Part shown: positions 1 through 64,000 of the stretch, in pieces | Layout: each line of letters opens with the position of its first letter | Numbering within the stretch: position 1 is the first letter of the stretch | From: Rhizobium mongolense subsp. loessense | GTDB lineage: Bacteria; Pseudomonadota; Alphaproteobacteria; Rhizobiales; Rhizobiaceae | NCBI RefSeq assembly: GCF_900099775.1 | Contig: NZ_FMTM01000003.1 | Span: 124,001-188,000 of the forward strand | DNA: 64,000 nt | Direction of reading: 5' to 3' | The notes under the pieces: model-generated | The model's input: the letters and a program-made list of their open reading frames with translations, nothing else | The model's database searches: none | What the model was told of the DNA's origin: nothing | Made by a program: the position numbers and the translations under genes

Positions 1-204
1 CCTTACCAGTCCATGTTCCTCCATTTCGCGTAGCTGCTGGATCAGCACCTTCTGCGTGATCTCCGGCATCATGCGTTTCAGCTCCGAGAGGCGCTTCGGG
101 CCGCAGAAAACGTAGTAGAGGATAACCGGTTTCCAGCGCCCGGCGATCACCTTTAGGGCGCGTTCGACCGGCAATTTGGGCAGTCTTTTGATGGGTTCAG
201 CCAT
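1..204 (-). CDS. HxlR-family transcriptional regulator, N-terminal part (runs off the window)
   Basis: The first 68 codons read from ATG at 204 leftwards with no stop before the window edge, so the C-terminus is missing. The protein begins MAEPIKRLPKLPVERALKVI and continues through GRWKPVILYYV, the conserved HxlR start in which a helix carrying a G-(K/R)-W motif leads into the winged helix. LSELKRMMPEITQKVL then matches the recognition-helix region. These are small dimeric DNA-binding proteins that usually control a divergent redox or detoxification gene. Here the neighbour 99 bases away on the other strand is a quinone oxidoreductase, which is the likely target. No N-terminal Cys of the YodB/HypR type is seen in the visible part, so I cannot say what it senses. 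Confidence 0.85.
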   Translation of the reverse strand, partial: MAEPIKRLPKLPVERALKVIAGRWKPVILYYVFCGPKRLSELKRMMPEITQKVLIQQLREMEEHGLVR

Positions 205-303
205 GGTCACTTCCTGGTGGGTATGGCACGAAAGAGTGTGTATTCCCGCCGCCGAGCTTACTGATAAAGCGCTGCTCACGCCATTCAAACGTGAGGTCTG
301 CCC

Positions 304-1269
304 ATGAAAGCCGTCCGCTACGACCATTTCGGTCCCCCTGAGGTTCTCAAGGTCGTCGAGCTGCCGAAACCGGCACCGCGCGAAGGCGACGTGCTCGTTC
401 GCGTCCGTACTGCAGGCGTCAACTACTTCGAAGTGCTGATGCGCGCCAACCGCTATGCGGTGACGCCGGAATTGCCGATGATCCCCGGTGTTGAAATCGC
501 GGGTGTTGTCGAGGCGGTAGGCGAGGGAGCTGATCCGGATGTCATCGGTGCTCGCGTTGCCGTTCCGCTTTTCGCGCTCGGGCGCGGTGAGGGCTATGCG
601 GAATACGTCGCCGTGCCGCGTGCGTCAGTGATCTTAATCCCCGACGCATTGTCCTTCGAGACGGCGGTTGCGCTGATGGTGCAGGGGCTGACGGCGCTGC
701 ATATGGTGCGGCAGGCGCCGCCACGCGACAAAACCGTTCTTGTCCACGCGGCCGCCGGGGGCGTTGGCTCGCTGCTGGTGCAATTGGCGAAGCGTGAGGG
801 CGCCGGATCGGTCATCGCGACGGCAAGCAGCGAGAAGAAGAGGTCGCTGGCCCGCACGCTCGGGGCGGATGCGGCGATCGACTATACATCCGAGGGCTGG
901 CAGGAGATCCTCCGTGAGAATGCACCCGTCGATCTGATCTACGATACGATCGGTGGCGAGGTGACACGTGCCTCCCTTGCAGCGCTTGCTCCGGGCGGAG
1001 AGCTTGTCTTTGCTGCACTGGGCCGCTTTCGGCTTGAGGTTGCCGACCTGAATTCCATGTTCGAGAAAAACCAGACGCTCAAGGGATTTGCACTGCTGCC
1101 TCTGTTAACTGGAACGCTGGCGGACGATCTCTCTGCGCTGTTTTCGCTTGCCGTCTCCGGCGGGCTATTCATCGCGGAGGGCGCGAGTTTTCCGCTCGAC
1201 AAGGCTGCCGATGCGCATCGCGCCATCGAAAGCCGAGGCGTCAGCGGCAAGGTCGTGGTGGTTCCGTAA
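304..1269 (+). CDS. Zinc-free MDR-family NAD(P)H:quinone oxidoreductase
   Basis: This 321-residue protein of the medium-chain dehydrogenase/reductase superfamily probably reduces quinones or enals with NADPH in the cytosol. The N-terminal GroES-like half opens MKAVRYDHFGPPEVL, typical of zeta-crystallin-like reductases. The Rossmann half carries AAAGGVGSLLVQLAK around residues 148-163, the AxxGGVG nucleotide-binding motif. The Cys/His zinc ligands of alcohol dehydrogenases are absent. The end SGKVVVVP is the family ending. The gene is divergent from an HxlR regulator, so induction by electrophiles is a reasonable inference. Its 3' end meets the convergent anti-sigma gene 3 bases away. The exact substrate cannot be read from the sequence. 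Confidence 0.85.
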   Translation: MKAVRYDHFGPPEVLKVVELPKPAPREGDVLVRVRTAGVNYFEVLMRANRYAVTPELPMIPGVEIAGVVEAVGEGADPDVIGARVAVPLFALGRGEGYAEYVAVPRASVILIPDALSFETAVALMVQGLTALHMVRQAPPRDKTVLVHAAAGGVGSLLVQLAKREGAGSVIATASSEKKRSLARTLGADAAIDYTSEGWQEILRENAPVDLIYDTIGGEVTRASLAALAPGGELVFAALGRFRLEVADLNSMFEKNQTLKGFALLPLLTGTLADDLSALFSLAVSGGLFIAEGASFPLDKAADAHRAIESRGVSGKVVVVP

Positions 1270-1272
1270 GGC

Positions 1273-2118
1273 TCAGATTGCGGTTGCGACTTCCATGGCG
1301 ATCTGGCTGAGCGAGGCTTCGGCGGAAGGTCCGGCCAGAACGTAGGAGGTGCCGGCATTGTGCCAGGTGATCAGGCCGATTTCGTCTCTGATTGTTTCCT
1401 TGAAATCTTCGGACTCGGGCGGCTGGGCATCCTTGCGGAAGCAGATGGAGATGAGATCGCCGTCCGTGCTCGTATAGACGAGCTGGCCGACCGGCTTTCC
1501 GTCGCCAAGAAGCACGCGGGCGCCTTGGAAGGTCCAGCCGTCGGTAGACAAGTCAGGCACGCGGAAGGCGACGCCGACCGTGGACGTCAGCCAGTTGGAG
1601 ATCTCCTCGGCCTGCGTAGAGGGTACCTCGACGATATGCCGCGGCTGGCGGATCATCAGGCGCTGGTAGGCGGTGATGTCGTTCAGCCAGTTTTTGCTGC
1701 TGGCATTGTCGTCAACGATCTGCGCCGTGCCATTGCCCGCGGGAGCGCCAGGGCTCGTGCCGGCGAGATAGCCGATGCCGCAGCCGACGATAAAAAGGAT
1801 GATCGCGGCGGCCAGCGCCTGCGTGCCGCTCGGCGCGAGCTTCATCGACGGGCGCGTGGTTCGCGGCGCGATCGGCGCCTTGGGCGGCTGGACGCTCTTG
1901 ATCGAGCGCACGAGCGCCAGTGGAACCGGCTCCTTAAGGATATCGTCCAGACGGCGGCGGCCGAAATCGGCGCCGTGACGCAACTTGTCGTAAAGCCGGC
2001 GCGCACCTTCGTCGGTGGCGAGGCGCTGCTCCAGCTCCTGCTTCTGTTCCGGCGTCGTTTCGCCGTCGAGAAGGGCAGTCAGCTGGGCATCAAGCGATAG
2101 TTTTTTGAAATCGGGCAA
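1273..2118 (-). CDS. Membrane anti-sigma factor of the adjacent ECF sigma factor
   Basis: A 281-residue protein with an N-terminal cytoplasmic zone (LDAQLTALLDGETTPEQKQELEQ, about residues 9-31) of the kind seen in anti-sigma proteins that count cell layers (LTALLDGE-type start). One hydrophobic segment follows at about 99-120 (ALAAAIILFIVGCGIGYLAG), and then a periplasmic domain of about 160 residues. It begins 3 bases after the stop of the ECF sigma gene, so the two are co-transcribed and probably translationally linked. By family analogy it holds the sigma factor at the membrane until a signal reaches the periplasmic part. I see no HxxxCxxC zinc motif, so it is not a ZAS-type anti-sigma factor. 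Confidence 0.8.
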   Translation of the reverse strand: MPDFKKLSLDAQLTALLDGETTPEQKQELEQRLATDEGARRLYDKLRHGADFGRRRLDDILKEPVPLALVRSIKSVQPPKAPIAPRTTRPSMKLAPSGTQALAAAIILFIVGCGIGYLAGTSPGAPAGNGTAQIVDDNASSKNWLNDITAYQRLMIRQPRHIVEVPSTQAEEISNWLTSTVGVAFRVPDLSTDGWTFQGARVLLGDGKPVGQLVYTSTDGDLISICFRKDAQPPESEDFKETIRDEIGLITWHNAGTSYVLAGPSAEASLSQIAMEVATAI

Positions 2119-2121
2119 AGT

Positions 2122-2628
2122 TCAGTACCTGTGAGGATGGTCGTCGGCGTGGCTTGCGAAGTGCAGCCGCGCCGCGGCAAGCTGCGCGGGCACGCTGCCG
2201 GCCGAAATGCCCATGATGTCGGCGGTCTGCTGATAGGTATGTCCTTCGACAGCGACGAGCAGGAAGACGCTCGAAATGCCTTCGGGCATTTCGGCGAGCA
2301 TGCGGTGTATGGCATCGGTATCGGCGACGGCTGCGCGGTCGCGCGCCGCGTCGCGGATATCCGTGACGTTGCCTTTGGAAGCCGGTCGCGCCTTGCGTCT
2401 GCGGCCATCGTCGCTCCACTGTTGGCGGGCGAGCGTGTAAATCCAGCTTTCGAGTCGGCCTTCGCCGCTCCACTGGGGGCTCTTCGCCACCGCACGCTGA
2501 CAGACCGCCTGCACCAGATCGTCGGCAGCAGCCGCATCGCCGGCAAGCGTCATCGCGAAGCGCCGCAGCCGCGGGAGCAGGCCCACCAGGTCGCGTCGGA
2601 TATCGATGGTCGTTACAGGCTGACGCAT
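2122..2628 (-). CDS. ECF-type RNA polymerase sigma factor
   Basis: A 168-residue protein with only the two regions expected of an extracytoplasmic-function sigma factor. Sigma-2 spans about residues 10-75: LPRLRRFAMTLAGDAAAADDL, then WIYTLARQQWSDDGRRRKAR. Sigma-4 spans about 110-160: ML-EMPEGISSVFLLVAVEGHTY, then IMGISAGSVPAQLAAAR as the helix-turn-helix. The start is ATG at 2628. The anti-sigma gene follows immediately, so this is a standard partner-switched pair that responds to envelope or oxidative signals. Such pairs normally activate their own promoter. The 167 bases upstream (2629-2795) include an AT-rich stretch near 2690 but no motif I can assign firmly. Confidence 0.88.
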   Translation of the reverse strand: MRQPVTTIDIRRDLVGLLPRLRRFAMTLAGDAAAADDLVQAVCQRAVAKSPQWSGEGRLESWIYTLARQQWSDDGRRRKARPASKGNVTDIRDAARDRAAVADTDAIHRMLAEMPEGISSVFLLVAVEGHTYQQTADIMGISAGSVPAQLAAARLHFASHADDHPHRY

Positions 2629-2795
2629 AGTCTCATTTCATGAATGTGTTGGGGCGAAGCACCCGATGTGGGCCAAGCTTATATATCGTGGAAGTGACCT
2701 TTATGGAACAATTTTGCACTGCCGCGCAAGAAGAAGAGGGCGCGGTCGAAGAATTCCCAAAGGTTTCTCTCTTGGTCGCCGGAGCAGGCCCCGTT

Positions 2796-3356
2796 TCAAT
2801 AGGTCCGGTAGCCGTTCAGGCTCTGCAATAGCGCCCGATAAGCCCAGGTGTTTTCGCCGCCGCGGTCGCGAATTTCGACGAGCTGGACGCGGGCGCCCGG
2901 GATGTCGCCTTGTTCGGCCAAGGCCTGGCCCATGTATGATCGTGCGAGGATATAATTTTCGTCCGCTTGCAGCGCCTTGCGGTAATAGGACATTCCGAGC
3001 TCCATCCGGCCCGCCTTGCGGTTTGCATAGCCGAGATAGTTCAGGATGCGCGGATCGTTCTTGTTCCTGGCGAGGTTCAAGACGGTGATGGCATTTTCAT
3101 ATTGGCCGGCATAGGCGAATTCGCGCGCTGCCTCGTAGAGGTCGTCGTCGTTAAAGCCGCTCTTCTTCGGCGCGACGCATTCCTTTCTCTTCTTGTCCCA
3201 CACCTTGCCATCGGAGCATTTGGTCGTGGTTTCGGTCTTTGGAGGCGGGCTCGTCTCGTCGCTTTCGTCACCGACGGCGAAGGCCGGTGCCGAGAGCCCG
3301 GCCGCAAGGCCGAGGGCGAAGGTGAGACGGCAGATGCGGTTTGCTGCGGCGCGCAT
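2796..3356 (-). CDS. Secreted TPR-repeat protein
   Basis: A 186-residue protein with a Sec signal peptide (hydrophobic core about residues 10-24, likely cut after AFA at 27). A short Cys-containing linker follows (CSDGKVWDKKRKECV, about 47-61), then about three tetratricopeptide-like units from about residue 68: YEAAREFAYAGQYENAITVL, ILNYLGYANRKAGRMELGMS and YILARSYMGQALAEQGD. It is probably a periplasmic scaffold. The two Cys in the linker could form a disulfide. It is transcribed alone. Two GATTC sites 21 bases apart lie just upstream (3465 and 3486). The family is widespread in rhizobia without an assigned function. Confidence 0.75.
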   Translation of the reverse strand: MRAAANRICRLTFALGLAAGLSAPAFAVGDESDETSPPPKTETTTKCSDGKVWDKKRKECVAPKKSGFNDDDLYEAAREFAYAGQYENAITVLNLARNKNDPRILNYLGYANRKAGRMELGMSYYRKALQADENYILARSYMGQALAEQGDIPGARVQLVEIRDRGGENTWAYRALLQSLNGYRTY

Positions 3357-3464
3357 GGCTTGCTCCCTGATCGGCGGCGGTTGCGGCCGGATTGTACAGT
3401 GGGATTTGGAAATACCAAGGGCTTAAGCATCGCCCGGCGGAAAATCGCAGCGGCTTCAGAAAAT

Positions 3465-3490
3465 GATTCAAAAAGCGGCGAAAAAGATTC
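3465..3490. promoter_or_regulatory. Paired GATTC (CcrM-type GANTC) sites upstream of the TPR gene
   Basis: GATTC occurs at 3465-3469 and again at 3486-3490, exactly 21 bases apart, each after an A-run. The pair sits about 110-130 bases upstream of the TPR gene start in the 145-base gap before the metallophosphoesterase end. GANTC is the target of the cell-cycle methylase CcrM in alphaproteobacteria. A second pair with the same spacing lies near 61572. Whether either pair is functional is inference. Confidence 0.3.
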
Positions 3491-3501
3491 CGCTTTTCCA
3501 T

Positions 3502-4422
3502 CTAAAGCTTGAAAATATCGATACTTTCCGACGAAACTCCATCGCCCATGTCGTTCAAGCTGAAGCGTTCGCCCCTTAGTTCCCAGGCGCCGGGCGAACC
3601 GTCGATGCTGAAGAGATTATAGGCGGCTCGGGGCTTCAAGCCACCCGGTCCCTGCGAGGCGGAAGCAATGCCGACCACAGGCACGGGACCGGTCTGGCCG
3701 CGCAGCCAGTGGAGCGTATTGAGGTGCGTATGGCCGTGGAGCACGAGTTCTGCTCCACCGGTCGAGACGACGGCGGCAAAGCGGCGGATGCCGATCATCC
3801 GCTTGTAGAAAGCGGTCGCGCCGCGGATCGGCGGGTGGTGGATCATGACGACGCGAAAGAGGCCGGCTTCACCGGCCGCGCGGAGCATGTTGACGGTCTC
3901 GCGGGCCTGCCGCTGGCTAAAGAAGCCGCTGGCGGCAAATGGTGGCGTGGCGACGGCCGTCGAGCAGCCGACGAGCGCGACTTTGCCGCGGACGCGGAGA
4001 TAGGGAAAGATGTGCTTGTCCTCCTCCCATTCGGCTGGGGCGAGATCGCCGCGCACATAGTCATACCAGGCGCGCATCGATTTCTCGTAGGCGCCGGGCA
4101 CATAGGCGTCGTGATTGCCTGGAACCACGGAGGTTTCCGCCGGTTCTCCGAGCGCGCGAAGCCAGGCGGCGGCAGAGCGGATCTCAATGCCGCTTGCGAG
4201 ATTCACCAGGTCGCCGGTCACGGCCAGGTGGTCCGCATGGCGCGCACGGATATCCTCCAGGAGCAGATCCAGCGTGCCACCGAAAAGATGCTTGCGCCTG
4301 TGGCGGTGCCAGTTCACAAAACCGGTAATGCGCTTCGAGAAAAGCTCGCGGAATGAAAGATTGGGAAGTGGGCCGAGGTGGATATCCGAGATATGCGCGA
4401 GCTTGAACATGCTACGAGACAT
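3502..4422 (-). CDS. Calcineurin-like metallophosphoesterase
   Basis: A 306-residue cytosolic protein with the full set of metallophosphoesterase motifs: FKLAHISDIHLGP near the N-terminus (D-x-H), LAVTGDLVN at about residue 64 (GD), VVPGNHDAY at about 97 (GNHD), MIHHPPI at about 193 and VLHGHTHLN at about 232 (GHxH). These bind the two metal ions. It is likely to hydrolyse phosphomono- or phosphodiesters; the nearest named types are Icc/CpdA-like, but the substrate cannot be assigned. ATG at 4422 or ATG at 4410 could be the start, and neither has a strong Shine-Dalgarno sequence. It is divergent from the Nudix gene at 4482, sharing a 59-base promoter region. Confidence 0.85.
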   Translation of the reverse strand: MSRSMFKLAHISDIHLGPLPNLSFRELFSKRITGFVNWHRHRRKHLFGGTLDLLLEDIRARHADHLAVTGDLVNLASGIEIRSAAAWLRALGEPAETSVVPGNHDAYVPGAYEKSMRAWYDYVRGDLAPAEWEEDKHIFPYLRVRGKVALVGCSTAVATPPFAASGFFSQRQARETVNMLRAAGEAGLFRVVMIHHPPIRGATAFYKRMIGIRRFAAVVSTGGAELVLHGHTHLNTLHWLRGQTGPVPVVGIASASQGPGGLKPRAAYNLFSIDGSPGAWELRGERFSLNDMGDGVSSESIDIFKL

Positions 4423-4481
4423 AGACCAGGATATTTACAAATCAAACACATCCGATTGAACGAAATAGTGAAAACAGAACC

Positions 4482-4961
4482 ATGACGATCAAGGAAATCA
4501 GGCCCTGGCAATCCAAGCTGCTGATGCGGATCGTGCATGGCTATTTCGCGCTCGCGCGCGGCATGACCATGGGTGTGCGGGCGGCCTGTTTCGATTCCTC
4601 GGGGCGGATTTTTCTCGTCCGCCACAGCTACATTCCCGGCTGGCATATGCCTGGCGGCGGGCTGGAGCGCAACGAGACGGCTGAGGAAGCGCTGATCAAG
4701 GAACTGCGCGAGGAGGGCAACCTCAAAATTATCGGCAGGCCGCAGCTCTTCCATGTCTATTTCAACGCATCGGCGAGCCGGCGCGATCATGTGGTCTTTT
4801 ACCGCGCCGAGGTCGAGCAGACCGCGCCGCGCAAGCCGGATCGCGAAATTGTCGAATGCGGCTTCTTCGCGCTCGACGGTCTGCCGGACGGCACGACTGA
4901 AGCGACGAGGCGCAGGCTGAGGGAGTTGAGCGGCGAAGAGCCCGCCGCTCATTTCTGGTAG
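4482..4961 (+). CDS. Nudix hydrolase with a non-canonical Nudix box
   Basis: A 159-residue Nudix-fold protein. The fold is evident from GVRAACFDSSGRIFLVRHSY, WHMPGGGLERNETAEEAL and KELREEGNLKI (about residues 58-86). The catalytic box normally reads G-x5-E-x7-R-E-U-x-E-E-x-G-U. Here the Arg before the catalytic Glu is Lys and the final Gly is Asn, while the metal-binding REUxEE glutamates remain. The product may therefore still hydrolyse a nucleoside diphosphate derivative, with altered efficiency. Its start is well placed and its end abuts the convergent glutathionyl-hydroquinone reductase gene 2 bases away. The substrate is unknown. Confidence 0.8.
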   Translation: MTIKEIRPWQSKLLMRIVHGYFALARGMTMGVRAACFDSSGRIFLVRHSYIPGWHMPGGGLERNETAEEALIKELREEGNLKIIGRPQLFHVYFNASASRRDHVVFYRAEVEQTAPRKPDREIVECGFFALDGLPDGTTEATRRRLRELSGEEPAAHFW

Positions 4962-4963
4962 AT

Positions 4964-5953
4964 TCACGCTGCATCGGCGAGCTTGGCGCGGCCGTGCAGT
5001 CGGTCGAGATCGAGAGTCGGCCCGACCGGGACCAGGCCCGTCGGATTGATCGCCCTGTGGCTGCGGTAATAGTGTTCCTTGATGTGGCGCAGGTTCACCG
5101 TCTCCTTGACGCCCGGCGTCTGATAAAGATCTCGCAGGTAGCCCGACAGGTTCTTGTAGTCTTCAATGCGGCGGATGTTGCACTTGAAGTGGCCGACATA
5201 GACCGTATCGAAGCGCGCCAGCGTCGTGAACAGCCGCCAGTCGGCTTCCGTCAGCCGGTCGCCGAAGAGATAGCGGCTTTTGCTAAGACGCTCGTCCAGC
5301 ATGTCCAGCGTTTCGAAAATCTTCACGACATTCTCTTCGTAGGCTTCCTGCGTCGTTGCAAAGCCGGCCTTGTAGACGCCGTTGTTGACGGTGTCGTAGA
5401 CGATCGCATTCAGCGCATCGATATCGGCGCGGAGATGGGCGGGATAAAAATCCGTCTTCGAATCGGTCAGGCCGTCGAAGGCGCTGTTGAACATGCGGAT
5501 GATCTCGGCTGATTCATTGTTGACGATCGTGCCGGTCTTCTTGTCCCAGAGCACGGGAACGGTGACGCGGCCGGAATAGTGCGGATCGGCCTTCACGTAG
5601 ATCTCGAAGAGGGTCCTTGCACCGTAAAGGTGATCGCCAGTCGCGCCGTCGCCGATTTTGAATTCCCAGCCGTTCTCGGCCATCAGCGGATCGACGACGG
5701 ACACGGAGATGATGTCATCGAGCTTCTTCAGTTTGCGGAAAATGAGCGTGCGGTGTGCCCAGGGGCAGGCGAGTGAGACATAGAGATGATAGCGGTCAGC
5801 CTCTGCCTTGAAGCCGCCGGTGCCCGTCGGTCCGGCCTCTCCAGTGGCCGTGATCCAATTGCGGAACTGAGAGGCCGCGCGCTTGAAGTGGCCCTTCGTT
5901 TCCTTCGTATCGTACCAGACGTCCTGCCAGACGCCATCGACCAGCATGCCCAT
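4964..5953 (-). CDS. Glutathionyl-hydroquinone reductase (YqjG/ECM4-type, Xi-class GST)
   Basis: A 329-residue protein, the normal length for S-glutathionyl-hydroquinone reductases, which remove glutathione from glutathionyl-hydroquinones. The thioredoxin-fold half holds the catalytic Cys in SLACPWAHRT (about residue 63), the hallmark CPWA motif of the Xi class. VPVLWDKKTGTIVNNESAEI is the glutathione-binding cis-Pro and ESAEI region. The C-terminal helical half includes LFGDRLTEADWRLFTTLARFD. Start is ATG at 5953. The upstream gap contains two palindromes that may regulate it or the divergent acetyltransferase gene. Confidence 0.92.
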   Translation of the reverse strand: MGMLVDGVWQDVWYDTKETKGHFKRAASQFRNWITATGEAGPTGTGGFKAEADRYHLYVSLACPWAHRTLIFRKLKKLDDIISVSVVDPLMAENGWEFKIGDGATGDHLYGARTLFEIYVKADPHYSGRVTVPVLWDKKTGTIVNNESAEIIRMFNSAFDGLTDSKTDFYPAHLRADIDALNAIVYDTVNNGVYKAGFATTQEAYEENVVKIFETLDMLDERLSKSRYLFGDRLTEADWRLFTTLARFDTVYVGHFKCNIRRIEDYKNLSGYLRDLYQTPGVKETVNLRHIKEHYYRSHRAINPTGLVPVGPTLDLDRLHGRAKLADAA

Positions 5954-6006
5954 TGTGCGCTTCCTTCAAATTCGTCGTTGGCGGAAACATATTGCACGCG
6001 GCCGAT

Positions 6007-6064
6007 CTTTGCAGGGGTGCAAAGACTGAACAGTGCGTCACAAATGTTTTTTCGGTGACGTCAC
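6007..6064. promoter_or_regulatory. Two palindromes in the divergent GST/GNAT promoter region
   Basis: The 277-base gap between the two divergent genes holds CTTTGCA-GGGG-TGCAAAG at 6007-6024 (perfect 7-base arms) and the 10-base palindrome GTGACGTCAC at 6055-6064. Both lie 54-110 bases upstream of the reductase start, where an operator would be expected. The first could instead be a small hairpin. No regulator gene adjoins, so the binding protein is unknown. Confidence 0.3.
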
Positions 6065-6230
6065 TTTGCGTTGGACGAGGGAAATTTTTCCTGCTATCGG
6101 CCTTTTCACATTTTCTCAGGAACCCGATTTGATTTACGCATCCAGAAATCTGCGACGACGCTGATGTTCCCGAACGCCTAAGTGCGTGCTCGAAAGTCAT
6201 CACTTCCGTCTATCCGGTTTCTGTCTCATC

Positions 6231-6731
6231 ATGCACAAGCACGATCTGGTCTACCTCACTGAGGATGCGTCTCACGACGCGGCTATCGAACACATCAACG
6301 AAGAAGCATTCGGCCCCGGCCGGCACACGCGTGCCGCTGCCCGCATCCGCGAGCAGGGGCCGCACGATCTGTCGCTCTCCTTCATCTGTACCGATGACGG
6401 CGAAACGATCGCCTCGGTCAGAATGACGCCGGTCATGGCGGGCGATGTTAAAGGACACCTGCTCGGACCGCTCGCCGTCCGGCCATCGCACAAGAATATG
6501 GGCATCGGCCGCGAACTCGTGCGGATCGCGGTGGAGGCGGCAAGGCGCAACGGCTCCGAAGCCGTCATCCTTGTCGGCGATCCGCCGTATTATTGCCCGC
6601 TCGGCTTCGAGAAGGTTGCCTACAACGCGCTCTCCTTTCCAGGGCCAGTCGATCCTGCCCGCGTTCTGGTCGTTCCGATTGCCGAAGATGTCCATCAGCG
6701 TCTCAAGGGTATAATCGGTTGGCGTGCATAG
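6231..6731 (+). CDS. GNAT-family N-acetyltransferase (YhbS-like)
   Basis: A 166-residue acetyltransferase. The acetyl-CoA-binding motif A is clear: LGPLAVRPSHKNMGIGRELVRIAV at about residues 78-101 contains the Q/R-x-x-G-x-G/A-type loop, here NMGIG. EAVILVGDPPYYCPLGFEKV (about 109-128) is typical of the YhbS branch. A longer reading from 6186 would add 15 residues of poor quality; ATG at 6231 gives the family length. The acceptor substrate is unknown. The gene ends about 90 bases before the broken MFS transporter. Confidence 0.82.
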   Translation: MHKHDLVYLTEDASHDAAIEHINEEAFGPGRHTRAAARIREQGPHDLSLSFICTDDGETIASVRMTPVMAGDVKGHLLGPLAVRPSHKNMGIGRELVRIAVEAARRNGSEAVILVGDPPYYCPLGFEKVAYNALSFPGPVDPARVLVVPIAEDVHQRLKGIIGWRA

Positions 6732-6819
6732 GTCATATGTTCTATCGCTGATTTTCCCTGAACCTCACTTTGCGCGAGGTTTCGGCAGCTTGGTGGAGGG
6801 CGGCACGAGCGGAATTTCG

Positions 6820-8119
6820 ATGGACGAGGCGCTGGATCGCGCCGGGAGAGGCGCATTTCAGCGGCGGCTGATGGCGATTTTCGGGCTTGTCTCGGCGGCC
6901 GACGCCATGCAGGTGCTAGCCGTCGGCTTCACGGCCGCTTCGATCGCCGCCACGTTCCAGCTGACGGTCCCACAGGCACTGCAGACCGGAACGCTTTTCT
7001 TCCTCGGCATGCTGATCGGCGCCGTCGTCTTCGGCCGGCTCGCCGACAGGGTGGGCCGACGCTCCGCGCCGATCCTGACGGTCGCCTGTGATGCCTTGTT
7101 TGGTACGCTTTCGATCTTCGCCTCCGGATTTCACCAGCCTTCTCGCTCTACGCTTCTTAACGGGGATGGCCGTTGGGGGTACGTTGCCGGTCGACTATGC
7201 GATATGGCGGAATTTCTGCCCGCAAAGAACCGAGGCCGTTGGCTCGTCGTGCTCGAGGGGTTCTGGGCGGTCGGCACGTTGATCGTTGCGCTTGCCGCAT
7301 GGGCTGCAAGCGTCGCCGGCGTTGCCGATGCGTGGCGCTACATCTTTGCCGTGACGGCGCTGCCTGCCATCTTCGGCATCGGGCTTCGCTTCTTCGTGCC
7401 GGAATCGCCACTCTATCTGTTGCGAACAGGCCGTGCCGAAGAGGCCAAGGCGATCGTCAACCGAATGCTGAAACGCAATGGCAGGGCCGGAGCTTGCCCC
7501 CGCCGATCAGATTGTGCCGGCCCCGCATGCGCCTTCAGAGGGGATCTTCTCTGCCTCGCTTCGCCGCCGCAGTCTGATGATCCTAGCGATATGGTTTCTC
7601 GTTTCGGTCTCCTATTACGGCGTCTTCACCTGGATGCCTGCAAGGCTTGCCGGCGAGGGCTTCGGTTTCGTGCGCGGCTATGGCTTTCTCGTCTTCGTGG
7701 CGCTCGCCCAGATACCGGGCTACGCGCTGGCGGCCTACGGTGTCGAGAAATGGGGACGGCGGCCAACGCTGATCGGCTTTTGTCTGCTTTCGGCGGCGGG
7801 ATGCCTGCTTTTGGTGCTTTCGCCCGATGACGTGCTGATCGGCGCATCGCTGCTGATCATGAGCTTCGCGCTGCTCGGTACTTGGGGCGCGCTTTACGCC
7901 TATACGCCCGAGCTCTACCCGACGGCATCGCGCGCCACCGGAATGGGGACGGCAGGCGCCATGGCTCGGCTCGGCGGGCTTGCCGCACCGTCGCTGATGA
8001 CATTCGTCGTGTCGCTGGGTCTCGGTATCGCCATCGGGCTATTTGCAGCGCTGCTGGTAGTGGCTGCGGTCGCCGCGCTTGCGATCGATGCAGAAGCGCG
8101 GCGGGTCTCGCTCGCCTAA
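6820..8119 (+). pseudogene. MFS transporter broken by three single-base frameshifts
   Basis: Start MDEALDRAGRGAFQRRLMAI at 6820; the 12-helix major-facilitator signature G-R-L-A-D-R-V-G-R-R follows TM2. The coding frame changes three times: an extra T in the run at 7129-7131, a missing base at 7207/7208 and an extra G in the run at 7484-7486. Repairing them restores one continuous transporter of roughly 430 residues: ...[15 protein letters not shown]..., ...[15 protein letters not shown]... and ...KRNGRPELAPADQ.... The first two shifts nearly cancel, so only about 25 residues would be garbled, but the third truncates the protein. Substrate specificity is not evident; PESPLYLLRTGRAEEA suggests the sugar/aromatic-acid porter side. 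Homopolymer sequencing errors are an alternative explanation. Confidence 0.8.
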
Positions 8120-8126
8120 GCGAGAC
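8105..8126. terminator. Hairpin between convergent MFS gene and vWA-like gene
   Basis: GTCTCGCT at 8105-8112 and AGCGAGAC at 8119-8126 form a perfect 8-base stem with a 6-base loop, covering the MFS stop codon and ending just before the convergent gene's stop. No strong T-run follows on either side, so it is a plausible but weak bidirectional terminator. Confidence 0.45.
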
Positions 8127-10196
8127 TCATCGTCCTTCACGCCACCACATGGCGCCGAAGGCGAGCAGCAGCACGCCGACACCGGCAAAACCGGCAAAGA
8201 GCGGCAGGGTGTTGATCCCCTTCAGCACGGTCTCGTTCGTCAACTTGATCTGCATACGGTCATTGTCGGCGACGCGAACCTGGCCGCGAACCGGAAGGAT
8301 CGGCGGAACTTCGATCGCTCCATTGTTATCTGAAACGCGGGTGACAAGGCCGCGCGTCTTGCCGGAAATAGGCTTCAGCACATCCGTCGTCGAAATCATC
8401 GCCTTGAATTCGGGTGCATCGACGGCGCCGACATGAACGAGCGTCGTCAGGTTGCCGTTGCGGATTTCGAAGAGGCCGATCTCGTCCATCTTCTTCTCGG
8501 CCTTGAAGAGACCGGGTTCGGACTGGTTCAGCGGCAGATTTTCCGTCTTGCCTGATGGATATCGGACTGTGGCCTCGCCCGGATTGTCGCCGATCGTCTG
8601 GCGGGTTACCTCCAGTGTGCGGCCGGAGGCGCGCGCCGTCAGCGCTTCTTCCTCAAGCGCCGGTTCCTTCATCAGCCAATGGGCGATGCGGCGGTAGAGC
8701 GAGACGTGCGGGCCGCCGCCCTCGAAGCCGCGGGCCCACAGCCAGCCCTGGTCGGAGAGCAGCATGGCGACGCGCCCCTGGCCGGCACGGTTCAAAAGCA
8801 GCAGAGGATGATTGTCTGCGCCAACCATGACCGTCTGGCCATGCGGAGACGCGACATCGACGCTGCGAAACCAGCGGCCCCAATGCGGCGGCTCGTCAGC
8901 GGAGCCGTCGAGGCCGCGGGTGACGGGATGCTTGCGGCCCTCCTCGGAAAGGCGGGGATAGAAGGCCTTGTCGATCATCTGGCCGGTCGGTTCGGCAGGG
9001 AGAACGGCCGAAAGCGGCGTCAGTGCAATCGAATCCTGGCCGGCATGCTCGGGACCTGCAGCGATGAGCAGTGCACCGCCATTTTCGACATACTGTGCAA
9101 TGTAGTCATAGTAGAGGATCGGCAGCACGCCGCGATGCTGGTAGCGGTCGAAGATGATCAGGTCGAAGTCTTTGATCTTGTCGACGAACAGCTCGCGTGT
9201 CGGGAAGGCGATCAGCGAAAGCTCGTTGATCGGTGTGCCGTCCTGCTTTTCAGGCGGGCGCAGAATGGTGAAATGGACGAGATCGACCGAGGCGTCGGAC
9301 TTCAGGAGATTGCGCCAGGCGCGCTCGCCGGCATGCGGCTCGCCGGAAACCAAAAGCACGCGCAGGTTTTCGCGGATGCCATCGATGACATGAACGGCGC
9401 GGTTGTTTGCCTCCGTCACTTCGCCAGGCAGTCCGGCCACCGAGAATTCCAGCACGTTGCTGCCGCCGCGCGGAACCTTAAAGGAAAACGGCGTGTCCTG
9501 CCCTGGTGTCGCCTGGAGCGCGGCGATCACGTCGCCGTTCAGCTTCACAGTGACATCGGCCGTGCTGCCCGGGCTCGGGCCGTCATCGAAGACGCGCAGG
9601 ACCAGTTGCTGCTCTTCATTGACGATGCCGAAGCGCGGCGCCTTGATCACCTCGACGCGGCGGTCGAATTCGTTGGCCTTGCCGGTGATCAGGCCGTGGA
9701 CCGGCGCGTCAAAGCCGAGCGCCTGATTGACGCCCGGCGCATCGTGCACTTCGCCATCCGTCAGCATGATCGCACCGCCGATGCGCGCTGGAGGTACGTC
9801 TGCAACGGCGGCCGAAAGGGCGGAAAAGAGGCGTGTCGACGGCGTATCGGAATTTTCCGGCTCGGTTGCATCGACATAGCGCGGTTCAATATTCGAAAAA
9901 CGCGAGAGACGATCCTTCAACTGCGCCAGCGCCTCGTCGGTCATCTTGATGCGTTCCGGCGTCTGCTGGCTCTGGCTCCGATCGACGATGACGGGAACGA
10001 CCGTCGAAAGCTGCTCGCGATCTTCCTGCATAAGCAGCGGATTTGCGAGCGCTGCCAGCAATGCGAGGGCGGCGAGCGTGCGGATCCAGGCGCCGCGGAT
10101 GCCGCGCCAGATGGCGAAGACCGCGACGACCGCGACGACGGCCGCGAGCGCTGCAAGGACCGGCCAGGGAATAAAGGGTGAAAAATCAACCGTCAT
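8127..10196 (-). CDS. Large membrane protein with vWA/glutamine-amidotransferase-like fold, last gene of the MoxR operon
   Basis: A 689-residue protein. Two N-terminal transmembrane helices (about 10-28 and 35-55) are followed by VVPVIVDRSQSQ (about 67-78), the start of a von Willebrand A-like domain with a D-x-S-x-S metal site (DRSQS), and MLTDGEVHD at about 143. A central region (LRVLLVSGEPHAGERAWRN, then LIIFDRYQHRGVLP and GGALLIAAGPEH) resembles a class-I glutamine-amidotransferase-like fold without an obvious catalytic triad. A final TM helix lies at about 661-683. It starts 1 base after the stop of the DUF4159 gene. By analogy with Bat/MoxR systems it is probably part of a periplasmic or membrane chaperone complex. 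Confidence 0.75.
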   Translation of the reverse strand: MTVDFSPFIPWPVLAALAAVVAVVAVFAIWRGIRGAWIRTLAALALLAALANPLLMQEDREQLSTVVPVIVDRSQSQQTPERIKMTDEALAQLKDRLSRFSNIEPRYVDATEPENSDTPSTRLFSALSAAVADVPPARIGGAIMLTDGEVHDAPGVNQALGFDAPVHGLITGKANEFDRRVEVIKAPRFGIVNEEQQLVLRVFDDGPSPGSTADVTVKLNGDVIAALQATPGQDTPFSFKVPRGGSNVLEFSVAGLPGEVTEANNRAVHVIDGIRENLRVLLVSGEPHAGERAWRNLLKSDASVDLVHFTILRPPEKQDGTPINELSLIAFPTRELFVDKIKDFDLIIFDRYQHRGVLPILYYDYIAQYVENGGALLIAAGPEHAGQDSIALTPLSAVLPAEPTGQMIDKAFYPRLSEEGRKHPVTRGLDGSADEPPHWGRWFRSVDVASPHGQTVMVGADNHPLLLLNRAGQGRVAMLLSDQGWLWARGFEGGGPHVSLYRRIAHWLMKEPALEEEALTARASGRTLEVTRQTIGDNPGEATVRYPSGKTENLPLNQSEPGLFKAEKKMDEIGLFEIRNGNLTTLVHVGAVDAPEFKAMISTTDVLKPISGKTRGLVTRVSDNNGAIEVPPILPVRGQVRVADNDRMQIKLTNETVLKGINTLPLFAGFAGVGVLLLAFGAMWWREGR

Positions 10197-10197
10197 G

Positions 10198-13011
10198 TCA
10201 TTGCCCCAGCCGTTCGAGGAGCGCGGGGATGTGGACCTGATCGGTCTTGTAGTTGCCCGTTAGCATATACATCATGATGTTGACGCCGGCGCGATAGGAG
10301 TATTCACGCTGCATCTCATCCGGCGGAACGGTCGGCAGCATCGGTGCGCCGTTCTGATCGACCGCCCAGGCCCCGGCTAAGTCGTTGCCGGTGATCAGGA
10401 TCGGCGAAACACCGTCGGCCGAGGCCGTCGATTTGGTGTCCGATGCGCGATTGTCCTGCCTCGACTCGATCCAGAGCGGACTTCCGGAATAGCGGCCCGG
10501 GAAGCTGGAGAGCAGGTAGAAGGACTTCGTCAGAACGTGGTCCGAAGGAACCGGCTCCAGCGGGGGGATGTCGAGATTGGCGAGGATCTGCTGCAGGCGC
10601 TCGCCGTTGGCACTCGAGGCGCCGCCATTGTTATCCAGTGAGGAGAACTGGTCGCGCGTATCGAAAAGCACGGTGCCACCGGCGCGCATATAGGCGTCGA
10701 TGCGGTTGATCGCAGCCGTCGACGGCATCGGCGCGGAGGCGGAAACCGGCCAGTAAATGATAGGATAGAAGGAGAGCTCGTCCTTCGTGAGATCAAGGCC
10801 GACGGGCGGCGCCGGCTCCAGTGTCGTGCGGAAGGTCAAGAACTCGGTCAGGCCTTCAAGGCCGTGCTCGGAAATATTGTCGACATCCTGCTCGCCGGTG
10901 ACGACATAGGCGAGGTGGGTATTGTCCAATCGCTGGAATATCTGGTCGTCGCCAGGCTTGGAATCGTCGGCGCGCAATTGCGAGGGCTGCAGGAAGAGAG
11001 CCGTGCTGAGGGCGACTGCGATGATCGCCGCGGGCCGGGCCGCCGAACGCAACCGGGAGAAGGCGCCGCCCATGAACATCACGACGAGGCTGTCTGCCAG
11101 AAGCAGCAGGAAGGCGATGAGGAAGAGAGCCGGCTTGGCGGACCAGGTTTCACCACCGATCAGGCCCTCGCGCAGGAGATTGATGCCGGCTGTGTCGAGC
11201 GGCCTCAGCTCGGCGTTATTCGGCAATACATTCAATGCGGTAAAGCCGTCTTCCGAACCATAGAGTCCAGGCGGGTTGTCGAAATTGGAAACGGGCTCGG
11301 TCTTTGCGTTCGGGATCAACGGCCGTGCCGTGCCGGTCTCTGTCGTGAGCACGCCCTTCGCCGTCAGCAGGCGGAAGGGCGGCAGGGCTTCAGCGGTCGT
11401 TGCAGCACCGGCCTCGGAGGTGACGCCCCCCGAGCGGGAGAGCTGAACGATGCGACGCAGCATCTCGACGAAATTGCCGGAGATCGGCAGGTTGGACCAG
11501 GTTGCCTCGGCGCTGACATGGAAGAGCACGATACGGCCTGCGTTGATCGGCTTGGTCGTTACCAGCGGCGTGCCGTCGGCAAGGCTCGCCCAGGTTCGCT
11601 CGGCAAGATCGGGCGTCGGCTCGGCCAGAACCTGTCGCTTGACGGTCACGTCGGTCGGCTTGGCCATGCCGGCGAAAGGACCGAAATTCGGAAAATCCGC
11701 CAGCGGCTGCGGCTCGGCCCAGGAGAGCGCGCCGCCAAGCGCACGCTCGCCCTGGCGCAACGTCACCGGCACCAGCGGATCGTCCGCGGGGGCGGCGGCA
11801 AGGCGCGGCCCAGCGAAGCGGATCAGCGTGCCGCCATTGGCGATCCAGCGCTGCATCGGCTCATAGGTTTCCTGCGGTAGCCGGCCGATATCGGCCATGA
11901 TGATAACGGATGGATTCTGCGACAGCAGATCAGGGATGGAGGCAGCGAGATCCGGCGTGTTCGGCTGGATCAGATCGGCATAAGGCTGCAGTGCGCGCTG
12001 GATGTAATAGAGAGGCGATAGCAGCGGCTGGAATTCATCGCCCGCTTCGCCGGAAAGCAGCACGACGCGCCGGCGCTTGAAGCCATCGTCGAGCAGATGG
12101 ACCGACCCTGCCGTCGCAAGATTATCGATGCTGACGCGGGCGAAATCGTTGCGCATCTCGAAGGGGGCAGGGATCGAGCCGGCGGCGACCGACTGCCCGG
12201 CCTGGAAATCCACCGTGCCTGCGGCAATCGCACGGCCCTGCGCATCCTGCGCCGTCAGCGGCAGCGAGGCGGCGCCGCCGCTGTCGAGGCGCGTCGCGGT
12301 TACGCTCATGGCGTCGGCGGCATTCGTGGCACCGGTGATCGCGATCGTCCGTGTGGTGTCGCCTTCGATGAGACGGAGCTCGGCAGGCTTCAGGTCGGCG
12401 AGCTGGCGCACGGTCGCATCGTTTTCCTTGGCGGCCGCGCCGTCAGAAAGGAAGGCGAGCGTACCGGGTTTTGTGCCGTTGAGGGCGGCGCGCAATGCCT
12501 CGAAGGCGCGTTCGCGATCCGGGACGAGCGGCTGCGGTTCTGCCGCGCGCAGCATGTCGCGCGCCGCCGTTGTGGTGCCCGGCACAGCATTGTTGGTGGG
12601 ATCGGCGGTAAAGGCCACCGCGACGGGGGCGCCTGCGGATTCGGCGTCGTCGATCAGTGCTTCGGCGGTCTGTACGCGGCGCTGCCAATCCGGCGCCGTC
12701 GCCCAGCCATTGTCGACGAAAAGAACGAGCGGACCGCCTGCGGCAAGCGAATTGGTGCGCGGATTGAAAACCGGATCGGCGATCGCAAGGATCACGGCAG
12801 CGGCGAGCAGCATTCGAAGCAGCGTCAACCACCAGGGGCTTTGAGCGGGCGTTTCCTCGCGCTTCAGAACGGCGGCCAGTATCTTCAGCGGCGGGAAGAC
12901 TTCGGATTTCGGGCGCGGCGGCGTCAGCCGCAGCAGCCACCAGATGACCGGCAGGGCAACCAGCGCGCCGAGGATTGCAGGATAGGCGAAAGCAAAGGGA
13001 AGGGTGCTCAT
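10198..13011 (-). CDS. BatA/DUF4159 domain membrane protein
   Basis: A 937-residue protein. The N-terminal BatA-type double-helix module opens MSTLPFAFAYPAILGALVAL, then WWLLRLTPPRPKSEVFPPLK. A long vWA-like and extracytoplasmic stretch follows, with another membrane segment near residues 630-680. The C-terminal DUF4159 domain runs from about 700 to the end and includes ISEHGLEGL, FYPIIYWPV and YSYRAGVNIMMYMLTGNYK. It overlaps the DUF58 gene by 4 bases (13008-13011), showing translational coupling. These proteins always accompany MoxR and DUF58 in alphaproteobacteria; a molecular function has not been firmly assigned. Confidence 0.85.
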   Translation of the reverse strand: MSTLPFAFAYPAILGALVALPVIWWLLRLTPPRPKSEVFPPLKILAAVLKREETPAQSPWWLTLLRMLLAAAVILAIADPVFNPRTNSLAAGGPLVLFVDNGWATAPDWQRRVQTAEALIDDAESAGAPVAVAFTADPTNNAVPGTTTAARDMLRAAEPQPLVPDRERAFEALRAALNGTKPGTLAFLSDGAAAKENDATVRQLADLKPAELRLIEGDTTRTIAITGATNAADAMSVTATRLDSGGAASLPLTAQDAQGRAIAAGTVDFQAGQSVAAGSIPAPFEMRNDFARVSIDNLATAGSVHLLDDGFKRRRVVLLSGEAGDEFQPLLSPLYYIQRALQPYADLIQPNTPDLAASIPDLLSQNPSVIIMADIGRLPQETYEPMQRWIANGGTLIRFAGPRLAAAPADDPLVPVTLRQGERALGGALSWAEPQPLADFPNFGPFAGMAKPTDVTVKRQVLAEPTPDLAERTWASLADGTPLVTTKPINAGRIVLFHVSAEATWSNLPISGNFVEMLRRIVQLSRSGGVTSEAGAATTAEALPPFRLLTAKGVLTTETGTARPLIPNAKTEPVSNFDNPPGLYGSEDGFTALNVLPNNAELRPLDTAGINLLREGLIGGETWSAKPALFLIAFLLLLADSLVVMFMGGAFSRLRSAARPAAIIAVALSTALFLQPSQLRADDSKPGDDQIFQRLDNTHLAYVVTGEQDVDNISEHGLEGLTEFLTFRTTLEPAPPVGLDLTKDELSFYPIIYWPVSASAPMPSTAAINRIDAYMRAGGTVLFDTRDQFSSLDNNGGASSANGERLQQILANLDIPPLEPVPSDHVLTKSFYLLSSFPGRYSGSPLWIESRQDNRASDTKSTASADGVSPILITGNDLAGAWAVDQNGAPMLPTVPPDEMQREYSYRAGVNIMMYMLTGNYKTDQVHIPALLERLGQ

Positions 13012-13928
13012 AACAGCCCCCCATGTGTCGCCTTGGCCGGCATCCCGGACAGATACATATGCACTGCAACCAGCGCTTCGGATGCCAGGTGATCCGTGCG
13101 ATGGGTAACGAACGTCCAGCCGAGATGTCTAAGCGATTGGCCGAGGCCGTCGCGGCGGGCCAGATAGGCGCGACTATAGGCTTCGCGGATGTTTTCCGCG
13201 CGGCCGGACACGAGCTTCGAGCCGGTTTCCGGATCGGTGAATTCGGTACGGCCGGTATAGGGGAAAAGCTCTTCGGCCGGATCGGCGATCTCGATCACAT
13301 GACCGCGAAGACCGCGACGGGCAAGCGGTGTGAGGCGGGCCATGATCGCTGGCGCATCGTCCAGGAAATCGCCGATGAGCACGAGGTCGCTCCAGCCGCG
13401 GATCATGGCGATGTCCGGCAGCCCGCCCGGTAGTGGCGCATGCATGAGCGCGGTTGCAAGCCGCTCGGCGGCATTGCGGGCGGCGACCGGTTCCATGACA
13501 CCCGGACAACCGATGCGTTCGCCGGAGCGCGCAAGGATTTCAGCGAGCGCCAGCATGATGACGAGCGCGCGGCTTTCCTTCGAGACACTGCCGAAGGTCG
13601 ACTTGTACATCATCGAGGGCGACATGTCGGCCCACAGCCAGATGGTATGGGCGGCTTCCCATTCGCGCTCGCGAACATAGGTATGGTCGTCGCGGGCGGA
13701 GCGACGCCAGTCGATGCGCGATAGGCTTTCCCCCTCGGTATAGGGGCGGAACTGCCAGAAATTCTCGCCGATGCCGCGCTTGCGGCGCCCATGCCAGCCG
13801 GCAATCACAGTGTTGGCAATGCGCTTGGCTTCGACGAGGCAGTCCGGCACCAGAGAGGCCCGCTGTCTTGCGCGGGCGAGGGCATCGCTGCCAGGGGTCG
13901 GATTGACGATCTGTCCGATAGATGCCAC
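13008..13928 (-). CDS. DUF58 domain protein
   Basis: A protein of 306 residues if read from GTG at 13928, which has an AGGAAG Shine-Dalgarno sequence about 8 bases upstream and leaves a 13-base gap after moxR. A longer ATG reading to 14093 would run through moxR in another frame and is rejected. The DUF58 signature is present as GRRKRGIGENFWQFRPY, then GESLSRIDWRRSARDDHTYV (about residues 46-82) and WLWADMSPSM, a vWA-like metal site. DUF58 proteins are encoded with MoxR AAA ATPases and are thought to be adaptors or substrates of them. Confidence 0.87.
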   Translation of the reverse strand: MASIGQIVNPTPGSDALARARQRASLVPDCLVEAKRIANTVIAGWHGRRKRGIGENFWQFRPYTEGESLSRIDWRRSARDDHTYVREREWEAAHTIWLWADMSPSMMYKSTFGSVSKESRALVIMLALAEILARSGERIGCPGVMEPVAARNAAERLATALMHAPLPGGLPDIAMIRGWSDLVLIGDFLDDAPAIMARLTPLARRGLRGHVIEIADPAEELFPYTGRTEFTDPETGSKLVSGRAENIREAYSRAYLARRDGLGQSLRHLGWTFVTHRTDHLASEALVAVHMYLSGMPAKATHGGLL

Positions 13929-13941
13929 GCGTCCGGCTTCC

Positions 13942-14952
13942 TTATCCTTTGGCCTGCTTGACGAGGCCGGCGATGACATCGCGGACCGACATGCCCTCGG
14001 CACGTGCAGCGAAGGTAAGCGCCATGCGGTGTTCGAGAACGGGTTCGGCAAGCGCATGGATATCGTCCAGCGACGGCGCCAGACGGCCTTCATATAGGGC
14101 GCGGGCGCGGGCGCAGAGCATCATCGCCTGGCCGGCGCGCGGACCCGGGCCCCAGGCCACATTCTTGTCGGTCGCAGCGTTGCCCTCGCCGGGGCGGGCG
14201 GAGCGAACAAGATCGAGGATCGCATCGACGACCTTGTCGCTCACTGGCATCTGGCGGATGAGCTTCTGGATTTCCATCAGCCGCCCCGCATCGAGGACGG
14301 CTTGCGGCTTCGTTTCGCTAATGCCGGTCGTCTCGAGCAGGATCTGGCGTTCGGCGGCAAGCTCCGGATAGTGTACGTCCACCTGCAGCAGGAAGCGGTC
14401 GAGCTGAGCTTCCGGCAGCGGGTAGGTGCCTTCCTGTTCCAGCGGGTTCTGGGTGGCGAGAACGTGGAAAGGCGTCGGCAGGTCGTAGCGCTGGCCGGCG
14501 ATCGTGACGTGATACTCCTGCATCGATTGCAGCAGAGCCGACTGCGTGCGCGGTGAGGCGCGATTGATCTCATCCGCCATCAGCAGTTGGGCGAACACCG
14601 GGCCTTTGACGAAGCGGAAGGAGCGGCGGCCGTTCTCGTCCTGGTCCATCACTTCGGAGCCGAGGATGTCCGACGGCATCAGGTCCGGCGTGAACTGGAT
14701 GCGGTTCGCGCCGAGGCCGAGCACTTCGCCGAGCGTGGTCACCAGCTTGGTTTTTGCAAGGCCGGGCACGCCGACCAGAAGTGCATGGCCGCCTGAAAGA
14801 ACAGCGAGCAGGGTGTTTTCGACGACGCTTTCCTGGCCAAAGATCACCTTCGAGACTTCTTCGCGCACAAGGGCGATATCGGCGAGCGCCTTTTCTGCGG
14901 CAGCGATGATTTCCTTCTCCCCGAGGCTGTCTTCGGTCTTCATCATACCCAT
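13942..14952 (-). CDS. MoxR-family AAA ATPase
   Basis: A 336-residue AAA+ ATPase. Walker A is LLVGVPGLAKTKL (about 58-70), Walker B is LLMADEINRASPRTQ (about 129-143), and the sensor region LATQNPLEQEGTYPLPEAQLDRF (about 171-193) is highly typical of MoxR. MoxR ATPases act as chaperones that mature protein complexes together with vWA-domain partners. Here the partners are the three downstream genes, giving a four-gene operon (moxR, DUF58, DUF4159, vWA/GATase-like). Start ATG at 14952; a second in-frame Met three codons on (MMKTEDS) is possible. Confidence 0.9.
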   Translation of the reverse strand: MGMMKTEDSLGEKEIIAAAEKALADIALVREEVSKVIFGQESVVENTLLAVLSGGHALLVGVPGLAKTKLVTTLGEVLGLGANRIQFTPDLMPSDILGSEVMDQDENGRRSFRFVKGPVFAQLLMADEINRASPRTQSALLQSMQEYHVTIAGQRYDLPTPFHVLATQNPLEQEGTYPLPEAQLDRFLLQVDVHYPELAAERQILLETTGISETKPQAVLDAGRLMEIQKLIRQMPVSDKVVDAILDLVRSARPGEGNAATDKNVAWGPGPRAGQAMMLCARARALYEGRLAPSLDDIHALAEPVLEHRMALTFAARAEGMSVRDVIAGLVKQAKG

Positions 14953-15110
14953 AAAGTATCTCCAACGGCTGCATCATTCGTCGCGAATCGGCGGACTTAC
15001 GCCTCTGGCTCGTACCCTATAGAGTTATGGATATGTTGCGGGCTGACAAGTTCGTTCCAAATGACTATCTCGTGACTATTCTATCGTTAAGAGCAAACCG
15101 GGACAGAAGA

Positions 15111-15737
15111 ATGGCAGCGCAACAGATCAGGGCGAGTGAAGATGCCGCAGGGCTTGCCGCGCTGATTTCGCGCGCTGCTGCTGGCGAAACCTCCGGCAAG
15201 AAGCGCGGACTTCCACCGGTCGAGAAATGGAATCCACCCTTCTGCGGCGATATCGACATGGAAATCCGCGCCGATGGCACATGGTTCTACATGGGAACGC
15301 CGATCGGCCGTGCGCCCCTGGTTCGCCTGTTTTCCACCGTCCTGCGCAAGGACGAGGACGGAAAAACTTATCTCGTCACTCCAGTGGAAAAAGTCGGAAT
15401 CAGGGTCGCTGACGCGCCGTTCGTCGCCGTCGAGATGAGCGTGACGCACCGCAATGGTCAGCAGGTGCTGACATTCCGCACCAATACCGGCGATGTCGTC
15501 GAGGCCGGCAAGGAGTATCCGCTGCGCTTCGTGATTCATGGCGAAAACAGCGAATTGAAACCCTATCTGCATGTGCGCGGGCGTCTCGAGGCGCTGGTGT
15601 CGCGGGCTGTGATGTATGAACTGGCGGACCTCGGCGAGATTGCGAATATCGAGGGCAGGGAGATGTTCTGCGTCCGCTCCGGCGGCTGCATTTTCCCTGT
15701 CATGGCCGCCGATGAACTGGATATGCTGTCCCGATGA
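15111..15737 (+). CDS. DUF1285 family protein
   Basis: A 208-residue protein if started at ATG 15111 (MAAQQIRASEDAAGL), which follows a purine-rich stretch; the frame is open further upstream to 15027 but that part is poorly conserved in character. LPPVEKWNPPFCGDIDMEI and ADGTWFYMGTPIGRAPLVRL are the recognisable DUF1285 core. The family is common in proteobacteria and lacks a defined reaction. Its stop overlaps the start of the CoA pyrophosphatase gene (ATGA at 15734), and that gene overlaps the CCA-adding enzyme gene in the same way, so the three form one tightly coupled operon divergent from moxR. Confidence 0.85.
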   Translation: MAAQQIRASEDAAGLAALISRAAAGETSGKKRGLPPVEKWNPPFCGDIDMEIRADGTWFYMGTPIGRAPLVRLFSTVLRKDEDGKTYLVTPVEKVGIRVADAPFVAVEMSVTHRNGQQVLTFRTNTGDVVEAGKEYPLRFVIHGENSELKPYLHVRGRLEALVSRAVMYELADLGEIANIEGREMFCVRSGGCIFPVMAADELDMLSR

Positions 15738-16384
15738 GCAATGCCCCGACCCAAGGCTACCCACTCTATTCCGCCGCCGAATTCCGACGCCGGGCGCTCA
15801 ATCAAAACGGCGGGCCGGTCGATCATTCCTGGCGGGATCACGGCGACCACATCCTCAATCCGGATATCGTCGCGATGGTCGAGAGCTTCCACCTACGCGA
15901 CGCCGCTGTGCTGGTGCCGGTAGTCGACGACGGCGATGAGGCCCATGTCATCTTCACCAAGCGCACGGCGAACCTGCGCAAGCATTCCGGCCAGATATCC
16001 TTTCCTGGCGGAGCGATCGATTCTACGGACATTTCTCCGGAGATGGCGGCGATCCGCGAGACACAGGAAGAGATCGGCATTGCCGGCTCATTCGTAGAGA
16101 CGGTCGGACGCCTGCCGCACTATCTCGCCGCCACCGGCTTCCGCATCACGCCGGTGCTCGGCGTCGTCCGGCGGGGGTTCGAGCTGAAGCCCAATCCGCG
16201 GGAAGTCGACGATGTCTTTGAGGTGCCGCTTTCCTTCCTGATGAACCCGCAAAACCACACCCGCGACAGGCGCCTGGTCGAGGGCATCGACCGGCATTTT
16301 TACCGCATGCCCTATGAAAGCTGGATGATCTGGGGCATCACGGCGGGTATCGTCCGCACCCTTTACGAGAGGCTTTATGCATGA
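15734..16384 (+). CDS. Coenzyme A pyrophosphatase (Nudix, NudL-like)
   Basis: A 216-residue Nudix protein of the CoA pyrophosphatase branch, which cleaves CoA and its derivatives to phosphopantetheine and adenosine 3',5'-bisphosphate. The branch marker LRKHSGQISFPGG (about residues 82-94) immediately precedes the Nudix box, which ends AAIRETQEEIGI (about 106-117) with all catalytic glutamates in place. The gene is coupled upstream to DUF1285 and downstream to the CCA enzyme by ATGA overlaps. The role is probably CoA pool housekeeping. Confidence 0.9.
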   Translation: MSNAPTQGYPLYSAAEFRRRALNQNGGPVDHSWRDHGDHILNPDIVAMVESFHLRDAAVLVPVVDDGDEAHVIFTKRTANLRKHSGQISFPGGAIDSTDISPEMAAIRETQEEIGIAGSFVETVGRLPHYLAATGFRITPVLGVVRRGFELKPNPREVDDVFEVPLSFLMNPQNHTRDRRLVEGIDRHFYRMPYESWMIWGITAGIVRTLYERLYA

Positions 16385-17634
16385 CCAGCCTTGCTGATGA
16401 AGCATGGTTCAAGGATCCCCGCCTTCAGCGCGTCTTTGCGCTCCTGAACGCGGACGGCGGGGAGGGGCGCGTCGTTGGCGGCGCCGTGCGCAACAGCCTG
16501 ATGGGGCTTCCGGTCAGCGATATCGACATCGCGACGACGCTGACGCCGGACGCCGTGACGGAACGGGCGAAGGCGTCCGGCAGCAAGGCGATCCCCACCG
16601 GCATCGAGCATGGCACCGTGACGCTGGTGATCGAAGGAAAGCCGTTCGAAGTGACGACGCTGCGCACAGACGTCGAGACTGACGGGCGCCGCGCCAAGGT
16701 CGCCTTCAGCACCGACTGGCAGGCAGATGCGGAACGGCGCGACCTGACGATCAACGCCCTTTACATGAATTCCAAGGGTGAGGTGGTCGATCTCGTCGGC
16801 GGGCTTGCCGATATTGAGAAGCGCAACATCCGTTTCATTGGGAATGCGGCGACGCGCATTGCCGAGGACTACCTGCGCATCCTGCGGTTCTTCCGCTTTT
16901 TTGCTCACTACGGCTCCGGCCGGCCCGATGCGGAAGGACTGCGGGCCTGTTCGGCGGCGCGTTCGAAGCTCACCACGCTTTCGTCCGAACGGGTTTGGTC
17001 CGAACTTCGCAAGTTGCTTGCTGCCGACGATCCGGGCCGGGCGCTGCTCTGGATGCGGCAGGTTTCGGTGCTCAGTGAAGTCCTGCCGGAGACGGAGAAA
17101 TGGGGCATCGACGCCATTCCAGGACTGGTCACTACCGAAAAGGCACTCGGCTGGAAGTCCGATCCGCTTCTGCGGCTCGCTTCGATCGTTCCGCCCGATG
17201 CCGAACGGCTGGAGAAGCTGGCGGTCCGCCTGAGATTTTCGAATGCCGAAGCGGCCTATTTCAGGGCCTTCGCGTCGGCTCCCCCAATCGATGACGAAGT
17301 ATCTGCCGCGGCATTCGACCGACTGCTCTATCGCAGTGGTGCGGAAGGCGTCGTCACGCGCCTGAAGCTCGCGCTCGCAGCTGCTCGCGGCAAGGCGGAA
17401 GGCGACATGAAGGAAATGAGCCGGTCGGCCAGGCTCGGCAAGCTGTTGGACCGAGCTCTGGTGTGGAAGAGACCGCAGTTTCCAATCGGCGGCGGCGATG
17501 TCATTTCCACCGGAATTCCCGCAGGTCCGCGTGTCGGCGAGACGCTTGCGAAACTCGAGAGCCAATGGATCGACGAGAATTTTGCCGCCGACCGGGCGAC
17601 GCTGCTCGCCCGGCTGAATGAACTTTCGAAGTGA
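16381..17634 (+). CDS. cca: CCA-adding tRNA nucleotidyltransferase / poly(A) polymerase family
   Basis: A 417-residue class II nucleotidyltransferase. VVGGAVRNSLMGLPVSDIDIA (about 31-51) holds the GG fingerprint and the D-x-D metal-binding pair (DID). TLRTDVETDGRRAKVAF is motif B, and SADAERRDLTINALYMN-like RRDLTINAL (about 120-128) and IAEDYLRILRFFRF (about 160-173) follow as in CCA enzymes. It adds or repairs the 3' CCA of tRNAs. Bacterial CCA and poly(A) enzymes are hard to tell apart by sequence, but alphaproteobacteria generally have this one as the CCA enzyme. It is the last gene of the three-gene operon and ends next to the convergent DUF1059 gene. Confidence 0.88.
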   Translation: MTSLADEAWFKDPRLQRVFALLNADGGEGRVVGGAVRNSLMGLPVSDIDIATTLTPDAVTERAKASGSKAIPTGIEHGTVTLVIEGKPFEVTTLRTDVETDGRRAKVAFSTDWQADAERRDLTINALYMNSKGEVVDLVGGLADIEKRNIRFIGNAATRIAEDYLRILRFFRFFAHYGSGRPDAEGLRACSAARSKLTTLSSERVWSELRKLLAADDPGRALLWMRQVSVLSEVLPETEKWGIDAIPGLVTTEKALGWKSDPLLRLASIVPPDAERLEKLAVRLRFSNAEAAYFRAFASAPPIDDEVSAAAFDRLLYRSGAEGVVTRLKLALAAARGKAEGDMKEMSRSARLGKLLDRALVWKRPQFPIGGGDVISTGIPAGPRVGETLAKLESQWIDENFAADRATLLARLNELSK

Positions 17635-17820
17635 TCAGGCCGCTGTCGCTTCGTCGCGGATGCGGGCCTTGATGTTGTCGACCATGTTTTCGCGAATGGT
17701 CGTTTCACCATGGGCGGACTTCATGTGCTCGACCGCGCGGCGGACGACTTCGGCGTCCTCATCGGCGCGGGTGTGCCAGGTGCAGCCCGGAACGAGCGTA
17801 CCGCATTCGAAAAGTCGCAT
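17635..17820 (-). CDS. DUF1059 family small protein
   Basis: A 61-residue protein whose start MRLFECGTLVPGCTWHTRAD matches DUF1059, a small family with two conserved Cys (here Cys6 and Cys13) followed by ADEDAEVVRRAVEHMKSAHG. The Cys/His arrangement hints at metal binding, but no function is established. It is convergent with the cca gene, with no gap. The 126 bases upstream contain no recognisable motif. Confidence 0.85.
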   Translation of the reverse strand: MRLFECGTLVPGCTWHTRADEDAEVVRRAVEHMKSAHGETTIRENMVDNIKARIRDEATAA

Positions 17821-17946
17821 TGTCTACTCCTTTGTCCGGAACATGACAGGATGATCGCGCTGACACGCGGTTTCCTCGATGTGCGAAACTTCAATGTGCG
17901 AAACGGAGAGAAGGTTCCCGGCCGATGATGCACATCGGCCGGCAAA

Positions 17947-18228
17947 TCACATACGATATTCCGGCATCGCCCAGGCGCGGAAGCAGTCGGACGACTGGTG
18001 CGGTGCATTCGAACTTGCGCCTTCTCTTGCCTGTCCGCGCAGTTCTTCGAGCGATTTTCCGGCAGCGAGCTGCAACCTAACCTGTTCGATAAAGCAGGAA
18101 AGGGGCAGGTCCGAGCCGCTCGTGGCTCGCATTTCTTCGGCAATGCGGTTCAGGAAATCCGGGGTCTCGCTTGCGCGGGTTGCCTCCCGAACATCCCCAG
18201 ACGCCGGCGAACCGCTCTGTATCATCAT
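17947..18228 (-). CDS. Hypothetical small protein
   Basis: A 93-residue protein if started at ATG 18228, which has a strong AGGAGG sequence 6 bases upstream; the frame continues to a GTG at 18258. The product is soluble and moderately acidic, with a helical region (TPDFLNRIAEEMRA, then CFIEQVRLQLAAGKSLEELR) and no signal peptide or membrane segment. I recognise no family. The good ribosome-binding site is the main reason to accept it. It lies alone between DUF1059 and hemF, all on the minus strand. Confidence 0.6.
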   Translation of the reverse strand: MMIQSGSPASGDVREATRASETPDFLNRIAEEMRATSGSDLPLSCFIEQVRLQLAAGKSLEELRGQAREGASSNAPHQSSDCFRAWAMPEYRM

Positions 18229-18344
18229 GACAATCCTCCTCCGATTGTTACGCAACACAAGCTCAGTTTAGCACGTTAGTTTAGCGCGCGCTCACGCTTC
18301 TTGAAGGCCATGTAATGTATTTTTACCCGTACGCTGTCGTACAG

Positions 18345-19259
18345 TTATGGCCACCGGACGACCGGCGGCATCGACGAGAGTATCGACTCGATATTGCCTC
18401 CCGTCTTCAACCCGAAGATTGTACCGCGATCGTAAAGCAAATTGAACTCGACATAGCGCCCACGCCTGATCAATTGTTCGTCACGGTCGGCTTCGGTCCA
18501 TTCCTTGTTGAAATTGGAGCGGACGATTTTTGGATAAACCATGGCGAAGGCCCGGCCGACATCTCGGGTGAAAGCGAAGTCGGCATCGAAGCCGCCGGCC
18601 TCCTCGCTTGTATGCAGCCAGTCATAAAAGATGCCGCCGATGCCGCGCGGTTCGTTGCGGTGCTTCAGAAAAAAGTATTCGTCGCACCATTTCTTGTAAG
18701 CGCCGTAGTCGGCGACGGCCGAATGGCTGCGGCAGGCAATTTCCATCGCTTTGTGGAAGAGGCGACTATCGTCGTCTTCCTGCGTGCGGCGCCGGTCGAG
18801 CACCGGCGTAAGGTCCGCGCCGCCCCCGAACCAGCGGCTGGAGGTGACGACCATGCGGGAATTCATATGCACTGTGGGTACATTGGGGTTCACCGGATGG
18901 GCGATCAGCGAAATCCCCGAGGCCCAGAACCGGGGGTCTTCGCTGGCGCCCGGCATCTGGGCACGCAGATCGGGTGCGAATTCCCCATACACTGTGGAGG
19001 TATGCACGCCGACCTTCTCGAAAACGCGGCCGTGCATCATCGACATTCGGCCCCCGCCGCCGGCGCCATTTTCCCGCGACCACTCCTTGCCGACGAAACG
19101 GCCGGGCTCCTGGTCCGAAAGAGTGCCGGTCAGCTCGTCTTCCAATGCCTCGAAGGAGGCGCAGATCGTATCGCGCAACCCTTCGAACCAAGTGCGGGCG
19201 GCGACCTTCTTTTCTTCGATATCGTCCGGCAGGCCGATCGGCAGGTCTGGTCGTTCCAT
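18345..19259 (-). CDS. hemF: Oxygen-dependent coproporphyrinogen III oxidase
   Basis: A 304-residue enzyme that oxidatively decarboxylates coproporphyrinogen III to protoporphyrinogen IX in haem synthesis, using O2. Signature stretches are [51 protein letters not shown] and GGIFYDWLH; the sequence is the normal length for HemF. The start is ATG at 19259 with GGGGAT just upstream. It is divergent from a small hypothetical gene at 19439. Haem supply ties it functionally to the cytochrome bc1 genes 8 kb away, though they are not linked in an operon. Confidence 0.95.
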
Positions 19260-19438
19260 CGTTATCCCCAGCAGTCGTTATTGCATCACAAGCGACTCGA
19301 TCATCGCTGATTACGGTTTCGTGGTATCAGGTGCGTCGGTGCCTTGCCAGCCGGCCGAAAGCCGCAGTCGAGGCGGCAAAGATTCGACTCGCAAATTGAT
19401 ATTTTCAATACTACCTTTCCCGGTCAGAGGTAGGTTTC

Positions 19439-19699
19439 ATGACTAAAATCCCGGGACCTCCGTCGTTTGACGGCTTGAAGCGCAGGATCGAACGGCATCG
19501 GGCGGAAGGCACTGCCCGCAAGGGCGATCACTTCGTGCGCCAGACCTATCGGCTTGGCCTGCTTGACGCGCGGGCAAAGGCGCGCGAATGGTTCGCCGAA
19601 TACCCGAAGGCGGCCTATTGGACCGAAGTGGAAAGCTGGCGGCAGCTCGACAACGACCAGATAGAATTCACCATGCGCCGGCTGCCTTCCGCCGACTGA
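19439..19699 (+). CDS. Hypothetical small protein
   Basis: An 86-residue soluble basic protein beginning MTKIPGPPSFDGLKRRIERH, preceded by AGAGGTAGG 4 bases upstream of the ATG, which supports translation. It has conserved-looking aromatic and charged positions (ARAKAREWFAEYPKAAYWTE, then QLDNDQIEFTMRRL) and no motif I can name. It is divergent from hemF and abuts the convergent Na/Pi cotransporter gene (3 bases between stops). It is probably a rhizobial conserved hypothetical. Confidence 0.65.
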   Translation: MTKIPGPPSFDGLKRRIERHRAEGTARKGDHFVRQTYRLGLLDARAKAREWFAEYPKAAYWTEVESWRQLDNDQIEFTMRRLPSAD

Positions 19700-19702
19700 G
19701 CG

Positions 19703-21349
19703 TCATTGCGCAGACGTGCGCAGGCGGCTCTCGATGAGCAATCCGCTCTCATCGAGGATCGGATGCGCGACCGAGATGATATGGGCGTTGATGCGTTTTA
19801 GATCGCGAAGCATGTCGAGATGCAGTGAACTCGTCTGCAGGCTGTCGGCGTAGCCCTCGCGCAGGCGTTCAAGGTGGCGTTCGGCGGATTGCTTCTCCAT
19901 CCTGCGGACTTCGACCTTCACTTCCATCATCTGTTTGGCGAGATTGAAGTCGCGCGTGACGAAGATCGTTTGCGCGATCCGCAGGTTGTCGATCGTCAAA
20001 TGGAAGAGCTTCCTGAGCTCCTGGTAACCGTCGTCGGAAAACCGCAGGCCGAGCGAAGCCTTTTTGCTGATTTGCGGCAGCAGGCCCTTTTCGATGATAT
20101 CGCCGATATGCTCGAGGTTGATCGCGTAGTCGATGATGATGATCGAATGGCGGCCGTTCTCTTCACTCAGGCCCTCGCGGCCGAGCTTGGAAAGATAGAC
20201 CTTCACTTCCTGCTGCAGGCTATCGACCCGCTTTTCGAGCGTGGGAATTTCCTTGAGCTTCGTCAGGTCGTCCTGCTCGAAGGCGTCGGAGGCTCGGATC
20301 AGCATGCGTTCTATAAGGTCGCCGACGCCGAGGACTTCGCGAGTGGCGCTTGCAAGCGCCACGACGGGCGTCGACAGCTCGTGCGGGTCGAGATATTTCG
20401 GCGCATTGTCGGTTTGTGCTTCCTCCGGAACGAGACGCAGCATCAGCTGCGACAACAGGCGCGAGAACGGCCAGGCGACAGCGGCGAGGATCAGGTTGAA
20501 GCCGAGATGTGCATCGACCGGCAGCTTGGCGGGATCGAGTGGCAGCATTTCCAGAAGCTCGGCGCCGTAGCCGGCAAGCGGGAGTGCGATCACGCAGCCG
20601 GCGGCCCGGACGATCAGGTTGCCAAGCGTAACGCGCTTTGCCGAGGTAGGTCCGCCAAGCGAAGCGACGACCGGCGGAATTGCCCCGCCAACATTGGCTC
20701 CCAGGACAAGAACGATGACCAATCCCGCCGAGAGAATACCGGTCGATGCCAGGGAAAGGATCAGGACAACGGCAGCAAGGCTCGACGAGGAGATGAAGGC
20801 AATGCCCGCAGCGAACGCAAGCGCCACCGGCCAGGCGTTGTCGAGCAGGCCGATAAAGGCGGCAAGCGCGGGCGATTGGCGCATAGGCTCTGTCGCGCCG
20901 CTCAGGAGATGCAGAGACAAGAGCATCAGGCCGATGCCGATCAGTGCTGTGCCACCACCTTGGCGTGCGGTCGAGCCGCTGCGATAGAGGATGATACCCG
21001 CGAGGATGACGAGCGGCGACAGCCATTCGATACCGGTCGCGACGATCCAGGCTGTGACGGCCGTGCCGACATTGGCGCCGAGCAGGACGATCTGCGCCAT
21101 GCGTGACTTCACCAGCTCGCGCTCGACGAAGGAGGCGACCATCAGCGCCGTCGCCGTGGAGCTTTGCAATGCCAGCGTTGCGACGAAGCCCGAAACGAAG
21201 GAGCGCAAGCCGCCTCGCGTACCCGTTGCAAGACCTGTTCGCAGCCGCGCACCGAAGGCCCGCGACACGCCGTCCTTCACCTGCGCGAGGCCGAACAGCA
21301 GCAGGGCTACCGCGCCGAACAGGTTTATCATGACGATCGTGGATTCCAT
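19703..21349 (-). CDS. Na+/Pi cotransporter family protein with PhoU-like domain
   Basis: A 548-residue membrane protein. Two repeated Na_Pi_cotrans modules occupy about residues 10-330, with the QSSTAT motif (LALQSSTATALM, about 57-68) and its second copy (FISSSSLAAVVL, about 188-199) forming the inverted-repeat transport core. GANVGTAVTAW and GANVGGAIPPV are further paired motifs. A cytoplasmic helical PhoU-like domain runs from about 340 to the end. It is predicted to import or export phosphate with sodium (NptA/YjbB type). It is not near pst/pho genes, so regulation is unknown. Confidence 0.88.
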   Translation of the reverse strand: MESTIVMINLFGAVALLLFGLAQVKDGVSRAFGARLRTGLATGTRGGLRSFVSGFVATLALQSSTATALMVASFVERELVKSRMAQIVLLGANVGTAVTAWIVATGIEWLSPLVILAGIILYRSGSTARQGGGTALIGIGLMLLSLHLLSGATEPMRQSPALAAFIGLLDNAWPVALAFAAGIAFISSSSLAAVVLILSLASTGILSAGLVIVLVLGANVGGAIPPVVASLGGPTSAKRVTLGNLIVRAAGCVIALPLAGYGAELLEMLPLDPAKLPVDAHLGFNLILAAVAWPFSRLLSQLMLRLVPEEAQTDNAPKYLDPHELSTPVVALASATREVLGVGDLIERMLIRASDAFEQDDLTKLKEIPTLEKRVDSLQQEVKVYLSKLGREGLSEENGRHSIIIIDYAINLEHIGDIIEKGLLPQISKKASLGLRFSDDGYQELRKLFHLTIDNLRIAQTIFVTRDFNLAKQMMEVKVEVRRMEKQSAERHLERLREGYADSLQTSSLHLDMLRDLKRINAHIISVAHPILDESGLLIESRLRTSAQ

Positions 21350-21551
21350 TCCCTGCGGGTCTTTTCTTCTCGTTCACGGCCGGCGCAATGCTGCGCAATG
21401 GGTATCTCAGCGCATTGCCATCTCATTGAAATCGCGGCCCGGTTCTCACTTTTTGATTGTCCGGCTAATTATAATACGCCTGTTCCTGGATAGCACAACG
21501 CCGTTTGCGACATATCATGGCGAGGCTTCGCGAGGTCGCTCAGAGGCGAAA

Positions 21552-22025
21552 TCAACGCCAGACAGTCTGGCGCAGGGCCTCGCCGGCGATCATCGCGGCT
21601 GAGACTGCGACATTGATCGAGCGCTGGCCCTCGACCATCGGGATCAGGATGCGCCCGTCGGCTGTTTCATGAACATGATCCGGAACGCCTGCGCTTTCGC
21701 GGCCAAACAGTAAAATGTCGTCCGGCCGGAAAGCGAAGTCCGTGTATCGAACCGATGCCTTGGTAGAGGCGAGCACGATACGGCGGCCCGTTTGCGCCCG
21801 CCATTCCTCGAAGCGATCCCAACTGACATGGCGGGTGAGCGCAACGGCTGCGATATAGTCCATGCCGGCGCGTTTCAAATTGCGGTCGGAAAGGTCGAAG
21901 CCGGCGGGCTCGATGATGTCGACGGCAACTCCAATACAGGCGGCAAGACGCAGGATCGTGCCGGTATTGCCGGGGATGTCGGGCTGATAGAGCGCCAGTC
22001 TAAGATCGGCCATCCGAAGTTCCAT
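21552..22025 (-). CDS. trmL: tRNA (cytidine/uridine-34-2'-O)-methyltransferase
   Basis: A 157-residue SPOUT methyltransferase, the compact length of TrmL. It shows LALYQPDIPGNTGTILRLAA (about 6-25), LLFGRESAGVPD (about 101-112) and the trefoil-knot AdoMet site IPMVEGQRSINVAVSAAM (about 127-144). It methylates the ribose of the wobble base in certain leucine tRNAs. It stands alone, with a short hypothetical-free gap to the ABC exporter region upstream. Confidence 0.92.
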   Translation of the reverse strand: MELRMADLRLALYQPDIPGNTGTILRLAACIGVAVDIIEPAGFDLSDRNLKRAGMDYIAAVALTRHVSWDRFEEWRAQTGRRIVLASTKASVRYTDFAFRPDDILLFGRESAGVPDHVHETADGRILIPMVEGQRSINVAVSAAMIAGEALRQTVWR

Positions 22026-22187
22026 CTTGCTGCCTAAGGCAAAGACACCTAGTTCAACTGTGATTTCGGCGCAACAGGGCGCCCTTTGACCCTGAATTGT
22101 TCAATTTTTGCCGAGTTTGGGCTGGAAATTTCGCAATTTTCGCGTTATTAGGTGCGTATCTTCAATCGCCAGCTAGGGAGGGCCGAC
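22026..22187. other. Intergenic region before the leader ORF
   Basis: Part of the 371-base gap between trmL and the ABC exporter. It is AT-rich around 22100-22150 and probably carries the promoter for the leader ORF and exporter. No confident -35/-10 pair could be chosen, and the longer overlapping reading frame at 22097 has no Shine-Dalgarno sequence. Confidence 0.3.
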
Positions 22188-22253
22188 ATGAATATTCTGA
22201 TGTTTACGCGCCTTCCAGCCGCGATACCAAGCGTGGCGATCTCGCGCTTCTGA
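22188..22253 (+). CDS. Candidate 21-residue leader peptide upstream of ABC exporter
   Basis: ATG at 22188 follows AGGGAGGG at about 22174-22181, one of the strongest Shine-Dalgarno sequences in the window, and encodes MNILMFTRLPAAIPSVAISR followed by Phe and TGA at 22251. It lies 143 bases before the ABC exporter ATG, the usual place for an attenuation or stalling peptide. The product is hydrophobic and has two Pro. Coding reality is inferred only from the ribosome-binding site and position. Confidence 0.4.
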   Translation: MNILMFTRLPAAIPSVAISRF

Positions 22254-22396
22254 GCGCAAGCTTTCTAAAATTCCCCATTTTTGATCCATTGCGCGGCTGT
22301 CGTGGCCTCGCCCCTCGAACGTCCGGTTCCCATATGTGCCTTAGTGCGTTTTGCGCGGGCCGGGAGGTGGAACGGTGAAGTTCCGGAGCACTTTTC

Positions 22397-24253
22397 ATGT
22401 TTAGCTGGTTCGAACAGCGACTGAACCCCTTTCCGAGTGAGGAGCCTGTCGTTCCCCCGAAAGGTCTTTTTGCCTTCTGCTGGCACTATACGAAGCCAGC
22501 GGCGCCCTGGCTTGCAGCCATGGCCGTGCTGACGGCGCTGATTGCGATCGGCGAAGTGGCACTCTTCCAGTTCCTCGGCGATATCGTCGATTGGCTGACG
22601 AATGCCGACAAGGCGACGTTCCTGCAGACCGAATGGCACAAGCTTGCCTGGATGGCGGCTTTGATCCTCGTCGGTCTGCCGCTGGCGGCTGGGCTCGATT
22701 CACTTATCATGCATCAGGTCCTGCTCGGAAACTACCCGATGATCGCGCGCTGGCAGATGCACCGCTTCCTGCTGCGCCACAGCATGACCTTCTTTGCCAA
22801 CGAGTTTGCCGGCCGCGTTGCGACCAAGGTAATGCAGACCTCGCTTGCCGTTCGTGAAACAACGATGAAGATCCTCGACGTCTTCGTCTATGTCGTTACG
22901 TATTTCCTGACGATGATCATCGTCATCGCAGCGGCGGACTGGCGGCTGATGGTGCCGATCCTGGTCTGGCTTGCCATCTATGTCAGCATCGTGTCGTATT
23001 TCGTGCCCCGGCTGCGCAGGATCGCAGCGCAGCAGGCGGATGCGCGCTCGATGATGACGGGCCGGGTGGTCGACAGCTACACGAATATTGCGACCGTCAA
23101 GCTCTTCTCGCATGCGGGCAGGGAGGAAGGCTATGCCAAGGCCGGCATGGACGAATTCCTGCAGACAGTGCACCAGCAGATGCGGCGCGTCACGCTGTTC
23201 CATGTGTGCGTTTATATCAACAACTGCGTGGCGCTCTTCGTCATCTCGGGCCTGTCGATCTGGTTCTGGCTGAATGGCCAGATTTCGGTCGGCGCGATCG
23301 CCATCGCGATCGGCCTTGCGATGCGCGTCAACGGCATGTCGCAGTGGATCATGTGGGAGGTATCGGCGCTCTTTGAAAACATCGGCACGGTCTATGACGG
23401 CATGGAGATGATGACAAAGAACCACGACATCACCGACAAGCCCGATGCACCGCCGATGCAGGCGAAGAAGGGTGCGATCCATTACGAGCGGATCCGCTTC
23501 CACTACGGCAAGGGCAAGGGCGTCATCGATAACCTGTCGCTCGACATCAAGGCGGGTGAGAAGGTTGGCCTCGTCGGGCGCTCCGGAGCCGGTAAGACGA
23601 CGTTGATGAACCTGCTGCTGCGCTTCTTCGATCTGGAAGCTGGCCGCATCACCATCGACGGCCAGGATATCTCGCATGTGTCGCAGGAAAGCCTCCGCTC
23701 GCTGATCGGCGTGGTGACGCAGGATACGTCGCTGCTGCACCGCTCGATCCGCGACAACATCGCCTATGGCCGTCCGGATGCGACGGACGCGGATGTGATC
23801 GAGGCGGCGAAGCGGGCAAATGCCTGGGAGTTCATCGAAGGGCTTGTCGACATGCAGGGCCGCAAGGGACTCGACGCGCAGGTCGGCGAGCGCGGCGTGA
23901 AGCTCTCCGGTGGCCAGCGCCAGCGCGTTGCGATCGCCCGGGTATTCCTGAAGGATGCGCCGATCCTGGTGCTCGACGAGGCGACCTCGGCGCTCGATTC
24001 CGAAGTGGAAGCGGCGATCCAGGAGAACCTCTTCGCGCTGATGGAAGGCAAGACGGTGATCGCAATCGCCCATCGCCTGTCGACGCTGACGGAGATGGAC
24101 CGCCTGATCGTGCTCGACAAGGGCCGCATCATCGAGGCCGGTTCGCACGCCGATCTCGTCAGTCAGGGCGGCATTTATGCCGATCTCTGGACCCGCCAGT
24201 CCGGCGGCTTCCTCGCCGATCATTCGCAAGAAGCCGAGGAAGCGGCGGAGTAA
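22397..24253 (+). CDS. ABC exporter, fused permease and ATPase (first of two paralogues)
   Basis: A 618-residue half-transporter. Six membrane helices lie in about residues 30-320, and the nucleotide-binding domain runs from about 360. Walker A is GRSGAGKTT (about 395-403), the Q-loop is VVTQDTSLLHRS, the signature is LSGGQRQRVAIAR (about 500-512) and Walker B ILVLDEATSALDSE (about 519-532). It is therefore a homodimer, or a heterodimer with the second exporter 630 bases downstream. Substrate unknown; lipids or drugs are typical. A GGAG site precedes the ATG. A leader ORF upstream may regulate it, and tandem hairpins follow the stop. Confidence 0.9.
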   Translation: MFSWFEQRLNPFPSEEPVVPPKGLFAFCWHYTKPAAPWLAAMAVLTALIAIGEVALFQFLGDIVDWLTNADKATFLQTEWHKLAWMAALILVGLPLAAGLDSLIMHQVLLGNYPMIARWQMHRFLLRHSMTFFANEFAGRVATKVMQTSLAVRETTMKILDVFVYVVTYFLTMIIVIAAADWRLMVPILVWLAIYVSIVSYFVPRLRRIAAQQADARSMMTGRVVDSYTNIATVKLFSHAGREEGYAKAGMDEFLQTVHQQMRRVTLFHVCVYINNCVALFVISGLSIWFWLNGQISVGAIAIAIGLAMRVNGMSQWIMWEVSALFENIGTVYDGMEMMTKNHDITDKPDAPPMQAKKGAIHYERIRFHYGKGKGVIDNLSLDIKAGEKVGLVGRSGAGKTTLMNLLLRFFDLEAGRITIDGQDISHVSQESLRSLIGVVTQDTSLLHRSIRDNIAYGRPDATDADVIEAAKRANAWEFIEGLVDMQGRKGLDAQVGERGVKLSGGQRQRVAIARVFLKDAPILVLDEATSALDSEVEAAIQENLFALMEGKTVIAIAHRLSTLTEMDRLIVLDKGRIIEAGSHADLVSQGGIYADLWTRQSGGFLADHSQEAEEAAE

Positions 24254-24262
24254 AGCGAAAGT

Positions 24263-24317
24263 CCCTCCCGGCGAAAGCGGGGAGGGCTTCTTAACTGTTG
24301 AGACCAGTTAAGAAGCC
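24263..24317 (+). terminator. Tandem hairpins after the first ABC exporter
   Basis: CCCTCCC (24263-24269) can pair with GGGAGGG (24280-24286). It is followed directly by a near-perfect second hairpin: GGCTTCTTAACTG at 24285-24297 and CAGTTAAGAAGCC at 24305-24317, 13-base arms and a 7-base loop. The two share the bases around 24285, so they could be alternative folds. No long T-run follows. Confidence 0.6.
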
Positions 24318-24497
24318 TTGTTACCCGATCGGGAGAGCAAGGGGCTAGATCATAGCAATCGTAACGATCTCGCTGCCCATTGCGAATTTCGAAGTTATTC
24401 GAGCCTATTACCTTGCAGCCGATCGCGGCGTCTTCGCGTTGCACGGTCGGCGCGAGCCGCCGCAGGCGCCGACGATCCTAAAAGAGCCGTTGCCGGC

Positions 24498-24722
24498 TCA
24501 CAGGCTGTCTGCCCAGTCTCTTACCCTGTGACGCTCGACTACGACGATGGCGCCTGCCATCGTGCGGAGTGCCGTCAGACGGCGCTCTTCCTCGTTGTCG
24601 AGCCATGCGGCAACTGCCTCGCTGACGATCGTGTCGCGCGATATGCCGAGTTGGGCTGCGGTTTCATCGAGTCTGTCCGCAAGCGGAAGCGGAATATGCG
24701 ACGCGAGCACCCTCGTTTCCAT
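24498..24722 (-). CDS. Solo ribbon-helix-helix (CopG/antitoxin-like) protein
   Basis: A 74-residue protein from ATG at 24722: METRVLASHIPLPLADRLDE, then TAAQLGISRDTIVSEAVAAW. The strand-helix-helix pattern (VLASHIPLPLADRLDETAAQ, GISRDTIVSEAVAAWLDNEE) is the CopG/Phd-type DNA-binding fold found in antitoxins such as ParD/RelB. No toxin ORF follows in the 244 bases up to the end of the first exporter, nor precedes it. It may be a regulator of the flanking exporters or an orphan antitoxin. Confidence 0.7.
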   Translation of the reverse strand: METRVLASHIPLPLADRLDETAAQLGISRDTIVSEAVAAWLDNEEERRLTALRTMAGAIVVVERHRVRDWADSL

Positions 24723-24885
24723 GACGGTATTTCTCCGATAAGCGGCCATTGTACTCCGAGATCGTGACGAGGTCAGCGACATTCAACACGGATGCCGCCG
24801 ATGTTACCGAAAATTACCAAAATATAAGGTTGTGTCCGCCCTCCATTCCCTTTGCCGCAGGGTTGTCTCGGACTATAACGCAAGG

Positions 24886-26775
24886 ATGCTCCTGCGCCCG
24901 ATACTCAATCTGTTTGAACACTGGGTCGATCCGTTCCGCCGGCGCGGCAATATACAGCCGCCGCGTTCGACGGTCGGCTTCATCTGGTTCTACATCGGCC
25001 AGGCTAAATGGCCCTTCGTCGCGATGCTTGTCCTCGGCGGCATGTCGGCGGCGATCGAGGCGGCGCTTTTTTGGTTCGTCGGACGGCTGGTCGATATCTT
25101 GAGCACCATCAAGCCGGGCGTTGGCTGGAGCGACATGCTTGCTGCACATGGCAGCGAGCTCTTCGGAATGCTCGCTTTGATCGGCTTTGTCCGTTTCGTA
25201 GTGGTCTTCCTCATCGCGCTGGTCGATCAGCAGGTCATCACGCCGGGTTTTTACAATCTCGCGCGCTGGCAATCCTATCTCCACGTCTCGCGCCAATCGC
25301 TGCATTTTTTCCAGAGCGATTTTTCCGGGCGGATCGTGACGAAGGTCTGGTCGGCCGGCCAGGCGGTGGGCGATCTCGTCACCTCGCTCATGGAGAGCGT
25401 CTGGTTTGTCGGAATCTACGCGGCGACGACACTGGTGCTGGTGGCGCAGCTCGATTTTTCACTTGCGGCCGTCGTGTTGTTCTGGCTCGCTGCATTCGGC
25501 GTGCTCGCCCGCTATTTCGTACCGCGCATCCGCTATCACTCGCGCGAGACTGCGGAAGCCGCCTCGATGCTCAACGGCCGCATGGTCGATTCCTACAGCA
25601 ACATCCAGACGCTGAAGCTTTTCGCTCGTCACGAGGAGAGCGACCGCTACATGCGCCAGGGTTTCGATATCTATCAGGATACCGTGCTGCGCTTTACCCG
25701 GTTCATTACCGGTGTACGTGCCTCCATGGCGCTGCTTTCCGGCCTGATGATCGTGACCATGGGCGGATTAAGCGTCGATCTGTGGCTGCGCGGGTTGGTG
25801 AGTTCCGGTGCCGTGGCATTTTCGCTGGCCCTCGTCCTGCGCCTCAACTTCCTTCTTGGGCGCCTAATGACGCAGTTCAACGGCATCATGCGCAATCTGG
25901 GTACGATCCAGAATGCTGCCGAATTGATCTCGCAGCCGCTTGGTCTGGTCGATCGGCCCGATGCTCCCGATCTCGTCGTCCGCGAACCCGGCATCCGTTT
26001 CGAAAACGTCTGCTTCCATTACGGCCGGGGCAAGGGTGTCATCGAGAATTTCTCGCTCACCATCGCACCCGGCGAGAAGGTCGGGATCGTCGGGCGCTCC
26101 GGTGCCGGCAAGTCGACGCTGGTCAATCTGCTGCTGCGCCTCTACGACCTTGAAGGCGGGCGCATCCTTGTCGATGGCCAGGATATTGCTGCGGTCAGCC
26201 AGGAGTCACTGCGCATGCAGATCGGCGTCGTCAGCCAGGATACCTCGCTGCTGCACCGTTCGGTCAGGGACAACATCCTCTTCGGCCGGCCCGATGCGGA
26301 GGAGGAACGGCTGCTCGATGCCGCACGGCGGGCAGAGGCGCTCGGCTTTATCGAGCGCCTGCACGATCAGCAGGGGCGCAAGGGTTTCGATGCGCATGTC
26401 GGCGAGCGCGGCGTGAAGCTTTCCGGCGGGCAGCGGCAACGCATCGCAATCGCGCGGCTCATGCTGAAGGATGCACCGATCCTCGTGCTCGACGAGGCGA
26501 CCTCGGCGCTCGATTCCGAGGTGGAAGAGGTGATCCAGTCCAATCTCAGCCGGATCATGGAGGGGAAGACCGTGCTGGCTATCGCTCATCGCCTTTCGAC
26601 CATTGCCGCGCTCGATCGCCTGATTGTTGTCGATCGCGGCCGAATCATCGAAGAAGGCACGCACAAATCCCTGGTCGAAAGAGGCGGACTTTATGCCGAG
26701 CTATGGGCGCGCCAGTCCGGCGGCTTCCTCGGTGCAGACGAAGATATGCCCGGGCGCGAGGCGAGAGCCGTTTAG
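24886..26775 (+). CDS. ABC exporter, fused permease and ATPase (second paralogue)
   Basis: A 629-residue half-transporter from ATG at 24886 (CAAGG just upstream); the frame is open to 24832 but lacks a better start. The six-helix domain is followed by Walker A GRSGAGKST, Q-loop VVSQDTSLLHRS, signature LSGGQRQRIAIAR and Walker B ILVLDEATSALDSE. It is closely similar to the exporter at 22397 throughout, including FHYGRGKGVIENFSL against FHYGKGKGVIDNLSL, which points to a duplication. The two may form a heterodimer. Substrate unknown. The ribbon-helix-helix gene lies between them on the other strand. Confidence 0.9.
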   Translation: MLLRPILNLFEHWVDPFRRRGNIQPPRSTVGFIWFYIGQAKWPFVAMLVLGGMSAAIEAALFWFVGRLVDILSTIKPGVGWSDMLAAHGSELFGMLALIGFVRFVVVFLIALVDQQVITPGFYNLARWQSYLHVSRQSLHFFQSDFSGRIVTKVWSAGQAVGDLVTSLMESVWFVGIYAATTLVLVAQLDFSLAAVVLFWLAAFGVLARYFVPRIRYHSRETAEAASMLNGRMVDSYSNIQTLKLFARHEESDRYMRQGFDIYQDTVLRFTRFITGVRASMALLSGLMIVTMGGLSVDLWLRGLVSSGAVAFSLALVLRLNFLLGRLMTQFNGIMRNLGTIQNAAELISQPLGLVDRPDAPDLVVREPGIRFENVCFHYGRGKGVIENFSLTIAPGEKVGIVGRSGAGKSTLVNLLLRLYDLEGGRILVDGQDIAAVSQESLRMQIGVVSQDTSLLHRSVRDNILFGRPDAEEERLLDAARRAEALGFIERLHDQQGRKGFDAHVGERGVKLSGGQRQRIAIARLMLKDAPILVLDEATSALDSEVEEVIQSNLSRIMEGKTVLAIAHRLSTIAALDRLIVVDRGRIIEEGTHKSLVERGGLYAELWARQSGGFLGADEDMPGREARAV

Positions 26776-27016
26776 GCAAGCGTTCGCCAGCTAGGCTCCG
26801 ATCCGCTGAATCCAGGGGATTGCGGTAAAAAGATCATCTGAAAATACCCGCGACATTGTGCCCTCATACTATTGTCAAGGCTGGACATAATTTGCGATCA
26901 AGCATAGAACGCGCCGGATTGGCGGGGAATCTAAGGCCGAATTGTGTCTATGTAGATTCGCCGCTTAGAGGGGCAGTGCGGAATTCCGCGAAAATTGCGC
27001 AGAGGATGGTTTAGCT

Positions 27017-27595
27017 GTGAGCGAACACGAAACGACAAGCGAGGCTTCAGGGGAGCCCACGCGCCGTGATTTCCTTTATCTCACCACCGGTATGGCAGGC
27101 GCCGTCGGCGCTGCGGCGGTCGCTTGGCCGTTCATCGATCAGATGCGTCCGGATGCGTCCACGCTCGCTCTTGCTTCCATCGAAGTCGACGTATCGAGCC
27201 TTGGGCCGGGAATGTCGCTGACCGCCAAGTGGCGCGGCAAGCCGGTCTTCATCCGCAACCGTACGCCCGAGGAAGTAAAGGCTGCCGACGAGGTTCCGCT
27301 TTCGGATCTCAAGGATCCGATCGCACGCAACGAGAACCTTCCGGCCGAAGCGCAGGCAACCGGTGTCGACCGCTCTGCCGGCAAGGACAAGGAAAACTGG
27401 ATCGTCATGATCGGTTCGTGCACCCATCTCGGTTGCGTGCCGCTCGGACAGGCCGGCGAATACAACGGTTGGTTCTGTCCCTGCCATGGCTCGGTCTACG
27501 ACACGGCCGGCCGCATCCGTAAAGGTCCGGCGCCGACGAACCTGCCGATTCCGACCTATTCGTTCGTTTCCGATACAGTGATCAAGATCGGTTGA
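27017..27595 (+). CDS. petA: Rieske iron-sulfur subunit of cytochrome bc1
   Basis: A 192-residue protein starting with GTG. The twin-arginine signal RRDFLYLTTGMAGAVGA (about 16-32) also serves as the membrane anchor. The cluster ligands are in CTHLGC (about 139-144) and CPCHGS (about 159-164), which bind the 2Fe-2S centre through two Cys and two His. It takes electrons from ubiquinol. It is the first gene of petABC; the 241 bases upstream must hold the promoter, but I could not choose a convincing -35/-10 pair. Confidence 0.96.
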   Translation: MSEHETTSEASGEPTRRDFLYLTTGMAGAVGAAAVAWPFIDQMRPDASTLALASIEVDVSSLGPGMSLTAKWRGKPVFIRNRTPEEVKAADEVPLSDLKDPIARNENLPAEAQATGVDRSAGKDKENWIVMIGSCTHLGCVPLGQAGEYNGWFCPCHGSVYDTAGRIRKGPAPTNLPIPTYSFVSDTVIKIG

Positions 27596-27609
27596 GGGGA
27601 GACTGATTT

Positions 27610-28881
27610 ATGAGTGGCCATTCCAGCTACGAGCCATCAACCGGCCTCGAGAAGTGGATCGATGCGCGCCTGCCGCTGCCGCGCATGGTCTATGACAGCT
27701 TCGTTGCATATCCGGTTCCGCGTAACCTGAACTATGCCTATACCTTCGGCGCCATGCTTTCGGTCATGCTGGTCGTGCAGATCCTGACCGGCGTCGTGCT
27801 CGCCATGCATTACGCTGCCGAAACTTCGGTCGCCTTCAATGCCGTCGAAAAAATCATGCGCGACGTCAACCACGGCTGGCTGCTGCGCTATATGCATGCC
27901 AACGGTGCATCCTTCTTCTTCGTCGCGGTCTACCTGCATATTGCCCGCGGGCTTTACTACGGCTCCTACAAGGCGCCGCGCGAAATCCTCTGGATTCTCG
28001 GCGTTCTCATCTATCTGCTGATGATGGCGACCGGTTTTATGGGCTACGTTCTCCCCTGGGGCCAGATGTCCTTCTGGGGCGCGACCGTCATCACCGGCTT
28101 CTTCTCGGCCTTCCCGCTGGTCGGCGAATGGGTGCAGCAGTTTCTGCTCGGCGGTTTTGCCGTTGAAAACCCGACGCTCAACCGCTTCTTCTCGCTGCAC
28201 TACCTGCTGCCCTTCATCATCGCAGGCGTTGTCGTGCTGCATATCTGGGCGCTGCACGTGACCGGCCAGACGAATCCGACTGGAGTCGAGGTCAAGACCA
28301 AGACGGACACCGTCCAGTTCACGCCCTATGCGACCCTCAAGGACGCACTCGGCGTTTCGATCTTCCTGCTGGTCTACGCCTACTTCGTCTTCTACATGCC
28401 GAATTTCCTCGGCCATCCGGACAATTATATCCCGGCTGACCCGCTGAAGACGCCGGCGCACATCGTTCCGGAATGGTACTTCCTGCCGTTCTACGCGATG
28501 CTGCGCTCGATCACTTTCAATATCGGTCCGATCGATTCCAAGCTCGGCGGCGTCCTTGTGATGTTCGGCGCGATCATCGTGCTGTTCTTCCTGCCATGGC
28601 TCGACACGTCGAAGGTCCGCTCTGCGGTCTACCGCCCGTGGTACAAGATGTTCTACTGGCTGTTCGTGATCAATGCGATCATCCTCGGCTGGCTCGGTTC
28701 CCAGCCGGCGGAAGGCGCCTTCGTCCTGATCTCGCAGATCTGCACACTGCTTTACTTTGCTTTCTTCCTGGTCGCTATGCCAGTGCTTGGTCTCGTCGAG
28801 ACGCCGCGCCGCATTCCAAACTCGATCACCGAAGCCGTGCTGGAAAAGCGCAATCAACAAATTGCTACGGTCAAGGCATAA
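27610..28881 (+). CDS. petB: Cytochrome b subunit of the bc1 complex
   Basis: A 423-residue integral membrane protein with about eight helices. [18 protein letters not shown] (about 140-157) and the PEWY motif ([13 protein letters not shown], about 291-303) form the Qo site. Histidines for haems bL and bH are in the second and fourth helices: [14 protein letters not shown] and [20 protein letters not shown]. It oxidises ubiquinol and reduces quinone in the Q cycle. It starts 12 bases after petA; petC follows with a 21-base gap. Confidence 0.96.
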
Positions 28882-28902
28882 GCGAGCGGAAGGAATAGAA
28901 CG

Positions 28903-29787
28903 ATGAAAAAGCTTGTTGCAAGCATTCTGCCGCTCGCAGTCGCAGCTCTCCTTGGAACTGCTGCATTCGCACAGGAAGCCACGCACGGCGAGGGCGCCGC
29001 TCCGGCCGAGCACGAGGAAGGCGCCACGCCGCACTATCCGCTGAAGCACCCGCGGGAGCAGGACTGGAGCTTCGCCGGCCCCTTCGGCCATTATGACAAG
29101 GGCCAGCTGCAGCGCGGCCTGAAGGTCTATACGGAAGTCTGTTCCGCCTGCCACTCGATGAGCCTGGTTCCCTTCCGCATGCTCGGCGAACTCGGCTACT
29201 CCGAGGCGCAGGTCAAGGCTTTTGCCGCGAACTACGAGGTTCAAGATGGCCCGGATTCTGCGGGTGAGATGTTCACACGCAAGGCTATCCCTTCGGATTA
29301 TTTTCCGTCGCCATACGCCAACGCCCAGGCCGCTGCCGCTGCGAACAATGGCGCGGCCCCGCCGGATTTCTCGCTGATCGCGAAGGCCCGCGGGATAACC
29401 CGCGGCTTCCCGCAGTTCGTCTTCGATATCTTCACGCAGTATCAGGAAGGCGGACCAGACTATATCTACTCGCTGCTGACGGGCTATGAAGAGCCGCCGG
29501 CGGGTTTCCAGGTTCCCGAGGGCGCGCATTACAACCCTTACTTCAACGCTGCTGCGGCCTTCGCGATGCCGAAGCCGCTCTCCGACGATCAGGTGACCTA
29601 TGACGACGGCACGCCGCAGACCGTCGATCAGTATTCCAAGGATGTCTCGGCCTTTCTGATGTGGGCCGCAGAGCCGCACCTCGAAGAGCGCAAGAGCACC
29701 GGCTTCATGGTCATCGTGTTCCTGTTGATTTTCTCGGGTCTCATCTTCCTGACGAAGCGCTCGGTCTATGCCAACAAGGAGCACTGA
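28903..29787 (+). CDS. petC: Cytochrome c1
   Basis: A 294-residue protein with a signal peptide (MKKLVASILPLAVAALLGTA, cut after about residue 24). The haem-c motif CSACHS lies at about 80-85, and a Met ligand sits later in the cytochrome fold. A C-terminal membrane anchor STGFMVIVFLLIFSGLIFL is present near 266-284. It passes electrons to a soluble cytochrome c. In Bradyrhizobium the b and c1 genes are fused, but here they are separate. It is followed by a strong intrinsic terminator. Confidence 0.96.
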   Translation: MKKLVASILPLAVAALLGTAAFAQEATHGEGAAPAEHEEGATPHYPLKHPREQDWSFAGPFGHYDKGQLQRGLKVYTEVCSACHSMSLVPFRMLGELGYSEAQVKAFAANYEVQDGPDSAGEMFTRKAIPSDYFPSPYANAQAAAAANNGAAPPDFSLIAKARGITRGFPQFVFDIFTQYQEGGPDYIYSLLTGYEEPPAGFQVPEGAHYNPYFNAAAAFAMPKPLSDDQVTYDDGTPQTVDQYSKDVSAFLMWAAEPHLEERKSTGFMVIVFLLIFSGLIFLTKRSVYANKEH

Positions 29788-29807
29788 GCGGTTCTAGCTC
29801 AATAAGC

Positions 29808-29836
29808 AAAAGGCGGCTTTGGGGCCGCCTTTTTTG
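29808..29836 (+). terminator. Intrinsic terminator of petABC
   Basis: AAAAGGCGGC at 29808-29817 pairs with GCCGCCTTTT from 29824, followed directly by T's. It sits about 20 bases after the petC stop, a textbook rho-independent terminator, and marks the operon end before apt. Confidence 0.88.
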
Positions 29837-29904
29837 TTGGTTCCATGTCAGTCAGTTGATAGGGTGCAACCGACTAGATCCCCTCGCAGACAGACGGACT
29901 TTCC

Positions 29905-30447
29905 ATGAACAATATTGCCTCGGAGCTTGCGGTTAGCATCCGCTCCATCCCGGACTATCCGAAGCCCGGCATTATCTTTCGCGACATCACGACGCTGCTC
30001 GGCAATCCGCGGGCGTTTCGCCGCGCTGTGGATGAACTGGTGCAGCCTTATGCGGGCCTGAAGATCGACAAGATCGCCGGCATGGAAGCGCGCGGCTTCA
30101 TTCTCGGCGGCGCCGTGGCGCATCAGCTTTCGGCAGGCTTCGTGCCGATCCGCAAGAAGGGTAAGCTGCCGCATGATACCGTGCGGATCGCCTACAGCCT
30201 GGAATATGGCGTCGACGAGATGGAGATGCACCGGGATGCGGTTCAGCCGGGCGAAAAGGTTATTCTCGTGGACGATCTGATTGCAACCGGCGGGACCGCC
30301 GTCGGCGCGACGAAGCTACTTCGCCAGATGGGGGCGGAAGTCGTCGGTGCATGCTTCGTCATCGATCTACCGGATCTCGGCGGCCGCAGAAAGCTCGATG
30401 AACTCGGCGTGCATGTCCACACGCTGGTCGAATTCGCCGGGCACTGA
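29905..30447 (+). CDS. apt: Adenine phosphoribosyltransferase
   Basis: A 180-residue enzyme making AMP from adenine and PRPP. The PRPP-binding loop [20 protein letters not shown] (about 117-136) is canonical, with the preceding PGEK turn. [20 protein letters not shown] (about 12-31) and [14 protein letters not shown] (about 59-72) are also standard. It is a single gene with the petABC terminator upstream. PRPP comes from prs at 42029. Confidence 0.95.
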
Positions 30448-30456
30448 AGCCCGGCT

Positions 30457-30924
30457 TTACTCGAATTCGAGCACGCTGCCCTCGAAGCGGATGACAGGCG
30501 TGCCGTCTTGGTTGACGCCTTCGTTGAGGATCGAATTGAGAAACCAGCCCTGCCGGGATGTGAGAGGCCGGCTGGCAAGCAAGGTCACCGAATAGCTGAC
30601 CGTCTCGTCGACGAAGACCGGACGCAGCCATTGCAACTTCTGGAAGCCGGGCGAAGGGCCGAGCTTCGGTGGGGCGACGCCCTCCCTGGCAAGTCGCGCG
30701 GTTTCCTTTTCCCAGTAGTCCAGGAAAGTTCGCATCCAGGCGGCGCATGTATGCCAACCCGAGGCGCAGAGATTGCCGAAGAGCGTCTTCCGGGCGGCTT
30801 CCTTGTCAACATGGAAGCGCTGCGGATCGAAGCGCGTGGCGAAATGGATGATCCGCTCCTCGGTAAAGGTATAGCCGCCGATCGCAGCCTTTTCGCCGAT
30901 CGTATAAAGCTCCGCCATCCTCAT
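30457..30924 (-). CDS. MaoC-like hot-dog dehydratase (second of a tandem pair)
   Basis: A 155-residue single-domain hot-dog protein. ITEERIIHFATRFDPQRFHV-like sequence (YTFTEERIIHFATRFDPQRF, about 18-37) followed by ASGWHTCAAWMRTF (about 54-67) fits the MaoC dehydratase fold; the D-x(4)-H catalytic pair is visible as D33...H38. Start ATG at 30924 overlaps the stop of the upstream paralogue by ATGA, indicating coupling. Substrate, probably an enoyl thioester, is unknown. Confidence 0.85.
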   Translation of the reverse strand: MRMAELYTIGEKAAIGGYTFTEERIIHFATRFDPQRFHVDKEAARKTLFGNLCASGWHTCAAWMRTFLDYWEKETARLAREGVAPPKLGPSPGFQKLQWLRPVFVDETVSYSVTLLASRPLTSRQGWFLNSILNEGVNQDGTPVIRFEGSVLEFE

Positions 30925-31382
30925 GGATTTGCCTCCGCTGTGTCGCGCATGCTGAACATGATCCAGTTTTCGCAGTAGCAGACCAGATCGCCGTGCTGAT
31001 TGTGGACCTCATGCTTGAAGCGGGCGATGCCGATGCCGGGCCGCGAACGCATGGCGCGGGATTCCAGCACCGTCGAACGCCCGGACAGTGTGTCGCCGGC
31101 AAGAACGGGTTTCCTCCATTCCATCACGTCGATGCCGGGTGCGCCCTGGGAATGTGAATTCAGCAAAAAACCATAGGCCATCATGCGCATGAAGAGCGCG
31201 GACGTATGCCAGCCGGAAGCCGCGAGCCCGCCAAGGATGCTGGCGCGTCCGGCCATCTCGTCCATGTGCATCGGCTGCGGGTCGAATTCGGTTGCGAACT
31301 CGATGATCTCCTGCGCCGTCACGGCGACCGGGCCTAACGCAAAGCTGCGGCCCGGCTCGAAGTCTTCAAAAACTAGCTTCAT
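30921..31382 (-). CDS. MaoC-like hot-dog dehydratase (first of a tandem pair)
   Basis: A 153-residue hot-dog protein of the MaoC family. VTAQEIIEFATEFDPQPMHM (about 21-40) holds the catalytic D34/H39 pair, and ASGWHTSALFMRMM the substrate-channel stretch. It overlaps the downstream paralogue by four bases and may form a heterodimer with it. Likely role: (R)-specific enoyl-CoA hydration. It is preceded by ychF in the same direction with a 32-base gap, so it could be in one transcript. Confidence 0.85.
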   Translation of the reverse strand: MKLVFEDFEPGRSFALGPVAVTAQEIIEFATEFDPQPMHMDEMAGRASILGGLAASGWHTSALFMRMMAYGFLLNSHSQGAPGIDVMEWRKPVLAGDTLSGRSTVLESRAMRSRPGIGIARFKHEVHNQHGDLVCYCENWIMFSMRDTAEANP

Positions 31383-31414
31383 CTGGCCTCGTCCTCCCTC
31401 GGCCGTGCTGCCAA

Positions 31415-32518
31415 TCAGGTATTGAAGCGGAAGTGGATCACGTCGCCGTCCTGAACCACGTATTCCTTGCCTTCATCCCTGGCTTTGCCCGCGTCCTTGG
31501 CGCCGGTTTCCCCGCCGAGCGCGATGTAGTCGTTATAACCGATAGTAAAGGCACGGATGAAGCCGCGTTCGAAATCCGTGTGGATGACGCCGGCAGCGGC
31601 CGGTGCCTTGGTGCCGCGCACGATCGTCCAAGCGCGGGTCTCCTTGGGGCCGACGGTGAAATAGGTGATCAAGTCGAGCAGGTGATAGCCCGCACGGATT
31701 AGGCGATCGAGGCCAGCCTCTTCCAGACCAAGGGCGGAGAGGAATTCCTTGCTTTCTTCTTCCGGCAGTTGAGCCACTTCAGACTCGATCGCGGCCGAGA
31801 TGGTCACGCATTCGGCGCCTTGGGCTTTCGCCATCTCGGCAACAGCCTCGGTATGTTCGTTGCCTGTTGCTGCATCGGCTTCCGCGACGTTGCAGACGTA
31901 GAGCACTGGATGGGACGTCAGAAGGTTCAGGCCCTTCAGGACTTCGATTTCGTCGGCGCCGAGCGTCTTCAACAATAGACGAGCCGGCTTGCCTTCGTTG
32001 AGGAGCTTGATCACCGCTTCCATGACGGGAAGCTGCGTCAGCGAATCCTTGTCCTTGGAGGCGGCGCGTTTGCGCGTTTGCTCGACGCGGCGTTCGAGAC
32101 TTTCAAGGTCGGCAAGCATCAGCTCGGTTTCGATGGTGTCGGCGTCGCTGACCGGATTGATGCGGCCTTCGACATGGGTGATGTCGTCATCCTCGAAGCA
32201 GCGCAGCACATGCACGACAGCATCGACTTCGCGGATGTTGGCGAGGAACTTGTTGCCGAGGCCTTCCCCCTTGGACGCGCCGCGCACCAGACCGGCGATA
32301 TCGACGAAGGAAATGCGGGTTGGGATGATTTCCTTCGAGCCGGCGATCGAGGCGAGCTTTTGCATCCGTGGATCGGGAACGGCGACTTCGCCGGTGTTGG
32401 GCTCGATGGTACAGAAGGGATAGTTCGCCGCCTGCGCCGCTGCCGTCTTGGTGAGCGCGTTGAAGAGTGTCGACTTGCCAACATTCGGCAGACCGACGAT
32501 ACCGCATTTGAAGCCCAT
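31415..32518 (-). CDS. ychF: Redox-regulated GTPase/ATPase YchF
   Basis: A 367-residue P-loop protein from ATG at 32518 (MGFKCGIVGLPNVGKSTLFN), the normal YchF start; the frame is open 37 codons further but that part is not conserved. Walker A GLPNVGKST, G3 region VDIAGLVRGASKGEGLGNKF and the C-terminal TGS-like domain ending YVVQDGDVIHFRFNT are all present. It interacts with the ribosome, binds ATP better than GTP, and is a neighbour of pth in many bacteria. Confidence 0.95.
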   Translation of the reverse strand: MGFKCGIVGLPNVGKSTLFNALTKTAAAQAANYPFCTIEPNTGEVAVPDPRMQKLASIAGSKEIIPTRISFVDIAGLVRGASKGEGLGNKFLANIREVDAVVHVLRCFEDDDITHVEGRINPVSDADTIETELMLADLESLERRVEQTRKRAASKDKDSLTQLPVMEAVIKLLNEGKPARLLLKTLGADEIEVLKGLNLLTSHPVLYVCNVAEADAATGNEHTEAVAEMAKAQGAECVTISAAIESEVAQLPEEESKEFLSALGLEEAGLDRLIRAGYHLLDLITYFTVGPKETRAWTIVRGTKAPAAAGVIHTDFERGFIRAFTIGYNDYIALGGETGAKDAGKARDEGKEYVVQDGDVIHFRFNT

Positions 32519-32889
32519 GACTGGATGTCCGTATTCGCTGAAATTGTTGCCTTGCCTATGGGATAAAGGAGCCATGCGGTCAAGTCTTCCGCCACTTTTA
32601 CCGCCGCTCACTTGCCGATAGGGCGACACTGGCCTATTTTTCCGTCCGCGAAGATTTCGAGAGTAATATTGCGAATTTCACCGGAAGGGCAGGTGACCTT
32701 TGCCCAAGGAGATCCTAGGCCATCTTGGTGCCAAACACCCGGCGGCGAGCTTGAATTTGAAGCTCTTACCTGATTGAAAGGCTGTAGTCCGGGCTCGCAA
32801 TCGACAGGTGAGTGTCGAAATTCCCTGGCCGACAATAATCGTCTAATTCAGAGAATTACCTCTCATGTCATCAACGGGTGGATTTTCCG
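32519..32889. other. Intergenic region between divergent ychF and clpS2
   Basis: A 371-base gap. It must contain the two divergent promoters. A minus-strand reading frame from 32835 to 32608 has only a TTG start and no Shine-Dalgarno sequence, and I do not accept it as a gene. No repeat or hairpin of note was found. Confidence 0.35.
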
Positions 32890-33201
32890 ATGAGTGACAA
32901 CGACGTTGCCATAAAGCCGAAAACGAAGATCAAGCTGAAGCTGGATAAGCCCAAGCTCTACAAGGTTCTTCTTTTCAACGATGACTATACGCCACGCGAG
33001 TTCGTCGTCATGATCCTCAAGGCCGTTTTCCGGATGAGCGAGGAGACGGGATACCGGGTGATGATGACGGCGCATAAAATGGGCTCCAGCGTGGTCGTCG
33101 TCTGCGCCAAGGACATTGCCGAGACAAAGGTCAAGGAGGCGATGGACTATGCCAAGGAGGCAGGCTTCCCGCTGATGTTTACGGCGGAACCCGAAGAATA
33201 G
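32890..33201 (+). CDS. clpS: ClpS2-type adaptor of the Clp protease (N-end rule)
   Basis: A 103-residue adaptor that hands N-degron substrates to ClpA. Core motifs are YKVLLFNDDYTPREFVVMIL (about 30-49) with the N-D-D-Y-T-P binding loop, then AHKMGSSVVVV and DIAETKVKEAMDYAKEAGFP. The phrasing VFRMSEETGYRVMMTAHKMG is that of the second, ClpS2 paralogue of rhizobia rather than ClpS1. Start ATG at 32890; a 4-residue-longer reading is possible. It is not next to clpA. Confidence 0.93.
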   Translation: MSDNDVAIKPKTKIKLKLDKPKLYKVLLFNDDYTPREFVVMILKAVFRMSEETGYRVMMTAHKMGSSVVVVCAKDIAETKVKEAMDYAKEAGFPLMFTAEPEE

Positions 33202-33274
33202 GCGTTTCTTAACCAATCTTCTTAAGCTGCCATCCGTCAATTGCCGCTAGATTGCGCCCACGACGGAGGCGCGC

Positions 33275-33658
33275 ATGCATGCTGAGGCAGCTACTTGGCA
33301 TTATTTCGTCGCCGCGGCGCTCTTTGCGATCTTCGGTGCGATCGGCCATGTCGTCCGTGCGTTGTTCAACGTCTATCCGGACAGGCTTTCGGACAAGCCG
33401 ATCATCGATCTGGCCATTTCGGACGGTTATGATCTTTCCGACATGCTCTTCGGAACGGAATATGACGATGCCGGCTACTATCGGTCCGACAGCCTCAAGA
33501 ACCTACGTATTGCCTGCTCCATTGCCGTCGTTGCGGGCATTGGCACGATGCTGCTCGTAGAGGATGCCTCGATCCTGATGGCAACGGCGATCGACGACGG
33601 AGCCAAGGCACTTTGGGAACTGCTCCTCTACCGCCTTCAAGAGCTGCAATTGCTTTGA
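33275..33658 (+). CDS. Hypothetical membrane protein
   Basis: A 127-residue protein with a hydrophobic segment near residues 9-28 (YFVAAALFAIFGAIGHVVRA) and another at about 78-97 (IACSIAVVAGIGTMLLVEDA). Between them lies an acidic soluble loop. I do not recognise the family. It shares the plus strand with clpS2 (73-base gap) and meets the convergent GNAT gene directly. Confidence 0.55.
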   Translation: MHAEAATWHYFVAAALFAIFGAIGHVVRALFNVYPDRLSDKPIIDLAISDGYDLSDMLFGTEYDDAGYYRSDSLKNLRIACSIAVVAGIGTMLLVEDASILMATAIDDGAKALWELLLYRLQELQLL

Positions 33659-34114
33659 TCAGCCGGGGCGCCTGATCTGATAGCCGGTCTTATCCCGCAT
33701 GAAGCCGCAGTTTTCGTAGAAGCGCAGCGTTGCGGGGTTCCTTGAACCGGTAAGGAGCATCACTTTATAGCAATTCTCCTCCCAGGCCGTTGCGCAGGCA
33801 TGACGGATCAACGCGCCGGCATAACCCTTTCTGCGGTGATCGGCGTGCGTGATGACATTCTCGACCAGAGCGTACGAAGCACCGTTTCGCGTGAGATTGG
33901 GTGTGATGATCAGCGTAGCGGATGCAACAGGCATATCGGCGGCCAGCGCGACAAATATGGTCATGCCCGGGTGGGCGAGGATGGTTGAGAAGCGGTCGCT
34001 TGCCCAGGCGGGATCGATCGCTGGATCATCGGGATTGAGGTGACGGTAGAGCTCAAGAAGGGCCTGTAAGTCGCCGGGGCCGGCGGGCTTGATCATGATA
34101 TCTCGCTTCGGCAT
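33659..34114 (-). CDS. GNAT-family N-acetyltransferase
   Basis: A 151-residue acetyltransferase. Motif A is LVENVITHADHRRKGYAGAL (about 83-102), with RRKGYAG as the CoA pyrophosphate loop, and NPATLRFYENCGFMRDKTGY (about 126-145) the C-terminal family pattern. Start is ATG at 34114, or 34096 (MIKPAG) as an alternative. It starts 5 bases after the pth stop and is probably co-transcribed. Acceptor unknown. Confidence 0.82.
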   Translation of the reverse strand: MPKRDIMIKPAGPGDLQALLELYRHLNPDDPAIDPAWASDRFSTILAHPGMTIFVALAADMPVASATLIITPNLTRNGASYALVENVITHADHRRKGYAGALIRHACATAWEENCYKVMLLTGSRNPATLRFYENCGFMRDKTGYQIRRPG

Positions 34115-34119
34115 CTTGC

Positions 34120-34833
34120 CTACTCACCCTTGTTGCCGAACATCTTCTTTAGCATTTCGGCCATAGGGCCGGTCGCAGGCAGCTTAGGCTGCGGGTGTCG
34201 CGCCTGGTGGATGTGGGATTGCGCTGCCGGCTTCTTTTCGGACTTCGGCTTGTCCTCCTCCGCCTTGCCGCCGACGGCGAGCGCCAGCTTGTTCATCAAC
34301 TGCGAATCCTCCTTGCGCACCAGCATGTCGGCATTGTCGGCAAGCGTTTCCATGAGCGGTTGCAGCCAGGCCTGGTCGGCCTTGGCGAAATCGCCGAGTA
34401 CGTGGTGCTGCACAAGTTCCTTGACGCCAGGGTGACCGATGCCGAGGCGCAGTCGCCGATAATCCTTGCCGCAATGGGCGTCGAGCGACCTGATGCCGTT
34501 ATGGCCGCCATTGCCGCCGCCGATCTTCAGCCGGGCCTTGCCGGGTGGCAGGTCGAGCTCGTCATAGATGGCGACGAGATCGGAAGGCTGCAGCTTGTAG
34601 AAACGCATGGCTTCGCCGACGGCTTCGCCGGAGAGGTTCATGTAGGTTTGCGGCTTGATCAGCAGCACCTTTTCGCCCCCAAGCTCGCCTTCCGAAATTT
34701 CCGCCTTGAACTTCTTGGACCAGGGGGAAAAGCCGTGACGCCGATGGATGGCGTCGGCTGCTATGAAGCCGATATTGTGGCGGTTTCCGGCATATTTGCT
34801 TCCGGGATTGCCGAGACCCGCGATGATCAGCAT
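34120..34833 (-). CDS. pth: Peptidyl-tRNA hydrolase with a basic C-terminal extension
   Basis: A 237-residue enzyme from ATG at 34833 ([20 protein letters not shown]), which frees tRNA from peptidyl-tRNA. The catalytic His is in NRHNIGF (His20), and NGGHNGIRS and LGIGHPG are typical. Most bacterial Pth proteins are about 190-200 residues; here the last 45 or so residues ([20 protein letters not shown]..., then [19 protein letters not shown]) form a low-complexity linker plus a small helix, as in other rhizobia. It belongs with rplY and ychF. Confidence 0.94.
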
Positions 34834-34918
34834 TGGGAAGTCCGTTTCTTGAATGCCTGCTGCCCGCTTCACCACCGCGAAACGCGCAGGAAGTCAAGCG
34901 CAAAGGCACGGCGCGGTG

Positions 34919-35638
34919 CTAATTGCCGAGGTGCAGTCCATACTTCAGGAAAATCTCTTTCTGGGTGCCATCGGCGATCAGCTTATCGAGAGCGGCCTGC
35001 ATCCGCACCTGAAGGTCGGATGGAAAATCCCTGTTACAGGCGATACCCATCGGCTGTGCGGAGAGCATGGTGACCATCTCCACCGGCTGATCCGCCTTCA
35101 GCTTTTCGAAGTAAAGCTCTGAAATGGGCATCATGTCGATACGGCCACCGAGAAGCTTGCGAAGTGTAGCATTGAAGTCGGTGGCGATATCGAGCTTGGT
35201 AAAGCCCTTTTGCCTCAACACCATCTCGGTATAGTCTTCGCGTTGGGTGCCGACGGTATATTTCTTGGACGCCTCAAGGTCATTCGCAACGACACCCGAT
35301 CCCTTCCGCGTGATCAAGATATTGCGATCGACGAGCAGCGGCTCGATCCATTTGAAGAGGGGATCGCGCAAGGCATTGTGTGCCGTGGCAAAAACGCAGG
35401 TCATGGGCTGTGATTGCGCGAGGCTGTAGGCTCGTGCCCAGGGCAGCAACTCCATGGTATAGTCGACGCCGATATCGGCCATGACCTTTTCGACTTGTTC
35501 AACGGTCGCGCCCTTGATCACCTTCCCGTCGCGATAATTGAAGGGCGCGTATTCTTCAGTCGTGAAATTGACCGTCTGCGACTGGGCCGGCGCTGCGCAA
35601 GGAAGCGTCAGAAAAGCAAGAAGCAGGAGCTTTTTCAT
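34919..35638 (-). CDS. Family-3 periplasmic solute-binding protein, orphan
   Basis: A 239-residue protein with a signal peptide (MKKLLLLAFLTLPCAAPAQS). The binding-protein fold is shown by NFTTEEYAPFNYRDGKVIKG (about 24-43), VDYTMELLPWARAYSLAQ (about 58-75) and RQEDY-like TVGTQREDYTEMVLRQKGF (about 128-146). No permease or ATPase gene is near. It starts 24 bases after the stop of the GGDEF-EAL gene, so it is probably co-transcribed. It may present an amino-acid-like ligand to the periplasmic domain of that sensor, as NspS does for MbaA in Vibrio. Confidence 0.85.
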   Translation of the reverse strand: MKKLLLLAFLTLPCAAPAQSQTVNFTTEEYAPFNYRDGKVIKGATVEQVEKVMADIGVDYTMELLPWARAYSLAQSQPMTCVFATAHNALRDPLFKWIEPLLVDRNILITRKGSGVVANDLEASKKYTVGTQREDYTEMVLRQKGFTKLDIATDFNATLRKLLGGRIDMMPISELYFEKLKADQPVEMVTMLSAQPMGIACNRDFPSDLQVRMQAALDKLIADGTQKEIFLKYGLHLGN

Positions 35639-35662
35639 ATATTTCCACCTTCAATGCGCCGA

Positions 35663-38020
35663 TCACGAGGCTTGGGCGACCTCATTTACCACGGCTGTGA
35701 GGTCCTCGATCAATTTCGAAGCATTCTGTGGACGATGGAAGAGGTAGCCCTGACCGTAGTCAAGTCCCATCTGGTGTAGGGTGCGGCATTCTTCTTCGGT
35801 TTCGATGCCTTCCGCGATGACGGTACAGTCCATCTTATGCGAGAGCGTGGTGATGCCTTCGATGAGCATCCGGCTCTTGTGGCGGACGTCATCATTCGTG
35901 TCGTTGATCGACCGCGTGAAGGATTGGTCGACCTTAATGATGTCGACCGGGAAGCGGTTGAGATAGCTCAGCGACGAGTAGCCGGTACCGAAATCGTCAA
36001 GGGCGATGCGGCAGCCGAAAAGACGCAGTTCGGTGAGCACCATGCGTATTTGCGGATTGTCGTGCATCAGAACGGCTTCGGTGATTTCGACGACAATTCG
36101 ATCCGGACGGATGCCGTGCCGCCCGACGAGCCCGGCGAGGCGGGAGGGTAGGGCGGCCTCGAACTGCAGCGGCGAGAAATTGATCGCGAGATAGGTATCC
36201 TGCATGCCCGGAATCCGGGAGATACTCGCCAGATGCCCGATCGCCTTTTCCATGATGACGTTGCCGACGCGGACGATCTTGGCGGTCTCCTCGGCGACGT
36301 GGATGATGCCGGCCGGCGGCATCAGGCCCTTCTGCGGGTGGTTTAGGCGCAGGAGCGCTTCGAAGCCGGCGATGCGGCGATCGTCAAGGCCAACGATCGG
36401 CTGCAGATAGGCGTCGAACCAATCCTCGGCGAGACCATTTTCGATGTGGCTTTCGATCTCGGCGCGCGCCCTTGCGCTGTCCAGCATGCTGTTGTCGAAA
36501 ATCTGTGCGCCATTCTTGCCGTCGCGCTTCTTCGCATACATCGCCATATCCGACTTCTGCAGCAATTCGGCTGCATTCGACGCATGGCGCGGATAGATGG
36601 CGATGCCGATGCTGGCGCTCAGATGCAGGTCAGGGCCGAAAGGCGCCTCGAAGACTGTGGCAATCTGCTCGCACATCGCCTTGGCGCGCTTCTCGCCGTC
36701 CTTGGCCGGAAGCAGGATGGCGAATTCGTCGCCGCCAAGTCGCGCTGCCTGATCGGAGGGCGCTAGATGTTCGTTGAGCCGCTCGACGAGCTCGCGAAGC
36801 GCTCGATCGCCCTCGGCATGGCCCATATTGTCGTTGATCCACTTGAAGCGGTCGAGATCGATAAAGAGGCAGGCCAGCTCCTGGCCAGCGGCGTCGGCTT
36901 CGGCGATCTTGCCGTCGAGGGCGGTCTCGAAGCCTTGGCGGTTCAGCAGGCCGGTGAGATGGTCGGTAATCGCCTGGCGGTGGTTGCGGTCTTCCGAGGC
37001 CTTCAGTGCGGTTACGTCGGTCATGACCGACAGCGAGAGCTGGTTTGGTCTGGTGGCTGTCTTCGATTCCAGTATCAGCACGTCCATGATGCGGCCGTCT
37101 GCGCAGAGGAACTTTACGGTCACGTCCAGTGCCGCGCCATTCTCGAAACCTTCCTTGCGGTTTTGGAACGCGTCGCGGGTGTCGAACGTAACGAGTTCGG
37201 CAAATCTGCGACCGATCACCTCGCCCCGCCCGTAGCCCGTTGCGACCAGCCAATAGTCGCTGACCGCTATGATGCGATCCTCGTTGTCCAGTGAGAAGAG
37301 CATGGCGGGCGTGAGATTATAGATATCGGTTGCGAGGCGGTGGGCGAGTTTCAGTTCCTTTTCCTCGCTCTCCAGCTTCGTCTGCATCTCGTTGAAGCTG
37401 CGGGCGAGGCGGCCGATCTCATCGCTCGACTGCCAATCGACATGATGGCGCGATCCAAGCTGACGGGTGGCCTCTATGGCCGCGATAAGCCGCATGAGCG
37501 GCTGGATGACAAAGAGGCGGTTGCCAATCAGTGCGGTGCCGAAGACGGTGAGCACAGCGAAAATGAAGATCGATATGAAGACGACTTCTTCATGCTTGAG
37601 GCCGGAGAAGAGGCTAAGCTTCGGATAATAGACCGCAATGCTGCCTAGGTTCTTCGGACCGTCGACCGTGTTGTAGATGATTGCGCGGGAAACCTGAACG
37701 AGCTCGCCGTCAAAGGATTTCGGGATGGTCGATTGCGTCACGTTGAGCTGACTGGATTGATCGCGAACCTCGACCTTCACGATGGCGCCCTGCGAAACCA
37801 TCGTGGCACTGATCTGGGTTACGCTGTCTTCGTCGAGATCCCAGAGCGGCTTTGCGAGTGCCTGAGAATTGGCAACCAGAAGAACGGAGATGTGGTCGCG
37901 TATTTCCTTATCGGCGCGCTCGGAAGAAAGGAATAGAAACAATACAAAAAGCGGAGCGACAAATATGAGAAGCGCCCCGCAAACAATCGCAAAAAATCTG
38001 TTCTCAACGGAATTGTTCAT
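35663..38020 (-). CDS. Membrane c-di-GMP enzyme with sensor, HAMP, PAS, GGDEF and EAL domains
   Basis: A 785-residue protein from ATG at 38020 (GGGGAG upstream). TM1 lies at about 7-32 and TM2 at about 146-172, with a periplasmic sensor of about 110 residues between. HAMP follows (about 173-225), then PAS (about 235-345). The GGDEF domain has RLGGDEFAIL at about 427-436, an intact cyclase active site. The EAL domain has FEALLRLNHP near 553-562, DDFGTGYSSLSYL and VIAEGIETEEE, all diesterase residues that I can check. Both c-di-GMP synthesis and breakdown are therefore possible. The downstream solute-binding protein is the likely signal input. Confidence 0.92.
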   Translation of the reverse strand: MNNSVENRFFAIVCGALLIFVAPLFVLFLFLSSERADKEIRDHISVLLVANSQALAKPLWDLDEDSVTQISATMVSQGAIVKVEVRDQSSQLNVTQSTIPKSFDGELVQVSRAIIYNTVDGPKNLGSIAVYYPKLSLFSGLKHEEVVFISIFIFAVLTVFGTALIGNRLFVIQPLMRLIAAIEATRQLGSRHHVDWQSSDEIGRLARSFNEMQTKLESEEKELKLAHRLATDIYNLTPAMLFSLDNEDRIIAVSDYWLVATGYGRGEVIGRRFAELVTFDTRDAFQNRKEGFENGAALDVTVKFLCADGRIMDVLILESKTATRPNQLSLSVMTDVTALKASEDRNHRQAITDHLTGLLNRQGFETALDGKIAEADAAGQELACLFIDLDRFKWINDNMGHAEGDRALRELVERLNEHLAPSDQAARLGGDEFAILLPAKDGEKRAKAMCEQIATVFEAPFGPDLHLSASIGIAIYPRHASNAAELLQKSDMAMYAKKRDGKNGAQIFDNSMLDSARARAEIESHIENGLAEDWFDAYLQPIVGLDDRRIAGFEALLRLNHPQKGLMPPAGIIHVAEETAKIVRVGNVIMEKAIGHLASISRIPGMQDTYLAINFSPLQFEAALPSRLAGLVGRHGIRPDRIVVEITEAVLMHDNPQIRMVLTELRLFGCRIALDDFGTGYSSLSYLNRFPVDIIKVDQSFTRSINDTNDDVRHKSRMLIEGITTLSHKMDCTVIAEGIETEEECRTLHQMGLDYGQGYLFHRPQNASKLIEDLTAVVNEVAQAS

Positions 38021-38145
38021 GGTTCCGTTTTCTCCCCGGGCTCTCACTTCGCGGCCATACGGCAAAGAGCGGCAAGTGTAGAAATGCTTGGGGAATGCTT
38101 TCACGAATGTGTTAAATGTTGCTGAAGTGGCTCGCGTTAAAATTG

Positions 38146-38180
38146 ATAAGGCCCGCCTTCCAGGGGAAAGCGGGCCTTAT
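38146..38180 (-). terminator. Intrinsic terminator of rplY
   Basis: ATAAGGCCCGC at 38146-38156 and GCGGGCCTTAT at 38170-38180 make a perfect 11-base stem with a 13-base loop, 23 bases after the rplY stop on the minus strand, with an A/T-rich tail. It separates rplY from the c-di-GMP gene. Confidence 0.8.
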
Positions 38181-38203
38181 AATTACGAATTAGTGTATGC
38201 GGA

Positions 38204-38824
38204 TTATGCTTCCGCTTCGCCTTCGCCTTCGCCTTCAGCCGGAGCTTCTTCTTCAACGCCAGCGGCCGGAGCAACGATCGTTGCGATCGTGAAATCGCGG
38301 TCGATGACCGTTGTTACGCCCTTCGGCAGTGTGACTTCGGAGATATGGATGCTGTCGCCGATCTTCTTGCCGGAGAGGTCGATATCGAAGAATTCCGGGA
38401 TCGCATCAGCCGGGCAATGAACTTCGATTGTGTGGCGAACGATGTTCAAAACGCCGCCGATCTTCACCTGCGACTTCTCTTCGTTGATGAAGTGAACCGG
38501 GATCTCGACGGTGACCTGCGTGTTGCCGGAGACGCGGAGGAAATCCACGTGCATCGTGAAGTCGCGAACCGGATCGAGCTGATAGTCCTTCGGCAGAACT
38601 TTGTACTTCTTGCCGCCGACGTCGATCGTCGCGACAGTGGTCATGAAACTACCGGCATGAATGCGCTTCGTCACCTCATTGGTGCTGAGAGCGATAGAAA
38701 TGGGGGCCTGCTTGTCACCATAGATGACAGCTGGAATCAAACCGTTGCGGCGAAGTTCACGGGCGGACCCCTTACCAACCCGTTCGCGCGCCTCGGCCTT
38801 GAGCTCGTAAGTTTCCTGGCTCAT
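38204..38824 (-). CDS. rplY: 50S ribosomal protein L25 (CTC form)
   Basis: A 206-residue protein, longer than the 94-residue E. coli L25 because it has the CTC C-terminal domain. [31 protein letters not shown] (start region, about 5-35) is the L25 RNA-binding domain. [20 protein letters not shown] and the Glu/Gly-rich tail ([16 protein letters not shown]) are typical. It binds 5S rRNA. A minus-strand promoter of the form CTTGCG-18-TATAGC is visible at 38946-38975. It is upstream of pth and ychF, but other genes lie between. Confidence 0.95.
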
Positions 38825-38945
38825 GGCTATTCCTTTCGAGGTTATTTGGAGAGTCTCCGTCCGGTATCAACCTTCCGATGACTGGAGGGGCGTTTGGGCC
38901 TTCCTCATCCGCGTTGCCTCCAAGGGTGTCTGCGCGGACGCGTGC

Positions 38946-38975
38946 GCTATAGTATAAGTGACGCGGAAACGCAAG
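38946..38975 (-). promoter_or_regulatory. Candidate rplY promoter
   Basis: On the minus strand, CTTGCG (38975-38970) is followed after 18 bases by TATAGC (38951-38946), a fair match to the alphaproteobacterial housekeeping consensus (CTTGAC/TATAAT-like). The predicted start would lie about 115 bases before the rplY ATG. The rest of the 367-base gap holds the promoter of the divergent 39192 gene and a small hairpin (GGCTTG/CAAGCC, 39112-39132). Confidence 0.4.
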
Positions 38976-39191
38976 GCGACGCGGCCCCTATATCTCGGGT
39001 TGCCGGTCAGTGCCAGGATATTGTGAAATAAAGGAATCCTACGCCGTAATACAATATAGACTGAACCGGTATGAAATTCGGTTTCTAAATGTTGCGATTC
39101 AGCAGCTAGAGGGCTTGCCTTTTCGACAAGCCTGAGTTGACATCCGGCCGCGTACATTCTCACATGACCGCCGAGGCGGAGGAGCACATTC

Positions 39192-40661
39192 ATGCGGTAC
39201 AGGCTGATGACGGCGACGAGCGCCGTCGTTCTCGGATTGATGACGGCGGCCCATGCGGCTGAGATCGACCGGGATGGTGCAAACGCCATTCGCGACAATC
39301 TCAACAGCCTGCTGCCCGAAGACATTGCCAAGAGCGGCGTCGTCGCCGTCAATCCGGCCGGTGCGCGCTACGAGATCATCTACGACCTGGCCAAGCTCCT
39401 TTCCAAGGTCAACCCGGCGGATTTTGCGATCAACGGCCTGAAACCGATTTCGATGTTCGCCACGCCGCGGGACAACGGGCTCTGGAATGTCGAAGGCGAC
39501 AACAGCCTGAACGTTTCCGGACATTTCAAGGGACCGGACCAGAAACGCACCGATTTTACCTATTCCATCGCCTCAATGGTCTATACCTCGGTCTTCGATC
39601 CGGCGATCAGCTATTTTCGCTCCGGCGATTTCAGCGCCAAGGATATCAAAGTCACGACCGCGACCGATACCGAACAGGTCAACGCCAGCTTCGGCGAGAT
39701 GAAATACAAGCTTACCTCCGCTGATGGCGCTTCCGCCGACAGGACGGACTTTGCGGCGAACGGTACTCTGACAGCGTTTGCCGAGCAGGTGAGCGGGAAG
39801 GAAATGCCGCCGCTCCAGATCACTGCCGATACCATCGATTTCGACGCCAAGGTCAACAGCCTTCCGGCAAAGCGATTGAGAGACATTGTCGTCTTCGCAC
39901 TCGACCATGCCGAGGAAAAGCAGATGAGCAAGGAGAGCGAGGAAAGGCTGAAGGGCATGCTGCGCGACGCTTTTCCGCTGATCTCTTCGCTCGAGGAAAC
40001 GATCACCCTCAACAATCTCGCGGTGACGAGTGCTGCGGGCGGAGGCGGCTCCAAGAGCTTCGGCTACCGCCTGGCAGTCAATGGGCCGAGCAATGCAACG
40101 CAGGTTGGCGTTGCATTGACTGCTGCCGACGTCACATTTGACAGCCCGATGGTTCCGGCCGCCTATTCCGCCTTTCTGCCGAAGGCAGTCGATGTGCAGT
40201 TCGCCATCCCGGATATGGACTTTGCGGCTTTTGGTGACGAATTCATGAAACTTGATCTCACCAAGCCGCCGGAGGGCGGGGAGGACGCGGGCAAGAAGGC
40301 CGTGGAGCGGCTTTTCCGCGATGGCAAGTTTGTGATCGACTTTCCGAAGGTCAGCGCCAAGTCCGGCGTCTACGACATCGACATATCCGCAAAGGTCGAG
40401 AGCCGCATCGATGCGGGCAAGGACGACTATGCGCTGCAGGCCTCCATTCTGGCGCGCGACTACGACAAGACCATCGCGGCGGTTCAGGAGCTTGCCAAAA
40501 CCAATCCCGACCTCAATCAGGCGTCCTTCGGAATGCTGATGGTCAAGGGTTTCGCCAAGACCGATCCCGACGGCAGGCAGCGCTGGGACGTGACGGTCAG
40601 CCCCGATGGCACGGTGACCGTCAACGGTCAGCAGCTCAAGGGGCCGGATAAGCCGGAATGA
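39192..40661 (+). CDS. Secreted protein of DUF2125/DUF945-like type
   Basis: A 489-residue protein with a signal peptide ending after AHAA (about residue 22). It is preceded by GGAGG 9 bases before the ATG. The mature part is rich in alternating charged and polar strands with repeating K-V-x-S patterns and no catalytic motif that I can see. The overall look (periplasmic beta-rich, terminal NGQQLKGPDKPE) resembles DUF2125/DUF945 families, but I give that as a guess. It is transcribed alone between rplY (divergent) and a 2H phosphoesterase. Confidence 0.6.
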   Translation: MRYRLMTATSAVVLGLMTAAHAAEIDRDGANAIRDNLNSLLPEDIAKSGVVAVNPAGARYEIIYDLAKLLSKVNPADFAINGLKPISMFATPRDNGLWNVEGDNSLNVSGHFKGPDQKRTDFTYSIASMVYTSVFDPAISYFRSGDFSAKDIKVTTATDTEQVNASFGEMKYKLTSADGASADRTDFAANGTLTAFAEQVSGKEMPPLQITADTIDFDAKVNSLPAKRLRDIVVFALDHAEEKQMSKESEERLKGMLRDAFPLISSLEETITLNNLAVTSAAGGGGSKSFGYRLAVNGPSNATQVGVALTAADVTFDSPMVPAAYSAFLPKAVDVQFAIPDMDFAAFGDEFMKLDLTKPPEGGEDAGKKAVERLFRDGKFVIDFPKVSAKSGVYDIDISAKVESRIDAGKDDYALQASILARDYDKTIAAVQELAKTNPDLNQASFGMLMVKGFAKTDPDGRQRWDVTVSPDGTVTVNGQQLKGPDKPE

Positions 40662-40748
40662 TTTTGCTGAACATCAGGCGACGATGATCGTCACGGCCAC
40701 CTTGAGCGCCTAAAAGTGGCCGACAATGGCGTCGGAGGCGCTTTGCGC

Positions 40749-41270
40749 ATGCCTCATGCGATAAGTCTGAAATGCTTAAACGAGACCGCATTGCCGATAG
40801 TCGAGCTTTGGCAGGAAGCGTCCGCATTCGAACCTGCTCCATCGATGAAGGCCCTAGACTATCCTGCCCATGTGACCTTAGCGGTATATGAGGATTTTGC
40901 GCCCACCGATGTGCTGACCCGAATTTTAGGCACTCAATCTGCGATACCCGTGACTTTTTCGGGTATTCGCTATTTTCAAAACGAATTCTTAGTGTTGTGG
41001 GCGCGTCCTGTATCGAATGGCCGGCTGCTGCAACTTCACGCGGCCGTCCACAGTGAAATAGACCCAGCGCTCTGCCGTGAGCACTATCGCCCCGATTTCT
41101 GGGTGCCTCATTGCACGATCGCAATGAAGATCCCCGGGGCCATGTTCGAGCCTGCCATCAAATGGGCATCCGAAAAGCAGGCGGAATTCTCCGTTACATT
41201 CGACGCGTTGGATATTGTGCGGTTTGCGCCAGTCGAGATCTTAAGTGAAGTCAAGTTGACCACACAATGA
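40749..41270 (+). CDS. 2H phosphoesterase (2'-5' RNA ligase superfamily)
   Basis: A 173-residue protein from ATG 40749 with both H-x-T/S-x motifs: HVTLAVYED (about residues 40-48) and HCTIAMKI (about 121-128). These form the symmetrical active site of 2H phosphoesterases such as 2'-5' RNA ligases and cyclic phosphodiesterases. It should be a cytosolic enzyme acting on 2',3'-cyclic or 2'-5' phosphodiesters. The longer frame from 40716 has no better start. It is not linked to RNA-repair genes here. Confidence 0.82.
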   Translation: MPHAISLKCLNETALPIVELWQEASAFEPAPSMKALDYPAHVTLAVYEDFAPTDVLTRILGTQSAIPVTFSGIRYFQNEFLVLWARPVSNGRLLQLHAAVHSEIDPALCREHYRPDFWVPHCTIAMKIPGAMFEPAIKWASEKQAEFSVTFDALDIVRFAPVEILSEVKLTTQ

Positions 41271-41360
41271 CCCCACACAGTCGCCCTTCCAAACCGCTAT
41301 GCCAAGTCGGGCTCGCGGCGGGTCCTGTGGACCAACATCATCGCCGGCACCGCCCGATGA

Positions 41361-41924
41361 TCAGAAGCGACACTCGCCGCCGCTGATGATCCGGAAGCCT
41401 GCATTGCCTGCCTCGCAGGGGTTCGGGAAGGTCTGTGTTTGGCGGCCGCGCTGGCCGCAGACCGGCGCATATTCGCGCGTGCAGATGCCGCCCGGGCGTT
41501 CCGGACGGTCAGGTCTGTCCGGACGGTCAGGTCTGTCCGGGCGATCCGGCCAGTCGGGGCGCCCGGGACGATCCGGCCAGTCGGGGCGCCCGGGACGATC
41601 CGGCCAGTCGGGGCGCCCGGGACGATCCGGATCGGGGCGCGCAAAGGGCGGCGGTGCGCGGCGGCATTCGCCGCGGCCGACGATCATGAAGCCGCTGTTG
41701 CGGGCTTGGCAGGCATTTCCGAAGGTTTGAAGGCGGCCGCCGCGTTCGCCGCAGACCGGCGCATATTCCATGGTGCACATTTGCTGCTGCGGCGGCCACG
41801 GGCGGGGCGGCGGGCGCGATGGACCGGGATCGACCTCCACCGTGCAGGCGGTAAGCAGGGGAACAAGCGCGAGAAGCGCGAAGTGCTTCGAGCCTACTGA
41901 ACATTTCATATTGATTGCCGTCAT
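41361..41924 (-). CDS. Lipoprotein with two Kazal-type inhibitor domains and a tandem-repeat linker
   Basis: A 187-residue protein from ATG at 41924, with GGGAAG 5 bases upstream. The lipobox LTAC (about residues 24-27) directs lipid attachment. Two Kazal-like domains follow: CTMEYAPVCGERGGR...GNACQARNSGF (first) and CTREYAPVCGQRGRQ...PNPCEAGNAGF (second), each with the C-x6-C and later Cys spacing of serine-protease inhibitors. Between them sits a Pro/Arg/Asp linker, PGRPDWPDR three times plus PDR units, made of exact DNA repeats. It may inhibit proteases of predators or hosts at the cell surface; that role is inference. Confidence 0.8.
   Translation of the reverse strand: MTAINMKCSVGSKHFALLALVPLLTACTVEVDPGPSRPPPRPWPPQQQMCTMEYAPVCGERGGRLQTFGNACQARNSGFMIVGRGECRRAPPPFARPDPDRPGRPDWPDRPGRPDWPDRPGRPDWPDRPDRPDRPDRPDRPERPGGICTREYAPVCGQRGRQTQTFPNPCEAGNAGFRIISGGECRF
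41503..41623. repeat. In-frame minisatellites in the Kazal lipoprotein gene
   Basis: An 18-base unit is repeated twice (41503-41520, 41521-41538), followed by a 27-base unit three times (41543-41623). All copies are identical in the given sequence and the units are multiples of three, so gains and losses of copies keep the reading frame and lengthen or shorten the linker between the two Kazal domains. Confidence 0.85.
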
Positions 41925-42028
41925 ATGGCTTCCCATGCAAATCACTTTGCGCGAGACTAGCCGAAAGCGCGCCGCCGAAGAAGACGCAAAATACAACCTT
42001 GCCTATCTTTTTCTAAACGAGGAAACTC

Positions 42029-42961
42029 TTAGTCGAAGAGACTGGAAACAGATTCTTCTTGGCTGGTGCGGTTGATCGCTTCGCCGATAAGGGTTGCAGT
42101 CGTGATGACGCGGATATTGTGGGCCGACTGGACGGCGGTGGTCGGCTGGATAGAGTCGGTGATCACCAGTTCGCGCAGCTTCGAGGAGGTGATGCGGGTG
42201 ACCGCGCCGCCGGAAAGAACGCCGTGGGTGATGTAGGCGGTGACGCTTGCCGCACCTTGGGCCAGCAACGCATCGGCGGCGTTGCAAAGCGTGCCGCCGG
42301 AATCGACGATGTCGTCAATAAGCAGGCAATCCTTGCCTTCGACGTCGCCGATGATGTTCATGACTTCGGATTCACCTGGACGGTCACGGCGCTTGTCCAC
42401 GATCGCCAGAAGACAGTCGAGGCGTTTGGCAAGCGAACGGGCGCGGACGACGCCGCCGACGTCCGGCGAAACGACCATGACGTTGCTGATGTCGTAGTTG
42501 GCCTTGATATCGCGCGTCAGAACTGGAACGGCGTAGAGGTTGTCCGTCGGGATGTCGAAGAATCCCTGAATCTGGCCGGCATGCAGGTCGAGCGTCAGAA
42601 CGCGGTCGGCACCGGCCTCGGTGATAAGGTTGGCGACCAGCTTCGCGGAGATCGGCGTGCGCCCTGAGGCGCGGCGATCCTGGCGGGCATAACCGAAATA
42701 GGGAAGGACTGCCGTGATGCGGCGCGCGGACGAACGGCGCATCGCATCGATCATAATCAGCAGTTCCATCAGATGATCGTTCGTCGGAAAGGAGGTCGAC
42801 TGGACGACGAAGACGTCTTCACCGCGGACGTTTTCCTGGATTTCGACGAAGATTTCCTGATCGGCAAATCTTCTGACGCTGGCCTTGCCCAAGGGCACAT
42901 TGAGATAGGTGCAGATCGCTTCGGCAAGATGCCGGTTCGAATTGCCTGCGAAAACCTTCAT
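42029..42961 (-). CDS. prs: Ribose-phosphate pyrophosphokinase
   Basis: A 310-residue PRPP synthetase. [20 protein letters not shown], then [21 protein letters not shown], the ATP region [20 protein letters not shown] (about 97-116), [20 protein letters not shown] and the PRPP loop [20 protein letters not shown] (about 212-231) are all family standards. It supplies PRPP for purine, pyrimidine, His and Trp synthesis and for apt in this window. It stands alone here; in other genomes it neighbours rplY. Confidence 0.96.
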
Positions 42962-43066
42962 TTTGGCCCGCCTGTTGTCTGCTGATAGCCGCGCTTTTTA
43001 GCCAGCTTGCTTCCGAATGCAAGCGCAAAGGCGCCACAGGCTTTGATATTTGTAAAAAGCCTGTTG

Positions 43067-43888
43067 CTAACCGTCGCGCGTCTGCCGCCAGGAATTAAAC
43101 TCGGCGATCGTTTTCGTGGCGATCTGCTGCATGACGGAGGCAGGAACGCCGACCCAGGGATCCTGTGCAGCGGAAGGCACCTTTTCCTGGCCCTGGATGC
43201 GGTGCAGGCGGGCGCCGCTGCCGTCGAGGATATCCCAGACGTAAACGACGGTCACGTTGCCCTCGTCGGTAAAGGCCGAGAGATAACCCTTCAGGATATA
43301 ATCGCTGCTGGTGTCGTTCGAACTCTTGATCGAGATACCGTGAGAACGCGCCTCGGCTCCGAGCTGGCGGGAAAGCGGCGTCACCGCTTGGACGGGAGCA
43401 CCGATAATCGGCAGGAAGCGAACGGTATTGCCGCCGATTGCGGATGAGGCGGCAGGATCGATGGCTGCGACCCGTTTCTGCTGGCGGGCAGGGGCCAGAT
43501 TGCCCATGTCTTCTTCTTCGGCCTGCGCATTGGAAACCGGTTCGGCAAGCGTCCGGCCTTCGACCGGCGGCGAAGCTGCGGGCGAGGGTCCGCGCCGGGC
43601 AAGCGCGTCGGCCTGCTCCTGCATTGTCGTCGGCGGCGCGCCGGGACCGGATCTGTAAGTCTGATTGTTGTATGCCGGGTGATAGCCGGCCTGCCTCGAT
43701 TCGTCAGCAAAGGCCCGCGGAGGCGCTGAGCCTGCCATGCGCTCGACTTCGCGCTGGGTGACGGGTGAGGAGCGGCCAAGCGACGAGTCGCCAATATCGA
43801 CTTGCGGTGTCAACGCATCGGTGGTGTTGCAAGCGGAAAGCGCGGCCAGGCAGGCAAGGAGCATCGGCGCAGTCTGAGCTCGCGTCAT
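43067..43888 (-). CDS. Rhizobial lipoprotein of unknown function
   Basis: A 273-residue protein from ATG 43888 (GGAAGGGA 8 bases upstream). The signal MTRAQTAPMLLACLAALSAC ends in a lipobox Cys at residue 20, so it is a lipoprotein. About residues 25-140 are a disordered Pro/Ala-rich stretch; the second half (SDYILKGYLSAFTDEGNVTV, then DGSGARLHRIQGQEKV) looks like a folded beta domain. It is placed alone between prs and the M24 gene. I recognise no named family. Confidence 0.7.
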   Translation of the reverse strand: MTRAQTAPMLLACLAALSACNTTDALTPQVDIGDSSLGRSSPVTQREVERMAGSAPPRAFADESRQAGYHPAYNNQTYRSGPGAPPTTMQEQADALARRGPSPAASPPVEGRTLAEPVSNAQAEEEDMGNLAPARQQKRVAAIDPAASSAIGGNTVRFLPIIGAPVQAVTPLSRQLGAEARSHGISIKSSNDTSSDYILKGYLSAFTDEGNVTVVYVWDILDGSGARLHRIQGQEKVPSAAQDPWVGVPASVMQQIATKTIAEFNSWRQTRDG

Positions 43889-43984
43889 CGCTTTCGTCCC
43901 TTCCCTCATTCGCATCAGCCCGCCTGATTTATGGGGGCGGGGGCTGTCGGCTGTCAATTCCGGATTCTTGCCGGTGATTGCCCG

Positions 43985-45136
43985 TCATGCACCGATGAAA
44001 TCGAGCGAGTGGCGGGAAAGGGTGCGCGGCGCATCCGTCGTCGTCAGGTAGGTCTGGCCAAGCGTCATGGCGGTTCCGGTGTCGGAATCGGCGATGATCA
44101 TGTGCACGAAGAGCGACATGTTCGGCTCGATCGGCTGCGGATTGCCGACATGGAACATCTGATGCTCCATCCAGGACGGCGAGAATCGGGCGCCGAGGGA
44201 ATAGCCGCACGCGTTCAGCCGATGCCGGGCAAGCCCGCGCTCATCCATGATCTTGGCATGCATGTCGAAGACGTCGCCGAAAGTGTGCCCCGGTTTCAGT
44301 ACGGTTTCGATCGCCTGCAGGTTTTCCAGGCAGGCGTTATAGAGTTCGCGGTGGCGGTGCGTCGGCTCGCCGATGACGATCGTGCGCATCATGGCGACGT
44401 GATAGTGGGCATAGGTGCCCGCCCATTCGAGCGTAAGCTGGTCATTTGCATCGAGCTTGCGGCGGCCGGCCTTGTAGCGGCAGAGCAGGGCGTCCGTGCC
44501 GGAACCGATGATGTATTCGTTGGCCGGGTAGTCTCCACCACCCGAAAAGACCGCACCTTGCATGGCGGCAAGGATATCCGCCTCGTCGGCGCCGGACTTG
44601 GTCAGGCTGATTGCGGCATCCAGAGCATCATCTGCAAGGGTTGCGGCACGCTCGACATAGACCACCTCCGCTGGGCTTTTCACGAGGCGCAAGCGGCTGA
44701 CGAGATAGGAGGCGTCGACGATCTGGCCGAAGGTGGAAAGCTGGGCGTCGAGCAGGCGGGCGATTCGGCCCGTCATGCCGTGGGTGTCGTATTCGACGCC
44801 GATGCGCGCGCCGAGCAGGTCCATATCGACCAGCAGGTTCCTGAGGTCGAGCGTCGGGTCGGCATTGACGCGGTCGACCCAGATGTGGATGTCTTCGAGG
44901 ATCGACGTGTGCTTGGCCTGACGAAGGTCCGCAGAGCGGGTAATCAGCGACATCGTGCCATCGGCCTTGACCACCAGCGTCTGGAAGAAGCAGTAGCCGA
45001 ACGTGTCGTAGCCCGTCAGCCAGTACATGCTTTCCTGCGCGAAGAGCAGGATGGCATCCAGCTTTTCCGCGCGCATCTGGTCAGTAAGGCGCGTGAGGCG
45101 GCTTGCGAATTCGGCCCTTTCGAAATGCAGTGCCAT
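43985..45136 (-). CDS. M24 peptidase-fold protein, creatinase-like, with altered metal ligands
   Basis: A 383-residue pita-bread-fold protein from ATG 45136; the frame is open further but the 46 extra residues are not conserved. The N-terminal creatinase domain (FASRLTRLTDQMRAEKLDAI) and C-terminal M24 domain are present. In the metalloenzymes the motif reads D...DITRT; here it reads TLEWAGTYAHYHVAMMRTIV, so the first Asp is Glu/Trp and the second is replaced by a His-Val-Ala stretch. Metal binding is therefore unlikely, as in creatinase and EutD/DoeA-type hydrolases. It starts 4 bases after pgeF. The substrate is unclear. Confidence 0.75.
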   Translation of the reverse strand: MALHFERAEFASRLTRLTDQMRAEKLDAILLFAQESMYWLTGYDTFGYCFFQTLVVKADGTMSLITRSADLRQAKHTSILEDIHIWVDRVNADPTLDLRNLLVDMDLLGARIGVEYDTHGMTGRIARLLDAQLSTFGQIVDASYLVSRLRLVKSPAEVVYVERAATLADDALDAAISLTKSGADEADILAAMQGAVFSGGGDYPANEYIIGSGTDALLCRYKAGRRKLDANDQLTLEWAGTYAHYHVAMMRTIVIGEPTHRHRELYNACLENLQAIETVLKPGHTFGDVFDMHAKIMDERGLARHRLNACGYSLGARFSPSWMEHQMFHVGNPQPIEPNMSLFVHMIIADSDTGTAMTLGQTYLTTTDAPRTLSRHSLDFIGA

Positions 45137-45140
45137 TCGG

Positions 45141-45935
45141 TCAAATCTCCCTGATGCTGATCGCTGAAATCTGGCGGCCGTAGTCCGGCTCTTTATTATG
45201 TGTGGTGCGCCGGTACGAGAAAAAGCGCTCGCTGTCCGGATAGGTGCAAATGCCAAGGCTTTCGGCGCGCACACCCGCCTCCAGCAGTCGGTCGACTGTC
45301 AGCGCCGGAAGGTCGAACATCGCATGGCCCGACTTCTTCGAAGGAATGAAATAGCGCTCGTAAGACGAATCCTGTGTGACGAAGCGCTCGACAAATTCCG
45401 GACCGACCTCATAGCTTGTCTGGCTGATCGAGGGGCCGAGGCAGGCGATGATGGCCCGGCGCTTCGCTCCAAGCCTTTCCATCGCTACAACGGTGTTTTC
45501 CAGGACGCCCGTCAGTGCACCTTTCCATCCGGCATGTGCGGCGCCGATCACCCGGTTTTCCGGGTCGGCGAACAGGATCGGGCCGCAGTCGGCAGCAAGA
45601 ACGCCGAGGACGATGCCAGGCGTTGCCGTGACCAGCGCATCGGCTTCGGGGCGCGTGCCGTCATAGCTGCTGTCTATGGTGACCGCATCTGGCGAATGAA
45701 CCTGATGGACTGTCGCGAGCCTTTCCAAGGGCTGGCTGAACCAGGCGGCAACGCGACGGCGGTTCTCTATCACCTTTGCGCGGTCGTCGTTCGAGCCAAG
45801 CCCGACATTCAGGCCGCGATAGAGCCCCTGCGACACGCCGCCCGCCCGTGTGAAATAGCCGTGGCGGATCGCTTCGCCGGCCGCTTCGTTCAACAGCGCG
45901 CTTTCGATCGGTGCGGGAGAAGCCGCGTCTTGCAT
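45141..45935 (-). CDS. pgeF: Laccase-domain protein PgeF (purine nucleoside phosphorylase family, YfiH/DUF152)
   Basis: A 264-residue protein from ATG 45935 (MQDAASPAP); a TTG 30 codons upstream overlaps the methyltransferase stop but is less likely. HGYFTRAGGVSQGLYRGLN, VHSPDAVTI, ADCGPILFADPENRVIGAAH (with the zinc/copper-type Cys/His pair) and GPSISQTSYEVG are the family hallmarks. In other bacteria the protein edits peptidoglycan precursors by removing misincorporated L-Ser, and may act on purines. It sits in the lgt-midA-pgeF set. Confidence 0.88.
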   Translation of the reverse strand: MQDAASPAPIESALLNEAAGEAIRHGYFTRAGGVSQGLYRGLNVGLGSNDDRAKVIENRRRVAAWFSQPLERLATVHQVHSPDAVTIDSSYDGTRPEADALVTATPGIVLGVLAADCGPILFADPENRVIGAAHAGWKGALTGVLENTVVAMERLGAKRRAIIACLGPSISQTSYEVGPEFVERFVTQDSSYERYFIPSKKSGHAMFDLPALTVDRLLEAGVRAESLGICTYPDSERFFSYRRTTHNKEPDYGRQISAISIREI

Positions 45936-46021
45936 CAGTGATTCCGGGGTGTTTGTCCGCCGGCCCGCCCGGCGAAGCATTCTTGATTGCGCCGGATGTT
46001 GGCCCAGGGCCGCGCGTCCTG

Positions 46022-47122
46022 TCAATCCACCGGGCGGAACGGCATGAGATCGACGGCCGGATAGGAGACGGCCATCGCCTTGAAAAGCTCGCCCATCCGT
46101 CCTTCGCCGGAGCCGGCCAGACGGTCTACCGCGCTCTGGATGATCTGCTGGGTGCGTGGTTCACGATCGCGGCCGAGAGCGGCTGCGCGCTCGAGAATGC
46201 CGAGGCCGATCAGGAAATCGCCCTGGTGCAACGCGCCGTTGAGATGCAGACCGGCGCCGACAGCGGTTTTCGCAAGGTCTTCGAAATCCACATGGCTTGT
46301 CAGGTCCGCTTCACCGGGATGGGCGAGCGGCGGATCGAACTCGTGCATGCGCACGGCCTGTAGCGTATCGCCAAAGCCGGTGACGAGATGACCGTAATCG
46401 ATCGCCAGCGCCGTGCCGCCGAAAGCCCTCAGGCGATCGCAGATCGTCATCATCACAGCCTGCCGGGCCGGCGAAATCTCAAAGAGCGTGCCGGCCGGCG
46501 CGGCCTGCGGTGATTGAGGCAGCAGTGCCGGATCGATGCCGGCGACCCCGGCGGCGAATGTCAGCTCGCCATCGATATCGAGGCCAACCAGGCGCTCACG
46601 AAAGCCGGTCGGCGTCTTGACGAATTGGCGGATCGGAATGGCGTCGAATAGCTCGTTTGCCGCAATCAGCGTGAAGCCCGGCGGCACGTCCTCGAAATCG
46701 CAATGCCAGCTGATCTTTCCCTCATGTGCGTCAAGCGTCTGCTGCTGGATGCCGCGCAGGCGCTCGCTCGTTTCGACGAGATGAACCGTCATATTCTCGA
46801 AAAGCGGCGCGGCGAGACGCTCGATGACGCGCAGCATGTCGGCCATCATCGTCCCGCGACCGGGGCCGATTTCAACGAGGCGCACGCCTGCCGGCGCGCC
46901 ATGCCGCTGCCAGGCATGCACGACGAAGACCCCGATCATTTCGCCGAAGAGCTGACTGACTTCGGGCGCAGTGACAAAATCGCCGGATCGGCCGAAGGGC
47001 TCGCGGGTGCGATAGTAGCCGTATTGCGGATCAGCGAGGCAGAGTGAAAAATAGTCTGTGACGCTGATCGGCCCGTTTGCCTGAATGATCGTTTTTATCT
47101 TTTCACCGAGTGCGGTCGTCAT
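46022..47122 (-). CDS. MidA/NDUFAF7-type arginine methyltransferase
   Basis: A 366-residue SAM-dependent methyltransferase. GPISVTDYFSLCLADPQYGYY (about 16-36) and GDFVTAPEVSQLFGEMIGVF (about 47-66) are the PF02636 start, and VRLVEIGPGRGTMMADMLRV (about 79-98) is the AdoMet-binding motif I with ANELFDAIPIRQF as a family motif. The mitochondrial homologue NDUFAF7 methylates an NDUFS2 arginine during complex I assembly, so a bacterial role in complex I maturation is possible. It is 21 bases downstream of lgt. Confidence 0.9.
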   Translation of the reverse strand: MTTALGEKIKTIIQANGPISVTDYFSLCLADPQYGYYRTREPFGRSGDFVTAPEVSQLFGEMIGVFVVHAWQRHGAPAGVRLVEIGPGRGTMMADMLRVIERLAAPLFENMTVHLVETSERLRGIQQQTLDAHEGKISWHCDFEDVPPGFTLIAANELFDAIPIRQFVKTPTGFRERLVGLDIDGELTFAAGVAGIDPALLPQSPQAAPAGTLFEISPARQAVMMTICDRLRAFGGTALAIDYGHLVTGFGDTLQAVRMHEFDPPLAHPGEADLTSHVDFEDLAKTAVGAGLHLNGALHQGDFLIGLGILERAAALGRDREPRTQQIIQSAVDRLAGSGEGRMGELFKAMAVSYPAVDLMPFRPVD

Positions 47123-47143
47123 GATCGTACAGTCCTGACGGGC

Positions 47144-47992
47144 TCAATGCTGCAAAGCGGCCTGGCGGCGGGCGCGCGCCATGGCCCAGATGCCGAGCAG
47201 AATCATCGGGAAAGAAAGGACCATGCCCATGGTCAGCCAGTTCGTGCCTAGCAGGTAACCAAGCTGCGCATCCGGCTCGCGGAAGAACTCGACGAATATG
47301 CGTGACAGCGCGTAGCCGCAGACGAAGAAACCGGTAACAAGCCCCGGTGATTTTAGCGCCCGGAAACCGTAGACGATAAGAGCAAGCGAAAGCAGCAGCA
47401 CGATGCCTTCGAGGCCTGCTTCATAGAGCTGGCTCGGATGCCGCGCAAACGGCCCGCCGGTCGGGAACACGACTGCCCATGGCACATCCGTAAGCCGCCC
47501 CCAAAGCTCGCCGTTGACGAAATTCGCAATGCGGCCGAAGAACAGGCCTATCGGCACCACGGTAGCAACGATGTCGAAAAGGCTCCAGACAGGAATGCCG
47601 TTCTTGCGCGCAAAGAGGATCATGGCGATCGTCGTGCCGATCGTTCCGCCGTGGAAGGACATACCGCCATTCCAGATCTCGATGGCACGGAGCGGGCTCT
47701 CGATCACCGCCGGCAGATCGTAGAAAAAGATGTAACCGATGCGACCGCCGAGAACGATGCCGAGGGCCGCCCAGACGATGAAGTCGTCGACCTGCGCCTT
47801 GGTGATGGGCGAGGCATTGCCCGGCCAAAGCGCATCATTGCCGGCGATCTGCCGGGCATAGAGCCATCCGAGCATGATGCCTGCGACATAGGCGAGACCG
47901 TACCAGTGAACAGCCACAGGACCGATCGAAAAGGCGATCGGATCGATATCCGGAAAGGGCATGATCGAAAGAAGATTGGCTGCAGTTGGCAA
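47144..47992 (-). CDS. lgt: Prolipoprotein diacylglyceryl transferase
   Basis: A 282-residue membrane enzyme that transfers diacylglyceryl from phosphatidylglycerol to the lipobox Cys of prolipoproteins. [20 protein letters not shown] (about 28-47), the signature [14 protein letters not shown] (about 153-166) and PSQLYEA (about 187-193) are diagnostic. TTG at 47992 with GGTGGA 6 bases upstream gives the longer start; ATG at 47962 is the alternative. It serves the Kazal lipoprotein and the lipoprotein at 43067 in this window. First gene of the minus-strand set with midA and pgeF. Confidence 0.93.
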
Positions 47993-48185
47993 GGCTTTTC
48001 CACCCGTTGATGTGCGCGGAACATGGCGTTGCGATACGAAGCGGTCAAGTCGATTGTGAGGCAGAGCAACGCTCTGAGCGGCTTATCCAGAGCAAAGCGC
48101 TTGCATCCTTAACAGCAAAGCCCTACCTCATTCCTTAGGGCTTCAGGCCCATCAAAATCATGTGGTGGGAAGGAGAAAAACCGCC

Positions 48186-48446
48186 ATGACCAGTGGAACA
48201 AACCGCATCATGGACGAATTCGCCAAGCTGATGACGGATGCTGCAGGCGCTGCCCAGGGTGTGCGCAAGGAAATCGAGACGGCCTTCAACGCTCAGGCCG
48301 AACGCTGGCTGAACACCATGGATGTGGTCAAGCGCGAGGAATTCGAGGCCGTCCGCGAAATGGCGATCAAGGCGCGCGACGAGAACGAAGCGCTGCTTGC
48401 CCGAGTCGCTGCGCTCGAAGCAAAGCTTGCTGCAAAAACGAAGTAA
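48186..48446 (+). CDS. UbiK/BMFP-domain accessory factor
   Basis: An 86-residue protein from ATG 48186 (GGAGAAA upstream). The helical coiled-coil pattern (VVKREEFEAVREMAIKARDE, then ALLARVAALEAKLAAKTK) with N-terminal IMDEFAKLMTDAAGAA is that of the BMFP/UbiK family. UbiK in E. coli helps the COQ biosynthesis complex at the membrane; that function fits a bc1-containing organism but is inference here. A hairpin lies at 48467-48492, just after the stop. Confidence 0.8.
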   Translation: MTSGTNRIMDEFAKLMTDAAGAAQGVRKEIETAFNAQAERWLNTMDVVKREEFEAVREMAIKARDENEALLARVAALEAKLAAKTK

Positions 48447-48840
48447 ATCCATTCAGGCACAGGGTACGGTGTGGCGCATAAGCGGCACACCGCCTCATCG
48501 ACAAAAAAATCAGGTGTCGTTTTCCACCTGTGGACACTGCCAAAAAAGCCAATACGCAGAGTCGTTTACAACCTCCTTCTGAAATCAAATTCCGAACGGC
48601 TGTCCACAGTGCCTTTCCGGAAATGACCGGAGAGGGGCTGGCTTGTCACCGGGGGCGTTATACACTGATTTTAAATGATGATTCGAAGCGGACATTGGTA
48701 AGCTCCGGGCAGGTTCACTGCGTTAGGTCTGGCAGCGGTTCAACGAACATCCGAGTGGTGGTTCCGGTATTTGCGTGTGTCTTTTCTTGTGTTCGTAAAC
48801 CCAAGTTCAGTCGCATTCATTCCGGTCAAGAAGGTGCTGC
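48447..48840. other. Intergenic region with DnaA-box-like inverted pair
   Basis: A 394-base gap before the YbjN gene. A hairpin of CGGTGTG (48467-48473) and CACACCG (48486-48492) follows the UbiK-like gene. TGTGGACA at 48529-48536 and TGTCCACA at 48601-48608 are exact inverted copies 64 bases apart; their TCCACA core is that of a DnaA box, but TTAT is missing. No ORF with a ribosome-binding site is seen. Confidence 0.3.
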
Positions 48841-49341
48841 ATGAGCCTTATGGAATTGGAATTCGAGCGTCAGTCGAACCCGGTCGATATGATCGAGTAC
48901 GTCGCCGCCAATAACGACTGGTCGTTTGAGCGGTCGGGCGAGGACGAGATCGCAATGACGGTCGAGGGGAAGTGGGCCGATTACCACATTTCCTTCTCCT
49001 GGATGGAGGAATTCGAGGCGCTGCATCTCGGCTGCGCGTTCGACATCAAGGTTCCAGAAGCTCGCGTCAACGAGGTCACCAAGCTTTTGGCGGCGATCAA
49101 CGGGCAGGTTCTGATGGGTCATTTCGACCTGTGGCGGCAGGAAGACGTCATCATCTTCCGGCAGTCGCTGCTTCTGGCGGGCGGTGCCGAGCCAACGAAC
49201 CGTCAGGTGGAAGTTTTGCTTTCCAGCGCGCTCGATACCTGCGAAGCTTATTATCAGGCGTTCCAGTTCGTCATCTGGTCGGGGCTGGATGCTGCCAAGG
49301 CCATGGAAGCAGTCCTCTTCGAAACGGTCGGCGAAGCGTAA
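48841..49341 (+). CDS. YbjN domain-containing protein
   Basis: A 166-residue soluble protein, a YbjN/T3SS-chaperone-like family member, with SNPVDMIEYVAANNDWSFER near the start and LLSSALDTCEAYYQAFQFVI near the end. AAGG precedes the ATG. It lies one base before proC in the same direction (proC ATG at 49343), and this linkage is standard in alphaproteobacteria. No biochemical role is assigned; YbjN affects motility and stress in E. coli. Confidence 0.88.
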   Translation: MSLMELEFERQSNPVDMIEYVAANNDWSFERSGEDEIAMTVEGKWADYHISFSWMEEFEALHLGCAFDIKVPEARVNEVTKLLAAINGQVLMGHFDLWRQEDVIIFRQSLLLAGGAEPTNRQVEVLLSSALDTCEAYYQAFQFVIWSGLDAAKAMEAVLFETVGEA

Positions 49342-49342
49342 A

Positions 49343-50161
49343 ATGTCACCATCGTCTTCCGATACAGTCGTTCTTGTCGGCGCCGGCAATATGGGCGGCG
49401 CGATGCTTTCCGGCTGGCTGAAAAGCGGAGTTCCAGGATCCTCCGTTGTCGTGGTCGATCCGGGTCCGTCGCCCGCGATGATGAAGGTCATCGGCGATGC
49501 GGGCGCGACGTATGCCTCAACCGTTCCCGCCGGCCTGAAGGCGGATGTCATCTTCCTCGCGGTGAAGCCGCAGGTGATGGAGACAGTCCTGCCACCGGTC
49601 AAAAGCGCTGTCGGATCCAAGACGGTCGTCGTCTCGGTGGCTGCCGGAAAGACGCTGGCTTTCCTCGAAAAGCATCTCGGCGAAGCCGCCATGGTCCGGG
49701 CCATGCCAAATACGCCCGCCATGATCGGCCGCGGCGTCACCGGCGCCTTCGCCAATCCGCGCGTCAGCACCGGTCAGCGCGATCGCGTTCATTCGCTTCT
49801 TCGCGTCTCGGGTCCTGTCGAGTGGGTTTCGGCCGAATCGGATATCGATGCCGTGACGGCGTTGTCAGGCAGCGGCCCGGCCTATGTATTCTATCTCGTC
49901 GAGTGTATGGCAGAAGCAGGCCGTAAGCTTGGCCTGCCGGCGGACCTTGCCATGCGCCTTGCACGGGAAACTGTCGCGGGGGCTGGTGAACTCCTACACC
50001 AGTCCCCCGACGACGCCTCGAAGCTTCGCCAGAACGTAACGTCGCCGGGCGGCACGACGGCCGCGGCCCTTTCAGTGCTTATGGCAGAAAAGGGCATGCA
50101 GCCGCTGTTCGACGAGGCTCTTGCGGCTGCGCGCGCGCGTGCCGAAGAGCTTGCCGGTTGA
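49343..50161 (+). CDS. proC: Pyrroline-5-carboxylate reductase
   Basis: A 272-residue enzyme of proline synthesis, reducing pyrroline-5-carboxylate with NAD(P)H. VVLVGAGNMGGAMLSGWLKS is the N-terminal Rossmann motif, VFLAVKPQVMETVL and VVSVAAGKTLAFLE follow, RAMPNTPAMIGRGVTG is present, and TALSGSGPAYVFYLVECMA is the ProC signature. The start is ATG at 49343, 1 base after the YbjN stop; a reading from 49184 would overlap that gene in another frame and is rejected. Confidence 0.95.
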   Translation: MSPSSSDTVVLVGAGNMGGAMLSGWLKSGVPGSSVVVVDPGPSPAMMKVIGDAGATYASTVPAGLKADVIFLAVKPQVMETVLPPVKSAVGSKTVVVSVAAGKTLAFLEKHLGEAAMVRAMPNTPAMIGRGVTGAFANPRVSTGQRDRVHSLLRVSGPVEWVSAESDIDAVTALSGSGPAYVFYLVECMAEAGRKLGLPADLAMRLARETVAGAGELLHQSPDDASKLRQNVTSPGGTTAAALSVLMAEKGMQPLFDEALAAARARAEELAG

Positions 50162-50170
50162 AGACGCGCG

Positions 50171-50512
50171 ATGGCTGAAGAAATCACCTATGCCGATTTC
50201 GAGCGTGTGGACATTCGTGCCGGCACGATCATTGAGGCCCAGCCCTTTCCGGAGGCTCGAAAGCCGGCGGTCAAGCTTCTGATCGATTTCGGCCCGGAAA
50301 TCGGCGTCAAGAAATCCTCGGCGCAGATCGCCGTTCACTACACGCTGGAAAACCTCGTCGGCCGCCAGGTCCTCGGGGTGGTGAACTTCCCGCCGCGCCA
50401 GATCGGACCGTTCCGCTCGGAAGTGCTGACGCTCGGCTTCGAAGACGAGGCGGGTGCGATCGTTCTTGCTGCAACCGACAAGCCGGTGCCGAACGGCAGG
50501 AAGCTGATGTGA
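50171..50512 (+). CDS. CsaA-like tRNA-binding domain protein
   Basis: A 113-residue OB-fold protein. ADFERVDIRAGTIIEAQPF (about 8-26) and SAQIAVHYTLENLVGRQVLG (about 50-69), ending VPNGRKLM, match CsaA, the free-standing relative of the tRNA-binding domain of methionyl-tRNA synthetase. CsaA acts as a chaperone-like or tRNA-binding protein. It begins 9 bases after proC and probably shares its transcript. Confidence 0.9.
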   Translation: MAEEITYADFERVDIRAGTIIEAQPFPEARKPAVKLLIDFGPEIGVKKSSAQIAVHYTLENLVGRQVLGVVNFPPRQIGPFRSEVLTLGFEDEAGAIVLAATDKPVPNGRKLM

Positions 50513-51094
50513 TCAGTGAATGTCGCGCGAGACCGGATCAGTCAGCGTGAAATCATGAAAGATGGCTTCGAAGCCAGAGCGCTGCGGCGAGCAGAATACC
50601 GGGCCGACCATAACCTCTTCAATCGACGGATCGAACCAGGCGAGGCGTGCCATACGCCATTCGCTGATCCGGTCGGTCCGGTACTGAATGAAAAGTGCGT
50701 CCTTGTTGCGGGTCACGCGAAGGGAGAGCAGGTCGAATTCGTGCTCGATGCGAAAGGCCGACCAGTCGGAATTGCTATTGGTCACGACGGTGCTGAAGTG
50801 CCTTGCGCCGTCGGTATATTCGATTCCGCATTTCATCCAGTGCGCTGAATCTGCTCGTATCATCAGGCCGGCCTGGTCGTACAGCTCTTGATAGCGTCCG
50901 GAAAATGTCACTTCTGCCGTGAAGTCGCCCTTGCGCCGATGATAGAGAAAATGGCCGTCATCACGGTGGAACCCGTAATAGGTACCTTGCCAAAAGTCCG
51001 TCTTGTCGCCCGATCGGACATGCAATGCACCCTCGTGAAGCTCCGCCAAGGGCGGAGGATTGAGCCAGGTCATTTCTTTCCGGTCGATTGCCAT
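50513..51094 (-). CDS. DUF1349 family protein
   Basis: A 193-residue protein from ATG 51094; the longer frame would cross into the kinase gene and is rejected. The GDKTDFWQGTYYGFHRDDGH segment and the concanavalin-like strands (DQAGLMIRADSAHWMKCGIE, then EFDLLSLRVTRNKDALFIQY) are typical of DUF1349, a beta-sandwich family often linked to carbohydrate or regulation. It is 7 bases downstream of the sensor kinase, so it may be part of its operon. Function unknown. Confidence 0.82.
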   Translation of the reverse strand: MAIDRKEMTWLNPPPLAELHEGALHVRSGDKTDFWQGTYYGFHRDDGHFLYHRRKGDFTAEVTFSGRYQELYDQAGLMIRADSAHWMKCGIEYTDGARHFSTVVTNSNSDWSAFRIEHEFDLLSLRVTRNKDALFIQYRTDRISEWRMARLAWFDPSIEEVMVGPVFCSPQRSGFEAIFHDFTLTDPVSRDIH

Positions 51095-51101
51095 CTGGAA
51101 C

Positions 51102-52481
51102 TCACGCGGGGATCCGGATGGTGGCGCGCAGACCGCCGAGCGGGCTGTCGCCGAGCGTGACATTGCCGCCATGGCTACGGGCGATATCGCGCGCGATCGC
51201 AAGGCCCAGTCCGGTGCCGGAATCGTCCAGATTGCGAGCTTCATCCAGACGGAAGAAGGGCTTGAAGACATCCTCGCGGTTCTTTTCAGGAATGCCGGGG
51301 CCATCGTCGTCGAAATTCAGCGTCAGCCATTTTGCGCCGTGTTTCGCTTCGATGTTCAGCGTATTCGCGTAGCGGCGGGCATTGGATGCGAGGTTGGTCA
51401 CCAGGCGCGTAAATGCGTTCGGCCGAACCGAGATCCTGTCTTCGCCTTCGATCGAATAGGTGAGTTGCTTTTCGTGCAGAGCGAAATCCGTTGCGATCTT
51501 TCCGAGCAGTTCGGTAAGCTTTAGTTCTCCGACATCCTCCTCGATCTCGCTGCGCGCAAAGGCCATGTAGGCCTCGAGCATCGACTGCATGTCGTTGACG
51601 TCGTCATTCAGTCCCTGGAGTTCCGGGCTGTTCCCGGCAAGGGCAAGCTGCAGCTTGAAACGCGTGAGCACCGTGCGTAGGTCGTGACTGACGCCGGTGA
51701 GCATCGCGGTTCTCTGTTCGATCTGCCTTTCAATGCGTTCGCGCATCAGGATGAAGGCAAGACCCGCGCGCCTGACCTCGTCGGCGCCGCGCGGATAGAA
51801 GTCATCGTGTTTATGTCCCTTGCCGAAGCTTTCGGCGGCTTGCGCGAGCGTCAGGATCGGCCGAATCTGGCCGCGCAGAAAGAGGATCGACACGCCGATG
51901 AGCACGAGAGAAGCGCCGACCATCCAGACGATGAAGATGTGTGTGTTCGACGCGTAGGTCTGGTTGCGCTTGGTCAAAACGCGCAGAATCTTGTCGTCCA
52001 GCTTTATACGGATTTCGACGAGGCTCGAGTCTCCCACCGTATCGATCCAGAACGGTCGCTTGATCTGATCGCTGATCTCATCGCTCAGGATGCCGTCGAG
52101 GATGGAGAAGAATGGCTTTTCGCGCGGCGGCGGCAGATCTCCGTCAGGCTCGATCGAAATCTGAAGGTTCAACTGCTCGCGGGCGATACGGGTGGCCTCG
52201 CTGTAATCCGTATCCTGCGGATAGGTTTCGATGATCTGGATGATTGCCGCAATATCCCGGGTGACGGCCATCGACAGGCGTTGCGTCACCATCTGCCAGT
52301 GCCGCTCCATGAACACCGCGGCAACGATGGACTGCAGCAGCACCATGGGAATGATAATGATCAGCAGCGAACGGACGTAGAGACCGGTCGGCAGGCGGCG
52401 GCGTAGCCAGCGGCCGAATCCTTTCCATCCGGAGGCTGGCGATCGTTCTTCGCGGCGCAGGGAGTCGAAAGTTACCATCAC
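51102..52481 (-). CDS. EnvZ-type sensor histidine kinase
   Basis: A 459-residue membrane kinase. TM1 lies at about 36-56 and TM2 at about 181-202, with a periplasmic sensor between. HAMP spans about 204-255. The phosphoacceptor is His266 in VSHDLRTVLTRF, where the usual Pro of DLRTPLTR is Val. The N box is NLASNARRYA, the G1 box DDGPGIPEKNREDV and the G2 box SGTGLGLAIARDI, so ATP binding looks intact. It pairs with the response regulator 25 bases upstream; its signal is unknown. Confidence 0.9.
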   Translation of the reverse strand: MMVTFDSLRREERSPASGWKGFGRWLRRRLPTGLYVRSLLIIIIPMVLLQSIVAAVFMERHWQMVTQRLSMAVTRDIAAIIQIIETYPQDTDYSEATRIAREQLNLQISIEPDGDLPPPREKPFFSILDGILSDEISDQIKRPFWIDTVGDSSLVEIRIKLDDKILRVLTKRNQTYASNTHIFIVWMVGASLVLIGVSILFLRGQIRPILTLAQAAESFGKGHKHDDFYPRGADEVRRAGLAFILMRERIERQIEQRTAMLTGVSHDLRTVLTRFKLQLALAGNSPELQGLNDDVNDMQSMLEAYMAFARSEIEEDVGELKLTELLGKIATDFALHEKQLTYSIEGEDRISVRPNAFTRLVTNLASNARRYANTLNIEAKHGAKWLTLNFDDDGPGIPEKNREDVFKPFFRLDEARNLDDSGTGLGLAIARDIARSHGGNVTLGDSPLGGLRATIRIPA

Positions 52482-52506
52482 TGTCGCGATCCTGACGTTG
52501 AAGCCA

Positions 52507-53205
52507 TCAATCGATGCTCAGCCTGTATCCTATACCACGAACCGTCTGGAGCCAGACAGGATTTGCAGGGTCGTCCTCGATCTTGCGGCGGAGGCGATTG
52601 ATCTGCACGTCGATCGTGCGCTCGCCGACGTCGACGTCGTTGCCGATGAGCTCGTGCCTCGGAATGGTGTCGCCGGCGCGCTTGGCAAAAAGCAGCATGA
52701 TTTCCTGCTCGCGATCCGTGAGGCGGATCACTTCCGTCGCCTTCTTCAACTCCTTGCGGGTGAGCGAGAAAGTGTATGGGCCGAACATGATCTGCTCGAT
52801 CTTCGGCGCGTCCGAGGCGTTGCGGCGCAGGATGTTATTGACGCGCAGCACCAGTTCGCGCGGGTCGAAAGGCTTCGAGAGATAATCGTCGGCGCCGGCT
52901 TCAAGACCCGCAATACGATTGTCGGATTCCGCAAGCGCCGTGAGCATGATGATCGGCACGTTCTTGATGGCGCGCAGGCCGCGCGTCACGTCGATGCCGG
53001 ATTCGCCCGGCATCATCACATCCATGATGATGAGATCGAAGTCGAGCCCGGCGAGCTTGCGTTGCGCCTCGGCACCATCTGCAGCCACGGTCACCCGGAA
53101 GCCGTTCTCCGTCAGGTAACGGTTCAAAAGAGCGCGGATCCGGGTGTCGTCATCGACCACCAGCAGATGCGCCGCGTCATCAGAAATGATTGTCTTCCCC
53201 GCCAT
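52507..53205 (-). CDS. OmpR-type response regulator (PetR-like)
   Basis: A 232-residue regulator. The receiver domain has the acidic pair in LLVVDDDTRIR, the phosphoacceptor Asp62 in LIIMDVMMPGESG and the conserved Lys111 in DYLSKPFDP. The C-terminal OmpR winged helix includes LTDREQEIMLLF and RLRRKIEDDPANPVWLQTVR. It is followed by the kinase and preceded directly by a MarR gene, whose stop overlaps no base of its start. In Rhodobacter the same order is petP (MarR) - petR, required for bc1 genes; the window has petABC 24 kb away. Confidence 0.9.
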   Translation of the reverse strand: MAGKTIISDDAAHLLVVDDDTRIRALLNRYLTENGFRVTVAADGAEAQRKLAGLDFDLIIMDVMMPGESGIDVTRGLRAIKNVPIIMLTALAESDNRIAGLEAGADDYLSKPFDPRELVLRVNNILRRNASDAPKIEQIMFGPYTFSLTRKELKKATEVIRLTDREQEIMLLFAKRAGDTIPRHELIGNDVDVGERTIDVQINRLRRKIEDDPANPVWLQTVRGIGYRLSID

Positions 53206-53706
53206 TCAATCCGCTTTCGTTGTTTGTCTGTCCCTCATACCCCTCAGAAATGCCTTCACGCTTTCGCGCACGTCCGGAGCGGCACCGTCGAATGCTCTCT
53301 CAATGCGGCGCGATTGCGGCTCCGCCAGAGCGAGCGCGAGTTCGCGCCCGGTCTTAGTCGGATAAAGCTTACGCTGGCGCCGGTCTTCAGGCCCAGCAAC
53401 CTGACGAATATACCCCGAATCGATCAGTTGTTTGAGCACCCGAGCGAGGCTCTGTTTGGTAATCTTCAATGTATCCAAAAGATCGGCAACGGTCATGCCC
53501 GGCTCACGGTTAACGAAATGCACTACCCGATGATGAGCCCGGCCGAACCCGCTTTTTTCGAGGATCGCATCCGGATCAGATACAAAATCGCGATAGGCGA
53601 AAAAGAAGAGCTCGATGATCTCGAAATCGATGATGCCGGTGTTTTCCATCGGTGCGGCCAATGGTTCGGCGTTGGTTACTTTCGAGCTGGTCTGTCGTGC
53701 CGCCAC
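53206..53706 (-). CDS. MarR-family regulator (PetP-like)
   Basis: A 166-residue winged-helix protein. VADLLDTLKITKQSLARVLK (about 84-103) is the DNA-recognition segment, followed by LIDSGYIRQVAGPEDRRQRK, the wing (about 104-123). It is directly followed by the response regulator with no gap, an arrangement like petP-petR. An inverted repeat, TGTCA-N7-TGACA at 53756-53772, lies 50 bases upstream and is a candidate operator for autoregulation and for ilvE on the other strand. The ligand is unknown. Confidence 0.87.
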   Translation of the reverse strand: MAARQTSSKVTNAEPLAAPMENTGIIDFEIIELFFFAYRDFVSDPDAILEKSGFGRAHHRVVHFVNREPGMTVADLLDTLKITKQSLARVLKQLIDSGYIRQVAGPEDRRQRKLYPTKTGRELALALAEPQSRRIERAFDGAAPDVRESVKAFLRGMRDRQTTKAD

Positions 53707-53755
53707 GTCATTTCCTTTCTCGTTCTGCAGGCTCCGGGAAACTTTAGCAAAGATA

Positions 53756-53772
53756 TGTCAGCTTTGTTGACA
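53756..53772. promoter_or_regulatory. Candidate MarR operator overlapping a TTGACA -35 element
   Basis: TGTCA at 53756-53760 and TGACA at 53768-53772 are inverted, separated by 7 bases, a usual MarR-type half-site arrangement. The right half is part of TTGACA (53767-53772), a consensus -35 on the plus strand toward ilvE, with a weak -10 about 17 bases on. Confidence 0.45.
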
Positions 53773-53945
53773 CAATTTTACGCCACTGTTAGCTTCCCCG
53801 GACTTTGCGGAGGCGGGACGTTCCTTCGAAACCGGCCCGTCTTTCCTCCCCATACAACGCATATTTTTCCCCACTGCGTAGTGGATAAAACGTAATATGG
53901 GCAACAATCAACAGGCATGGCGTGCGGGCGCCGGAGGATAAGAGA

Positions 53946-54839
53946 ATGGCTTCAGTTCCCTTCGATCAGCTGGATGGCGAAATCTGGTTCAACGGCGAAT
54001 TCGTGCCCTGGAAGGACGCGAAGGTTCACGTGCTGACGCATGGTCTGCATTATGCCAGTGCGGTCTTCGAAGGCGAGCGCGCCTATGGGGGACGCGTTTT
54101 TAAGCTGACGGAGCATAATCAGCGTCTTCACAAGTCCGCTGAAATCCTTGGATTCAAGGTGCCTTACTCGGTCGAGGAACTCGATGCGGCAACTATCGAA
54201 CTGCTGAAGCGCCAAGGTTTTTCCGATGCCTATGTGCGCCCAATCGCTTGGCGCGGTAGCGAAATGATGGGGATTTCGGCGCAGTCAAACCGCATCAATG
54301 TTGCGATTGCCATCTGGCAGTGGGGCAGCTACTTCAATCCCGCCGAAAAGCTTAAGGGCATTCGCCTCGATATAGCCGAATATCGCCGCCCCGACCCGAA
54401 GACGGCGCCGTCTTCGTCGAAGGCCGCCGGCCTCTACATGATCTGCACCATCTCCAAGCATGCCGCGGAGGCCAAGGGCTATGCAGATGCGATGATGCTC
54501 GATTACCGCGGCCAGGTCGCCGAAGCGACGGGCGCCAACATCTTCTTCGTCAAGGACGGCGTCATCCATACGCCACTTCCCGACTGCTTCCTCAACGGCA
54601 TTACGCGCCAGACGGTGATCGAACTCGCCAAGCGCCGCGGCTATCCGGTCGTCGAGCGGGCAATCCAGCCAGAAGAGCTTTCGGGTTTCAGCGAATGCTT
54701 CTTGACGGGCTCTGCTGCGGAAGTGACGCCGGTCTCCGAGATCGGACCTTATAAATTCACGCCGGCGACGATCTCCGAGACGCTGATGAACGACTACATG
54801 AAGGAAGTTTATCCCGCGGCGTCTATCGCGGCCGAGTAA
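53946..54839 (+). CDS. ilvE: Branched-chain amino acid aminotransferase
   Basis: A 297-residue fold-type IV PLP enzyme acting in the last step of Val, Leu and Ile synthesis. MASVPFDQLDGEIWFNGEFV is the family start, and HVLTHGLHYASAVFEGERAY, the lysine region SSKAAGLYMICTISKHAAEA (PLP Lys near 159) and EATGANIFFVKDG follow. It starts at ATG 53946 after AGGATAAG. It is the only amino-acid gene in this segment, with a terminator after the stop; the MarR operator region lies upstream. Confidence 0.94.
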   Translation: MASVPFDQLDGEIWFNGEFVPWKDAKVHVLTHGLHYASAVFEGERAYGGRVFKLTEHNQRLHKSAEILGFKVPYSVEELDAATIELLKRQGFSDAYVRPIAWRGSEMMGISAQSNRINVAIAIWQWGSYFNPAEKLKGIRLDIAEYRRPDPKTAPSSSKAAGLYMICTISKHAAEAKGYADAMMLDYRGQVAEATGANIFFVKDGVIHTPLPDCFLNGITRQTVIELAKRRGYPVVERAIQPEELSGFSECFLTGSAAEVTPVSEIGPYKFTPATISETLMNDYMKEVYPAASIAAE

Positions 54840-54855
54840 CGTCTCCATCGGCCAG

Positions 54856-54894
54856 AAAGTCCGGTCGCGCCTTTCGCGCACCGGACTTTGTTTT
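54856..54894 (+). terminator. Intrinsic terminator of ilvE
   Basis: AAAGTCCGGT (54856-54865) pairs with ACCGGACTTT (54880-54889) around a GC-rich loop, followed by G and TTTT. It is a typical rho-independent terminator 17 bases after the ilvE stop. The remainder of the gap to 55166 shows nothing I can name. Confidence 0.85.
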
Positions 54895-55166
54895 ACCGAA
54901 TTCGACACCCGACAGGATGCTCCCGCCGATGCTAACGATTGCACCGGCATCAGTTGTGTGATGAGCGGAAATCGTTTCCATGATCTCCGGCCCGGGCGAT
55001 CAATTCGGATCACCGCCAACGCCGCTCCTGCGACATATCGCGATTTTCGAGTGTCGAGGATGGAAGGGGCGCTAAAAGCAACCCATGTGAGAAGTTCGGT
55101 GCGGCAGAAAGCTGCTGGCAACGCTAACGGAATGAGGCGGTCCAACGACCGCCTCACACTGCACGC

Positions 55167-55784
55167 TTATTGATAGACATAGACGATGCGGCGGGTGCCG
55201 GGATCGACGAGCACGGGCCGGTCATTGATGCGCACATAGCGGTACTGATAGTCGGGAATCTCCTGGAAGGTCACGGTATCCGGAACCTCGGCACCCACGA
55301 CGACATCGCCGCCCAACTGAACCGTCTGCGTCGGCGTGGTTTCGATATAGGTGCGGACCGTCTCCGGTGGCGTTATCGCTTCCACGGAGCCGACGGGGCC
55401 AAGCAGTTCATCGCCGGGCGCGGGCTGCGGATCGGCGGGCACCACGGTTGCGGTCGATTCATATGTCACAGACGGGACGCCAAGAACGGCCTCGTTCTCT
55501 TCGACGATCATCGCGTTGCCTTGGTGCTCCACCTGCAGGTATTCAGCATAGACCCAGCCGCGCATGCCGTTAACATCGACGCGGCACCAGCGGCTGCCCT
55601 GGATGCAGCCATCCAAGATGGCCGCAGAGCCCCGCGTTGCCACGCCGACCGAGGGATATTGCGGTCCAGGCCCGGAACGCACGTTGAGGTCGTTGATGGC
55701 CGTCGCGCTCATTTCCGCATGGGCGAAGCCAGCGCTCGCGGCGAGCACGGCACCTGCCAGGAAAAGATTTCTCGTGAAGGTCAT
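55167..55784 (-). CDS. Secreted SH3-domain protein with DUF1236-like tail
   Basis: A 205-residue protein with signal MTFTRNLFLAGAVLAASAGF, cut after about residue 23. The bacterial SH3 domain follows (AINDLNVRSGPGPQYPSVGV, then DGCIQGSRWCRVDVNGMRGW, about 29-80). A Pro-rich linker leads to a C-terminal IPDYQYRYVRINDRPVLVDP segment of the DUF1236 kind. It is probably periplasmic and peptide- or wall-binding. Transcribed alone. Confidence 0.8.
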   Translation of the reverse strand: MTFTRNLFLAGAVLAASAGFAHAEMSATAINDLNVRSGPGPQYPSVGVATRGSAAILDGCIQGSRWCRVDVNGMRGWVYAEYLQVEHQGNAMIVEENEAVLGVPSVTYESTATVVPADPQPAPGDELLGPVGSVEAITPPETVRTYIETTPTQTVQLGGDVVVGAEVPDTVTFQEIPDYQYRYVRINDRPVLVDPGTRRIVYVYQ

Positions 55785-56060
55785 TCTTTTTCTCCTTGCT
55801 TTAGCTGGAATGAAACGCTCCGTTCACCATCTAGTTCCGCCGCTTGACCGCCCGGGCTGAATTCTGGATTCATCGGAAAATCGCAACGAATTGAAATTTA
55901 ATGATAAAGCTGGACAGCGCCGGGCCATTTCAGAGGCGATGAACTGTTGTTACGATGCGTCTTGAAGGCGTGAGGCAAGGGCAATGCCTGGTAAAAGGCG
56001 GCTGGCTTTGATGACCTTTCAAGCTATATCGGAAGCAGGCAGAGACAAGCGAGGCATATC

Positions 56061-56705
56061 ATGGGCATGCTCCAGGCCGGCATCATTCCGGTGACACCCT
56101 TCCAGCAGAATTGCACGGTTCTCTTCGATCCGGACGCGAAGGAGGGCGTAGTCGTCGATCCGGGCGGCGATGTTCCGGTCATTCTCAAAGCGCTTGAGGA
56201 GAACGGCCTGATCATCAAGCAGATCTGGCTGACGCACGGGCATCTCGACCACGCGGGTGGCGCAAAAGAACTGAAGGAAGCGCTCGGCGTTGAAATCGTC
56301 GGTCCGCACGAGGACGATCGGCAGTTGCTGGAGCGGATCGAGATGCAGGCGCTGCAATACGGCATTACCGGTCTTCAAAACGTCGTGCCGGACCGCTGGC
56401 TGAAGGATGGCGACAGGATTTCCTTCGGTAGCCACGAGTTTGAAGTTTATCACACACCCGGCCACGCGCCCGGCCATGTCATCTATTTCAATCGTGCCCA
56501 GAACTTCGCCCATCTCGGCGACGTGCTCTTCAACGGCTCGATCGGCCGAACCGATCTGCCGGGTGGCAATCACCAGCAACTGCTGGGTTCGATCCGCGAC
56601 AAGGTGCTGCCTCTTGGAGATGACGTCGGCTTCATCTGCGGGCATGGCCCTGGCAGCCGCATCGGCGACGAGCGACGCGGCAACCCGTTCCTCAGAGGCA
56701 TCTGA
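56061..56705 (+). CDS. MBL-fold metallohydrolase (glyoxalase II-like)
   Basis: A 214-residue hydrolase. The zinc site motif T-H-x-H-x-D-H is TH-GHLDH in LTHGHLDHAGGAKEL (about 56-70), with further His/Asp ligands at HTPGHAPGHVIYF (about 133-145) and GHGPGS near the end. The length fits the short glyoxalase II-like group, so thioester or related hydrolysis is likely, without a definite substrate. A terminator follows 22 bases after the stop. Confidence 0.9.
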   Translation: MGMLQAGIIPVTPFQQNCTVLFDPDAKEGVVVDPGGDVPVILKALEENGLIIKQIWLTHGHLDHAGGAKELKEALGVEIVGPHEDDRQLLERIEMQALQYGITGLQNVVPDRWLKDGDRISFGSHEFEVYHTPGHAPGHVIYFNRAQNFAHLGDVLFNGSIGRTDLPGGNHQQLLGSIRDKVLPLGDDVGFICGHGPGSRIGDERRGNPFLRGI

Positions 56706-56726
56706 TCTCGGCAGACGAACAAAACA

Positions 56727-56756
56727 AAAGCGCCGCCCGATGAGCGGCGCTTTGCG
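56727..56756. terminator. Hairpin after the MBL hydrolase gene
   Basis: AAAGCGCCGC at 56727-56736 and GCGGCGCTTT at 56744-56753 form a perfect 10-base stem with a 7-base loop, followed by GCG TTT. It lies between two convergent genes and probably terminates both. Confidence 0.78.
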
Positions 56757-56773
56757 TTTAAATGGTCCGCGGA

Positions 56774-57184
56774 TCAGCCTGCGGTGCAGAAGTGCTCGCG
56801 GCCGTCGTTGCCGACGAAGGTGCCGCTTCTCGGATCGAAGCTGCGGTACCGGTAAGAGCAATAGCGCTCCCACTGCGGCGTCCAAGGCTCGATATCAGCC
56901 CGGACAGGGGCGTAGTAACGCGGCGCGCGGTAAACCGGCACGGCTTCGTATTCCGGCTCATAGGGCGGATCGATGTAGCGCGGCTCTTCATAATAGCGCG
57001 GCTGATTGGCGATCGCCGAGCCGACGATCAGGCCGGTTGCGAGACCGACGGCGCCGCCGACAAGCGCTGCGTCGCCATTGTTATGGCGATGCCACCGGTC
57101 ACGGGCGGATGCTTCGCCGATTACAGAAAGGGTGAGGGCTGCGGCAGTAGCGGTCAGAAGAAATGTCTTGGCGAGCCTGTTCAT
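56774..57184 (-). CDS. BA14K family secreted protein
   Basis: A 136-residue protein from ATG 57184, which has AGGAT about 8 bases upstream; ATG 57190 is too close to that site. The signal ends at about residue 26 (GEASA). A Gly-rich membrane-associated stretch (ALVGGAVGLATGLIVGSAIA) and a Tyr/Pro-rich region precede the C-terminal WERYCSYRYRSFDPRSGTFV, the BA14K signature with its C-x-x-RYRSFD core. In Brucella the family is a lectin-like immunoreactive protein. Confidence 0.88.
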   Translation of the reverse strand: MNRLAKTFLLTATAAALTLSVIGEASARDRWHRHNNGDAALVGGAVGLATGLIVGSAIANQPRYYEEPRYIDPPYEPEYEAVPVYRAPRYYAPVRADIEPWTPQWERYCSYRYRSFDPRSGTFVGNDGREHFCTAG

Positions 57185-57279
57185 AATCATATCCTGTTCT
57201 TGGAACCCCGTGAGCGGTTCCTGCACCGTGATGATGACAAGATAGTGGCGGCTATCTGAACGGACGCTGAATGACAAAA

Positions 57280-57297
57280 CCCGGCATGGCTGCCGGG
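57280..57297 (-). terminator. Terminator of the cold-shock gene
   Basis: CCCGGCA (57280-57286) and TGCCGGG (57291-57297) form a 7-base stem with a 4-base loop; on the minus strand it is followed by TTTTG. It is about 35 bases after the stop of the cold-shock gene. Confidence 0.7.
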
Positions 57298-57330
57298 CCT
57301 CAACTCGAATTCGACGGCCTTGTGGAGGCC

Positions 57331-57546
57331 TCAGCCCGCAATCTGCAGATTGACGGCCTTGGGGCCTTTGCCGCGACGATCCGGCTCCGTGTCGAAGCTG
57401 ACCTTCTGATTTTCCGTCAGGCCGGCAAGGCCGGATGCCTGAACGGCAGAAATGTGAACAAAGATGTCGGCGCCACCCTTGTCCGGCTTGATGAATCCGA
57501 ATCCTTTGTCGGTATTGAAGAATTTTACAGTGCCAGTCTCGGCCAT
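57331..57546 (-). CDS. Cold-shock domain protein (CspA family)
   Basis: A 71-residue single-domain RNA chaperone. The RNP-1 motif is KGFGFIKPD (about residues 14-22) and RNP-2 is DIFVHIS (about 27-33), both intact. These proteins melt RNA secondary structure. In alphaproteobacteria several Csp genes exist, and only some are cold-inducible. The 5' region carries no obvious cold box. The gene is followed by a strong hairpin terminator. Confidence 0.95.
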   Translation of the reverse strand: MAETGTVKFFNTDKGFGFIKPDKGGADIFVHISAVQASGLAGLTENQKVSFDTEPDRRGKGPKAVNLQIAG

Positions 57547-58028
57547 GCGTCAGGTCCTTTTCTCTCTGCCCGCCATCCACACGGGCAGCATCAACTATGT
57601 CCCTTGCGGGGCGTTGGCAGGCAATTCTTGAAATTCGAGAAAAAGGTCCCCTCTACCTCGGCCTGTCTCACGACGGGATTATTCCCCATCTTGGCGAAAC
57701 CGGCTGACCGGAATATTAGCGTTTCCGGCGCGCACATACTTAAGGACTTCCCATGCTCGCAAAATGCCCGAACGCCGTGAGATTGCTGCGATTAAGGGGA
57801 ATTGGCAAGCAAAAGTTTTTTAACGTGTTATCGAAAGCACATTCAGGTCGGCTATCCTATTTGCGTCAAAACGCAAAATTTCGCTCGCAGCCCAGGGATG
57901 TTAACGGTTTTGTATTGCTTGCAATAAAAGTTGAGAGCAGTTTTTCCCAAAAATGCAATGATAGCGCGTCCTAGAACGCGCGCTAATTTTTTTCCAGAAT
58001 TGCCGTCCAACGTGGAAAAAGCCATTGC
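57547..58028. other. 482-base AT-rich gap with inverted repeats
   Basis: This region holds the upstream control of the cold-shock gene (minus strand) and the end of the EamA gene (minus). It contains TTTGCGT-CAAA-ACGCAAA (57860-57877) and a plus-strand terminator-like hairpin at 57962-57993. No accepted gene lies on the plus strand. The reading frame from 57753 to 57974 lacks a ribosome-binding site and has no recognisable product. Confidence 0.5.
57962..57993 (+). terminator. Plus-strand terminator with no gene upstream
   Basis: TAGCGCG (57962-57968) and CGCGCTA (57979-57985) form a 7-base GC-rich stem with a 10-base loop and are followed by A and seven T's (57987-57993). This is the orientation of a plus-strand transcript, yet no plus-strand gene precedes it for over 800 bases. 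It may end an unannotated small RNA, or be fortuitous. Confidence 0.5.
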
Positions 58029-58919
58029 TCAAGCGGGCTGGCTGCGTCTTTTTTTGAGTTCCGGTACCAGTTCGACCACAAGCATAGCGATAACCATCAG
58101 CGCACCGCCTGCATAGCCGAGCGGCGGCATCTTCTCTCCAAGTAGCAGGGCGCCGAGTGCCGAGCCGAAGAGCGCTTCGGAGGAGAGGAAGATGGCGGCT
58201 TGCGACGGAGTGGTGTAGCGCTGGCCGATCACCTGCAGCACGAAAGCGACGCCGGAAGAGAAGACGCCGACATAGAGGATCTCCGGTGCCGCGCCCAAGA
58301 TCGCCTCCATGCTGATAGGCTCGACAATTGCGGCCACGAAAAGTGCGGCGAGCGCTGTCACGGCGAATTGGGCTGCCGACAGCGTAAGGGGCCTTCCCGT
58401 GTCGCAGACCGTCGTGCCGGCGAGCGTGATCTGTATCGCCAAGAACGCGGCACAGACGACCGTCAGGCCGTCGCCTGTGGTCAGCGCCGAAAGATGACCG
58501 CCGGACAGCATGTAGATACCGGCGACGGCCATGATGGCACCCGGCCAGATGATCCAGTGCGGCGGTCGGCGCAGGAAGGCGACTGCAATCAGCGGCACGA
58601 AGACAACATAGAGCCCGGTGATGAAGCTGGAGTTCGTCACGGTCGTCGTCTGAAGCCCGATCTGTTGTGTCGAGGCACCGCCGAAAAGGGCAAGGCCGAT
58701 CAAGAGATAATGCCCCAGATGGCGACGCGTCGTCTTAACACTGGCCCTGCGCACTTCAACGAGCAGGAAAGGCAGGACGGCGACGGTCGCGACTGCAAAG
58801 CGCAAGCCTATGAACCAGAACGGACCGATTGCCTTCATGGCCGTCGACTGCGCGACGAAACCGCCGCCCCAGATGGCGGCAGCAAGCAATAGAAGGAGGT
58901 TCGCCTGGACGCGCGTCAT
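58029..58919 (-). CDS. EamA-family (DMT) transporter
   Basis: A 296-residue transporter from ATG 58919 with ten predicted helices in two five-helix EamA repeats. Repeat 1 begins MTRVQANLLLLLAAAIWGGG, then FWFIGLRFAVATVAVLPFLL; repeat 2 includes EILYVGVFSSGVAFVLQVIG and SSEALFGSALGALLLGEKMPP, the conserved end of the second EamA domain. Export of an amino acid or metabolite is typical, but the substrate is unknown. It is the first gene of its strand here. Confidence 0.88.
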   Translation of the reverse strand: MTRVQANLLLLLAAAIWGGGFVAQSTAMKAIGPFWFIGLRFAVATVAVLPFLLVEVRRASVKTTRRHLGHYLLIGLALFGGASTQQIGLQTTTVTNSSFITGLYVVFVPLIAVAFLRRPPHWIIWPGAIMAVAGIYMLSGGHLSALTTGDGLTVVCAAFLAIQITLAGTTVCDTGRPLTLSAAQFAVTALAALFVAAIVEPISMEAILGAAPEILYVGVFSSGVAFVLQVIGQRYTTPSQAAIFLSSEALFGSALGALLLGEKMPPLGYAGGALMVIAMLVVELVPELKKRRSQPA

Positions 58920-59023
58920 ATCAGGCCTCGATGTGGGGCAGGTTGTATCGCGGACGATTACCAGTTGCATTTCGTTTCGGCAAGGGCGAAGAAAGGCTCG
59001 CTCAGAGTGCCGGGACTGCGTGC

Positions 59024-59455
59024 ATGGCCGAAAGAATGACCGTCGGTTACCCCGGAATTCCGCTTGCCACAAAGCTCGGCCTGAGGGACGGGCAGGCGGC
59101 CTTGCTGATCGGCGTGCCCGACGCTATCGGCGCGATCAGCGGCTTTGCCGGCTTCTCGCGCGTTGATGATGCGCTGCCCGAAGACGGCACATGTTTTGAC
59201 TACATACATGTCTTCGAAGCCAAGCGTGTTGCACTGGAAGGCATGGCAGGTCACCTTTTGAGGGCCTTGAAGCCTGACGGAATGCTCTGGATATCCTGGC
59301 CGAAGAAGGCAGCGCGCCTGCCGACGACGATAACTGAGGATGTGCTGCGGGAAATCCTGCTTCCGATCGGTCTCGTGGACGTCAAGGTCTGTGCCATCAA
59401 TTCCGTCTGGTCCGGCCTGAAATTCGTGATCCGCAAGCAACTGCGCAGTGCCTAG
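59024..59455 (+). CDS. DUF3052 family protein
   Basis: A 143-residue soluble protein from ATG 59024; ATG 59036 is an alternative, and the frame is open further upstream but those parts overlap the EamA promoter. GYPGIPLATKLGLRDGQAAL, then DYIHVFEAKRVALEGMAGHL and LKPDGMLWISWPKKAARLPT, match DUF3052. It overlaps the convergent sugar dehydrogenase gene by 4 bases. No reaction is known. Confidence 0.8.
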   Translation: MAERMTVGYPGIPLATKLGLRDGQAALLIGVPDAIGAISGFAGFSRVDDALPEDGTCFDYIHVFEAKRVALEGMAGHLLRALKPDGMLWISWPKKAARLPTTITEDVLREILLPIGLVDVKVCAINSVWSGLKFVIRKQLRSA

Positions 59456-60600
59456 CCGTTCTGGCGGTCGGAGCGCGAGACACGCAGCAGTGCGCCATCG
59501 GCCTCGTCAGTTACTATCAAGAGCGCACCTTCCGGTGCCACGATAACATCCCGCAGGCGGCCGTAATCACCCTCGAAAATCTGCTCCTCTGCAACGAAGG
59601 TACCGCTTTTGTCGCGCTGCATGCGGGCAAGCAGTTCGAATTTGAGCGCTGCTACAAGGAAGTCGCCGTCCCACTCGGGAAACATTTTGCCGCGATAGAT
59701 CGCGAGCGCGCCCGGCGCGATCGACGGATCCCAATAATGCAGCGGCTGTTCCAGTCCTTTCTTGGCCGTGCCTTCGCCGATCTTTGAGCCGGAGTAATTA
59801 CGTCCATAGCTGATGATCGGCCAGCCGTAGTTCTTGCCGGGTTCAATGACATTGATTTCGTCGCCGCCGCGCGCGCCGTGCTCGACGGTGTAGAGTTTGC
59901 CGTCGGCAATGTCGAAGGTGATGCCCTGCGGGTTGCGATGGCCCTTCGACCAGATTATCGGCAGCGCCTTTCCGCTGTCCTTGAACGGGTTGTCCGCAGG
60001 GATGCTGCCGTCGGCATTGATATGCACGATCGAGCCGGCATCATCCTTCCAGTCCTGCGAGCGATGGCTGTCGCCGCGGTCTCCGATGCTGATAAAGAGA
60101 CTACCGTCGCCCGCAATGGCGATGCGCGAACCGTATTGGATACTGCCGCCGGTGAACTGCTTCATCGTGAAGATCGTCTTCACGTTCTCAAGTTTGCTGC
60201 CGTCGGTGGCAAGCGTGGCGCTGAAGGCTTCGGTTCCCGAGCCTCTTCGATTGGCGGTCGATGCCGTGAAATAGATCGTGCGGCTCGTCGCAAAATCCGG
60301 CGCAAGCGCCACGTCCATCAAGCCGCCCTGGCCACGGGCGCGGACGTCCGGCACGCCTCTGATCGGATCTGAAAGCGTGCCGTCCCTGACGATCCGCATC
60401 CGCCCAGGCCGTTCGGTCACCAGATAGGCGCCGTCAGGCAGCACTTCCACGGCCCAGGGATGCTCCAGCCCTTCCGCCAGGGTTTCGACATTGACTGCGA
60501 CCTTCTCGGTCTCGACCCTGTCTGCCGCCGCGGCGAAACCGGGTGCGAAGACCGGCGCGCCGAAAAGCACCGAAGCGGCGAATGTTCTGGCGATAGTCAT
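59452..60600 (-). CDS. Secreted PQQ-dependent sugar dehydrogenase-like protein (Yli/Asd type)
   Basis: A 382-residue beta-propeller protein from ATG 60600 with a signal peptide ending at about residue 25. GLEHPWAVEVLPDGAYLVTE (about 46-65), GGSIQYGSRIAIAGDGSLFI, GHRNPQGITFDIADGKLYTV and HGARGGDEIN are the typical soluble aldose sugar dehydrogenase motifs, including the active-site His and Arg. The cofactor is probably PQQ, made elsewhere or scavenged. Transcribed alone, convergent with DUF3052. Confidence 0.88.
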   Translation of the reverse strand: MTIARTFAASVLFGAPVFAPGFAAAADRVETEKVAVNVETLAEGLEHPWAVEVLPDGAYLVTERPGRMRIVRDGTLSDPIRGVPDVRARGQGGLMDVALAPDFATSRTIYFTASTANRRGSGTEAFSATLATDGSKLENVKTIFTMKQFTGGSIQYGSRIAIAGDGSLFISIGDRGDSHRSQDWKDDAGSIVHINADGSIPADNPFKDSGKALPIIWSKGHRNPQGITFDIADGKLYTVEHGARGGDEINVIEPGKNYGWPIISYGRNYSGSKIGEGTAKKGLEQPLHYWDPSIAPGALAIYRGKMFPEWDGDFLVAALKFELLARMQRDKSGTFVAEEQIFEGDYGRLRDVIVAPEGALLIVTDEADGALLRVSRSDRQNG

Positions 60601-60662
60601 GTGGCGTTTCCCGTCGCTTTCATCCACTTTCAACGTGGAGCGGAGGGCAGGGCGCTTCAACC

Positions 60663-62954
<2,292 letters not shown>

Positions 62955-62974
62955 GGCAGTTGGCAGAATTGAAG

Positions 62975-63004
62975 AAAAGGCCCGTCAGCGATGGCGGGCT
63001 TTTC
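62975..63004 (+). terminator. Terminator of aatA
   Basis: AAAAGGCCCGTC and GGCGGGCTTTT pair with one bulge (62975-63004) and end in TTTTCCC. It is about 20 bases after the aatA stop. Confidence 0.65.
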
Positions 63005-63057
63005 CCTTTTGATCCGGTCGTTGTCGGTGTGGCTGCATTTGATGCAAGAAAACTGTA

Positions 63058-63186
63058 TCGATCTTCGATCCCAAGAACGGCCGGACTGAGCTTGCCCGTG
63101 AGGTCGAGGACGGGAACACGATTGTCATATCGCGAAACGGCCGTCGGGTCTTCGATCTCGTCCCGCATAAGCAGCGCGGCGGGTGA
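63058..63186 (+). pseudogene. Remnant of a Phd/YefM-type antitoxin gene
   Basis: From 63058 the frame reads SIFDPKNGRTELAREVEDGN, then TIVISRNGRRVFDLVPHKQR, GG and stop at 63184-63186. This is the Phd/YefM antitoxin pattern (the ...VExGxxxVISRxGxxVxxLVPh... core). No start codon occurs in frame upstream before a stop at 63040, so the N-terminus is lost. It is followed by a broken PIN toxin, supporting a former toxin-antitoxin pair. Confidence 0.65.
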
Positions 63187-63278
63187 ACCTTGATGCGTCC
63201 GAAGCTTACCTCAAGAGCAAGACATCACGAGGACGCAGATGTTCATCGCCGACGTCTTCGATGGTCCCCGCCAGCGGC

Positions 63279-63385
63279 GATCCCTTCGATCCGCCTTCTG
63301 CTCGCCCAATGCCCGAGTTGAAGGATTGCAGCTTGTGACAATCGACCGGGCTCTTGCAGGCTATCGGCCGGACCTGACATTCTAA
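63279..63385 (+). pseudogene. Remnant of a PIN-domain (VapC) toxin gene
   Basis: The C-terminal PIN motif is readable only if an extra C near 63291 and an extra T near 63310 are removed: DPFDRLLLAQARVEGLQLVT, then IDRALAGYRPDLTF with stop. That is the classical VapC end (D-P-F-D-R-L-L-x-A-Q, ..., T-x-D). The rest of the gene is not recognisable between 63187 and 63278. Confidence 0.65.
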
Positions 63386-63607
63386 TTCGGTTCTTCGACA
63401 GCCGATGATCTTCCACATCAGGCAGTGCGACTGCGGGCGAATTTGCAGTCTTGTGCATTTAATGGAATACTGCCGATATTGGTCAGCCGGAAGCAATCGC
63501 GGCGTGCCTCGTAATTCTCGCCTTGCCGCGCGCGATGGAACCGGATGCAGTCCGGCGACCTCGGCTGATTGCCGACAGATCGGGTAACGAGAAAAGAGGA
63601 GAGGTGT
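63386..63607. other. Gap between toxin remnant and DUF2188 gene
   Basis: A 222-base stretch, AT-richer than its surroundings. It must contain the promoter of the DUF2188 gene. Only overlapping short frames, none with a ribosome-binding site, are present. Confidence 0.3.
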
Positions 63608-63892
63608 ATGATCAAGGTGGTTTACGAGGTCGTTCCCCATGACGGCGGCTGGGCCTACCGGCTGGGAGAAGTCTATTCCGAAGCGTTCCCGTCGCATGCC
63701 GAAGCGCTGGAGGCAGCCCGCATCGTGGCGGCCGAACAGCAGGTCGGCGGCGATTCCGCCGAGATCAGCTGGCAGGACGAGAAAGGCAAATGGCATGAGG
63801 AATATGCCGAAGGCGGCGACCGGCCGGAGACGGAAGTCGTCGATACCAAATGGAAGGGTGGCGGTTCCGCCGATGTCTCTCCGCGTGCCTGA
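63608..63892 (+). CDS. DUF2188 family small protein
   Basis: A 94-residue protein from ATG 63608, with AGGAGAGG a few bases upstream. It begins MIKVVYEVVPHDGGWAYRLG and continues AFPSHAEALEAARIVAAEQQ, the DUF2188 core, then WQDEKGKWHEEYAEGGDRPE. The family is cytoplasmic, small and found in many copies in rhizobia; the function is unknown. The last 108 bases of the window show no complete gene. Confidence 0.88.
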   Translation: MIKVVYEVVPHDGGWAYRLGEVYSEAFPSHAEALEAARIVAAEQQVGGDSAEISWQDEKGKWHEEYAEGGDRPETEVVDTKWKGGGSADVSPRA

Positions 63893-64000
63893 GCCGAGCG
63901 CCCGTTCGACGACTTTGTTGATGAAGCCGCTTTTCCGCGGCATTCAAGCGCAGGCTCTTGCGCGTGGCACGATCTGCCGCATGAAGAAAACATCCTCTGA

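Follow-up and report, generated by a model that had tools for sequence, protein, structure and literature searches.

The window, i.e. the whole stretch of 64,000 nucleotides that was analysed, carries on its reverse strand the gene of an orphan family-3 solute-binding protein (SBP, 239 aa; 34919–35638, ATG at 35638, stop codon ending at 34919) and that of a 785-aa receptor (35663–38020, ATG at 38020, stop codon ending at 35663) with the architecture TM, periplasmic sensor, TM, HAMP, PAS, GGDEF, and EAL. The two genes are separated by a 24-nt intergenic gap (35639–35662, same strand), as the original prediction had it, and no promoter- or terminator-like site was found in this gap. Two conserved neighbours that lie outside the sensor flank the pair on the same strand, namely rplY upstream (ribosomal protein L25/Ctc, 38204–38824) and pth downstream (aminoacyl-tRNA hydrolase, 34120–34875), and the same gene order occurs in an annotated record of R. 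leguminosarum. The receptor start at 38020 agrees with the Met-x-x-Ser-Val-Glu start present in most rows of alignment A1; the mechanical ORF caller had chosen a GTG at 38104. Across 79 Rhizobium-type loci, the gap between both genes measured 10–28 nt in 77 cases and 102 and 143 nt in the other two, with the candidate nearest the aligned start taken as start codon. Amino-acid permease and ABC ATPase sequences of this genome had no match within positions 29001–44000 of the window, in agreement with the predicted lack of a transporter neighbour.

Features of the binding protein and the receptor

SBP_bac_3 (PF00497) was the sole Pfam family above its cut-off in the SBP (43.5 bits, gathering cut-off 26.4), with a Phosphonate-bd match staying below the cut-off, and the E-value of the SBP_bac_3 match was the second-weakest among the 27 family-3 SBPs in this genome. 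A signal peptide without lipobox was recognised by inspection at about residues 1–21. The nearest solved folds to the AlphaFold model (mean pLDDT 92.2) were arginine- and glutamine-binding proteins. In amino-acid-binding SBP_bac_3 proteins, an arginine holds the carboxylate and an aspartate the alpha-amino group of the ligand. The pocket arginine was found at the R91 position in 29/29 relatives, while the position of the usual alpha-amino aspartate is Ser173 in the SBP and was an aspartate in none of the 29 relatives (two have one a single position later). The usable family-3 proteins of the same genome (17 of 20 rows, the wrong-frame ORFs L215, L221, and L223 being left out) had the pocket arginine in 16/17 and an aspartate at the alpha-amino site in only 7/17. 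The 'amino-acid-like' signal that had been proposed is based on the fold only and was not supported; on weak pocket evidence, we lean towards a small zwitterion or an organic acid as ligand rather than a standard alpha-amino acid.

All four domains following the second membrane segment of the receptor (HAMP, PAS, GGDEF, and EAL) scored above their Pfam cut-offs, and hydropathy indicated two membrane segments at about residues 12–30 and 147–165 that enclose a periplasmic part of about 115 residues, close to the sensor of roughly 110 residues, with HAMP and PAS, that had been expected. The sensor region itself (about residues 31–146; 37583–37930, reverse strand) is CHASE5-like or Cache-like: it reached 12.5 bits against CHASE5 (PF17149), below the cut-off of 27, and 15 of 24 relatives of the sensor matched CHASE5 at E ≤ 1 (best 5.7e−5). 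Its structural model matched WalK and a LapD orthologue weakly (E ≤ 0.001), and CitA at 0.016. The claim that the GGDEF and EAL residues are intact was confirmed, as 16/16 checked residues, which we take to be the core catalytic ones, are present in the window protein, and all 16 are identical in 114 of 118 receptors. The receptor is predicted to be a bifunctional GGDEF-EAL enzyme of the inner membrane that would both make and break c-di-GMP; the inhibitory-site RxxD is missing and reads APSD. LapD has a catalytically dead GGDEF-EAL module, and an identity with LapD was rejected given the intact motifs and a score of 139.3 bits against the NCBIfam LapD cut-off of 1020.

Conservation and distribution of the pair

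At the thresholds used, 27 of 151 Rhizobiaceae genomes contained both the SBP and the sensor domain, two the sensor domain only, none the SBP only, and 122 neither (Fisher p = 7.7e−28, a value that overstates independence given the kinship among genomes), so the co-occurrence across the family, proposed as a check on the pairing, was observed. In one of the two sensor-only genomes (G085), the sensor belongs to a histidine kinase whose gene has an SBP-type gene upstream. The SBP gene lies directly behind the receptor gene in 29/29 pair loci (28 fetched Rhizobiaceae regions plus the window), 27 of which are situated between rplY and pth; the second copies in L037 and L039, both from one genus, are found outside this site with the pair kept. 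Of 80 Rhizobium-type loci, 79 showed the same arrangement, and the lone exception is a cut contig. The expectation that the receptor does not occur without its partner in close relatives failed for a single one of the 31 sensor-bearing genes in the 151 genomes and stood for the remainder: L093 (genome G092) has no SBP gene at the locus, and outside it the SBP profile gave nothing better than 2.3e−9 in G092.

Nine comparisons for each gene, in which dS was near saturation, gave dN/dS values of 0.073–0.126 for the SBP and 0.093–0.117 for the receptor, i.e. purifying selection, as read from these substitution ratios, acts on both genes. SBP distances correlated with those of the sensor domain beyond the signal of the flanking genes (r = 0.44; 0/2000 permutations as high) and also with those of GGDEF (0.54; 0/2000 permutations), while the values for PAS and EAL were 0.11 and −0.06. 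Coevolution at the level of tree distances supports a link, without specificity for the sensor domain.

In the rest of the order, an SBP neighbour was present for 12 of 13 genes with the sensor, and the outputs of the 13 comprised GGDEF-EAL (7), histidine kinase (2), and class III cyclase (2), the remaining two being cut by contig ends. Chemoreceptors adjoin SBP relatives there as well, and two of nine SBP homologues at this level (L100 and L104) had neither a sensor nor a chemoreceptor. At the class level, a family-3 neighbour was found for only 4/20 sensor-bearing genes, a fading of the linkage perhaps caused by the shared HAMP region included in alignment A1; L204, with an SBP_bac_8 gene and an adjoining ATPase, was left out of these four. 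At the phylum level, 20 regions were taken from 38 SBP-matching and 13 sensor-matching genomes, and among the 18 picked by SBP match, a recognised receptor directly adjoined in five and in none of the other 13 (a chemoreceptor gene in L242 and a short GGDEF-matching frame in L246 lie further away and were not counted). A relative on a Pseudoalteromonas plasmid (L212, 28.8% identical) has a second SBP gene adjoining, and its annotation lists no permease or receptor directly beside it.

Relation to known systems

In the available text on NspS-MbaA of Vibrio cholerae and Sinorhizobium meliloti (PMC9993111), both systems are, like the present pair, two-gene units that join an SBP to a TM-HAMP-GGDEF-EAL protein, and the S. 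meliloti pair (smc00991-smc00992) influences biofilm, EPS, and motility. As far as that text describes them, NspS is PotD/PotF-like, whereas the present SBP matches SBP_bac_3; S. meliloti MbaA has a periplasmic region of residues 24–256 and SGDEF, in contrast to about 115 residues and GGDEF here; and nspS and mbaA overlap by 3 bp, nspS being the upstream gene in V. cholerae, whereas the SBP gene at our locus follows downstream after a gap. Membership in NspS-MbaA was rejected on the SBP family and on the shorter periplasmic part. PruR-DcpA and PruR-DTB of Agrobacterium tumefaciens and others resemble the pair in combining a periplasmic binding protein with a receptor and in having interchangeable c-di-GMP or kinase outputs, as outlined in the accessible part of PMC13259868. 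There, PruR is described as a SUOX-like pterin-binding protein, unlike our SBP_bac_3 partner, and DcpA-type sensors as having a WX7E motif, whereas T68 is the eighth residue after W60 in the present receptor. Of 118 aligned receptor rows, 79 have T at this site and 8 have E, and with both differences a membership in PruR-DcpA was discarded.

We take the Salmonella protein ArtI to belong to family 3. According to the portion of the report available (PMC7423604), this arginine-binding protein is required for c-di-GMP synthesis by STM1987, a cyclase with a periplasmic domain; ArtI is also a subunit of an arginine transporter, and STM1987 is described as a DGC, unlike the GGDEF-EAL enzyme of the window. 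Pairing a family-3 protein with a c-di-GMP enzyme, which the original prediction called seemingly little described for Rhizobium, is with this precedent not new in principle. In ScrB-ScrC of Vibrio parahaemolyticus, compared here by description, a periplasmic binding protein likewise switches a bifunctional GGDEF-EAL receptor; from what the excerpts state (PMC11315295, PMC10269520), that operon includes ScrA, a signal-making aminotransferase, while none is annotated beside the R. leguminosarum pair. The pair is most likely of the known kind represented by NspS-MbaA, ScrB-ScrC, and PruR-DcpA, in a lineage that matches neither NspS-MbaA nor PruR-DcpA on the tested features. Among the literature matches listed, no published account of this pair was found, which is weak evidence of absence.

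A probable split sensor and its alternatives

As the pair is so faithfully retained together in relatives, the two proteins are most likely one sensor for an outside molecule. We assign a probability of roughly 0.78 to a single split sensor in which the SBP acts as co-receptor of the bifunctional c-di-GMP enzyme, and the pairing into one sensory unit, as originally predicted, is well supported by the co-occurrence, the gene order, the paired second copies, and the reuse with other outputs. We infer direct contact, control by a ligand, and the direction of signalling between SBP and receptor. The cleft of the exported SBP would bind a small molecule from outside the cell, either the loaded or the empty SBP would dock onto the periplasmic CHASE5-like domain, and the signal would pass from TM2 through HAMP to PAS, altering how much c-di-GMP is made by GGDEF relative to what is broken down by EAL. 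By analogy with ScrB-ScrC and PruR-DcpA, and opposite to NspS-MbaA with norspermidine, docking might favour the phosphodiesterase, a direction to which we give slightly better than even odds.

The SBP could instead serve an ABC permease encoded elsewhere, its position behind the receptor being an operonic convenience only. Orphans do occur, since a listed permease was found within 6 kb for 23 of the 27 family-3 SBPs of this genome (150 of 243 permease candidates were scored), leaving four without one, the present SBP included; ArtI is reported, in the part of the source available, to combine arginine transport and signalling (PMC7423604). In this lineage, however, homologues were never found beside a permease or ATPase (0/28 Rhizobiaceae regions, 0/80 Rhizobium-type loci; searched with a single permease and a single ATPase of this genome, so very distant transporters may escape), by which a simple uptake SBP was ruled out as the main reading. 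The transporter-free state that the original prediction depended on thus held here and gave way elsewhere in the order at 2/13 loci, L105 and L106, where the SBP relative precedes two permease genes; the 20 phylum-level regions had no permease match and one ATPase match (L247). With no Rhizobiaceae genome holding the SBP without the receptor, and the pair preserved in second copies, we regard a service to an unlinked permease as improbable.

About equally improbable is that the CHASE5-like/Cache-like domain senses the ligand directly, with the SBP independent or altering ligand supply only. The likeness of the sensor model to the WalK sensor domain and, weakly, to CitA would fit such a role, as would the receptor of L093 and the 16/20 class-level sensor genes without a family-3 neighbour. 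AruS and PA4985 of Pseudomonas aeruginosa, which resemble our pair in having a CHASE5 sensor domain and a nearby SBP gene, are a histidine kinase and an SBP_bac_8 protein, and their lack of a two-hybrid interaction in the available account (PMC11113362) is also in line with direct sensing. Against direct sensing stands a linkage that is near-complete in Rhizobiaceae and in the order, across several output types. That the two genes have no functional tie and simply hitchhike at a conserved site near a ribosomal-protein gene is very unlikely: the shared rplY-pth site could partly explain co-inheritance, but both genes are jointly missing from most genomes, L037 and L039 have their pairs elsewhere, and rplY, pth, and ychF queries had no match in L094–L110 (G085 and the non-Rhizobiaceae regions), L093 being matched.

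Taking the SBP and the receptor as one split sensor, we tentatively suggest, at a little under even odds, that this transporter-free family-3 lineage and its CHASE5-like docking domain make up a two-gene input cassette for a ligand other than a standard amino acid, which evolution would have joined to at least three outputs, namely c-di-GMP turnover, class III nucleotide cyclase, and histidine kinase, with SBP relatives beside chemoreceptors. One input pair with several outputs is a natural series for studying how a binding protein drives its receptor. The second messenger c-di-GMP sets attachment and exopolysaccharide, and to our knowledge the signals sensed by most c-di-GMP enzymes are unknown. 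As the pair is kept in 79 of 80 Rhizobium-type loci, is small, and has a single candidate ligand-binding protein, the signal that sets c-di-GMP could emerge from ligand screening of one soluble protein.

Locus and pairing in Rhizobiaceae

The minus strand of the window carries, in this order, rplY, a receptor gene, a solute-binding protein (SBP) gene, pth and, further on, ychF. The receptor (38020-35663, minus strand, 785 residues) is a GGDEF-EAL protein with two membrane segments flanking a periplasmic sensor of ~115 residues, followed by HAMP, PAS, GGDEF and EAL, and the family-3 SBP (35638-34919, minus strand, 239 residues) has a signal peptide by inspection. The locus of Rhizobium mongolense USDA 1844 (L111) was 96.5-96.9% identical to the window stretch over aligned DNA. 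Elsewhere in the window, an ORF that is lipoprotein-like by inspection (41361-41996, minus strand) carries a pair of Kazal-type protease-inhibitor segments (Kazal_1 in Pfam, 37.3 bits), unusual in bacteria, with a Pro/Asp/Arg-rich repeat between them.

Across 151 Rhizobiaceae genomes (thresholds E ≤ 1e-12 for the SBP and E ≤ 1e-15 for the sensor), 27 carried the SBP and 29 the sensor, and no SBP genome lacked the sensor (Fisher p 7.7e-28, genome relatedness ignored). In the window and in 28/28 regions fetched from the 26 other SBP genomes, the SBP gene lay immediately 3' of a receptor whose domains come in the same order. The position between rplY and pth was shared by 27 of the 29 loci (28 regions plus the window), and second copies of the pair at other sites were found in two genomes of one genus (L037 and L039). 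The L039 copy (6281-8592, genome G045) has its receptor reading frame interrupted between PAS and GGDEF, by either decay or a sequencing error. In two genomes of one genus (G014 and G117), two tandem SBP genes follow one receptor (L053, 5279-6779; L050, 4756-6266), possibly serving two ligands.

A scan of named genomes, from which the best 80 of 338 confirmed loci were kept, all Rhizobium-type, is not independent of the first sample, because some genomes are common to both (L125 = G029, L151 = G128). The SBP adjoined the receptor in 79/80 of these loci, the exception (L166) being a 3.6-kb contig that ends within the receptor gene, and the gap measured 10-28 nt in 77 of the 79. One plasmid-labelled record (L211; NZ_CP022567.1, R. 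leguminosarum pSK03, 407945 bp) holds the pair together with the translation genes rplY, pth, clpS and ychF, and is either a mislabelled chromosome piece or a secondary replicon. Two of the 151 genomes had the sensor only. In one, G092, a receptor of this type (L093, 6366-8765) has no SBP gene between itself and pth, a natural loss of the partner. In the other, G085, the sensor belongs to a histidine kinase whose gene is preceded by an SBP-type gene lacking any Pfam match.

Sequence constraint, fold and binding site

In the receptor alignment (118 rows, the window plus 117), GGDEF was present in 117 rows and all 16 core residues checked across the GGDEF and EAL domains were kept in 114, the remaining four being the cut contig L166, the broken frame L039, and L038 and L095, in which the EAL Ala is replaced. 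The inhibitory-site RxxD occurred in 20/118 rows and was absent from the window protein. Nine pairwise comparisons, with dS near saturation, gave dN/dS values of 0.073-0.126 (SBP) and 0.093-0.117 (receptor). The SBP changed fastest (mean distance 1.03), followed by the sensor (0.86), PAS (0.75), GGDEF and EAL (0.55-0.58) and the flanking genes (0.12-0.30). On the 27/29 loci with all genes, and with the flanking-gene signal accounted for, SBP distances correlated with those of the sensor (r 0.44, 0/2000 permutations as high) and GGDEF (0.54, 0/2000), and showed no correlation beyond the flanking genes with PAS (0.11) or EAL (-0.06). As GGDEF behaves like the sensor, the distance correlation is no proof of contact at the sensor.

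The predicted SBP model (pLDDT 92.2) had its best matches among binding proteins for arginine, lysine/histidine and glutamine. For the sensor model (pLDDT 81.8, pTM 0.54), just three PDB entries matched at E ≤ 0.001, namely integrative models that include WalK and YvaQ/McpB, and an orthologue of LapD; the Pfam match of the sensor to CHASE5 was sub-threshold. W67, R69, R91, D135 and two Cys (81, 201) were invariant in 29 SBP rows. Asp was found in 0/29 rows at the S173 position, the site of the usual alpha-amino Asp (Arg and Asp having the roles that they play in amino-acid SBP structures), and one position later in 2/29; 7/17 family-3 proteins of the window's own genome have Asp at the equivalent position. 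We conclude that "amino-acid type", and with it the amino-acid-like signal of the original prediction, is a statement on fold.

Sensors and binding proteins beyond the family

Elsewhere in the order, 13 sensor-bearing genes were found in 12 genomes, and 12 of them had an SBP neighbour (a family-3 homologue in 11 cases, a Peripla_BP_4 protein in one); none was recognised beside the remaining gene (L110). Their outputs were GGDEF-EAL (7/13), histidine kinase (L099, L110) or class III adenylate/guanylate cyclase (L098, L101), and two were cut by contig ends (L102, L107). In L109 (3956-7176), the Peripla_BP_4 gene abuts that of a GGDEF-EAL receptor whose sensor is related, so that another SBP class stands in the same arrangement; in L098 (3852-7204), the nucleotide cyclase with the same sensor has an SBP homologue on either side, the upstream one without a Pfam match. 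Among nine SBP homologues outside Rhizobium in the order sample, six adjoined the sensor, one a chemoreceptor (L103) and two neither, by the queries used (L100, L104).

The original prediction had described the SBP as transporter-less, which, by queries with one permease and one ATPase, applies to the Rhizobiaceae regions (permease or ATPase matches in 0/28) and the Rhizobium-type loci (0/80 of the best 80 of 338), but not to L105 and L106 elsewhere in the order, where two permease genes follow an SBP divergent from the receptor, a possible trace of ABC-transporter origin.

At class level, 4/20 sensor-bearing genes had a family-3 neighbour. Phylum-level profile matches were obtained in 38/299 genomes for the SBP and 13/299 for the sensor. 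A receptor directly adjoined in 5/18 regions picked by SBP match (GGDEF in L239, L244 and L245, a kinase in L248, a chemoreceptor in L233) and in 13/18 it did not; two regions picked by sensor match (L250, L251) held kinases with an SBP-like gene upstream, that of L251 without a Pfam match. The 20 phylum-level regions contained no permease match and one ATPase match (L247).

Putative mechanism and known systems

Most likely, the SBP would dock on the receptor and switch its GGDEF-EAL enzyme, a reading drawn by analogy with ScrB-ScrC, PruR-DcpA and NspS-MbaA; control of the switch by a ligand, and its direction, are putative. Ligand-bound SBP triggers the phosphodiesterase in ScrB-ScrC (PMC11315295), PruR-DcpA also works in the phosphodiesterase direction (PMC13259868), and NspS-MbaA acts as a cyclase with norspermidine (PMC8079147). 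Such neighbours need not interact, as AruS/PA4985, a P. aeruginosa CHASE5 kinase and nearby SBP gene, shows (PMC11113362).

An SBP with a c-di-GMP receptor is a kind of system already known: a review of SBP repertoires places cyclases/phosphodiesterases among the receptors activated by SBPs (PMC9602780), and S. meliloti has such a system, whose SBP belongs to a class different from the family-3 SBP of the window pair (PMC9993111). The literature matches listed included no paper on this Rhizobium pair. The new element is a family-3 lineage, conserved in Rhizobium and free of transporter genes, that has a sensor type of its own and outputs that can be interchanged.
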